NCBI GenBank assembly: GCA_015058045.1
Contig: SVDC01000040.1
Span: 1 to 34,778 of the forward strand
DNA: 34,778 nucleotides
Origin: Cellulosilyticum sp.
GTDB lineage: Bacteria > Bacillota > Clostridia > Lachnospirales > Cellulosilyticaceae
Direction: 5' to 3'
The notes beneath the pieces were generated by a model that was given only the letters and a program-made list of their open reading frames with translations, made no database searches and was not told the origin of the DNA. Every line of letters begins with the position of its first letter. The stretch's first letter is position 1. Shown here in pieces: positions 1 through 34,778 of this stretch. A program made the translations under genes and the position numbers.

Positions 1-10
1 TTTATAAATA

Positions 11-28
11 ATGCATATTATTATGCAT
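11..28. repeat. Inverted repeat upstream of an orphan promoter
   Basis: Seven-base arms ATGCATA/TATGCAT are separated by four bases. The ATGCAT word recurs at 70-79, inside the spacer of the promoter at 61-89. The placement suggests a regulator binding site, but no regulator is identified and A/T-rich palindromes also arise by chance. Confidence 0.4.
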
Positions 29-60
29 TGTTCCGATAAGAATTAATAAGAAAAATAATG

Positions 61-89
61 TTGTCATTCATGCATGCATATGCTATAAT
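61..89 (+). promoter_or_regulatory. Sigma-A promoter, plus strand
   Basis: TTGTCA (61-66) and TATAAT (84-89) are separated by 17 bases, with a TG extension at 81-82. It is the best promoter in the left 600 bases and the only convincing plus-strand one in the window. No open reading frame with a ribosome binding site follows; a terminator-like hairpin follows about 55-60 bases after the expected start. Confidence 0.65.
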
Positions 90-95
90 GGAAAA

Positions 96-176
96 AAATA
101 TATTTACCTTAGCATATTAACGCATTTTATAATGCTATCACAAAACAAGGGGTGAGTCAACCCCTTATTTTATTTT
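96..176 (+). ncRNA. Candidate small RNA of about 80 nt
   Basis: A transcript from the promoter at 61-89 would start near 96 and end at the U-rich tail near 176. It has a small hairpin with GCATT/AATGC arms near 122-135 and then the terminator hairpin. It contains no start codon with a Shine-Dalgarno site. It does not match an RNA family I recognise, so the call rests on promoter-terminator geometry only. Confidence 0.35.
147..176 (+). terminator. Rho-independent terminator, possibly bidirectional
   Basis: Stem AAGGGGT/ACCCCTT (147-153, 160-166), loop GAGTCA, followed by ATTTTATTTTT on the plus strand. On the minus strand the tail is TTGTTTTG, so it could also end a leftward transcript from the promoter at 351-380. 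Confidence 0.65.
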
Positions 177-350
177 TATCCTAAAAACTAACATCTTCTC
201 TTATTTTTAGATACAATTGATACTAGGTTATCATTATCTTTTTTGAGTTTCAAGGGAATAGCCCTGTAACTTCAAAAGTAACCTCATTTTCATTCTCAAA
301 CAAAGTAATACTTTTATATTATGTGTCCCTATTTTGTACGAGCGTTTAGA

Positions 351-380
351 AGTATAGCACTCTAAGCTAAAAGTTGTCAA
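351..380 (-). promoter_or_regulatory. Sigma-A promoter, minus strand, with no intact gene behind it
   Basis: TTGACA (375-380) and TATACT (351-356) are 18 bases apart. Downstream, about 310-205, one frame reads like protein (ENENEVTFEVTGLFP) up to a stop, and the reading continues in the neighbouring frame (LKLKKDNDNLVSIVSKN). This suggests a frameshifted relic. No start codon with a good ribosome binding site is visible. The 66-codon frame at 411-611 starts inside the terminator hairpin and is not accepted. Confidence 0.55.
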
Positions 381-596
381 TCATTCTGCACTTCCAATTT
401 ATTCATATCATTATCTCTTATTATTTTTCATTTTATCACATCTAATCTCATCACTTATTTTATATATGTGAGAATGCATCTTGCCCAATTCCAATTGCCA
501 TTTAAAATGTGAACTTCTGTCTATTTGTAAAGTCACGCTAATAAACACAATCGAGTAGGCGCTAAATAATGATAGAATTAAATCAATACTATTAGC

Positions 597-640
597 AAAA
601 AGAAGCTGCATACTATGAAATTAGTACACAGCTTCTTTTA
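597..640 (-). terminator. Terminator of the coiled-coil gene
   Basis: Arms AGAAGCTG/CAGCTTCT (601-608 and 629-636) with an inner TACTA/TAGTA pairing and a run of T on the minus strand. It lies about 50 bases after the stop of the gene at 691-1635 and closes that single-gene unit. Confidence 0.8.
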
Positions 641-690
641 TTAATAGATCAACTACTCTAAATTATCTTGTTGCCTAGTATATCACAGAA

Positions 691-1635
691 TTATACCAAA
701 GTATCTACAACCATTCCCTCTAAATCTTCCATAAGTAAATTTGCTTTCTTCACCATATCTTTTACCTTTTTCATTACCTCTTCTTGATCTATATCACCAA
801 GCGCCTCTTTAACGCCTGCTTCAACATTGTTCTCTTTCTTTTCTGTTTCTGTCTGGGTCTCTTGAGCCTGTTCTTTCTGTTCTTGTTCCTCCTCTATTTT
901 CTCTTGTTCTTTCTTTGCTTCTTCCTCTTTTTCTTCAACGCTTTCAATTCCCTCTTTAGCTGCCATTAATACAATAGCTTGATTACCTTCTTCCATAATC
1001 TTTTCTGCCGCTTTAAAAGCATCTTCCATGGCATGAGATTTGGCATTTTCTTTACGTATTTCTGAAAGACCAGCAGCATATCCTTCTTTTGTCCTCTGTA
1101 ATGTAGCGATTTTCTCTTCTTTTTCTTGAGCACCTGCATCCAAATCTAACATGGTAACTTGTGCATCTGTTAGCTTACCCATACTCTGTAATTTCTCTTT
1201 TTGTTCTGGACCTAACAATCCAGAGCGCTGTTTTTCAATTAGGGCATTTATTTCCTCTTCTTCTGGACTCCCTTCTTCAATACCATATGCAGCTTTTAAT
1301 TCCTCTTTACGTTTATTTATATTGTTAAGCTCTTCATTGACACCTTCGATTTCTTTATCCAACATATCGATTTGACTCATCATTTCCTTTTCTATGTCTT
1401 GTATCTCTTTTCCTTTCTTATAGGCATCATCTATAAGCTGACGTGCCATACGCTGAACATCTTTTTTCTTTTCATCCACTGCATTTTGTGATTGTGGCGT
1501 TATTTTATTAAGAAATGCCTGTCCGTCAATTATATTACTTGATTTTTTATCTCCTGCCTCTTTAGTATTTTTATTCATTTGATTAAACGGGTTAACCCCT
1601 AAATCTGTATAGCTATTAATAACAATATTACCCAT
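691..1635 (-). CDS. Coiled-coil protein of unknown function in the sigma-28 regulon
   Basis: I do not recognise this 314-aa protein. The start is the ATG at 1635, eight bases after GGAG, rather than an in-frame ATG seven codons upstream that overlaps this site. Residues ~1-50 are polar and Asn/Ser-rich, with no signal peptide or membrane segment. From ~50 to the end it is almost wholly charged helix with heptad-like runs, including a Glu/Gln/Lys tract at ~235-275 (EEEQEQKEQAQ). A more ordinary amphipathic tail ends in MVVDTLV. The gene stands alone between its own promoter and terminator. The promoter is a perfect sigma-28 match (1690-1716), so it should be expressed with flagellin and other late motility genes. 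It could be a flagellum-secreted, chaperone or motor-associated protein, but no domain supports any of these. Low-complexity acidic coiled coils give misleading similarity hits. Confidence 0.85.
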   Translation of the reverse strand: MGNIVINSYTDLGVNPFNQMNKNTKEAGDKKSSNIIDGQAFLNKITPQSQNAVDEKKKDVQRMARQLIDDAYKKGKEIQDIEKEMMSQIDMLDKEIEGVNEELNNINKRKEELKAAYGIEEGSPEEEEINALIEKQRSGLLGPEQKEKLQSMGKLTDAQVTMLDLDAGAQEKEEKIATLQRTKEGYAAGLSEIRKENAKSHAMEDAFKAAEKIMEEGNQAIVLMAAKEGIESVEEKEEEAKKEQEKIEEEQEQKEQAQETQTETEKKENNVEAGVKEALGDIDQEEVMKKVKDMVKKANLLMEDLEGMVVDTLV

Positions 1636-1689
1636 ATTTTTCTCTCCCCTCTCCATTTAATATTTCATATATAAATGATATCTTATTTT

Positions 1690-1716
1690 ATATCGGCAAA
1701 ACCGTAGAGTTTTTTA
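1690..1716 (-). promoter_or_regulatory. Sigma-28 (flagellar) promoter, perfect consensus
   Basis: TAAA (1713-1716), 15 bases, then GCCGATAT (1690-1697), exactly the Bacillus SigD consensus. The start codon of the coiled-coil gene lies about 50 bases after the predicted transcription start. Confidence 0.85.
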
Positions 1717-1878
1717 TATTTTCAGAAAATTTAAATCCTGTATGTATATTTTATTTCTTCTTTTATACGTTCTCATTTTTACTTTCTACCCTCAGAAGTT
1801 TATGAGTAGATACACCCCCTCAACTTTTAAGATGTACTATAATCTGATTTCCATTAGCTTACACCTATTTTGTACAAG

Positions 1879-1909
1879 AAAAAAGAGGTAATCCTAAGAC
1901 TACCCCTTT
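1879..1909 (-). terminator. Terminator of the second rplL gene
   Basis: On the minus strand, GGGGTAGTC pairs with GATTACCTC around the loop TTAG (two G-U pairs), followed by TTTTTT. It lies 25 bases after the stop codon. Confidence 0.8.
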
Positions 1910-1933
1910 CCGCTATTCGCATTAAACCGTTAA

Positions 1934-2302
1934 TTATTTTAATGTAACCTTAGCGCCAACTTCTTCTAATTTAGTTTTGATTGCTTCAGCTCCTTCTTTA
2001 GCTACGCCTTCTTTAAGCATTTTTGGAGCGCCATCTACAGCTTCTTTAGCTTCTTTTAAACCAAGACCTGTGATTTCACGAACCACTTTAATAACTTTGA
2101 TTTTTTCTGAACCAGCTTCTGTTAATTCAACATCGAAGTCTGTTTTTTCTTCTGCTGCTGCCGCTGGACCTGCTGCAACCATAACACCTGCTGCTGCTGA
2201 TACACCAAATTCTTCTTCACAAGCTGCTACTAATTCATTTAATTCTAAAATAGTAAGTTCTTTTACTGCATCTATAATTTCTTGAATTGATAATTTTGCC
2301 AT
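1934..2302 (-). CDS. rplL: 50S ribosomal protein L7/L12, second copy
   Basis: 122 aa, the full family length. It has the N-terminal dimerisation and L10-binding region, the Ala/Gly-rich hinge ([13 protein letters not shown], ~40-53) and the C-terminal factor-binding domain ending [10 protein letters not shown]7/L12 dimers form the ribosomal stalk that recruits EF-Tu, EF-G, IF2 and RF3. The start is the ATG eight bases after GGAGG; the in-frame GTG just before it is too close. It differs from the copy at 2937-3308 at only a few residues (A for T near 31, a shorter hinge, G for E and T for A near the end), so it is recent or kept alike by conversion. Unlike the other copy it has no rplJ partner: it follows directly after its own L10 leader and attenuator. 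Two intact rplL genes in one genome are rare. Confidence 0.97.
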
Positions 2303-2323
2303 CACTATATCCTCCTTTTAATT

Positions 2324-2366
2324 TAAAGAAAAAGTCACTTTGCTTCAATCCGCAGGCAAAGTGACT
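2324..2366 (-). terminator. Attenuator of the second L10 leader
   Basis: An 11-bp perfect stem, AGTCACTTTGC/GCAAAGTGACT (2333-2343, 2356-2366), is followed on the minus strand by CTTTTTCTTT. It stands just before the ribosome binding site of the second rplL, so it must be read through for that gene to be expressed. The same element precedes rplJ at 3894-3933. Confidence 0.85.
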
Positions 2367-2460
2367 TCTATTATTTTTAGTCGATCTATCTTTTTATCTA
2401 TAAGACCTCGGTAGGTTGATTTACGTTACACTCAAAAGAGCACCTACTATCTGCGGTGTG
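2367..2460 (-). promoter_or_regulatory. L10 (rplJL) autoregulatory leader, second copy, without rplJ
   Basis: This carries the same landmarks as the leader of rplJ at 3934-4020: ACCGCAGA, AGTAGGTG, then AACGTA and CCTACCGAGGTCTTAT in the same order and spacing, with AGTAGGT pairing to ACCTACC. In Firmicutes this leader binds the L10(L12)4 complex and shifts folding toward the attenuator. Here it controls an L7/L12 gene alone, which implies a duplicated leader-rplJ-rplL unit that lost rplJ. Confidence 0.85.
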
Positions 2461-2487
2461 GTATATTACTATGAACAAGCAAATAGA

Positions 2488-2516
2488 AGTATATCATTTA
2501 CAGATTTAAAGTTCAA
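2488..2516 (-). promoter_or_regulatory. Sigma-A promoter of the second rplL
   Basis: TTGAAC (2511-2516), 17 bases, TATACT (2488-2493). The -10 box is the same as in the rplJ promoter. Confidence 0.75.
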
Positions 2517-2883
2517 TGTTTTGTAGCTTCCAATTTATGCATGTGTTTATATTGTCTTATTGTAAAGATATTACAATACCCCCTATCCCTTATAAATAGT
2601 AGCCAAATAACCTTTATTTTTTCTTATCCTTATGTATTATTTCCATTATTTCACTTCACCTCATAAAGCCCTCTACTCTCTGAAAAGTATTTACTCAACA
2701 CTTATAATACTCTTTTTGTATTGACAGTGCACTTCACTCAAATAGTCTTCTAAGCAACTTAAATTCTACAAACTCCCAATAAACTCAAATTAATAATGGT
2801 ACAATTTATGCTGGTAATCTCAATTCTATCTCTAATACTAATCAATCTCCTCTAGGTTAATACATTTAACTTTTTAACATAGC
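2517..2883. other. Gene-free spacer between the two rplL units
   Basis: No gene is supported. Two things stand out. A dyad TATTGTAA/TTACAATA with a 5-base loop lies at 2558-2578, upstream of the rplL promoter. A plus-strand open stretch at 2783-2860 reads like protein (NNGTIYAGNLNSISNTNQS) but has no start codon or ribosome binding site and is preceded by a stop; it may be the tail of a lost gene. The rest is A/T-rich and featureless. Confidence 0.5.
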
Positions 2884-2915
2884 AAAAAAGGCAACCCCTA
2901 GGGATTGCCTTTTTT
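2884..2915 (-). terminator. Terminator of rplJ-rplL
   Basis: AAAAAAGGCAA pairs with TTGCCTTTTTT around a CCCTAGGGG-type core, ending in a T run on the minus strand. It ends the first rplJ-rplL unit, so the second rplL needs its own promoter. Confidence 0.85.
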
Positions 2916-2936
2916 ATACATCAATTAATCGATGAA

Positions 2937-3308
2937 TTATTTTAAAGTTACTTTAGCGCCAACTTCTTCTAATTTAGCTTTGATTGCTTCAGCTTCTTCT
3001 TTAGCTACGCCTTCTTTAAGCATTTTTGGAGCGCCATCTACAGCTTCTTTAGCTTCTTTTAAGCCAAGACCTGTGATTTCACGTACAACTTTGATTACTT
3101 TGATTTTTTCTGAACCAGCTTCTGTTAATTCAACATCGAAGTCTGTTTTTTCTTCTGCTGCTGCACCTGCTGGACCTGCTGCAACCATAACACCTGCTGC
3201 TGCTGATACACCAAATTCTTCTTCACAAGCTGTTACTAATTCGTTTAATTCTAAGATAGTTAATTCTTTAACTGCATCGATAATTTCTTGGATTGATAAT
3301 TTTGCCAT
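2937..3308 (-). CDS. rplL: 50S ribosomal protein L7/L12, first copy
   Basis: 123 aa, a standard L7/L12: helical N-terminal domain ([16 protein letters not shown]), flexible Ala-rich hinge (~40-54) and C-terminal domain with [18 protein letters not shown], the translation-factor docking surface. The start is the ATG eight bases after GGAGG; the upstream in-frame ATG is discarded. It lies 72 bases after rplJ, the usual order, and shares its promoter and L10 leader. This is the ancestral copy by context. It is nearly identical in DNA and protein to the copy at 1934-2302. Confidence 0.98.
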
Positions 3309-3380
3309 TGTAAGCACCTCCATAATTTTTAATAAATAATTTGTAATTGTTTAAATACGTTATCTGCGTTGAAACGTATC

Positions 3381-3866
3381 TTATGCTTCTTTCTCTGCAA
3401 CTTGTTTGATAACGCGTGCAAAGCTTGCAATAGGTGATTTGAAGCTTCCGAGTAAACGACCAAGTAACTCTTCTCTTGGAGCGATGTTACCGATTGCCAT
3501 CATACCTTTAGCATCGTAGTAAGTACCTTCTACTACACCTGATTTGAATTCTAATTTATCGTTTTCTTTAGCTACTTTAGCAAGGATTCTTGGTCCTGCT
3601 GTTGCGTCAGCGTAAGAAATAGCGATAGCTGTTGGTCCTTCAAGATCTTTAGAAATCTCTGCGAACTCAGTACCTTCGATTGCGAAGTTAACCATAGTGT
3701 TTTTGTAAACTTTGTACTCAACACCAGCTTCACGAAGTTCTTTACGAAGTTTTGTATCTTGTTCTACTGTAAGACCACGGTAGTCTACTAATAAAACTGA
3801 AGATGCTCCGTTAAGTTTTTCTTTGATTTGGTTAACAATCACTTGTTTTTGTTCTACTTTTGCCAT
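3381..3866 (-). CDS. rplJ: 50S ribosomal protein L10
   Basis: 161 aa. L10 anchors the L7/L12 dimers to 23S rRNA at the stalk base, and in complex with L12 represses its own leader. The N-terminal part has the family pattern (MAKVEQKQVIVNQIKEKLN, then SVLLVDYRGLTV), and the C-terminal helix that holds L12 ends FARVIKQVAEKEA. The start is the ATG seven bases after GGAGG; the longer frame upstream begins within the attenuator and is rejected. In most Firmicutes rplJ directly follows rplA. Here rplA ends about 12 kb away at 15949, with a glycan cassette between. Confidence 0.98.
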   Translation of the reverse strand: MAKVEQKQVIVNQIKEKLNGASSVLLVDYRGLTVEQDTKLRKELREAGVEYKVYKNTMVNFAIEGTEFAEISKDLEGPTAIAISYADATAGPRILAKVAKENDKLEFKSGVVEGTYYDAKGMMAIGNIAPREELLGRLLGSFKSPIASFARVIKQVAEKEA

Positions 3867-3893
3867 TGTTACACCTCCTTGATTTCTTGCAAT

Positions 3894-3933
3894 AAAAAAA
3901 TCCACTTTGCTTTTGCGCCCGCAGTCAAAGTGG
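3894..3933 (-). terminator. Attenuator of the rplJ leader
   Basis: Stem CCACTTTG/CAAAGTGG (3902-3909, 3926-3933) followed by ATTTTTTT on the minus strand, 28 bases before the rplJ start codon. It is the terminator half of the L10 leader switch. Confidence 0.88.
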
Positions 3934-4020
3934 TTACTTCCGTCCTAATATATAATAAGACCTCGGTAGGTTGTATACGTTATGCCACTGGCACCTACTG
4001 TCTGCGGTACAGTATTCTGC
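3934..4020 (-). promoter_or_regulatory. L10 (rplJL) autoregulatory leader, first copy
   Basis: The minus strand carries ACCGCAGA, CAGTAGGTG, AACGTAT and CCTACCGAGGTCTTAT, the conserved landmarks of the Firmicutes L10 leader, with AGTAGGT pairing to ACCTACC, and then the attenuator. Excess L10(L12)4 is expected to bind here and favour termination. Confidence 0.88.
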
Positions 4021-4034
4021 TTTCAACAAAAACA

Positions 4035-4063
4035 AGTATATCAGTTCATCCACAGGTTGTCAA
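4035..4063 (-). promoter_or_regulatory. Sigma-A promoter of rplJ-rplL
   Basis: TTGACA (4058-4063), 17 bases, TATACT (4035-4040), nearly ideal. It gives rplJL its own transcription start, away from rplKA. Confidence 0.88.
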
Positions 4064-4089
4064 CATTTTTGTTGTGGAATATTTTGTAT

Positions 4090-4108
4090 AATACATAATC
4101 TATGTATT
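4090..4108 (-). terminator. Weak hairpin terminator after the deacetylase gene
   Basis: A perfect 8-bp stem AATACATA/TATGTATT with a 3-base loop lies 51 bases after the stop of the deacetylase gene. The tail is A/T-rich but lacks a clean T run, so termination may be leaky into the rplJ promoter region. Confidence 0.4.
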
Positions 4109-4159
4109 GTAATTCCATATAGTAAAGTAATTAAATTATGATGTGCTTATAAAATGACT

Positions 4160-5128
4160 TTAGCTTTTTAAAGGTACTGATATGTAATTACTACTTTTAG
4201 GTGGAAAATCATTTGTATCAAATCTTGGTATTTTAAACTTATTATCTTTTCCCACCATCGCTATCCCTACATTAGTCGATAGTCCTAATTTACAATTTTG
4301 ACTATCTATATATTTGATAACATCCTCACTATAAGAACCATACGGATAATTCATTACCCAATTTTTCGAGTCAATTAATTCACCCATGCACTCTAGTGCT
4401 TTATCAATATCCTTTACTAACTCTTCCTCAGTTAATTTATTTAGCCAATAGTGATCATAACCATGTAGCCCAAAGTGCATCCCACTATTCTTCATACATC
4501 TCATTTGATCATAGTTCATATAAAGTTCTCTAGCAAACTTCTCTTCATCTATCCCAACATATTCTTTAAATAAAGTACTTGTAATCTTGTTTCTTAAATC
4601 TTCACTTAAACCTTTCTGTAATACTCTTTTAAAGAATATTATTTCCTTAGAATCAAAACGACTTTCTCCTGTATAAGTGTTAAACAATTCTTCATTACTC
4701 ATTATTTGATATTCTTGTCCTCTATAGTAATCTAGTTGCTTATATAACGCTTGAACAAGCTTCTCAATCTTAGCACTTGCTAAAATAAAGTGAATTTTAT
4801 TCACATCAAGTAATTTATTTTCTACAAATACTTTTCCTGGTACAAAGAATGACCCCTGTATCTTATATAGGTTTAGTATGGGAAAAACATAGTTAAAATG
4901 ATCAATATAACCATCATCAAAGGTAAGTAGCATTGCCTTCTCAGGTAGAGTATAACTTCCATTGTAGGCCTCAATTACTTCTTCCATAGATACTATATTA
5001 AAATTGTTTGCTAGAAATTCTACTTGATTTTTGAATAATTCATAGTCTAGTCCTTTAATTTCTGGATAGCGACTTTTTCTTAATTCTCTTACATAATGAT
5101 ACATCACAACATATAATTGATTATCCAC
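4160..5128 (-). CDS. Polysaccharide deacetylase (NodB/CE4 family), cytoplasmic
   Basis: 322 aa with a GTG start, nine bases after AGGA. The CE4 fold is marked by LLTFDDGY (~68-75; the catalytic base Asp and the metal-binding Asp), by HGYDHYWL (~225; the two metal-binding His) and by NYPYGSYS (~262). Unlike most cell-wall deacetylases it has no signal peptide, so it should act in the cytoplasm on a soluble or nucleotide- or lipid-linked sugar, removing an N-acyl group. It is the last gene of the cassette, 22 bases after DAHP synthase. A plausible role is to free an amine that another enzyme of the cassette then acylates (inference). The long insert (~100-220) between motifs is unusual for the family. 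Confidence 0.85.
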   Translation of the reverse strand: MDNQLYVVMYHYVRELRKSRYPEIKGLDYELFKNQVEFLANNFNIVSMEEVIEAYNGSYTLPEKAMLLTFDDGYIDHFNYVFPILNLYKIQGSFFVPGKVFVENKLLDVNKIHFILASAKIEKLVQALYKQLDYYRGQEYQIMSNEELFNTYTGESRFDSKEIIFFKRVLQKGLSEDLRNKITSTLFKEYVGIDEEKFARELYMNYDQMRCMKNSGMHFGLHGYDHYWLNKLTEEELVKDIDKALECMGELIDSKNWVMNYPYGSYSEDVIKYIDSQNCKLGLSTNVGIAMVGKDNKFKIPRFDTNDFPPKSSNYISVPLKS

Positions 5129-5150
5129 AACTCTTCTTCCTATTCTATTA

Positions 5151-5978
5151 CTATTTTTCTAGGCTATTCCTAAACTCTACTGTTTTTCCAATATCTTTTA
5201 CCAACAAATGAAACTGTTCTATTGTCAGTTGTTGCTCACTATCACTTAGTGCTTTGCTAGGATTTGGATGAACTTCTATTTCTAACCCATCACATCCTGC
5301 CATAATGGCACTTAAAGTCATCGGATGTATGAGCTCTATTCTACCTGTTGCATGTGATGGGTCTACTACTACTGGTAAATGTGTTAAAGTCTTTGCAGCT
5401 GCAACTGCACTTAAATCTAGTGTATTTCTTGTATAGTTTTCCATTGTTCGAATACCACGCTCACATAGAATAACCTTTTCATTTCCTTCATTCATAATAT
5501 ACTCTGCACAATTTAACCATTCTTCAATCGTTGCATTTAATCCTCTTTTCAAAAGAACAGGTTTATTAGTACGACCTACTTCAACCAACAAACTGAAGTT
5601 TTGCATATTCCTTGCACCAATTTGTAAGACATCAGAATACTGACTAACCATTGCAACGTCTCTTGTATCCATAACCTCTGTAATAATTGGTAACCCAACT
5701 TCTCGTCCTGCTTTATATAGTAATTCAAGTCCCTCTCTACCCAGGCCCTGGAATGCATAAGGAGAAGTTCTAGGTTTATACGCTCCACCTCTAAGCATAT
5801 TACCACCAGCCAATTTTACACCTAATGCTGCATCCATAATTTGCTCTTCAGATTCTACGCTACATGGTCCACCGATAATCAGGAAATCTCTTCCTATTAC
5901 TAAATCCTTTACTTTGATTTCTGTTTCTCTTTTTTTACCCTGTTCATCTAATTTATTTGCTAGTTTAAGATTCTTCAT
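5151..5978 (-). CDS. DAHP synthase-like aldolase (type I, short form)
   Basis: 275 aa from the ATG at 5978, which overlaps the end of the acyl carrier protein gene by 14 bases and implies translational coupling. Family motifs are complete: GGPCSVE, the phosphate-binding KPRTSPYAFQGLG, GARNMQNF, LLKRG, CERGIRT and VVDPSHATG (metal and substrate binding). Canonical members condense phosphoenolpyruvate with erythrose-4-phosphate to give DAHP, the first step to chorismate. The N-terminal extension is only ~30 residues, so the ACT-like/ferredoxin-like feedback domain of full-length type I-beta enzymes is missing. Its place in a glycan cassette beside AMP-ligase, ACP and a Gfo/Idh/MocA enzyme suggests a dedicated pathway, either an aromatic or seven-carbon building block or condensation with another aldose phosphate. 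The motifs cannot tell these apart, and it could be the cell's ordinary aroF-type gene. Confidence 0.88.
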   Translation of the reverse strand: MKNLKLANKLDEQGKKRETEIKVKDLVIGRDFLIIGGPCSVESEEQIMDAALGVKLAGGNMLRGGAYKPRTSPYAFQGLGREGLELLYKAGREVGLPIITEVMDTRDVAMVSQYSDVLQIGARNMQNFSLLVEVGRTNKPVLLKRGLNATIEEWLNCAEYIMNEGNEKVILCERGIRTMENYTRNTLDLSAVAAAKTLTHLPVVVDPSHATGRIELIHPMTLSAIMAGCDGLEIEVHPNPSKALSDSEQQLTIEQFHLLVKDIGKTVEFRNSLEK

Positions 5979-6219
5979 TGCTACGAACTTTACCTTCAAT
6001 TATTTCTATTAATTTCCCAACCACTCTAAATTCTGGCTTTGCTATTTCTTCATCTGAAAACTCAATTCCAAACTCCTCTTCAATACCCACAATAAATTGT
6101 ATAATCCCTAGTGAATCTATATATCCACTTTCTACATAATTAAGTTCATCAATATGTTGCATATCTTCTATGGTATACTTTTTTTGAATTTCATTTAATA
6201 CATATTCTCTTACTGTCAT
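5965..6219 (-). CDS. Acyl carrier protein
   Basis: 84 aa from the ATG at 6219 (six bases after AGGTG); a GTG three codons earlier is the alternative. It has the four-helix ACP pattern with the phosphopantetheine attachment Ser in GYIDSLGIIQF (~33-43) and the acidic helix VGIEEEFGIEF that docks partner enzymes. It is not the fatty-acid ACP: the context is AMP-ligase upstream (23 bases) and DAHP synthase downstream (overlapping), like D-alanyl or amino-acid carrier systems. The ligase probably loads a carboxylic acid onto the pantetheine arm for transfer to a sugar or ring (inference). Confidence 0.9.
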   Translation of the reverse strand: MTVREYVLNEIQKKYTIEDMQHIDELNYVESGYIDSLGIIQFIVGIEEEFGIEFSDEEIAKPEFRVVGKLIEIIEGKVRSNEES

Positions 6220-6242
6220 CTTTCTCACCTATCTCCTATTTA

Positions 6243-7766
6243 TTAGCATTCATAATTGTTTTGTACATATGCGAGTAATTTATTTTTCATCACCTTACCC
6301 ATGGCATTCTTAGGTAATTCATTTGAAAAGAAAATCTTGTGTGGTTGTTGGAAATCCGCTAGATTCTTAGCACAATGAACTTGAACCATACGTTTTTTTA
6401 TTTCTTGTTCATTATTAGATACAATAATCACTGCCACAACTTCTCCCAGTTTATCATCAGGATATGCAAAGACAGCACATTCAGCTACAAGATCCATTTT
6501 TAATAAACATTGCTCAATATCTGGTGGGTATACATTAATACCTCCAGTGATAATAACTTCTTTCTTTCTTCCTGAAAAATATAAATATCCATCACAGTCA
6601 ACATATCCCATGTCACCTGTTCTAAAATAACCGTTTTGTACTGCCTGATTAAATACATCTAATTTATTGTAATAACCATTGCACATTAAATTACTACTAC
6701 AAGCAATTTCTCCTATCTTACCACTCTCTAATTCTTTACCTACATCATCTAAAATTTTAATTTGTGCACCTGGTAATACTCTCCCTACTGATTGCTTTTT
6801 ATCCATACTCTCTGCAAAATTAATATTGGTAATCGTTGATGTCTCTGATGTTCCATACATCTCATGAAAATCACATTTTAATAAATCAATCAAATGATTT
6901 TTAACCTGCTCATCTAGTAATGCAGAAGAAGATACCAAACATCTTAAACTTTCTATATTAAATTCATTTTCATTATCTAGTACAACTGCAATCTGGCTAA
7001 GTTGAGCTGATACTGCTATAGTAAAAGACACTTTCTTCTCTTCTACACATTGTAACCATAAACTTGGTGTAAAACGTGGTAAAACCACCGCTGTTGCACC
7101 AATTAATAACGGCATAATCACTAGTCTTTCTGCTAAAGAATGATATAGTGGGGTCGCTGCTAAAACTACATCTTCTTTGCTTATATCATATAATTTAATA
7201 TGCGTCATTGCTCTTTGATACTTACTTTGCTGCGTTAAATCTATTGGTTTAGGATTACCCGTTGAACCTGAGGTCATTGTAATAATCAAAGTTTCATTTC
7301 CTTTAACTTGATTAATTATAGGTCGTTCTCCACATATATTTAGTGCATCTTGTAAACATGGATAACCATTATACTGTTCATCCAAGCATATACTTATACC
7401 TTCTATTTCTAGATTACCTTCTACTAAGTATTGCTCAAGAAAATGTTTTCTTGCTATAATATGCTTTACATCTCCACATTCAAAAGCGTTTTTTATAGAT
7501 TCTATGGGCAGAGTAGGATTAATAGGTACTAAGCCAATACCTAAATTAGCAGCAGCAAAGATAAGACCCACAGACTCTATACTATTATTCATAGGTAAAC
7601 CTATTTTGTCATTATATTGAATACCATTTTCCAACAAAAAGTTTGAATACTGGCTAACACGTTTTGAAAACTGTTCATAGGTCAAACTATGATTTTCACA
7701 CCATATTGCTATCTTATCCGGAAATTTTCCCGCAGTCTCATAAAATAAATCAGCTAACTTCTTCAT
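6243..7766 (-). CDS. AMP-dependent acyl ligase (ANL superfamily)
   Basis: 507 aa, a complete ANL adenylation enzyme: P-loop MTSGSTGNPKP (~166-176), YGTSETS (~302), the hinge region FRTGDMGYVDCDGYLYFSGR (~375-394), IITGGINVYP and the catalytic Lys in PKNAMGKVMK near the C-terminus. It activates a carboxylic acid with ATP and passes it to a thiol. With an acyl carrier protein gene 23 bases downstream, the acceptor is probably that ACP rather than free CoA. The substrate cannot be read from sequence. The start ATG is six bases after AGGAG. The enzyme is intact and in the middle of the cassette operon. Confidence 0.93.
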   Translation of the reverse strand: MKKLADLFYETAGKFPDKIAIWCENHSLTYEQFSKRVSQYSNFLLENGIQYNDKIGLPMNNSIESVGLIFAAANLGIGLVPINPTLPIESIKNAFECGDVKHIIARKHFLEQYLVEGNLEIEGISICLDEQYNGYPCLQDALNICGERPIINQVKGNETLIITMTSGSTGNPKPIDLTQQSKYQRAMTHIKLYDISKEDVVLAATPLYHSLAERLVIMPLLIGATAVVLPRFTPSLWLQCVEEKKVSFTIAVSAQLSQIAVVLDNENEFNIESLRCLVSSSALLDEQVKNHLIDLLKCDFHEMYGTSETSTITNINFAESMDKKQSVGRVLPGAQIKILDDVGKELESGKIGEIACSSNLMCNGYYNKLDVFNQAVQNGYFRTGDMGYVDCDGYLYFSGRKKEVIITGGINVYPPDIEQCLLKMDLVAECAVFAYPDDKLGEVVAVIIVSNNEQEIKKRMVQVHCAKNLADFQQPHKIFFSNELPKNAMGKVMKNKLLAYVQNNYEC

Positions 7767-7792
7767 TGTTTTCTCCTATAATATCTCTTGTA

Positions 7793-8968
7793 CTAGTCTA
7801 CTCGCACTCTCTGTCCCAATTCAGCAGACATATAAGCTGCATATGTTACCTTTATTGTGTCATATGCTAATTTAAAACCTGACTTTGGTTCTCTATTATA
7901 GTAAATAGCTTCCATAAAATCTTGCATTTCATCTGTATATCCTCTAATGATTTCATCTGCTATAAATGGTTTATTCCAACCTAGTTTACCTGGAAGCATT
8001 TCTGAAAGATATACATTATCCAACCCATGTTCATCTAAAAAATATGTACTCATTAAATCATTCATAGTCAATGTGCAGTTAATAGCTGCATCATTACAAT
8101 ACAATTCAACATAATTTTTACTTCCACCTAGACATGTATCTGTAGCAATTACAACGGCTCTTGACTGATCTGAAAATTTAATAATAACTGTACCTGTATC
8201 TTCTACATCTTGCGGTCTTGCCATAATATGTCTATGCTCATAATCAGATAATAGTGGGGTAACTGTTCCCATATCGGCCATTACACTTTCGATTGTAATT
8301 TTAACCCCATGAGCCTCCGCTTCTTGTTGCTTTAACCATAATATAGCCGATAAAGGATGAGTTCCTGTACGAATAAAAGTTCCTCCACCTGTTTTACTCC
8401 ACTCACCTGCTACATGCGAACTTGAACCTTTTAAACTCTCTTCACCCTTCATATATAAAATCTTACTTTTCTTTGCTTTAATAATTTCTGCAGCTTTTAC
8501 AACAGCAGGCGCATAAACAAAATTTTCAGCATACATAAATTTTTTATCTGATTTTTCTAATACTATTTTAAGATTTTCTATTGAACTCAATACCTTTTCG
8601 TACATAGCTCTCTTGGATACATTCTTACCTATAGGTGCTCTATCTCCTTCTTGTCCAAAATAGCCCATTAGAGGTTTTTCACAAATCACATGTTTTCCTG
8701 CTTTAATAGCCTTAATAATCATGTCCTCATGTACATAAGGCGGTGTGCATATATCAATTACATCAATTTCTGGATCTTTTAATAAGTCCTCAAAATCATA
8801 TGATATCCTTTCAAATCCATATTTCTTTTGAGCTTCTATAAGTTGTTCTGTTCTACGCGCAACAATCGTCTTAAACCTTAATTTTATACCACTCACTCTA
8901 TGTAGGGCATTCATATGTAACTCTGTTGCGCGCCCTGCTCCTACCATTCCTATACAAATATGTTCCAT
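7793..8968 (-). CDS. Gfo/Idh/MocA family sugar oxidoreductase
   Basis: 391 aa. The N-terminal Rossmann domain starts GMVGAGRATELH (~7-18), followed by DICTPPYVHEDMI and the family signature CEKPL (~95-99), which holds the active-site Lys. The C-terminal substrate domain includes GGGTFIRTGTHPLSAILWL (~193-211), with the His typical of the catalytic site. These enzymes oxidise or reduce a hydroxyl of a (nucleotide) sugar, cyclitol or related ring with NAD(P). It is 26 bases from the ligase and 28 from the GNAT gene, in one operon. A similar family member acts in aminoshikimate-type pathways, which is interesting beside DAHP synthase, but the other enzymes of that pathway are not in view. Confidence 0.9.
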   Translation of the reverse strand: MEHICIGMVGAGRATELHMNALHRVSGIKLRFKTIVARRTEQLIEAQKKYGFERISYDFEDLLKDPEIDVIDICTPPYVHEDMIIKAIKAGKHVICEKPLMGYFGQEGDRAPIGKNVSKRAMYEKVLSSIENLKIVLEKSDKKFMYAENFVYAPAVVKAAEIIKAKKSKILYMKGEESLKGSSSHVAGEWSKTGGGTFIRTGTHPLSAILWLKQQEAEAHGVKITIESVMADMGTVTPLLSDYEHRHIMARPQDVEDTGTVIIKFSDQSRAVVIATDTCLGGSKNYVELYCNDAAINCTLTMNDLMSTYFLDEHGLDNVYLSEMLPGKLGWNKPFIADEIIRGYTDEMQDFMEAIYYNREPKSGFKLAYDTIKVTYAAYMSAELGQRVRVD

Positions 8969-8996
8969 GTAACCCCTCGCAATTCATTATTCTTGA

Positions 8997-10049
8997 TTAA
9001 TTATTATTTCTTAATTGATTAGGTCTATCTTGATCCCCATCAGCTTTAAAAAACAAGGTTTCCTCATCCTTATAATGACACCAAATATCAACATTCTCTC
9101 TCAAGAAAGGTTCAAAATAATTCGGTATTATATTTATATCCTGATCATCTTTAAGTTTAAATCCTGCTTCTAAGATATACTCTTCTTTAAATCCTAAAGT
9201 GTACATATCTATATATTCATAATTTCCTTCTATCATTTCCTGATATAATGTAGAACTTATCTTAGAAAACAATTCTTGTTTTCCAATATAATCCATAATT
9301 CTAATCACTTTACTTCCACCATATTCAACATGACGTGTAACTAATAAAGCGCCCACCTTATAATCTTCTTCTCGTATTCCATATACATTATACTTATAAT
9401 ATGGATGTTTAAAAAATCTCTTTTCAACATACCAACTATCTTTATATGGAATTGCATCAACAGCTTCCACTTTAAATTCCTTTTTCACTTCCTCCATAGA
9501 ATTAAACTTAATTACATACTTGTTCTTTTCCACTTTAGGAACACCAAATATTTCTTGTTTTTCAATCTTTGCTATTTTATATTCACTCATACTGGTATTT
9601 AAATAGTAATACTGTTTCATTTTGGCAACTTTTTCGCCAAAAAATAACCGTCTTAATGGAATAGTAGTATTTGAATTGGCCCCATTTCCAATATGTCTCT
9701 TACAATGAGTTAAATCATGTACTCTTCTAGCTAATTCAATACCTAATAATGGAATATTATCATGTTTATCATTTACTTTCCACATACTACCCCATATATA
9801 TTTTTTATCATATTCCTCTGTATAAGAAGTATTGATGAAACCAAAAATGCCTTCTATACATTTTGTTTCTTTATCAATAGCTAATACAAAATTAACATTA
9901 TCCTTATCTACATATTCATATTCAAATAATATTCTATCTTTTGCCATAATATGACCTTCACACCAATACTCATTGATAAATTGCATAATAGATTGTATAT
10001 CCCCCCTATTAGCTAATCTAATGTCATACTTCTCGTCATATTTATTCAT
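8997..10049 (-). CDS. GNAT-like acyltransferase
   Basis: 350 aa. The N-terminal half resembles a GNAT fold: YDIRLANRGDIQSIMQFINEYW (beta1-alpha1; written as a pattern, ~8-30), an acidic beta strand NFVLAIDKE, EGIFGFIN and then ELARRVHDLTHC. The C-terminal half (~190-345) is less clear and may be a second degenerate GNAT-like domain. Proteins of this size and layout are common in surface-polysaccharide loci. It is predicted soluble. In this cassette it could move the acyl group from the ACP onto an aminosugar or nonulosonic acid (inference). The ribosome binding site is weak (AAGAGAAAATA before ATG). No CoA-binding Q/RxxGxG/A motif is obvious, so the family call is moderate. Confidence 0.7.
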   Translation of the reverse strand: MNKYDEKYDIRLANRGDIQSIMQFINEYWCEGHIMAKDRILFEYEYVDKDNVNFVLAIDKETKCIEGIFGFINTSYTEEYDKKYIWGSMWKVNDKHDNIPLLGIELARRVHDLTHCKRHIGNGANSNTTIPLRRLFFGEKVAKMKQYYYLNTSMSEYKIAKIEKQEIFGVPKVEKNKYVIKFNSMEEVKKEFKVEAVDAIPYKDSWYVEKRFFKHPYYKYNVYGIREEDYKVGALLVTRHVEYGGSKVIRIMDYIGKQELFSKISSTLYQEMIEGNYEYIDMYTLGFKEEYILEAGFKLKDDQDINIIPNYFEPFLRENVDIWCHYKDEETLFFKADGDQDRPNQLRNNN

Positions 10050-10205
10050 TATTTTCTCTTGACCCCTATCATTATTTTTAATATAAACAAGCCCTCAATA
10101 ACCTCTAAACAGGTTGCTTACTCTTGATACATAATCACTTCTCATTCAACATTTTACCACATTCTTTTTTTCATCTAAACACTTTCCAAAATAGCCAGAA
10201 GATTC

Positions 10206-11372
10206 CTATTTAGGATTCCTCTCTATTATACGATTTTTAGGAATTGCATAACATACTGTTTCTGAATCTATCATTTCCATATAATGGCGTACATATAGAC
10301 TATATTCATCATTTAATGTCTTCATTATTAACGGTAACTTATAAAAATGTTCTAAATCATGATACAGACAAATAGCTAATATCGGTTTTTGCTTTCTAAT
10401 TATTTCAGCAGCTCCTATTAATGCTTTTTCCTCTGCTCCTTCAATATCCATTTTAATAAATGTAATTTCTTCACCTTTTAAAACATTATCCAAAGAATCT
10501 GCATTAATACTAACACCGCCATCGCTTGTTATATGCCCCGCCGTTAACTGTGATTGGAATTTCAACACATCCTTTTTATCCCAACACGCCATATTATATG
10601 TATCTACATTAGTAAGTTGATTTCTCTTTATATTCTCATTTAACTCTATATATGTATTACTATCCGCTTCAATTGCTATATACTTTTTATATTTACCATT
10701 AGTTATTTTTTTGAAAATTTCTAATGTATCTCCATTAAAGCTTCCACAATCACAGAATACTTCTGTTTCACTTAGTTTTACTATATCTTTAGCAAAATAT
10801 TGGTTTACTGTCAGATCTTCAATTCCTTTTAAATAATCATTATTTAAAGATATCTTATAGTTTAAAATACCTAGATAAATTTCTTTAGAACGTTCATCTG
10901 CTAAATATGAATATACTTTTTCATATTCATCAATATTTTTTTCAATAATACTATACGCCGTTTCTTCCCTATATGTCGCATACGCTTTTGCTATACCTAT
11001 CCCCTTAACATCAATATTACTTTCACTGATTCCTAGTGAAAGTAGTTGTCTTTTAATCTCCATATACTGGCTTGCAATAATAATATAAATACTTTTACTA
11101 CTTTCATTCATTTCTACAATTTGATCAGGTGATAATATCTTGATTCCATTAAGATTAGTACCCCATTTAGCTTTTGAATTATCTGCAAAACACTTTATAC
11201 AATGATTTACATTATATTCTTTCAAAAAGTCGTATACCATTATAGCACCACTACCAGTTCCCCATATAACAACTTCTCCAATATCTCGTATATTTTGCAC
11301 ATATTCTCTTGCATTAGTTTCAAACAGTCCTTTATCTACCAGTTTTTCTCTGAATTCACTCTGACATCTCAT
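10206..11372 (-). CDS. FkbM-family methyltransferase with N-terminal Rossmann-like domain
   Basis: 388 aa. Residues ~30-130 form a nucleotide-binding-like domain (VVIWGTGSGAIMVYDFL ... IIIASQ), as seen in several sugar-modifying proteins. Residues ~205-385 are the FkbM methyltransferase: FCDCGSFNGDTLEIF (S-adenosylmethionine motif I), AIEADSNTY, and FIKMDIEGAEEKAL, the conserved MDIEGAE block. FkbM enzymes O-methylate hydroxyls of natural products and glycans. The start ATG is eight bases after AAGGAG. It is separated from neuA by 421 bases and from the GNAT gene by 156, so it may head its own transcript from the -10-like box at 11469-11476. Confidence 0.88.
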   Translation of the reverse strand: MRCQSEFREKLVDKGLFETNAREYVQNIRDIGEVVIWGTGSGAIMVYDFLKEYNVNHCIKCFADNSKAKWGTNLNGIKILSPDQIVEMNESSKSIYIIIASQYMEIKRQLLSLGISESNIDVKGIGIAKAYATYREETAYSIIEKNIDEYEKVYSYLADERSKEIYLGILNYKISLNNDYLKGIEDLTVNQYFAKDIVKLSETEVFCDCGSFNGDTLEIFKKITNGKYKKYIAIEADSNTYIELNENIKRNQLTNVDTYNMACWDKKDVLKFQSQLTAGHITSDGGVSINADSLDNVLKGEEITFIKMDIEGAEEKALIGAAEIIRKQKPILAICLYHDLEHFYKLPLIMKTLNDEYSLYVRHYMEMIDSETVCYAIPKNRIIERNPK

Positions 11373-11468
11373 TATATTTTCTCCTTAACCCTTTTTAAGT
11401 ATTCTCTATTTCTACAACCATCGACTACACTTAATACATTATATAATACTTGTATAATACCATAGTAT

Positions 11469-11476
11469 ATATCGAC
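11469..11476 (-). promoter_or_regulatory. Sigma-28-like -10 element ahead of FkbM
   Basis: GTCGATAT, identical to the -10 boxes of the flaG and fourth-flagellin promoters. No TAAA lies at the right distance (the 15-base position reads TCAC), so this is only half a promoter. The FkbM start codon is ~90 bases downstream. Confidence 0.35.
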
Positions 11477-11496
11477 AATTTATTTTTTTCTGTGAT

Positions 11497-11529
11497 AGTT
11501 AAGTTTCATCGTTAACATAAAACTTAACT
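11497..11529. repeat. Perfect 10-bp inverted repeat
   Basis: Arms AGTTAAGTTT/AAACTTAACT are separated by 13 bases. On the plus strand it is followed by TTTT; on the minus strand the tail is not T-rich. It may be a weak terminator for neuA read-through or a protein-binding site. Confidence 0.45.
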
Positions 11530-11793
11530 TTTAAATTTCACTAAATGCCATTTATCCCTTACACCATAGTCAACTTTTATCTTGTGAATCTAATACGCAT
11601 TTTCTGTCTCATGATTAATTAAAAACTATATTTCATAGATCTACTACCTCATATTTTAGAATATCTCAATAGCGGCTCGATTGTTATATACTTACCTTTA
11701 AACTGCAAATAATATATAGTCACTATTTACCCCAAATCCTTTAAACACTAAACGTGTGTACCTTAATAAGCTCTCTTACTTTATATCACTTAT

Positions 11794-12492
11794 CTAAAGC
11801 TCGTTACTTACCTCATACTCTAAAATTAATTTAAGTACCTCTAAATCAAATGGTTCATCTATATCTAGAGAGTATTTCTCTTCCATTACATAAGCAAGTT
11901 TATTATCATTTAAACTTACGGTTGTATCAAAGTTCTGATCTAATTTGTTAATATAGATACATCCATTTACCTTATAATACATTTTAAAATCCTGTCTTCT
12001 TACTGTACTATTTTCATTTAATAGTGCATTTAAATTTCCCTCTGTATCTATTGTTCTCATAAGAATAGGATGCTCTTTTACTTGACAAACACTTACAAGG
12101 GAATCTTGACTACTTTTACTGATTTTTTCTATAGCTTCATCAATATGCCAACTTTTTCTTAAAGGTTGAGTAGGCTGTAAAACTACTACATAATCATACT
12201 CTTCTCCTATTGCTTTATAATAATCAACCATATGTACAATTGCATCAATGGTTTTTGCATGATCTTCAGCCAGATAAGCTGGTCTTAATATTGGGACCTC
12301 TGCCCCTAACTCTTTAGATACATCCGCTATCTTTTGACTATCTGTAGATACCACAACTTTAGATATATATTTTGACTGTAATGCCTGCTCAATGGTATAA
12401 GCAATGAGTGGTTTTCCTAAAACTTCAATAATATTCTTATTCGGAATTCCTTTGCTACCACCTCTCGCAGGAATAATTGCTAACACTTTCAT
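11794..12492 (-). CDS. neuA: CMP-nonulosonate (N-acylneuraminate) cytidylyltransferase
   Basis: 232 aa, the size of the bacterial catalytic core without the extra C-terminal esterase domain. The nucleotide-binding signature IIPARGGSKGIPNKNI is at ~5-20, followed by KVVVSTDSQKI, VVLQPTQPLRKSWHIDEAI (~102-120) and the metal-binding YSLDIDEPFD near the end. It couples CTP to the sugar made by NeuB, giving the CMP-activated donor for a glycosyltransferase. It follows neuC by 34 bases with a strong GGAGG, so neuBCA is one operon. Sequence alone does not separate CMP-sialic from CMP-legionaminic acid synthetases. Confidence 0.92.
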   Translation of the reverse strand: MKVLAIIPARGGSKGIPNKNIIEVLGKPLIAYTIEQALQSKYISKVVVSTDSQKIADVSKELGAEVPILRPAYLAEDHAKTIDAIVHMVDYYKAIGEEYDYVVVLQPTQPLRKSWHIDEAIEKISKSSQDSLVSVCQVKEHPILMRTIDTEGNLNALLNENSTVRRQDFKMYYKVNGCIYINKLDQNFDTTVSLNDNKLAYVMEEKYSLDIDEPFDLEVLKLILEYEVSNEL

Positions 12493-12526
12493 TCTATATA
12501 GCCTCCTAAAATCAAAATTGATATGT

Positions 12527-13672
12527 CTATGCTCTTTTTAATGAATCCATATCTATAAAATATTTTTGGCATTCTATATTCCAAACTTCTTCACCCGATA
12601 TTATTCTATTGAAGATTTCTGCACTATTACCTGCACCATAATGTGATATAGTCTCATTATGCATAAAAGCTGTCTTTTTAATCGCTTCTAGTATAGCTTC
12701 TTTTTCTTCAGGTACCCAGATGATATTACTTTGTACCAAACTATCATACCTTCCTTTTTGGCGTAGTCCTATATCTATAGCTGGTATGCCATATACCGAA
12801 GTCTCTCTGATACCTGCACTAGAGTTTCCTATCATAAATTGAGCATTTTTTAATATCGTCAAGAAATATTCAAATTTAATAGATGGAAATATCCTGTATC
12901 TTTCTCCTTTTAATCGTTTTAACTCTCTTAAAATAAGATCTGTCCCCTTATCATTATTAGGATATACTACAATATAATTTTTTTCTGATTCTATTATAGC
13001 GTCTATTACTTGTTTTATATGTTCTTCTAAGTATTCAACTTGTGTCGTAACTGGATGATACATCAAGATACCATACTCATCAAACTCTATATCATATTTT
13101 TCTTTGGCTTCCGTCATATTAGGAAGATCATCTGAAAACATAATATCTATATCTGGTGACCCAATAATATAAATACTCTCTTCCTTTTCTCCTAATTGAA
13201 TAATTCTTCTTTTTGCTTCCTCATTAGCTACAAAGTGTAAGTGAGCTAGTTTAGTAACAGCATGCCTTATGGATTCATCTATCGTTCCTGATACCTCTCC
13301 ACCTTCTATATGGGCTACCCTTATATTATTAAATGCCCCTACTATAGCACCTGCTAATGCTTCTAGTCTATCTCCATGTACTACAATTAGATCGGGTTGA
13401 TATTCTTTTACATAATTGCTAAATCCAAGTATAGTATTACTTAATGTAATATCCATACTTGAATTTTCTTGCTGATTAACAAATTTAAAGGTATCTTGAA
13501 AACCATCTTTTTCTATTTCCTTGTATGTAGCCCCATATTTCGATAACATATGCATACCTGTTACAAATATTTGTAATTCATATTGTGGATTATGCTTTAT
13601 CTGATACATTAGTGATTTCATTTTCCCATAATCTGCTCTTGTTCCAGTTAAAAAAACAATTTTCTTTGGCAT
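12527..13672 (-). CDS. neuC: UDP-GlcNAc 2-epimerase, hydrolysing (NeuC/LegG type)
   Basis: 381 aa from the ATG at 13672, one base after the neuB stop codon; a TTG three codons upstream overlaps neuB and sits too near its GGAGG. Motifs: FLTGTRADYGK (~5-15), VVHGDRLEALAGAI (~92), VAHIEGGEVSGTIDESIRH (~112-130) and the UDP-binding GNSSAGIRE (~283). It releases UDP and gives ManNAc from UDP-GlcNAc, or a 2,4-diacetamido hexose in legionaminic acid synthesis. It is the first committed step of the pathway continued by neuB and neuA. No LegB (dehydratase), LegC (aminotransferase) or LegH (acetyltransferase) gene is in the window, which favours the plain sialic acid route unless those genes lie elsewhere. 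Confidence 0.92.
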   Translation of the reverse strand: MPKKIVFLTGTRADYGKMKSLMYQIKHNPQYELQIFVTGMHMLSKYGATYKEIEKDGFQDTFKFVNQQENSSMDITLSNTILGFSNYVKEYQPDLIVVHGDRLEALAGAIVGAFNNIRVAHIEGGEVSGTIDESIRHAVTKLAHLHFVANEEAKRRIIQLGEKEESIYIIGSPDIDIMFSDDLPNMTEAKEKYDIEFDEYGILMYHPVTTQVEYLEEHIKQVIDAIIESEKNYIVVYPNNDKGTDLILRELKRLKGERYRIFPSIKFEYFLTILKNAQFMIGNSSAGIRETSVYGIPAIDIGLRQKGRYDSLVQSNIIWVPEEKEAILEAIKKTAFMHNETISHYGAGNSAEIFNRIISGEEVWNIECQKYFIDMDSLKRA

Positions 13673-13673
13673 A

Positions 13674-14714
13674 TTACTCAATGTCCTCCCATTTCAGATG
13701 ACAGTCAGCTTCCATATTTACTTTTATCTTTTTGCCTAATAAAGAATTATAATGCTCAGCCTTAATTTCACCTGTACCTGGTCTTTTTACCCATATATTA
13801 TTTTCTGTTAGCACATCTCCTACCTTTAAATCTTTGGTGGTTACCACTGTAGCAAATGCAAAATCAATCGTTACTTGTTCCTCTTTCAGCGCTTCTTTTT
13901 TACCCCCTCGCATTTTATAAATCTCTTTACTTCCCTTAATCAGTTCCGCTAAAGCATTCTTGTCCATAGAACAAATAATATCAGGACCTGGTCTATCCAT
14001 GTTATCTGTGAAATGTCTCTCTAAAATAGAAGCTCCTAAAGCTGAAGCTGCAAGACAGGCATTATTATTTAAAGAGTGGTCCGATAATCCAATTACAGCA
14101 TTAGGAAATGCTTCTTGAAGCTCTGTCATTGCCCCTAGTCTAACCCACTCTGGTTTTGTAGGATAGAGATTTGTACAGTGAAGGAGGGCATACTGTATAT
14201 TATACTTTTCCAATATATCTACAGTCTTTTGAATGCTTTCTATATCATTCATACCAGTAGATACAATCATCGGTTTTCCACACTTAGCGATTTTCTCTAT
14301 GAGAGGGTAGTTATTACATTCCCCTGAGCCAATTTTATAAGCTTTTACATTCATTCTTTCTAATCTTTCCGCCGCAGCTCTTGAGAAAGGAGTGCTAATA
14401 AAAATCATACCTTTTGATTCAACATATTCCTTTAGTTTAATTTCATCTTCTTCACTTAACGCACACCTTGCCATAATATCATATATAGATACATCTGCAT
14501 TCCCAGGTATAACCTCTTTTGCAGCTTTGGACATTTCATCCTCCACTACATGTGTTTGATGTTTAATAATCTCTGCTCCACTTTCATAAGCAGCATCTAC
14601 CATCTCACAAGCCACTTGTAAACTTCCCTCATGATTAATACCTATCTCAGCTATAACAACTGGTGGGTAATCTTCTCCTATTCTTCGATTACCGATTTCT
14701 ATAAATGGTTTCAT
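13674..14714 (-). CDS. neuB: Nonulosonic acid synthase (sialic/legionaminic acid synthase)
   Basis: 346 aa from the ATG at 14714, nine bases after AAAGGAG; a GTG nine codons earlier has no site. The TIM-barrel NeuB domain shows [13 protein letters not shown] (~16-28), [16 protein letters not shown] (~127), [13 protein letters not shown] (~177), GLSDHSLNN and ERHFTDN (~232). The C-terminal SAF/antifreeze-like domain (~280-346) contains [17 protein letters not shown] and closes the active site of the partner subunit. It condenses phosphoenolpyruvate with ManNAc or a related 2,4-diacetamido sugar to give the nine-carbon acid. It heads neuB-neuC-neuA, each gene overlapping or close to the next. 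The name legI would apply if the product is legionaminic acid. Confidence 0.94.
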
Positions 14715-14818
14715 TTTATTCTTCTCCTTTGTTCCTTGCACAAATATATGTATAAATTTTTCTAATAAATAAACTACTAAAAATGGTGTTTATTATTTAT
14801 TCTAGTATGAGTTAATTG

Positions 14819-14832
14819 TTGCAGAACTGCAA
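14819..14832. repeat. Small dyad upstream of neuB
   Basis: TTGCAG and CTGCAA are separated by two bases, about 105 bases upstream of the neuB start. It could be an operator or chance; no matching copy is seen elsewhere in the window. Confidence 0.25.
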
Positions 14833-14891
14833 TACTTAATAGTTTATCTTATTTTCTACAGATTATCTAAAGATAATATAACACATTATGT

Positions 14892-14899
14892 TTATCGAC
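14892..14899 (-). promoter_or_regulatory. Sigma-28-like -10 element upstream of neuB
   Basis: GTCGATAA matches the -10 of flagellar promoters at seven of eight positions. The expected -35 position reads TACC instead of TAAA. If used, the transcript would have a ~170-base leader before neuB. No better promoter for neuBCA is evident. Confidence 0.3.
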
Positions 14900-14915
14900 C
14901 TTTTACCCTTTAATG

Positions 14916-15181
14916 GTAAGTGTCAATTGAAATGTCAATTCAAGGCCGCATATAAAAAATACACCACTGATATTTAATCATCTCATTCCAATAATAATAA
15001 ATCCACTTATTATTATGATTATCGTGGCACCATTGTGAAACGGTAAGGCCACTAGATTTACATGCTCGAAATTTTTCTTTCTAAAGTCCTAGCTTATTGC
15101 TATTCATGTACTTACCTCCTTTTATAGTAGCATACTACTTATATAAGGCTTACACACAACGCTTTTTTATGAATCGCTTAC
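14916..15181 (-). mobile_element. Internally deleted IS66-family remnant
   Basis: The outer ends read inward as GTAAGCG (minus strand from 15181) and GTAAGTG (plus strand from 14916), matching the GTAAGCG terminal repeats of IS66-family elements, the second with one mismatch. A broken tnpA-like frame lies inside, 74 bases from the left end, as in intact elements. TnpB and TnpC are absent, leaving ~266 bp. The flanking 8-mers (CTTTAATG and AATATGCT) do not match, so no target duplication survives. Confidence 0.55.
14940..15107 (-). pseudogene. IS66-type accessory protein TnpA, broken
   Basis: The ATG at 15107 follows AAGGAGG by seven bases. The reading gives MNSNKLGL, a TAG stop (where related proteins have Trp), then KEKFRACKSSGLTVSQWC and, after ~12 residues, IYYYWNEMIK, ending at TGA. 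This matches the W-x-E-x-F..C..SGL(T/S)V..WC...YYYW pattern of Firmicutes IS66 TnpA proteins. The premature stop and the missing C-terminus make it non-functional. The good ribosome binding site shows it was once translated. Confidence 0.65.
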
Positions 15182-15570
15182 AATATGCTTATGCCATTAT
15201 CTTGTTTTGTTATCATTGTCACAAGAATACACCCCCCTTATATCATTCGTGTATAGATGTATCATGACCTGAAGTTAATCTTACAAGAAGGTGAGGTGTT
15301 ATTTTATGCTTAAGTTCTCCATATATTTTTCTGTTCTTAGCTTAAGCAACTGCTTTACCTACGCTTGAGCCATAGATCGGTTAAAGTTTATTTCCCCCTC
15401 ACCCAAACACCTCTATCCGTAACATGAGTAATAGTTGATAATGATGCAAGATTATGTTTTGAAACAGGTACTGATATAGGTGCTTTTTAATGATAGTTTC
15501 ACTATCTCTTTTATACTTAAAACATGTATAGACATAACATACATAATTAATAACTGGAAGCTAAGTTAAA
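15182..15570. other. Gene-free decayed stretch
   Basis: No gene is supported on either strand. A 20-codon plus-strand frame from the ATG at ~15306 (MLKFSIYFSVLSLSNCF) follows GGTGAGGTG but ends quickly and looks like debris. No tRNA or recognised RNA is seen. Confidence 0.5.
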
Positions 15571-15766
15571 ATAACCTTTACACAAGATGATGATTTAATA
15601 GAGTTTGTTTGTACTCAATGTAATTATAACTTATGGACCACGATTTATTGTGGAAGAACTTGAAGAAGATAATATCTTTAATTGATTACCTAAATCTGTA
15701 CCACCTACACCATTTTGTCAACAATGTAATGGTACTATGATACCCGTTTCTTATACCGCATTATAA
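15571..15766 (+). pseudogene. Broken zinc-ribbon protein gene
   Basis: The plus-strand reading from 15571 gives TFTQDDDLIEFVCTQCNYNLW. One frame shift near 15640 then leads to FIVEELEEDNIFN, an in-frame TGA, and PKSVPPTPFCQQCNGTMIPVSYTAL ending at TAA (the last part given as a pattern). Two CxxC pairs (VCTQC and FCQQC) about 35 residues apart make a classic zinc ribbon. With a frameshift, an internal stop and no start codon it is a relic. It is the only gene-like item on the plus strand, which suggests it came from a different neighbourhood. Confidence 0.55.
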
Positions 15767-15890
15767 GGCATGACATATTAATATAAAAAATAATTTACCC
15801 TTTATAAGGATTATTTACTATGCCCACTTAGAGTTTGCTTATATTTCAGTATTTATTTTCTCATTTAATAGAAACGTAAAACTTTACTAT

Positions 15891-15937
15891 AAAAAAATAC
15901 CTAGGAGTAAGTCTTACGACCTACCTCTAGGTATTTT
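15891..15937 (-). terminator. Terminator after rplA
   Basis: On the minus strand AAAATACCTAG pairs with CTAGGTATTTT, with an inner GTAAG/CTTAC pairing, followed by TTTTTTT. It ends the rpmG-secE-nusG-rplK-rplA transcript 12 bases after the rplA stop, so rplJ is not co-transcribed with rplA. Confidence 0.85.
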
Positions 15938-15948
15938 AAATCTATCTA

Positions 15949-16644
15949 CTATTCACCAGCTTTTAATGGGTTAACTTTGATACCAGGACCCATTGTTGTT
16001 GAAACAGAAATGCTACGTAAGTATTGACCTTTAGCAGCAGCTGGTTTAGCTTTTATAATTGCACTCATTAATGTGTGGAAGTTGTCTTGTAATTTTTCAG
16101 CTCCGAATGATACTTTACCGATTGGAACGTGAATAATGTTTGTTTTATCAAGACGGTATTCGATTTTACCAGCTTTGATATCGTTGATAGCTTTAGTTAC
16201 ATCCATAGTAACTGTACCAGCTTTAGGGTTTGGCATTAAGCCTTTTGGTCCAAGTACACGACCAAGACGACCAACAACACCCATCATGTCTGGAGTTGCA
16301 ACTACAACGTCAAATTCAAACCAACCTTCACCTTGGATTTTTGGAATTAATTCTTCGCCACCTACGAAGTCTGCACCTGCAGCTTTAGCTTCGTCAGCTT
16401 TAACACCTTTAGCGAATACTAATACTCTTTGAGTTTTACCTGTACCGTGTGGTAATACGATAGCACCACGAACTTGTTGATCTGCGTGACGGCTATCTAC
16501 ACCTAATTTTACGTGTGCTTCAACTGTTTCATCAAATTTAGCAGTTGATGTTTTTGTTACTAATTCGAATAATTCTGCTGGATCATAAACCTTTGTACGG
16601 TCTACAAGTTTAGCAGCTTCAATATATTTTTTTCCTCTTTTCAT
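15949..16644 (-). CDS. rplA: 50S ribosomal protein L1
   Basis: 231 aa from the ATG at 16644 (seven bases after GGAGG; the GTG one codon earlier is too close). The N-terminal [16 protein letters not shown] is the family start. The two-domain L1 fold shows [20 protein letters not shown]-like [13 protein letters not shown], and [19 protein letters not shown] (~120-140), the rRNA-binding loop. L1 forms the mobile stalk that moves deacylated tRNA from the E site and represses its own mRNA. A hairpin resembling the L1 site in 23S rRNA lies just upstream (16659-16688). It is followed by a terminator rather than rplJ, which is unusual. Confidence 0.98.
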
Positions 16645-16658
16645 CACTGTACCTCCTT

Positions 16659-16688
16659 GTGGTAATATCGGGGTCTATGCCCTCCCAC
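16659..16688 (-). promoter_or_regulatory. L1-binding rRNA mimic ahead of rplA
   Basis: On the minus strand, GTGGGAGGG and CCCCGATATTACCAC form two short helices around an asymmetric loop. 23S rRNA helix 76-77 has GGUGGGAG and GAAAUACCACC at the L1 site. It ends 15 bases before the rplA start, beside the Shine-Dalgarno site, so bound L1 would block translation. Confidence 0.75.
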
Positions 16689-16785
16689 GTAATAATATTT
16701 ACGCGCCTAATTTAAATTTTTATAAATAAAAATTCTTGTTTTTAATAAATTACGAACGATTCTAGAATAAAATTATTCTTAAATA

Positions 16786-17211
16786 TTATTCTTGAACTGT
16801 GATACCCATTGAACGAGCTGTACCAGCGATCATGCTGATAGCTGCTTCAAGGCTACCTGCGTTTAAGTCAGGCATTTTCATTTCAGCAATTTTAGTAATT
16901 TCTTCTTTAGAAATTGTAGCTACTTTTTGTTTTACTGAGTTTGGAGAACCTGATTCAATTTTACAAGCTTTCTTTAAAAGAACTGCTGCTGGTGGAGTTT
17001 TTGTAATGAAAGAGAAAGATCTGTCTTGATATACAGTAATTACTACTGGAATAATAAGACCTGCATCTTTAGCTGTTCTTTCATTGAACTCTTTTGTAAA
17101 TTGAACGATGTTTACACCGTGTTGACCAAGAGCTGGACCAACTGGTGGAGCTGGAGTTGCCTTACCAGCTGCAATTTGTAATTTAATCATACCTGTAACT
17201 TTTTTTGCCAT
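16786..17211 (-). CDS. rplK: 50S ribosomal protein L11
   Basis: 141 aa, full length. The N-terminal domain has [27 protein letters not shown] (given as a pattern, ~8-34), the [11 protein letters not shown] block being the family hallmark and the thiostrepton-linked region. The C-terminal rRNA-binding domain ends [16 protein letters not shown]11 forms the GTPase-associated centre with 23S rRNA and is needed for RelA activation. The start ATG is eight bases after GGAGG. It is followed by rplA with a 141-base gap holding the L1-type hairpin. Confidence 0.98.
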
Positions 17212-17233
17212 TACCGTTACCTCCTAAAAAAAT

Positions 17234-17261
17234 GTGGTGATCGCGGGGAATTCCCTCCCAC
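17234..17261 (-). promoter_or_regulatory. L1-binding rRNA mimic ahead of rplK
   Basis: GTGGGAGGGAATTCCCC, then GCGATCACCAC on the minus strand: the same GTGGGAGG...GAT...ACCAC design as the element before rplA. It ends 22 bases before the rplK start. Having one site per gene would let L1 repress both cistrons separately. Confidence 0.7.
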
Positions 17262-17362
17262 TCGCGCGCTTTGTAATTTAATGATTACTCATATATTGAA
17301 GTCTACATCAAATTAGGTGTAGCTTTCTACTGGAAAATACCACTACCTGTCGAAAACTTTGA

Positions 17363-17896
17363 TTACTCAAAGATTTCAACTTGGTTCATAGCAATTTCCA
17401 CAGGGAACTCTCTACCAAATCCTGTAACAGATACTACGATAGTACCCTTAGATTGGTGAATTTCTCTAACAATACCTTCTGAGCCTTCGAACGCTCCTGA
17501 AAGTAATGTAACCGCATCTCCAATTTGAACTTTTGGAGCTGGTCCAAAAAGATCGATTCCCATATTCTTGATTTCTTCTGGTGATAATGATACAGGTTTA
17601 GAGTCTGGCCCAACGAATCCTGTAACCCCACGTGTATTACGTACAACGTACCATGTATCATCAGTCATTACCATTTTAATTAATACATAACCAGGGAATG
17701 TTTTACGTTGAACAGTTTTCATTACACCGTTCTTCTCTTCTACCTCTTGTTGCAGTGGAACTTCAACAGCATGTATGAGCTCTTCCATGTTACGGTTCTT
17801 TATCGCTTTTTCAATATTTGCTTTTACTTTGTTTTCATATCCTGAAAAAGTATGAACTACATACCATTTCGCCTTTTCCATGTGTTGTTCCTCCAT
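17363..17896 (-). CDS. nusG: Transcription termination/antitermination factor NusG
   Basis: 177 aa. The NGN domain starts KWYVVHTFSGYENKVK and contains FPGYVLIKM and WYVVRNTRGVTGFVG; the C-terminal KOW domain is seen at VTLLSGAFEGSEGIVREI (~125-143). NusG binds RNA polymerase and links it to Rho or to the ribosome. Two starts are possible: the ATG at 17896, overlapping the secE stop and seven bases after AAGGAG, or the ATG at 17881, eight bases after GGAGG, which fits the usual N-terminus (MEKxxWYVVHT) better. Either product is normal in length. It follows secE directly, the standard bacterial order. Confidence 0.96.
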   Translation of the reverse strand: MEEQHMEKAKWYVVHTFSGYENKVKANIEKAIKNRNMEELIHAVEVPLQQEVEEKNGVMKTVQRKTFPGYVLIKMVMTDDTWYVVRNTRGVTGFVGPDSKPVSLSPEEIKNMGIDLFGPAPKVQIGDAVTLLSGAFEGSEGIVREIHQSKGTIVVSVTGFGREFPVEIAMNQVEIFE

Positions 17897-18087
17897 TATA
17901 GTACTCCTTGTACTAATTTCTCAATTATTTCGATACCACCATTTACTACGAAGTCCATGATGTAGATTATGATACCAACAATGATAGAAAATCCTAAAAC
18001 ATTTAATGTTAATCTTGTAAGTTCCTCTTTGTTAGGCCATATGACTCTTTTGCATTCTGCTAAGAAGTCTTTAAAAAACTCTACCAT
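17896..18087 (-). CDS. secE: Preprotein translocase subunit SecE
   Basis: 63 aa, the short single-span form of Firmicutes. The amphipathic helix VEFFKDFLAECKRVIWPNKEEL carries the conserved WP motif (given as a pattern, ~2-23). One membrane segment follows at ~30-50 (VLGFSIIVGIIIYIMDFVV). SecE clamps SecY in the translocon. It lies between rpmG and nusG; its stop codon overlaps the upstream nusG start candidate. Confidence 0.96.
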   Translation of the reverse strand: MVEFFKDFLAECKRVIWPNKEELTRLTLNVLGFSIIVGIIIYIMDFVVNGGIEIIEKLVQGVL

Positions 18088-18126
18088 AAATCCACTTCCT
18101 CCCTGGCAGATTAGTTTTTACACAAA

Positions 18127-18279
18127 TTATTTTTTAGTTTCTTTGTGTGTTGTGTGTGTTTTACAGAATCTGCAGTATTTTTTTGTTTCCATGCGGTCAG
18201 GATGTGCTTTTTTATCCTTAGTCATGTTGTAGTTTCTGCGCTTGCAATCTTCACAAGCTAAAGTAATTTGTACTCTCAC
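18127..18279 (-). CDS. rpmG: 50S ribosomal protein L33
   Basis: 50 aa with a GTG start after GGAGGTGTCAAAAC. It reads [19 protein letters not shown], then [17 protein letters not shown] and [14 protein letters not shown]. The four cysteines in two CxxC pairs (CEDC and CRFC) make this the zinc-binding form, so its expression need not respond to zinc starvation as the cysteine-free form does. It heads the rpmG-secE-nusG-rplK-rplA unit, 39 bases before secE. Confidence 0.96.
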
Positions 18280-18325
18280 GTTTTGACACCTCCACTTGAG
18301 TTAAATCTCTTTTAAAAATTGCCAT

Positions 18326-18378
18326 AAAAAAAAGACCTATTTAGGTACAAACTAAATATATCATACTCTAAATAGGTC
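18326..18378 (-). terminator. Terminator after the FlgN-like gene
   Basis: Perfect 11-bp arms GACCTATTTAG/CTAAATAGGTC (18334-18344, 18368-18378) with a 23-base loop and TTTTTTTT on the minus strand. The -10 box of the next promoter is inside the loop. Confidence 0.85.
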
Positions 18379-18383
18379 GTCAA
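18355..18383 (-). promoter_or_regulatory. Sigma-A promoter of rpmG-secE-nusG-rplKA
   Basis: TTGACG (18378-18383), 17 bases, TATATT (18355-18360). The start point should fall near 18348, inside the loop of the upstream terminator, so transcripts from this promoter keep only one arm and cannot form the hairpin, while transcripts from upstream do. Confidence 0.75.
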
Positions 18384-18412
18384 GTTAATTAAACCGAATT
18401 TTCTTGTAAAAT

Positions 18413-18844
18413 TTAGGATTTTAGCTGTTGTTTTTTATACGCTGCTGCCACTTGATTTGAACTAGGGGATATGGTCATTCTATCAATCTTCTTTTTAGAG
18501 AAATTTTGCATAATAACCATGTTTTGTTGTTCTTTTCTTGTGATTTCATCTTTCAATACTAAAATACGTTCTACCTGTGTTTTTAAATCTTTTATTTTAT
18601 TACTTTTAATCAGCTGTTCTCTCTGTTTTTCATATTCTTCTTGAAAACATGCTTCTACCTTAGACAGCTCTACAATCAGTTCATCTTTGCAATTTACCAT
18701 TTGTTCAATAAATTCTAAGGCATTATTTTCTTCTTCTATGGTCTGTAAGTCCCCTACCAATATCGTCGTTTGGTTATCAGTAATATTTTCTATTTGCTCT
18801 AATAATAATTGTATTTTACTCAGATATTCAAATACCTCATGCAT
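18413..18844 (-). CDS. FlgN-like flagellar export chaperone (probable)
   Basis: 143 aa, almost all helix, with the size and heptad pattern of FlgN/FliT-type chaperones: N-terminal VFEYLSKIQLLLEQIE, a long charged coil, then a polar tail (SKKKIDRMTISPSSNQVAAAY). The tail contains a DRxTxSPSSxxVAxAY motif like that ending many FlgN proteins. The start ATG is nine bases after AAGGA. It lies 93 bases after the fourth flagellin with a terminator behind it, so it is probably co-transcribed and may serve that flagellin. A separate flgN is present at 34401-34778. Confidence 0.65.
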   Translation of the reverse strand: MHEVFEYLSKIQLLLEQIENITDNQTTILVGDLQTIEEENNALEFIEQMVNCKDELIVELSKVEACFQEEYEKQREQLIKSNKIKDLKTQVERILVLKDEITRKEQQNMVIMQNFSKKKIDRMTISPSSNQVAAAYKKQQLKS

Positions 18845-18937
18845 GTCATATCATCCTTATCTTTCTTAATCTTCTTCTTATTGTAGCATACCTGATAACC
18901 TAAATAAGATCTTTTTACAGCCATTTTATAGCGGTTG

Positions 18938-19774
18938 TTATGAATTAAGTAATTGTAATACTTGTTGTGGTCTTTGGTTTGCTTGAGCCAGTATAGATAT
19001 ACCTGATTGTGAAATAACATTATACTGTGTATAGTTTGTCATTTCTTCTGCCATATCAGCATCATAAATTCTAGATAATGAAGCTGTTACATTTTCTTCA
19101 CTTACATCTAGGTTGCTTACAGTGTATTCTAATCTATTTTGGCATGCACCTAAATAGCTTCTAATTGCTGAAGTTTGTTCTGCTGCTTGGTCGATTCTTG
19201 ATAATAAATTAGGATCATCTACTGATAGTGGCGTCGTATTGTTCGTTGCTGGATCTGTATCTGTAATACATTGCAGTACATTTTCCATATTGATTTTAGT
19301 CCCATCAATTTCTAACATATCGCCACTCTTTACACCTATTTGAATAGGAATATTCTTATCAAAGTTTAATACTTCTTTACCATTAAATTGCGTATTTTTC
19401 CCTATTGATTCAATTTCTGCTATTAAGGCATCAATTTCTTGTTGAACTTTTTCTTTATCTTCATCTTGTAAAGTTCCATTTTCAGCTTGTACAGCAAGTT
19501 CTCTTATACGATTAAGCATAGAATGTACCTCATTTAGTGCACCTTCTGCTGTTTGAATAAGTGAAATGCCATCCATAGCATTATTATTAGCTTGACTTAA
19601 GCCTTCAACTTGTGTTTGTAACTTATTTGAAATGGCTAATCCTGCTGGGTTATCCTTTGCAGAGTTAATTTTTAATCCTGATGATAAACGTTCCATTGCT
19701 GTTTCAGCTCTTCTATTAGCTCTGTTTAAATTACCTACAGTCATTGTAGCAATGATATTACTACTTATTTTCAT
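18938..19774 (-). CDS. Divergent (minor) flagellin
   Basis: 278 aa with both conserved ends. The N-terminal D0/D1 region has MKISSNIIATMTVGNLNRA, ERLSSGLKINSAKDNPAGLAISNKL (given as patterns) and QTAEGALNEVHSMLNRIRELAVQAENGT. The C-terminal region ends in AQANQRPQQVLQLLNS. The middle (~145-195) is short and unlike the three main flagellins. It keeps NPAGLAIS where they have DAAGLAIS. It has its own sigma-28 promoter and lies between a glycosyltransferase and a FlgN-like gene. Its leader lacks the GGA hairpin of the other three and instead has two close GGA words at its ribosome binding site (AAAGGAAGGATT). It may form a distinct filament segment or be made at a different time (inference). Confidence 0.93.
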   Translation of the reverse strand: MKISSNIIATMTVGNLNRANRRAETAMERLSSGLKINSAKDNPAGLAISNKLQTQVEGLSQANNNAMDGISLIQTAEGALNEVHSMLNRIRELAVQAENGTLQDEDKEKVQQEIDALIAEIESIGKNTQFNGKEVLNFDKNIPIQIGVKSGDMLEIDGTKINMENVLQCITDTDPATNNTTPLSVDDPNLLSRIDQAAEQTSAIRSYLGACQNRLEYTVSNLDVSEENVTASLSRIYDADMAEEMTNYTQYNVISQSGISILAQANQRPQQVLQLLNS

Positions 19775-19861
19775 TGTAATCCTTCCTTTCTATTACCTCT
19801 AAATTATTGTTATTTAAGCTAGATTAAATCATTTCTTATGCGATAGTATTATCTTGTATGT

Positions 19862-19888
19862 ATATCGACTCTTTCAGTTGCTTTCTTA
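19862..19888 (-). promoter_or_regulatory. Sigma-28 promoter of the fourth flagellin
   Basis: TAAG (19885-19888), 15 bases, GTCGATAT (19862-19869): one mismatch in each box against TAAA-N15-GCCGATAT. The leader to the ATG is ~80 bases. Confidence 0.7.
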
Positions 19889-19902
19889 ATCTTCTCTCAT
19901 AT

Positions 19903-19953
19903 AAAAAATACGCTTTTCGCACCATAGATTCATAACCTCTATGTCGAAAAGCG
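19903..19953 (-). terminator. Terminator after the GT2-TPR gene
   Basis: CGCTTTTCG/CGAAAAGCG arms (19911-19919, 19945-19953) enclose an inner CATAGA/TCTATG pairing and are followed by TATTTTTTAT on the minus strand. It separates the glycosyltransferase operon from the fourth flagellin. Confidence 0.85.
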
Positions 19954-19971
19954 CATTGATTTTTATTTAAT

Positions 19972-21033
19972 TTATAATTGTTTCATTCGATTAATTGCTC
20001 TTTCGTATCCCCACTCTGCGGCTTTTAAGTAATAGTGTTTTGCCTGCTCCATTTGTCCAGCTACCTCATACCATGCAGCTAGATTATATGCAGCCTCATA
20101 GCTTCCTGTTCCTACAACACTATTATACTTACTCGTTTCACCTATTTCTAAGCACCTTAAGAAACTCTTTTCAATATACGGTAAGTAGGATATGTATTTA
20201 TTAATATCAAATAACACTAACTCTCTATAAAAATGTCCACATACAAAATTAAAATCGGGAGAGTCATTATAAGTTTGTGCTTCTCTTTTCACAACTGCCA
20301 ATCCCTCTTCTAATCTACTTAAGGCCATAAGGTTGTAAAGATAATCCACAATGGCATCACATCTATAACCTTCATTACTCTTACTAATCTTATAATATTT
20401 TTTATAGTAGTTATATGCCTCTTCATTTTTATTGGCCACAAATAATGTATGGGCTAATTGATATAGAATATAACTATCTTTAGGCTGGGCTTTAGCTAGC
20501 TTATATAAAATTTCTAAGTTTCGCTCTGATTTATCGGTATGCAGATAACCATCATGACCTATAATAATAGGTATTCTAACACGTTTACACTTACTTACTA
20601 CTTGCTCATGAATTGCGCCACTATAATGGCCATCTTCCGGTATCATTCTAGATAAATAACTCTTAGACTGTTTGATTTCGCCTTCTTTTTCAAAAACATC
20701 TATAAGTGTAATGACTCCTACTTGATTTTCTTGTAATTGTGCTTTTACTTCTTTTTCATGCCACTCAATCACGTATTCATCTGCATCTAGAACAATCCTC
20801 TTATTATAGTTTGCCTTACTTAGCGCAAAATTTCTTGCTGCACTAAAATCATTACACCATTCAAAGAAATAAGTTTGTGCGCCAAATGCTTCTGCAATCT
20901 CTACTGTTCGGTCTTCTGAACCTGTATCCACAATAACCATTTCATCTACATAGTTTTTGATGCTCTCTAGACATCTGGCTAATACGTGTTCTTCATTTTT
21001 TACAATCATTACTAGTGATATGCCACTTTTCAT
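19972..21033 (-). CDS. Family 2 glycosyltransferase with TPR tail
   Basis: 353 aa. The N-terminal GT2 (GT-A) domain reads ISLVMIVKNEEHVLARCLES (~4-23), VDEMVIVDTGSEDRTVEIA (~28-46) and the metal-binding DxD in IVLDADEYV (~79). The C-terminal half (~180-353) consists of helical repeats like tetratricopeptides (YILYQLAHTLFVANKNEEA, AAYNLAAWYEVAGQMEQAK). It lacks membrane segments and is soluble. GT2-TPR fusions of this type glycosylate proteins such as flagellin (Clostridioides) or the peptide sublancin (SunS); the TPR part may hold the acceptor. Its place beside four flagellins and a Maf enzyme supports flagellin as the target (inference). It starts seven bases after GGAGG. Confidence 0.87.
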   Translation of the reverse strand: MKSGISLVMIVKNEEHVLARCLESIKNYVDEMVIVDTGSEDRTVEIAEAFGAQTYFFEWCNDFSAARNFALSKANYNKRIVLDADEYVIEWHEKEVKAQLQENQVGVITLIDVFEKEGEIKQSKSYLSRMIPEDGHYSGAIHEQVVSKCKRVRIPIIIGHDGYLHTDKSERNLEILYKLAKAQPKDSYILYQLAHTLFVANKNEEAYNYYKKYYKISKSNEGYRCDAIVDYLYNLMALSRLEEGLAVVKREAQTYNDSPDFNFVCGHFYRELVLFDINKYISYLPYIEKSFLRCLEIGETSKYNSVVGTGSYEAAYNLAAWYEVAGQMEQAKHYYLKAAEWGYERAINRMKQL

Positions 21034-21093
21034 AAACTAGCCTCCTTAATGAACTTTCTTTCCGCTACTACTCTTAGAATAGCTCTTATTTAA

Positions 21094-21432
21094 CTAGTTT
21101 TTCATAGATGATTCTTCAATAATGGCATGCCATTCTTCCATTTTTTCTAAAATCTCATATTGAAGTAAATCTGCTAGTAAGACGTAATCCTTATTTTGTA
21201 CACTTTCAATAATTTCTCCTAAAACTTCATTAATGGCTTTTATTTCGATTTCTTGAGTAAGTAATGTTTGACAGGCTGAAATCTCTTCAATTAATTGTTC
21301 CATTTTATGTGTCATGAGAACTAATACCTGAAACATTTCATCTATATTTTTATTTTCTAAATGCTCAATCATTGATTTAACCAGTAAACCGACTTCCTTA
21401 CACCCTTGTTTTGCCTGTATTAATTGTTCCAT
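21094..21432 (-). CDS. Small helical protein of unknown function in the flagellar operon
   Basis: 112 aa. I do not recognise the family. It is acidic, all-helical by pattern, with no signal peptide or membrane span (MEQLIQAKQGCKEVGLLVKS at the start; the LLADLLQYEILEKMEEWHAI region at ~85-104). It lies between a FliT-like gene (47 bases) and the GT2-TPR gene (60 bases), all on the same strand. Position suggests a chaperone or partner for flagellin or for the glycosyltransferases. Ribosome binding site GAGGAG, ten bases before ATG. Confidence 0.75.
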   Translation of the reverse strand: MEQLIQAKQGCKEVGLLVKSMIEHLENKNIDEMFQVLVLMTHKMEQLIEEISACQTLLTQEIEIKAINEVLGEIIESVQNKDYVLLADLLQYEILEKMEEWHAIIEESSMKN

Positions 21433-21479
21433 TTGTTTAATACTCCTCTTTATCTATTTTAATTAAAATATGATCGTTT

Positions 21480-21830
21480 CTATCTTCCATTATGTGTATC
21501 AAACTGTCTTCCGACTCCCATATTTGAATACTGGTCGATATACATTTTATCTCTTTTGCTATAATCATTTAAATTCTTTAATTCTGCTTTTATTTGTTCA
21601 AACTGTTTGCTTAGCTCTTGATGATGTTCTTCATCTAATAGGTTAATCTGCTGTAAAATCTTTTTTTCTTCTTCATCTAGCTCTAGGTTCATTTCTTTCA
21701 TTTTGGTAATAATGATTTCTCTCCTATCTCCTAGATATTGAAACTCATGCATATCATCTTCTACCAACGCCTGTCCTTGTCTTACGGTCAGTTCTAGTAA
21801 TTCTTTTAAATATGGTTGAAGTTCCCCCAT
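21480..21830 (-). CDS. FliT-like flagellar chaperone (probable)
   Basis: 116 aa, helical, Glu/Lys-rich. The pattern LELTVRQGQALVEDDMHEFQYLGDRREIIITKM (given as a pattern, ~12-44) resembles the first helices of FliT/FlgN chaperones: a helix, a short turn after the position where these proteins write 'ERDALI', then a second coil. It lies 17 bases after the Maf gene and three genes after fliD, whose product FliT normally escorts. The similarity is structural, so the family name is tentative. The start is five bases after GGAGG. Confidence 0.6.
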   Translation of the reverse strand: MGELQPYLKELLELTVRQGQALVEDDMHEFQYLGDRREIIITKMKEMNLELDEEEKKILQQINLLDEEHHQELSKQFEQIKAELKNLNDYSKRDKMYIDQYSNMGVGRQFDTHNGR

Positions 21831-21847
21831 GATTTCCTCCTTATTTT

Positions 21848-23605
21848 CTATTTATTATCTTGATTCTGCTCAATAATATCTATAAACTCTTTACAAGCCT
21901 CAGTAATATTAGAATATAGATTGTAACTTTCTATTGCAATTCTAATTCCAGCTTCTATTTCACTCTCTCCAATTTTAGCTTTATTAGTTAAAGAAGTTTT
22001 TGTTTCATTTTCTAAACTAGAAAAAATCATTTTTACTACATTTTTTGTTTCACCTTGTTCCTTAATCTTAGCATCTAATTTATCTAATTTTCTAACTAAG
22101 CTTGCTATTTTCCCTGGCCTCATACCTTTATAGACTTTATACTCAGTTTTTAACTGTTCACTAAGCTCTTGAGCTTTTTTGGCTTCCTTCATAATATCTT
22201 TTAATATGCCTGTTAGCATATGTAGTCTCTCATCTACAGGTACTTTACATTCTACTCTTTGATCATATTCCTCAAAATTTGGCACTATTATGTCTTGGTA
22301 TTCTTCAACCACGTCTTTAAAAGGTCTATTTATTGCTCCTTTGATTAATGCCCCTCCTTCTGTTGCATTAATAACAGTTAAGTTTGGACTGCGTTCTATA
22401 AATTCTTCAAACCATCTTAAAAATGATATCAAATCCATAGAAGATAAAATTTTCCCTCCATAATATTCGTCTATCCAAATCTTACTAGTTTTTATTGTAC
22501 TAGAATCATTACTTTCTTCTCCAATTAAATCATTGGAACAATTACTTGCATGAATCTTCATATCTGTATAAGCACAATCTTGTCCAATTAAAACAATGGG
22601 ATCACATCCTATATATTGTGCAACACTGGCACATAAAGTTGCCACAGAGCCTCCCATTGAGATTTTTGCAATGCCTTCTATCCCCAATAGCTCTTGTGAA
22701 TTTGCATTAGTTTGAATAAAATATTTTTTCCCTTGATGTTCTTGAACCAACTTATTATTCGCATTATCATTTGAAATTAATGGAATATCTGCTTGCATTG
22801 TCCCACGTGTTGTATCAAATATAGCATCTTTTGGATCTGCTATGACCATAAAATCTGGTTTTACACCTTGTTCTAATACTGGTGCTAGGGTTCTATTCCC
22901 TACTAATATAATACCTTTAAAGTCTTTAATATATTGGATATTTTTTTGCAGAGAAGGGCCTGCTGATACAACTAAAGCTGGTATACCTTTACACATATCT
23001 TTTAACTTATCCAAACGATAACTTTTTTCAATAGCATATCTATTATTAATAACATTCTTAGTATATAACTTATTATATTTCCGTATGGTATTCATATCAA
23101 TAATCCTAAAACAAAGTATATCCTGAATAACTGTTTTTATCTGCTCAAAGTATTCAAAATAAAATTTCAAATACGTACTCATACATATAATTTTTATATT
23201 GTTTATTTCTTTAGTTGGTATATAGTTAGATAATTTTTCTCTGAATTCACCATTTATCTCACCATATAAAAAGTGAATATTAGCTTTTTCTTTTAGCTCC
23301 ATATTTTGTTCGTATTGCATTTGATAGTTTAACAACTCTTCATTTGGCTCTATTACAATAATGGTTATTTCTTCTGATACATTGTCTAATAACTCTCTAA
23401 CAGTATATCCTAGTGCAAATCCTAGTATAATCCATACTGTTTGTTTGTTTCCTCGTTCATCACCTAGTCTCTGAATTGCATCCACTTTTGGTGTATATTT
23501 ACTAAGTACATATTGCTTCATTACATCATTTTCAAAATACATTGTATGCTGCTGTTCTTTCTTAGCTTGCTCAATATGCACATTTATATTTTCTATCTTT
23601 ACCAT
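21848..23605 (-). CDS. maf: Maf/DUF115 family flagellin glycosyltransferase
   Basis: 585 aa from the ATG at 23605, nine bases after AAAGGA (a TTG six codons upstream is rejected). The N-terminal part contains IILGFALGYTVRELL and IVIEPNEELL (~60-95). The central DUF115/MAF_flag10 domain has ALVVSAGPSLQKN (~208), VGNRTLAPVLEQGVKPDFMV, then GGSVATLCASVAQYIGCDPIVLIGQDCAYT (given as a pattern, ~322-351). The C-terminal ~430-585 is helical. Maf (motility accessory factor) proteins transfer CMP-activated nonulosonic acids to flagellin serines and threonines in Campylobacter, Aeromonas and Clostridium. The neuBCA cassette ~9 kb away supplies just such a donor. It is next to fliS and a FliT-like gene. 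A hairpin separates it from fliS, so its level may be lower than that of fliDS. Confidence 0.9.
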   Translation of the reverse strand: MVKIENINVHIEQAKKEQQHTMYFENDVMKQYVLSKYTPKVDAIQRLGDERGNKQTVWIILGFALGYTVRELLDNVSEEITIIVIEPNEELLNYQMQYEQNMELKEKANIHFLYGEINGEFREKLSNYIPTKEINNIKIICMSTYLKFYFEYFEQIKTVIQDILCFRIIDMNTIRKYNKLYTKNVINNRYAIEKSYRLDKLKDMCKGIPALVVSAGPSLQKNIQYIKDFKGIILVGNRTLAPVLEQGVKPDFMVIADPKDAIFDTTRGTMQADIPLISNDNANNKLVQEHQGKKYFIQTNANSQELLGIEGIAKISMGGSVATLCASVAQYIGCDPIVLIGQDCAYTDMKIHASNCSNDLIGEESNDSSTIKTSKIWIDEYYGGKILSSMDLISFLRWFEEFIERSPNLTVINATEGGALIKGAINRPFKDVVEEYQDIIVPNFEEYDQRVECKVPVDERLHMLTGILKDIMKEAKKAQELSEQLKTEYKVYKGMRPGKIASLVRKLDKLDAKIKEQGETKNVVKMIFSSLENETKTSLTNKAKIGESEIEAGIRIAIESYNLYSNITEACKEFIDIIEQNQDNK

Positions 23606-23624
23606 GCTTTGAATTCCTTTCAAT

Positions 23625-23672
23625 AAAAAAGTAGAAAGAAATTAGCTAGTCCTATCATGCTAGCTAATTTCT
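23625..23672 (-). terminator. Terminator or attenuator between fliS and maf
   Basis: Perfect 13-bp stem AGAAATTAGCTAG/CTAGCTAATTTCT (23637-23649, 23660-23672) with a 10-base loop and a T-rich tail (TTTCTACTTTTTT on the minus strand). No separate promoter is visible before maf, so read-through is likely and would lower expression of the downstream genes. Confidence 0.75.
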
Positions 23673-23679
23673 TCCCATA

Positions 23680-24045
23680 TTATACAATTTTCATTAATTC
23701 TTGCCATGTATTTCTAAAATCATTAATTAAGTCTTTTGCTTCTAATACCTTTTGGACATCCTTTTTAATATTAGCTTCCATTAATAATTCTTTAATATAT
23801 TTATATAAAATACTAATTTCCTTTGAAATTTCATATTTTGTATCTAATGACAGTTCTAACTCTGTAATAATATCTTGTGCCTTCATAAGGTACATATGTT
23901 GCTTTTGTACTTCACCATCCTCAAAAGCTTGAATTGCTAGATTACAAAATTTGATTGCCCCATTATAGAGCATTAAAATTAACTCTTTTGGACTTGCTGT
24001 CATTACAGAGTTTTGTTGATATTTTTGATAGCCATTAGGAATCAT
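23680..24045 (-). CDS. fliS: Flagellin export chaperone FliS
   Basis: 121 aa. The hallmark start MIPNGYQKYQQNSVMTASP is followed by KELILMLYNGAIKFCNLA (~20-37), both conserved in FliS. It binds the C-terminus of flagellin in the cytoplasm, prevents early polymerisation and delivers it to the export gate; in Bacillus it also helps FliW regulate by releasing it. It starts seven bases after GAGGAG and is 20 bases after fliD. Full length. Confidence 0.95.
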   Translation of the reverse strand: MIPNGYQKYQQNSVMTASPKELILMLYNGAIKFCNLAIQAFEDGEVQKQHMYLMKAQDIITELELSLDTKYEISKEISILYKYIKELLMEANIKKDVQKVLEAKDLINDFRNTWQELMKIV

Positions 24046-24065
24046 TGCTATTCTCCTCTACTTTA

Positions 24066-26084
24066 TTAATATGTACCCATCATGGATGCAAGAGATGATT
24101 GTTGTGAATTTAATTGACTTATCGTTTTTTCCATTGCAGTAAACTTTTTATATAATGCTGTTTCTTTGCTGGTATAACGTTGATTCAGTGTATAAATTCT
24201 ATCTGCAACATCCTTTAAATCTGAAACGAGTAATTTGTCATTATAGTATGAACCGTATGACCTGAAATCTGTTGACTTAGATAGTGCACTAAAATTACTA
24301 TTGATTCTAGTAAAAATACCTTGTGATGATGTTAAGTACTGTTGTTTTTCTTTATAAGATAATGCATTATATGCCGTTTGGGCTTCACTCTCTGAAACAC
24401 TATTTTTTTCCATATACTCTTTAACAGCTTGTGTTGAATCACCAGAACCTGAAAATAGGTTAAGCACATCTTCTTGATTTTCTTGAAGTGCTTTTACAAA
24501 AGTTTCTTCATCAAAGTATAGCTTTCCATTTTCTCTCCAGTTGCCTGTTGTAATTCCCACTGAATATAAGGTCTTATACTTCTCATTACTTGCTACTACA
24601 CCAGACATAGTATCTCTTAAAGAATCTCTTAATTCCATTAAATCAGAATCTCTATAGAATAAACCATCTTTAACATACTTTTCAATCTTCTCAACATTGG
24701 CTTCTGTTGTTGCTTCTTTTTCTTCGTCCGTTAAAGGTTCATAATCCTTACTTGTTTTGGTTTTAAGCTTCGTATTAATGTCTTCCATTAATTTATTATA
24801 CTCGCTTACAAACTCCTTCATGAACTCTACCATTTCATCTGTATTAGTACTTCCTTGTACTGTAATAGGCTCTGAAGTTACTTCCTTAAGTGTCATTTCT
24901 AATCCATTGATTTTAACGGTATTTGAACTAGATTCAAAGTAATTCTTTCCATCAATAGTAGTATTGCCCATTCCATTATAGCTATATAGTGCATTTTTCC
25001 CTTGAGTTAAAGCGGCATCTCCTGTATGTACAAGTCCTAATGCATCTAAAAACTTATTTGCTTCCTCTGTACCACCACTAATTTGTGTTTGTGATTCTGC
25101 CCCTGTAGCAGTTGATGTTACAAAAAATTGTCCCATACCTGAGTCAAAGCTTACTGATAAATTGCTATCAGCACCTTTTATTTTACTAATCATTGAATTG
25201 ATGGTATCATTCTGTGTCAAAGAAATATTCTTCCCATTTACATTTAATGTAAAATCAGAAGGTATAATTGGATTTCCATCACTACCTAAAAGATTTCCTA
25301 AAACTGTATTGCCATTTACCTCAGTTTCTCTAATCTGGCTTCCTATTACTGCTGTATCCTTTTCTAAAGTCAATTTACTTCCAGATTTCATACCTAACTT
25401 ACTAAATAGGTTGCTACCTTCAATTTCAATTCCTTCAACTTCAACTCCTGCCTCATTAAGCACCTGATTTTCAACTACTTTTAATGCTATATCCTCATTA
25501 GATTTTAATGAAATTCCATTGGTACTTGATATAGATAGTTCTATCCCCTCATCCCTTAACTGATCCTGTAAGTCTCCCAATGTAGCATTAGGATCTATAG
25601 TAATTGTTTTATAATCTTCACCTTTTTTAATTTGAAGACTAATAGGGTCTGTTGGTAATGCTGACTCCTTTTTATTCATTATACCTAGATCTGCTAACTT
25701 GGTATCTACATCTATAGGCTGTACTGTCGTAGCATTTTGCTTAGTCATCATATAGGCACTTGTAGCAAGTTGCTTAATTTCTACCTTATGTATCCCATTT
25801 CCAATATTACTATTTTCACTGACACTTAATGCCTTATCATTACTACTTGTTACCTTAGTTTTAATAAATGTACTTTGCATTCTTAATTTATCAACATATT
25901 TTTCATTAAAACTATTAATTTTACTATTCATCTCTTTCCATGCTTCTTGTTTCCATGTATAGAGTTGTTGTTTTTTAGTTTGCTTATTAATTTTGTTTTG
26001 ATCAGTATAAAGCATTGCTTTAACTAAAGATTCTGTATCCAATCCTGATGCTAATCCTGTAAATCTAATTGTATTAGATCCCAT
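24066..26084 (-). CDS. fliD: Flagellar filament cap protein FliD
   Basis: 672 aa, long for the family (often 450-550 aa). The N-terminal FliD_N domain starts IRFTGLASGLDTESLVKAML (~4-23) and continues as a helix QLYTWKQEAWKEMNSKINSF (~45-64). The C-terminal FliD_C region holds ATGAESQTQISGG, EFMKEFVSEYNKLMEDINTKL and the terminal coil YKKFTAMEKTISQLNSQQSS. The middle has at least one extra Ig-like surface domain (~160-330), which accounts for the length. FliD pentamers cap the filament and direct flagellin folding. It lies 12 bases after flaG and 20 before fliS, in the sigma-28 operon. Confidence 0.96.
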   Translation of the reverse strand: MGSNTIRFTGLASGLDTESLVKAMLYTDQNKINKQTKKQQLYTWKQEAWKEMNSKINSFNEKYVDKLRMQSTFIKTKVTSSNDKALSVSENSNIGNGIHKVEIKQLATSAYMMTKQNATTVQPIDVDTKLADLGIMNKKESALPTDPISLQIKKGEDYKTITIDPNATLGDLQDQLRDEGIELSISSTNGISLKSNEDIALKVVENQVLNEAGVEVEGIEIEGSNLFSKLGMKSGSKLTLEKDTAVIGSQIRETEVNGNTVLGNLLGSDGNPIIPSDFTLNVNGKNISLTQNDTINSMISKIKGADSNLSVSFDSGMGQFFVTSTATGAESQTQISGGTEEANKFLDALGLVHTGDAALTQGKNALYSYNGMGNTTIDGKNYFESSSNTVKINGLEMTLKEVTSEPITVQGSTNTDEMVEFMKEFVSEYNKLMEDINTKLKTKTSKDYEPLTDEEKEATTEANVEKIEKYVKDGLFYRDSDLMELRDSLRDTMSGVVASNEKYKTLYSVGITTGNWRENGKLYFDEETFVKALQENQEDVLNLFSGSGDSTQAVKEYMEKNSVSESEAQTAYNALSYKEKQQYLTSSQGIFTRINSNFSALSKSTDFRSYGSYYNDKLLVSDLKDVADRIYTLNQRYTSKETALYKKFTAMEKTISQLNSQQSSLASMMGTY

Positions 26085-26096
26085 TATAATCCCCTC

Positions 26097-26468
26097 CTAT
26101 TTTCTTTCATCTATATAGATACCTGCATTTTCACACATTTTAGCAACCATATCTAGAATTTTTTCTTCTGGAATTTCTTTAATAATTTCTTGTGTTTTTC
26201 TATTAATAACCTTAATCATGACTTGCTTAGTTTCTTCGTGTATAGAGAATTTAAACTCATTTTCTCTATAAAAGATTTCCTTATCAAAACTTAAATCTTC
26301 GCTTGTTAAACTCTCTTCTACTTGTTGCTCTTTTAGTGGTTCTTTCACCGGTTCTTTTTCAACAGTGTTATCTTTTCCCTGCACTAAACCTGCTTCATTT
26401 TCCGTCTTCTGATATTGTCGAATTTTTGATGATAATTCCATGTCATTATTTATCCCACTAATCTGCAT
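26097..26468 (-). CDS. flaG: FlaG family flagellar protein
   Basis: 123 aa from the ATG at 26468. A longer frame starting at 26501 is rejected because that ATG lies only ~9 bases after the predicted transcription start, while this one has AAAGGAG upstream. Residues ~1-65 are polar and Glu-rich; ~70-123 are the FlaG domain (EFKFSIHEETKQVMIKVIN, then EIIKEIPEEKILDMV). In other bacteria FlaG controls filament length. It heads flaG-fliD-fliS. An out-of-frame ATG overlaps just before the start and may slightly reduce initiation. Confidence 0.9.
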   Translation of the reverse strand: MQISGINNDMELSSKIRQYQKTENEAGLVQGKDNTVEKEPVKEPLKEQQVEESLTSEDLSFDKEIFYRENEFKFSIHEETKQVMIKVINRKTQEIIKEIPEEKILDMVAKMCENAGIYIDERK

Positions 26469-26517
26469 CTCATTCTTGCTCCTTTCATAAACCAATATCA
26501 TGACTTTCTTTTATTTT

Positions 26518-26545
26518 ATATCGACTAAAGTTAGAAATTTTTTTA
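26518..26545 (-). promoter_or_regulatory. Sigma-28 promoter of flaG-fliD-fliS
   Basis: TAAA (26542-26545), 16 bases, GTCGATAT (26518-26525). It starts just after the flagellin terminator hairpin. Confidence 0.8.
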
Positions 26546-26555
26546 TAGAAATCAC

Positions 26556-26592
26556 AAAAAAGTACCTATATTAAATTATAGGTACTTTTTTA
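26556..26592 (-). terminator. Terminator after the third flagellin gene
   Basis: 15-bp perfect stem AAAAAGTACCTATA-type arms (26556-26570, 26577-26591) with loop TTAAAT; the stem ends in T residues on the minus strand. It closes the flagellin array and lies directly upstream of the flaG promoter. Confidence 0.88.
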
Positions 26593-26625
26593 ACTTCTAT
26601 TTAACTATAGTATTTTCACTAATTA

Positions 26626-27438
26626 TTATTGTAATAATGAAAGCACTTGGTTTGGTTTTGCATTTGCTTGTGCAAGCATTGATTGTGTTGCTTGAGAAAG
26701 GACGTTTGTTCTTGTGAACTCCATCATTTCTTTAGCCATATCTGTATCACGAATACGTGATTCTGCTGCTTGTAAGTTTTCTGCTGAGTTATCTACACTT
26801 GAAATAGTGTGTTCAAGTCTATTTTGTACAGCTCCAAGTTTTGCTCTAAATCCTGATACTTTATTAATTGCTTCATCAATAGTATCAATTGCACTTTTAG
26901 CACTTGTTTGTGTTGATATATTTAATCCACTTACGCTTAAAGCACTTGCTCTCATTGATTCCATTGTAATAGCAATAGTTTGCCCACTATTTGCCCCTAC
27001 TTGGAATTCTACTTTCCCTGTTGAACCATTAAGTAAGTTCATTTTGTTAAATTGTGTTTTATTTGCAATTTCTGTAATTTCTGATGTAAGTTGATCTACC
27101 TCAGCTTGAATATTTTCACGGTCTGCTGTAATATATGTACCATTTGCTGATTGTACTGATAATGTTCTTAAACGTTGTAACATGCTGTGTGTTTCATCTA
27201 ATGCACCTTCAGCTGTTTGAATCATTGAAATACCATCTTGAGCATTTCTTGATGCTTGATTAAGACCATTTACTTGTCCTCTCATTTTTTCTGAGATTGC
27301 AAGACCTGCTGCATCATCTCCTGCACGGTTAATTCTTAAGCCTGAAGATAATTTTTCTGATGCTTTAGATTGTGCTCCTGATGTTTTGTACATTTGTCTT
27401 TGTGTGTTGATTGCTGATAAATTGTGGTTAATAATCAT
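26626..27438 (-). CDS. hag: Flagellin, array copy 3
   Basis: 270 aa, a minimal flagellin with only D0 and D1 domains. N-terminal region: MIINHNLSAINTQRQMYK, EKLSSGLRINRAGDDAAGLAISEKM (patterns), QTAEGALDETHSMLQRLRTL. C-terminal region: AESRIRDTDMAKEMMEF to AQANAKPNQVLSLLQ. The middle (~140-195) differs from the other copies (MESMRASALSVSGLNISTQTS as a pattern). No hypervariable outer domain is present, so surface variation must come from glycans or these ~50 residues. It is 81 bases after copy 2 with no terminator or promoter between, so copies 2 and 3 are probably co-transcribed; its leader has the CsrA-type hairpin. Confidence 0.97.
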   Translation of the reverse strand: MIINHNLSAINTQRQMYKTSGAQSKASEKLSSGLRINRAGDDAAGLAISEKMRGQVNGLNQASRNAQDGISMIQTAEGALDETHSMLQRLRTLSVQSANGTYITADRENIQAEVDQLTSEITEIANKTQFNKMNLLNGSTGKVEFQVGANSGQTIAITMESMRASALSVSGLNISTQTSAKSAIDTIDEAINKVSGFRAKLGAVQNRLEHTISSVDNSAENLQAAESRIRDTDMAKEMMEFTRTNVLSQATQSMLAQANAKPNQVLSLLQ

Positions 27439-27446
27439 AATTTATT

Positions 27447-27474
27447 CCTCCCTGAATTTTATGGCATCCATGCC
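27447..27474 (-). promoter_or_regulatory. CsrA-type site in the leader of flagellin copy 3
   Basis: Hairpin GGC-ATGGAT-GCC (27463-27474) carries GGA in its loop. A second GGA is in the Shine-Dalgarno AGGGAGG (27447-27452), 18 bases downstream. A CsrA dimer could bridge both and block ribosome entry. Confidence 0.7.
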
Positions 27475-27519
27475 TTATTTAAATTTTTTTACCCTGTACT
27501 TTATTTATTTACCTTTTAA

Positions 27520-28332
27520 CTATTGTAATAATGAAAGCACTTGGTTTGGTTTTGCATTTGCTTGTGCAAGCATTGATTGTGTTGCTTGAGAAAGGACGTT
27601 TGTTCTTGTGAACTCCATCATTTCTTTAGCCATATCTGTATCACGAATACGTGATTCTGCTGCTTGTAAGTTTTCTGCTGAGTTATCTACACTTGAAATG
27701 GTATGTTCAAGTCTGTTTTGTACTGCTCCAAGGTTTGCTCTAAATTCTGATACTGCATTAATTGCATCATCAATAGCAGTAATTGCTGATTTTGCATCTG
27801 ATGCATTTGATAAATTGATATCATTGATACTTAATGCTGTTGCAGTCATTTCTTTCATTGAAACTGAAATAGTTTGACCGCTATTTGCACCTACTTGGAA
27901 TTCTACTGTTGATGTATCACCATTAAGTAGATTCATTTTATTAAATTGTGTTTTGTTTGCAATTTCTGTGATTTCTGATGTAAGTTGTTCTACCTCAGCT
28001 TGAATATTGTTACGATCTGCTGAAACATATGTACCATTTGCTGATTGTACTGATAATGTTCTTAAACGTTGTAACATGCTGTGTGTTTCATCTAATGCAC
28101 CTTCAGCTGTTTGAATCATTGAAATACCATCTTGAGCATTTCTTGATGCTTGATTAAGACCATTTACTTGTCCTCTCATTTTTTCTGAGATTGCAAGCCC
28201 TGCTGCATCATCTCCTGCACGGTTAATTCTTAAGCCTGAAGATAATTTTTCTGATGCTTTAGATTGTGCCCCTGATGTTTTGTACATTTGTCTTTGTGTG
28301 TTAATTGCTGATAAATTGTGATTAATAATCAT
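27520..28332 (-). CDS. hag: Flagellin, array copy 2
   Basis: 270 aa from the ATG at 28332, eight bases after AAGGAGG; the frame open upstream for 11 more codons overlaps this site and is discarded. Domains are as in the other copies. Central residues read GDTSTVEFQVGANSGQT and then MKEMTATALSINDINLSNASD (pattern). It shares its N- and C-terminal DNA mostly with copy 3 and its central TATALSI..INLSNA block with copy 1, which suggests mosaic exchange. It has its own sigma-28 promoter at 28402-28428. Confidence 0.97.
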   Translation of the reverse strand: MIINHNLSAINTQRQMYKTSGAQSKASEKLSSGLRINRAGDDAAGLAISEKMRGQVNGLNQASRNAQDGISMIQTAEGALDETHSMLQRLRTLSVQSANGTYVSADRNNIQAEVEQLTSEITEIANKTQFNKMNLLNGDTSTVEFQVGANSGQTISVSMKEMTATALSINDINLSNASDAKSAITAIDDAINAVSEFRANLGAVQNRLEHTISSVDNSAENLQAAESRIRDTDMAKEMMEFTRTNVLSQATQSMLAQANAKPNQVLSLLQ

Positions 28333-28340
28333 AATCCATT

Positions 28341-28368
28341 CCTCCTTGAATTTTATGGCATCCATGCC
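28341..28368 (-). promoter_or_regulatory. CsrA-type site in the leader of flagellin copy 2
   Basis: Hairpin GGC-ATGGAT-GCC (28357-28368) and Shine-Dalgarno AAGGAGG (28341-28347); the two GGA words are 18 bases apart. Confidence 0.7.
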
Positions 28369-28374
28369 TTAGTT

Positions 28375-28391
28375 AGATAATTTTTTTATCT
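28375..28391 (-). other. 5' leader hairpin of flagellin copy 2
   Basis: AGATAA/TTATCT arms with a 5-base A loop on the minus strand, close to the predicted transcript start (~28394). Such 5' hairpins can stabilise abundant messages. Confidence 0.4.
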
Positions 28392-28401
28392 ATCATCTTA
28401 T

Positions 28402-28428
28402 TTATCGTCACACTTTATAAATTATTTA
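28402..28428 (-). promoter_or_regulatory. Sigma-28 promoter of flagellin copies 2 and 3
   Basis: TAAA (28425-28428), 15 bases, GACGATAA (28402-28409). The expected transcript starts ~60 bases before the ATG and includes the hairpins at 28375-28391 and 28357-28368. Confidence 0.8.
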
Positions 28429-28500
28429 TACTATTTTAAAAATTTTATTTTTTTATCACTTTAAAAATTTCAAATTATACTCAAACTGCATTGAGCATAA

Positions 28501-28547
28501 CACTATTACAGCCTTTTTTTATTAATTATTGTAATAATAAAAGGCCA
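28501..28547 (-). pseudogene. Relic of a flagellin 3' end
   Basis: The minus strand reads CTTTTATTATTACAATAAT, then TAATAAAAAAAGGCTGTAATAG, close to the end of flagellin copy 1 and its terminator (CTTTCATTATTACAATAAT, then CAAAGATAAAAAGGCGGTGATA). Roughly 34 of 40 bases agree. It includes the Leu-Leu-Gln-stop codons. It looks like the stub left by a deleted flagellin copy. Confidence 0.45.
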
Positions 28548-28580
28548 AATCTACTAAAATTAGATTTGACCCTTTATTGT
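28536..28580 (-). terminator. Second hairpin after flagellin copy 1
   Basis: CAAATCTA/TAGATTTG arms (28546-28553, 28561-28568) extended by AAAGG/CCTTT, with a T/A-rich tail. It may back up the terminator at 28600-28632. Confidence 0.5.
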
Positions 28581-28599
28581 TATGAACTATTTTTTTTAC

Positions 28600-28632
28600 A
28601 AAAAGACAGTGATAAGTATTACCTTATCACCG
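28600..28632 (-). terminator. Terminator after flagellin copy 1
   Basis: Perfect GTGATAAG/CTTATCAC stem (28609-28616, 28623-28630) with a 6-base loop; tail TGTCTTTTTG on the minus strand. Lies ~16 bases after the stop codon. Confidence 0.78.
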
Positions 28633-28647
28633 CCTTTTTATCTTTGA

Positions 28648-29460
28648 TTATTGTAATAATGAAAGAACTTGGTTTGGTTTTGAGTTTGCTTGTGCAAGCA
28701 TTGATTGTGTTGCTTGAGAAAGGACGTTTGTTCTTGTGAACTCCATCATTTCTTTAGCCATATCTGTATCACGAATACGTGATTCTGCTGCTTGTAAGTT
28801 TTCTGCTGAGTTATCTACACTTGAAATGGTGTGTTCAAGTCTGTTTTGTACCGCTCCAAGATTTGCTCTAAATTCTGATACTGTATTAATTGCTTTATCA
28901 ATAGTAGTAATTGCTGATTTTGCACCTGTTGCATTTGATAAATTGATAGCATCAATACTTAATGCTGTTGCAGTCATTTCTTGCATTGTAACAGCAATAG
29001 TTTGTCCACTATTTGCCCCTACTTGGAATTCTACTTTCCCTGTTGAACCATTAAGTAAGTTCATTTTGTTAAATTGTGTTTTCTTAGCAATCTCTGTAAT
29101 TTCTGCTGTAAGTTGATCTACTTCAGCTTGAATATTGTTACGGTCTGCTGAAACATATGTACCATTTGATGATTGTACTGATAATGTTCTTAAACGTTGT
29201 AACATGCTGTGTGTTTCATCTAATGCACCTTCAGCTGTTTGAATAAGAGAAATACCATCTTGAGCATTTCTTGATGCTTGGTTAAGACCATTTACTTGTC
29301 CTCTCATTTTTTCTGAGATTGCAAGACCAGCTGCATCATCTCCTGCACGGTTAATTCTTAAGCCTGAAGATAATTTTTCAGATGCTTTAGCTTGTGCTGT
29401 TGATGTTTTGTACATTTGTCTTTGTGTGTTAATTGCTGATAAATTGTGATTAATAATCAT
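28648..29460 (-). CDS. hag: Flagellin, array copy 1
   Basis: 270 aa with the same two-domain plan as copies 2 and 3. It differs by T-A-Q-A-K for GAQSK in the N-terminal helix, KKTQFN for NKTQFN, and a C-terminus AQANSKPNQVLSLLQ. The centre combines GSTGKVEFQVGANSGQTIA of copy 3 with the EMTATALSI block of copy 2. It is nearest to csrA, separated by a terminator, so it is transcribed on its own. The leader has the CsrA-type hairpin that best matches the known CsrA consensus (CAAGGATG in GGCAAGGATGCC). Confidence 0.97.
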   Translation of the reverse strand: MIINHNLSAINTQRQMYKTSTAQAKASEKLSSGLRINRAGDDAAGLAISEKMRGQVNGLNQASRNAQDGISLIQTAEGALDETHSMLQRLRTLSVQSSNGTYVSADRNNIQAEVDQLTAEITEIAKKTQFNKMNLLNGSTGKVEFQVGANSGQTIAVTMQEMTATALSIDAINLSNATGAKSAITTIDKAINTVSEFRANLGAVQNRLEHTISSVDNSAENLQAAESRIRDTDMAKEMMEFTRTNVLSQATQSMLAQANSKPNQVLSLLQ

Positions 29461-29468
29461 AATTTATT

Positions 29469-29497
29469 CCTCCTTGAATTTTTACGGCATCCTTGCC
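29469..29497 (-). promoter_or_regulatory. CsrA-type site in the leader of flagellin copy 1
   Basis: Hairpin GGC-AAGGAT-GCC (29486-29497), whose CAAGGATG agrees with the CARGGAUG core of the CsrA consensus, and Shine-Dalgarno AAGGAGG (29469-29475). The GGA words are 19 bases apart. Confidence 0.75.
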
Positions 29498-29505
29498 TAT
29501 TTTTT

Positions 29506-29526
29506 CACTGATTTATGTTATCAGTG
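29506..29526 (-). other. 5' leader hairpin of flagellin copy 1
   Basis: CACTGAT/ATCAGTG arms with a 7-base loop, placed at the expected 5' end of the transcript. It could protect the message from 5'-end decay, as the copy 2 leader also begins with a hairpin. Confidence 0.45.
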
Positions 29527-29537
29527 TTACATAATAT

Positions 29538-29564
29538 ATTTCGGACATAAAAAAAAATACTTAA
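29538..29564 (-). promoter_or_regulatory. Possible sigma-28 promoter of flagellin copy 1
   Basis: TTAA (29561-29564), 15 bases, TCCGAAAT (29538-29545), with three mismatches to consensus in total. The upstream box lies within the csrA terminator stem. No better promoter is visible, and the terminator makes read-through from csrA unlikely to be the main source. Confidence 0.4.
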
Positions 29565-29579
29565 CCCTATTTAAGTATT
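29548..29579 (-). terminator. Terminator after csrA
   Basis: Perfect 9-bp stem AATACTTAA/TTAAGTATT (29556-29564, 29571-29579), loop ATAGGG on the minus strand, then a run of T. Confidence 0.88.
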
Positions 29580-29592
29580 TTTTTTAATTTTT

Positions 29593-29823
29593 TTATTTTA
29601 TATTAAATAACTCACTAAGTTTCATAAGATCTATATCTACTTCTTGTACTGCCGCTTTATTACTTTGACTTACTTGTAAATAGATTTCTTCTCTATAAAT
29701 ACTACACTCCTTAGGGGCTTCTATTCCAAGTTTCACTTTATCTCCCTGAATCCCCAATACTCTTATTTTGATTTCTCCTCCTATAACAATAGCCTCATCT
29801 TTCTTTCTTGTTAATGCTAACAT
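29593..29823 (-). CDS. csrA: Translational regulator CsrA
   Basis: 76 aa. MLALTRKKDEAIVIGGEIKI (~1-20) and VKLGIEAPKECSIYREEIY (~30-48) are the family signatures; the Arg of YREEI and the N-terminal LTRK strand form the RNA-binding faces of the dimer. CsrA binds GGA in RNA loops and blocks translation of flagellin in Bacillus. Here three flagellin leaders have matching sites. It starts three bases after the fliW stop; its Shine-Dalgarno site (GGGAGGGGG) lies within the end of fliW, so translation is coupled. FliW, made from the same message, is its antagonist. The tail (~50-76) is a little longer than in enteric CsrA. Confidence 0.96.
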   Translation of the reverse strand: MLALTRKKDEAIVIGGEIKIRVLGIQGDKVKLGIEAPKECSIYREEIYLQVSQSNKAAVQEVDIDLMKLSELFNIK

Positions 29824-29826
29824 AAA

Positions 29827-30264
29827 TTACTCCCCCTCCCTTTTCAGATCAACTAATTTATGTCTTGTAGAGTACATTTTTTCTTCTGTTACAACCTGTA
29901 TACCTAGTTTATTTTCAATATGTATCACAAGGGGACCTGCTAAATTAACTGTACTTTCTTCTATAGGATTTTTTAAGCATACAATACTATATAGTGCAAA
30001 CTGTTTATCTGAACCTCCACCTAATTTTTCAAAGTATTCTTCGTTTATTATAGGTGCATAATCTTGTTTTAATTCATATGGGTTTACAATAACAAAACAT
30101 ATATCTCCATTCTCTATAGATTGTAAATAATGAAATGTTGGATTTTGACTATCCATAAAAATAAATTGATGCAATTCCTCAAACCCAGGAATTCCCTCTT
30201 TAAAGGTAATAATTTTATCTTTATTGATCTCTATTTCACCAAAATTTCTTGTATTCATTTTCAT
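29827..30264 (-). CDS. fliW: Flagellar assembly factor FliW
   Basis: 145 aa from the ATG at 30264, seven bases after GGGAGG; the frame is open 12 codons further but those codons contain the ribosome binding site. Conserved blocks: MNTRNFGEIEI, ITFKEGIPGFEEL (~16-28), FVIVNPYELKQDYAP (~64), and the LVIHIENKLGIQV region (~110-125). FliW binds either flagellin or CsrA. When flagellin is secreted, free FliW sequesters CsrA and flagellin is translated. It is co-transcribed with csrA and separated from flgL by a strong hairpin. Confidence 0.95.
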   Translation of the reverse strand: MKMNTRNFGEIEINKDKIITFKEGIPGFEELHQFIFMDSQNPTFHYLQSIENGDICFVIVNPYELKQDYAPIINEEYFEKLGGGSDKQFALYSIVCLKNPIEESTVNLAGPLVIHIENKLGIQVVTEEKMYSTRHKLVDLKREGE

Positions 30265-30297
30265 ATATTTCCTCCCAAATAGTCTTTCTTCATTATA

Positions 30298-30333
30298 CAC
30301 TAAAAGGATAGATTATACTCTATCCTTTTAGTG
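30298..30333 (-). other. Perfect 15-bp hairpin between flgL and fliW
   Basis: Arms CACTAAAAGGATAGA/TCTATCCTTTTAGTG with a 6-base loop. Unlike the terminators nearby it has no T run on the minus strand (the next bases are TATAATG). It may be an RNA processing or stabilising site rather than a stop. Confidence 0.6.
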
Positions 30334-30344
30334 TCTCCTGTATT

Positions 30345-31274
30345 TTAAAGATAATCTGCTAATGTGTTTGTAATAATTTTAGATGTTGCTTGTAATGCTG
30401 ATTGATAAGTTGCATATTGAACATTAAATTTAGTATAAACTTCTTCTACATCAATATCCTCTGTTTCTGTTAATAAAGCTTTATATGCAATTTTTTGCTC
30501 ACCTAATCTTTCTTGCACGTAATCAATACGGCTCATTCTACTTCCTAAGTCCGATGTTTTTTCTGAAATTTCAGCTAAATAACCATCTATCTCATCTAAT
30601 CTATTTGAAAATCTTTTATTAAGCTCTGTAGAATCTGTTATTGTCTCGCAGTCTGTAAAAATCCCACTTGTTACTACATTCCCAGCTGCATCTTTTTCTC
30701 CATTAAACATAACATATAGCTTATTAAAAATGTCATCCATTCCCTCTGTATTTACTGTAATGGTGCTATTCACACCAATTTCATATTGAATACTTTGTCC
30801 ATCTGTACCCACTATATCTGGATTTACTGCTCCATCTTTGATTAATGGGGTATCTGTTTTATATCCTGAGAAAACGTATCTTCCACCATATGTTACATTA
30901 GCTTCGTCTTGCAATTGTGTCCATAATTGCTCAATATCTGTTTTAATAGCATCAAGACTATCTTTTTCATATGTACCATTGGCTGCTTGCTCACATTTTG
31001 TGCGAATCTCTCTTAGCATCTTTGTCATATTGTCAAGGGCACTCTCTGTATTTTCCATCCAAGACATCGCTTCTTTTACATTGCTTTCATACTGGGTGGT
31101 CTCCAGTACAGTAGTTGTTAATTTTAATGCACGTCCTGCAATAATTGGATCATCTGATACCGTTTGAATCTTCTTTCCTGTAGACATTTGTGCATAGGTT
31201 TTACTAAGTGCATTCATATTATTATACAACCCATTAAGTGTTGTATTTCTAATCATTCCATTTGTTACGCGCAT
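30345..31274 (-). CDS. flgL: Flagellar hook-filament junction protein FlgL (HAP3)
   Basis: 309 aa. N-terminal flagellin-like helix MRVTNGMIRNTTLNGLYNN and the ISTGKKIQTVSDDPIIAGRALKL pattern (~32-55), then GGRYVFSGYKTDTPL (~146-160), a strongly conserved FlgL block. The C-terminal helix has VEEVYTKFNVQYATYQSALQ (~275-294) and SKIITNTLADYL. It joins the hook-associated FlgK ring to the filament. Starts seven bases after GGAGG, 11 bases after the second flgK. Confidence 0.95.
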   Translation of the reverse strand: MRVTNGMIRNTTLNGLYNNMNALSKTYAQMSTGKKIQTVSDDPIIAGRALKLTTTVLETTQYESNVKEAMSWMENTESALDNMTKMLREIRTKCEQAANGTYEKDSLDAIKTDIEQLWTQLQDEANVTYGGRYVFSGYKTDTPLIKDGAVNPDIVGTDGQSIQYEIGVNSTITVNTEGMDDIFNKLYVMFNGEKDAAGNVVTSGIFTDCETITDSTELNKRFSNRLDEIDGYLAEISEKTSDLGSRMSRIDYVQERLGEQKIAYKALLTETEDIDVEEVYTKFNVQYATYQSALQATSKIITNTLADYL

Positions 31275-31285
31275 CTTCTTACCTC

Positions 31286-32788
31286 CTAGAAGTTACCTAA
31301 TTTAAAGATTGTGGTCTCATATATACTATCAATTGTACTCATTATTTTTGCAGCAGCCTGATAAGCTTGCTGATATTGGATTAAATATGTAAATTCTTCT
31401 GAAGTATCAACTTGAGATACAGATAAACGTTGATTTTTAAGATTATTAGTAACAGCCACTTGTGTAGATTGATACATTTCTGCCTCTTTTGCATTAATCC
31501 CTAGTTCTGCAAAGATGGCTACCATATAATCCTTAGGGTCACCTTCTTTAAACATTTGTTTATTGTCTTTTTGACCAAGTAACTCTAGCATAAAGCTTGT
31601 ATCTGAAGGGTTACTTGAATCTTTTAATGTGGTCATAGAAGTTGGGTCTTCTAATAATTCTTTAGAAATTGAGAAGTTTGCCGCTGTAATCTTACTATGA
31701 TCTACGTTTACTCCTGATGCGACTGTATCCCCTTCAGCATAAGTGAATAATGCTTTTTTGTCATTTCCATACTTACTATATTGTTCATTCATTGTCTTAG
31801 CAAATGTTTGTACATAAGTATCTAATCTACTAAGATAATACGGAATACCTGTATAGTTATTATTTCCCTTACTATTTGTTCCTACCCCATCTCTCATATC
31901 AATAAGCCCTTTGAGTTCACCTGACATAGTAGAACTATTGATATCAAAGGTTGAACCTGTACTCCATACAATATCATAGAGTCCTTCTTGATCTTGTGGA
32001 TTACGTTTGTCACCTATTGCTCTTGCTTTAATGTCTAATGTATTCACAGATAAATGATCCACTAAAGGTAATCCATCAACCCTAACTGTATATTTACTCA
32101 TAGTATGACCTTTAAGCTGATATTCTTCTTCACTTACTTCAACATTGACAATCTCTGAAAGTCTATCGATACAATTATCTCTTTCATCTCTAAAGCTACT
32201 TGCTTCACTTCCATATAACTCGGCATTAAAGATTTGCTGATTTAAACTTTGAATACGTGTAGCTAGTGTATTAACCTCATCTACCATCCCTTTAATTTCA
32301 AAATTTAAATCTTTTTGTTGCTTTTGTAAGGTAGCCGCAATGTTATTAAAATATTTGGTAAAGCTTTCCATTTCCTCTACTAATACTACTTTATTCTCTT
32401 TAGAAGAAGGATTATTGCTTAATGTACTCATTGCTGAAAACATATTATTAAAAACACCGGTAAAGCCCGTATCACTTGGCTCACCAAAAGCTGTTTCCAT
32501 CATGGAATTTTGAGTAACCTTAATATTATGTTCTCCTAACTGAGGATTTTGTGTCCAGAGTTTTTGATCAATATATGAATCTCTTACACGATTAACCCCT
32601 GTGGTTGTAACGCCTGTTCCAGTCATTCCAACAGATAAACCACTAATAGGGGTTGAAGCTTGTTGAGATAAAACTTGTCTAGAATATCCTGTGGTTGCTG
32701 CATTTGTAATATTGTTAGAGGTTACTTGTAAGCCTCTTTGTGCCGCAAATAAGCCGCTCATTGCAATATTTAATTCAAAGAATGCCAT
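31286..32788 (-). CDS. flgK: Flagellar hook-associated protein FlgK-like, second paralogue
   Basis: 500 aa. N-terminal rod/hook motif NIAMSGLFAAQRGLQVTSNNI-TNAATTGYSRQ (~7-39) and C-terminal LIQYQQAYQAAAKIMSTIDSI (~470-490) are those of FlgK. The middle (~100-440) has FlgK-type coiled and beta regions but is quite different from the first paralogue. FlgK (HAP1) sits between hook and filament. It follows the other flgK by 17 bases and precedes flgL by 11 bases, in one operon. Two flgK-type genes in tandem are seen in some Lachnospirales; the two may form a mixed junction. Confidence 0.9.
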   Translation of the reverse strand: MAFFELNIAMSGLFAAQRGLQVTSNNITNAATTGYSRQVLSQQASTPISGLSVGMTGTGVTTTGVNRVRDSYIDQKLWTQNPQLGEHNIKVTQNSMMETAFGEPSDTGFTGVFNNMFSAMSTLSNNPSSKENKVVLVEEMESFTKYFNNIAATLQKQQKDLNFEIKGMVDEVNTLATRIQSLNQQIFNAELYGSEASSFRDERDNCIDRLSEIVNVEVSEEEYQLKGHTMSKYTVRVDGLPLVDHLSVNTLDIKARAIGDKRNPQDQEGLYDIVWSTGSTFDINSSTMSGELKGLIDMRDGVGTNSKGNNNYTGIPYYLSRLDTYVQTFAKTMNEQYSKYGNDKKALFTYAEGDTVASGVNVDHSKITAANFSISKELLEDPTSMTTLKDSSNPSDTSFMLELLGQKDNKQMFKEGDPKDYMVAIFAELGINAKEAEMYQSTQVAVTNNLKNQRLSVSQVDTSEEFTYLIQYQQAYQAAAKIMSTIDSIYETTIFKLGNF

Positions 32789-32805
32789 TTTATTTCCTCT
32801 CTTTT

Positions 32806-34386
32806 CTACATTTTATTAATGATCGTATCTAGCATACCATCTAACATGGTAATCATTCGAGCTGAAGCATTATATGCATATTGGTATTTAAGCATATTTG
32901 AAAATTCTTCATCTGTTGATACACCACCCATAGCTTGTCTCTCATTTTCAATATTGGTAACACTTATATTTTTCTCATTGGCCTTAGATGTAAATAATGA
33001 TCCTTGTGTCCCTAAATCTGTTACTAACTCTGAAAAGAAATCTTTTAAAGTCGACGTCTTTTGATAAGGTGCGCTATCTCCTGCACCCTGGTACCAGGTT
33101 TTATTTTCATTCATCTTTGTTAAGAAGTCAGTAATAATAGAGTTATCTCCTGTATTACTACTATTATCTACACCATTTTCCCCTTTCTTAACCGTTCCTA
33201 ATTTATTGTAGCCACCACTTTCTAAAAGTTCTGGATTTACTTGTATATTACCAGCTATCAAACCTTGTCCTTCATGTATCTGGGTAAATACAGTTACGCC
33301 ATCTTTACCTTCATGGCCCCCAATACCTGTCCCTTTAAAGGTATCATTTACCAATGATACTAATCCTGATGTAAAATCATTTAGAAGTTTTTGTATTTTA
33401 GGAATCACAAAAGCATTTCCTTCAGCATCAACACTTAAGTTATCATTTAAGGCTATGTCCTTCCATTGGGTACCTTGGTTTACCACATTATTTCCTCTTG
33501 CAACAAGTAATGCTTTTAAACTTCCTGTATCATTGCCTTCAACAGAAGTTGTCTTTTCATCTAATTTATATACTCTTGAACCACTATCTTCCCAAATAGG
33601 TGAGCTAAATGGACTGCCTTCTTCTGTCTGTTCTAATTTCATTTTGATAGTGATCCCTTTGTTTACAACTGTATGTCCTTCAAATGAAACGGCTACGCGT
33701 CTGTCTGCTTCTTCATAGTAACTAATATTACCATATGTAGAAAGTTCATCTAATAAGAGATTTCTTTGGTCTCTATAGTCATTAGCATTTTCACCTGTTA
33801 CTTTTTCGATGCTAATCTTTTCATTATATTCTGCGATTTCTTCAATAATTTCATTTATACGAGATGTAGCAGCTTCTACATCTATATTAAGCTTTTGCTG
33901 ATACTCTGTTAATGATTCAGTTACCTTATTTACCTTACTAGCTAGTACTTTAGCTGTACTAATAAAACTCATTCTTTCTTCTACCCCAGTTGGAGAAGTA
34001 CTGAGTTTTTGAGCTTGTGACCAAAAAGTATTGAGTAAATCACTAATAGTATCTCCGTATGGCTCATCAAACATAGACTCAATATCAGTTGTAACACTAT
34101 TAAGCTTTTGATAATAATTTAAAACAGAAGATTCTGTTCTAAATCTTTTATCTGCTAAATCATCTCTAATTTGTCTAATTTCATCGCAAGTGACTCCAAG
34201 CCCCACTTGCATTTTATAACCACCATTAATGCCTACGGTCAAATAAGAAGAGTCGCTTTGTAAAAGTTGTTGTCTAGTGTATCCTTTAGTATTGGTATTT
34301 GATATGTTATGGCCTGTAACCTGTAAGCCTTTTTGTGCGGCATTAAGTCCCGATATGGCTTTTGTTAAACTTGAAATGGATGACAT
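32806..34386 (-). CDS. flgK: Flagellar hook-associated protein FlgK, first paralogue
   Basis: 526 aa. N-terminal SLTKAISGLNAAQKGLQVTG and HNISNTNTKGYTRQ (~6-39) and C-terminal MLKYQYAYNASARMITMLDG (~497-516) are the FlgK ends. Between them are the coiled region with DRRVAVSFEGHTVVNKG, and YRDQRNLLLDELSTYGNIS (~206-224), a block conserved in FlgK. It is the adapter between hook and FlgL. Starts after GGGGG, 14 bases downstream of flgN. Full length. Confidence 0.95.
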   Translation of the reverse strand: MSSISSLTKAISGLNAAQKGLQVTGHNISNTNTKGYTRQQLLQSDSSYLTVGINGGYKMQVGLGVTCDEIRQIRDDLADKRFRTESSVLNYYQKLNSVTTDIESMFDEPYGDTISDLLNTFWSQAQKLSTSPTGVEERMSFISTAKVLASKVNKVTESLTEYQQKLNIDVEAATSRINEIIEEIAEYNEKISIEKVTGENANDYRDQRNLLLDELSTYGNISYYEEADRRVAVSFEGHTVVNKGITIKMKLEQTEEGSPFSSPIWEDSGSRVYKLDEKTTSVEGNDTGSLKALLVARGNNVVNQGTQWKDIALNDNLSVDAEGNAFVIPKIQKLLNDFTSGLVSLVNDTFKGTGIGGHEGKDGVTVFTQIHEGQGLIAGNIQVNPELLESGGYNKLGTVKKGENGVDNSSNTGDNSIITDFLTKMNENKTWYQGAGDSAPYQKTSTLKDFFSELVTDLGTQGSLFTSKANEKNISVTNIENERQAMGGVSTDEEFSNMLKYQYAYNASARMITMLDGMLDTIINKM

Positions 34387-34400
34387 TTATTTTCCCCCTA

Positions 34401-34778
34401 CTATTGTTTTTTATCAAATATACTTTGTTGTCTTTGGATAGCCATGTCTTCCCCCGGTCTATTATAATTTCCAACGTGGCTATATCCCTGTGTACTCCCT
34501 AGTGCATTAACCATAAAGTTAACTAAATCTAAAGAGTCTGTTAGAAGTTGTTTATTCAAATCACTTTGTCTTTTTAGGCTGTCTAATTCTATCCTAGTTT
34601 CATCTCTCAGTTTAGTGAGCTTTTGTCCAACTTCTGTATCCGGTCCAACCTTTTCTATAATACTGGTTACGGTTACCTGAGGATATTTCATTCCTGTTAC
34701 GATGGCAATATCCTGCATTAAGCTTTCTCTCTTCTTTTCAAGATTACTTATTCTCCCTGTAAATTCTTCTTCCGTCTT
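34401..34778 (-). CDS. flgN: FlgN family flagellar chaperone, 5' end outside the window
   Basis: The frame is open from the window edge (34778) with no start codon seen. The first codons visible read KTEEEFTGRISNLEKKRESL before an internal Met at 34718, so the gene is cut and at least 125 residues are visible. It is helical, with VEQKLTKLRDE-type coils, and ends in the FlgN-like tail GYSHVGNYNRPGEDMAIQRQ with QSIFDKKQ. FlgN escorts FlgK and FlgL to the export gate, and flgK follows 14 bases downstream. The tail is polar and may be disordered until bound. Confidence 0.82.
   Translation of the reverse strand, partial: KTEEEFTGRISNLEKKRESLMQDIAIVTGMKYPQVTVTSIIEKVGPDTEVGQKLTKLRDETRIELDSLKRQSDLNKQLLTDSLDLVNFMVNALGSTQGYSHVGNYNRPGEDMAIQRQQSIFDKKQ

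Follow-up and report, generated by a model that had tools for sequence, protein, structure and literature searches.

In a genome of Cellulosilyticum sp., two rplL genes lie in tandem, and the second follows directly on an L10 leader with no rplJ in between. From the sequence, we consider it probable that this second unit is a tandem copy of a leader-rplJ-rplL unit that lacks rplJ, that is, a one-gene L12 operon placed behind an L10-leader attenuator. The window analysed here is the whole stretch of 34,778 nucleotides from contig SVDC01000040.1. Its source genome (G000; 4.16 Mb in 140 contigs) belongs to the same genus as two of the genomes used below for comparison, G003 and G005.

Two L12 units at one locus

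The first unit (unit 1, leader-rplJ-rplL-A) consists of the following features:

4035..4063, minus strand: promoter, TTGACA-17-TATACT, the -10 preceded by TG
3886..4025, minus strand: L10 leader (RF00557), Rfam score 60.8 bits, E 1.8e-7 for the whole window
3994-4008 with 3956-3970, minus strand: predicted L10(L12)4 site
3915-3924, minus strand: stretch containing the 3' strand of the putative antiterminator
3926-3933 and 3902-3909, minus strand: putative terminator arms
3381..3866, minus strand: rplJ (L10), 161 aa, Shine-Dalgarno (SD) sequence and start codon in 3864-3880
2937..3308, minus strand: rplL-A (L7/L12), 123 aa, full L7/L12 by Pfam
2884..2915, minus strand: terminator-like hairpin 3' of rplL-A, GGCAATCCCTAGGGGTTGCC at 2890-2909 followed by a T-run, absent from the pattern-scan list

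The second unit (unit 2, leader-rplL-B) and the region between it and rpoB contain:

2488..2516, minus strand: promoter, TTGAAC-17-TATACT, the -10 preceded by TG and the -35 weaker than that of unit 1
2319..2474, minus strand: L10 leader (RF00557), Rfam score 59.7 bits, E 2.9e-7 for the whole window
2443-2457 with 2401-2415, minus strand: predicted L10(L12)4 site
2346-2356, minus strand: stretch containing the 3' strand of the putative antiterminator
2356-2365 and 2334-2343, minus strand: putative terminator arms
1934..2302, minus strand: rplL-B (L7/L12), 122 aa, immediately 3' of this leader, with its SD and start codon within 2300-2318
1882..1909, minus strand: terminator-like hairpin 3' of rplL-B, absent from the pattern-scan list
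691..1656, minus strand: ORF of 321 aa between unit 2 and rpoB, without a Pfam match
341..425, minus strand: putative promoter relic, hexamers at 351-380, similar to the promoter region of unit 2 in G000 and to that in G005
1..179, minus strand: region upstream of rpoB, its first 77 bases being the end of rpoB contig C21

A first-pass annotation of this DNA had described a near-identical rplL pair 0.6 kb apart. In alignment, the two genes indeed show only 19 mismatches over 366 bases and a one-codon difference, and 634 bases separate them. The same annotation had the second leader running straight into rplL, and rplL-B is the next gene; when the stretches between the units and 3' of rplL-B were searched for traces of rplJ by short-word blastn, only short scattered matches appeared. 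Lacking rplJ between leader and rplL-B, unit 2 does not qualify as an rplJL operon. Both L12 domains of the rplL-B product score above their cut-offs (PF00542, 105.7 bits; PF16320, 68.9 bits). The dN/dS ratio is 0.07 between rplL-A and rplL-B and 0.18 between rplL-B and the gene of G001; for the low value within the pair, gene conversion can be an alternative source. Sigma-A-type promoters of the predicted form (TTGACA or TTGAAC, 17 bases, TATACT) were located at 4063-4035 and 2516-2488. As the promoter scan overall did not exceed chance (21 sites vs 17.1 expected), these assignments rest on place and quality.

The order of the locus is read as nusG, rplK, rplA, a glycan gene block, leader-rplJ-rplL, leader-rplL, the 321-aa ORF and rpoB. 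It can be followed through to rpoB because the 77-base edge overlap joins the window with C21, in which rpoB starts about 100 bases further in. An unrelated draft genome (G152) likewise has a 77-base overlap between two contig ends. A third unit hidden in the assembly gap was considered and is disfavoured, given that the overlap fits direct adjacency. The glycan block (4160-14741) lies between rplA and rplJ, encodes a polysaccharide deacetylase, a NeuB-like protein, a UDP-GlcNAc 2-epimerase and a cytidylyltransferase, and interrupts the rplKA-rplJL order that several of the family's other genera show. Elsewhere in the window, three flagellin genes stand in a row (26626-29460), the outer two being identical at 243 of 271 positions with the stop counted.

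Attenuator elements in the second leader

Both leaders match the full Rfam L10_leader model (RF00557) above its gathering score of 44 bits, that of unit 2 over positions 1-138 of 138. This upholds the first-pass proposal that the second leader is an L10 leader. In the B. subtilis rplJL operon, as described in passages of PMC4538822, L10(L12)4 binds a first hairpin composed of a kink-turn and UAA and thereby prevents formation of the antiterminator, leading to termination. The same set of parts can be recognised here by sequence in both units: a sigma-A promoter with extended -10, a kink-turn/UAA hairpin, a putative antiterminator and a putative intrinsic terminator. Unit 2 carries the kink-turn strands ACCGCAGAyAG and CCGAGGU together with TAA, and accordingly the basal ACC/GGU stem, CCGAGG, UAA and a 6-base CCGCAG/CTGCGG helix; the hairpin and U-run are present in the Rfam alignment. 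The B. subtilis attenuator differs from that of unit 2 in governing rplJ and rplL jointly, and those passages of PMC4538822 describe no stand-alone rplL.

Aligned base by base, as the first-pass annotation had suggested, the two units are identical at 52 of 53 marked RNA-element positions vs 67 of 141 positions elsewhere (Fisher p ~1e-12, with the elements having been marked after the alignment was seen). We assigned the CCGCAG/CTGCGG helix as the likely antiterminator, an assignment of our own that rests on pre-terminator folds and covariation. In folds of transcripts ending before the last arm of the terminator, the helix forms in both units. Among 76 distinct leaders, 28 hold a perfect Watson-Crick partner downstream, compared with 0.6 expected from shuffles, and the variable position shows four pair types (C-G, T-A, A-T and G-C); the remaining 48 form four or five of the six pairs. 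The unit 2 leader of G005 (L004) shows a compensatory change in the antiterminator, with CCGTAG/CTACGG in place of CCGCAG/CTGCGG.

The marked terminator stem comprises 10 bases in unit 2 vs 8 in unit 1, and the terminator scan reports the unit 2 hairpin on the opposite strand only. Minimum-energy folds of the whole leaders were not clearly better than those of shuffled sequences (z -1.03 and -1.63). The fold and scan results speak against a working second leader, as do its weaker -35 box, its long branch in the leader tree and its loss of a UACUGU motif.

Tandem units in the genus and across the order

Seven genomes of the genus were searched, and the locus was present in four of them (G000, G001, G003 and G005). 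Full leader-rplJ-rplL units number one in G001 (4,714,237 bases), which we take to be C. lentocellum, two in G005 and three in G003, where two share one contig and the third adjoins rpoB; G000 has one full unit and the L12-only unit. The copy number of rplL across the genus is thus 1, 2, 2 and 3, and the leader-rplL form occurs in one (G000) of the four genus genomes having the locus. Three small genomes (G002, G004 and G006; 81-86% complete) gave no match for leader, rplJ, rplL or rpoB and were left out of the single-copy count. Beyond the genus, 13 of 17 genomes from the family gave a single match each for rplL and rplJ; the other four had neither.

That bacteria normally keep a single rplL, as the first-pass annotation stated, agrees with a survey of the order covering 245 genomes of at least 90% completeness. 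An L12 match was obtained in 236 of these, including two (G079 and G092) with a weak match only, and an L10 leader in 226. A second full rplL was found in only 3 of the 236 genomes, all three of this genus. Two or more PF00542 matches occurred in 13 of the 245 genomes; the extra matches in the ten genomes outside the genus (11 matches, 20.8-26.7 bits, four of them marked as passing the cut-off) were partial and were set aside as not being full rplL.

The linkage of leader to rplJ was examined in 80 named loci, the best 80 of 495. Within this set, all 67 leaders found by motif precede rplJ, unlike the unit 2 leader, which precedes rplL. Two loci of the set have two rplL genes, both from Cellulosilyticum, and rplL without rplJ was seen three times, each at the start of the stored stretch. 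Among the closest known counterparts of the present locus are those in Cellulosilyticum ruminicola JCM 14822 and Cellulosilyticum sp. RGIG8824, which share the same kind of leader and a second rplL near nusG-rplK-rplA or rpoB. Every extra unit of these two differs from unit 2 in retaining rplJ. Among the literature matches listed, none reported a lone rplL preceded by an L10 leader or rplJL units in tandem, and the passages of PMC3766115, PMC5733062 and PMC6925170 bearing on this subject do not describe a lone leader-rplL or tandem rplJL arrangement.

Duplication history and a putative promoter relic

The extra leader-rplJ-rplL units of the sister genomes go beyond what the first-pass annotation had noticed, as do the reading of unit 2 as a whole unit in reduced form and the apparent promoter relic before rpoB. 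Since G005 and G003 hold two and three full units, the second unit of G000 was probably a complete duplicate at first and lost its rplJ within the lineage of G000. The rplJ of G000 has a dS of 0.10 to that of unit 1 of G005 and of 0.45 to that of unit 2 in the same G005 genome, and therefore the duplication appears to be older than the split between G000 and G005. The leader tree places the unit 1 leader of G000 with that of G005 (support 100/99). The unit 2 leaders of the two genomes group weakly (63/64), and their promoter-leader regions are 72% identical over 224 bases. The leaders of three extra units sit on long branches (0.82 for unit 2 of the present genome, 0.75 and 0.56) vs a median of 0.2. 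The rplL, rplJ and leader trees did not settle the order of the duplications, and the rplL trees are probably blurred by gene conversion.

In unit 1, both rplJ and rplL begin with a similar SD-ATG-GCAAAA sequence, and this repeat is a plausible substrate for a deletion of rplJ. When the 5' UTR of rplL-B was compared with 14 others, the best five were all rplJ 5' UTRs, followed in sixth place by a tie between an rplJ and an rplL at 6.0, with the rplJ of G000 itself at 5.5. This ranking is consistent with a deletion across the repeat but does not prove it.

Just before rpoB, positions 341-425 look like the relic of a further unit. None of 500 block shuffles matched the unit 2 promoter region of G000 as well as this segment did, and the same held for that of unit 2 of G005 (0/500); for the match to unit 1 of G000, 92 of 500 shuffles were as good. 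A degraded leader behind the segment was sought and rejected, as Rfam gave none at E up to 1, so that the similarity is confined to the promoter region.

A predicted L12-only circuit

If unit 2 works in the manner of the B. subtilis attenuator, free L10(L12)4 would bind its first hairpin at the kink-turn and UAA and block the antiterminator, and transcription would then terminate ahead of rplL-B. When L10(L12)4 is short, the antiterminator would form and rplL-B would be transcribed. A single signal would in this way reach both units, with unit 1 responding by L10 plus L12 and unit 2 by L12 only, and the output of unit 2 would raise the supply of L12 relative to L10. By analogy with B. subtilis, extra L12 would thus be made only at times of L10(L12)4 scarcity, as the first-pass annotation had proposed. 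Free L12 is unlikely to be sensed by a leader that binds L10(L12)4, and the loop would close only for as long as L12 limits the complex. The sensor requires L10, and an excess of L12 by itself should therefore not switch off unit 2.

In terms of its history, the best reading of unit 2 is as a member of a tandem array that undergoes birth and death. As the extra units of relatives retain rplJ, the L12-only state may represent partial decay rather than design.

Alternative explanations

The main competitor, which we regard as unlikely though well short of negligible, is that unit 2 is simply a decaying duplicate: the array would grow and shrink, a redundant rplJ would have been lost, and rplL-B and its leader would not yet have eroded while serving no selected role. 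The variable rplL copy number within the genus, the long branches of three extra-unit leaders and the apparent remnant of a further unit just before rpoB are what such turnover would leave behind. Free decay, however, does not resemble the preservation of 52 of the 53 marked element positions amid drift, together with an intact ORF and a low dN/dS. That the array is an artefact of assembly or binning seems very improbable. The source is a draft of 140 contigs with 4.67% contamination, and a contig edge falls within this same locus; yet both rplL copies are inside one contig, with 19 mismatches in 366 bases between them and far more between their leaders, and the separate assemblies of C. ruminicola JCM 14822 and Cellulosilyticum sp. 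RGIG8824 each have two rplL genes on one contig.

A further explanation concerns regulation. Unit 2 might be expressed without regulation of the unit 1 type, giving a steady dose of L12, if loss of the UACUGU/ACAGUA hairpin and drift had shifted the balance of structures. In the fold of unit 1, the UACUGU stretch is paired with ACAGUA; unit 2 has lost the motif, and 16 of the 19 family leaders compared contain it, a set that leaves out the leader of G022, which missed the motif. In G008 and G009, however, each with a single-copy leader, UACUGU is altered as well, and the elements of the B. subtilis model can be identified in the sequence of unit 2. We give this explanation little weight, albeit somewhat more than an artefact, and retain as our preferred reading the rplJ-less tandem copy with its L10-leader attenuator.

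Orphan L10 leaders outside the genus

The first-pass annotation had pointed to related genomes as a place to look for L10 leaders not followed by rplJ. One such leader occurs in the order as an orphan in G166, with a weaker candidate under the cut-off in G168; the extra units of the other Cellulosilyticum genomes all keep rplJ. In the order survey, extra L10-leader matches outside the genus came from five genomes. Those of G011 (37 bits) and G118 (35.3 bits) are weak and overlap coding genes, and that of G152 is one leader at two overlapping contig ends; these three were discarded, leaving G166 and G168.

The orphan leader of G166 (C17:36235-36348, minus strand; L166 1501-1614) scores 68.5 bits and has, as judged by eye, its own promoter, UAA, a possible antiterminator and a terminator. 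Also by eye, GAGGUAAGG is able to pair with CCUAAUCUC, which would connect the binding site with a terminator arm. The leader heads ORFs of 155, 115 and 192 aa, none of them rplJ, in a prophage tail region after the tape-measure gene (phrog_4211, E 2.5e-72), and the 155-aa protein appears to be membrane-spanning. This protein had no match in phages or plasmids. The leader itself had no match in phages, and the strict leader pattern was absent from viral contigs. In G168, a leader-like element of 41.7 bits, under the cut-off, lies on C36 and C37 (L171 1501-1631 and L174). It precedes a gene for an apparently membrane-located protein of 100 aa, next to a transposase that has an integrase core domain. 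Over the 3,131 bases compared, C36 and C37 do not differ, and they may be one place assembled twice.

These orphans, one of them a strong case, make the L10 leader look movable. A broader idea, which we put forward tentatively and think rather doubtful, is that the leader serves as a sensor module that can move between genes and responds in trans to L10(L12)4, having been rewired here to an L12-only operon that tunes L12 against L10 and captured elsewhere by unrelated genes such as the prophage cassette behind the tape-measure gene.

Implications for the supply of L12

L12 stands apart from other ribosomal proteins in that each ribosome contains several copies of it. An rplL gene that has its own L10 leader and is not accompanied by L10 lets one ask, in a natural setting, if the supply of L12 is limiting and if an L10 leader can be used in trans as the signal of a regulon. 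The genus shows the steps side by side, from one unit to two and three and to the L12-only form, so that the question of the circuit is accessible to ordinary reporters. The spare L12 gene of this Cellulosilyticum looks like a natural rewiring of the balance between ribosome parts.
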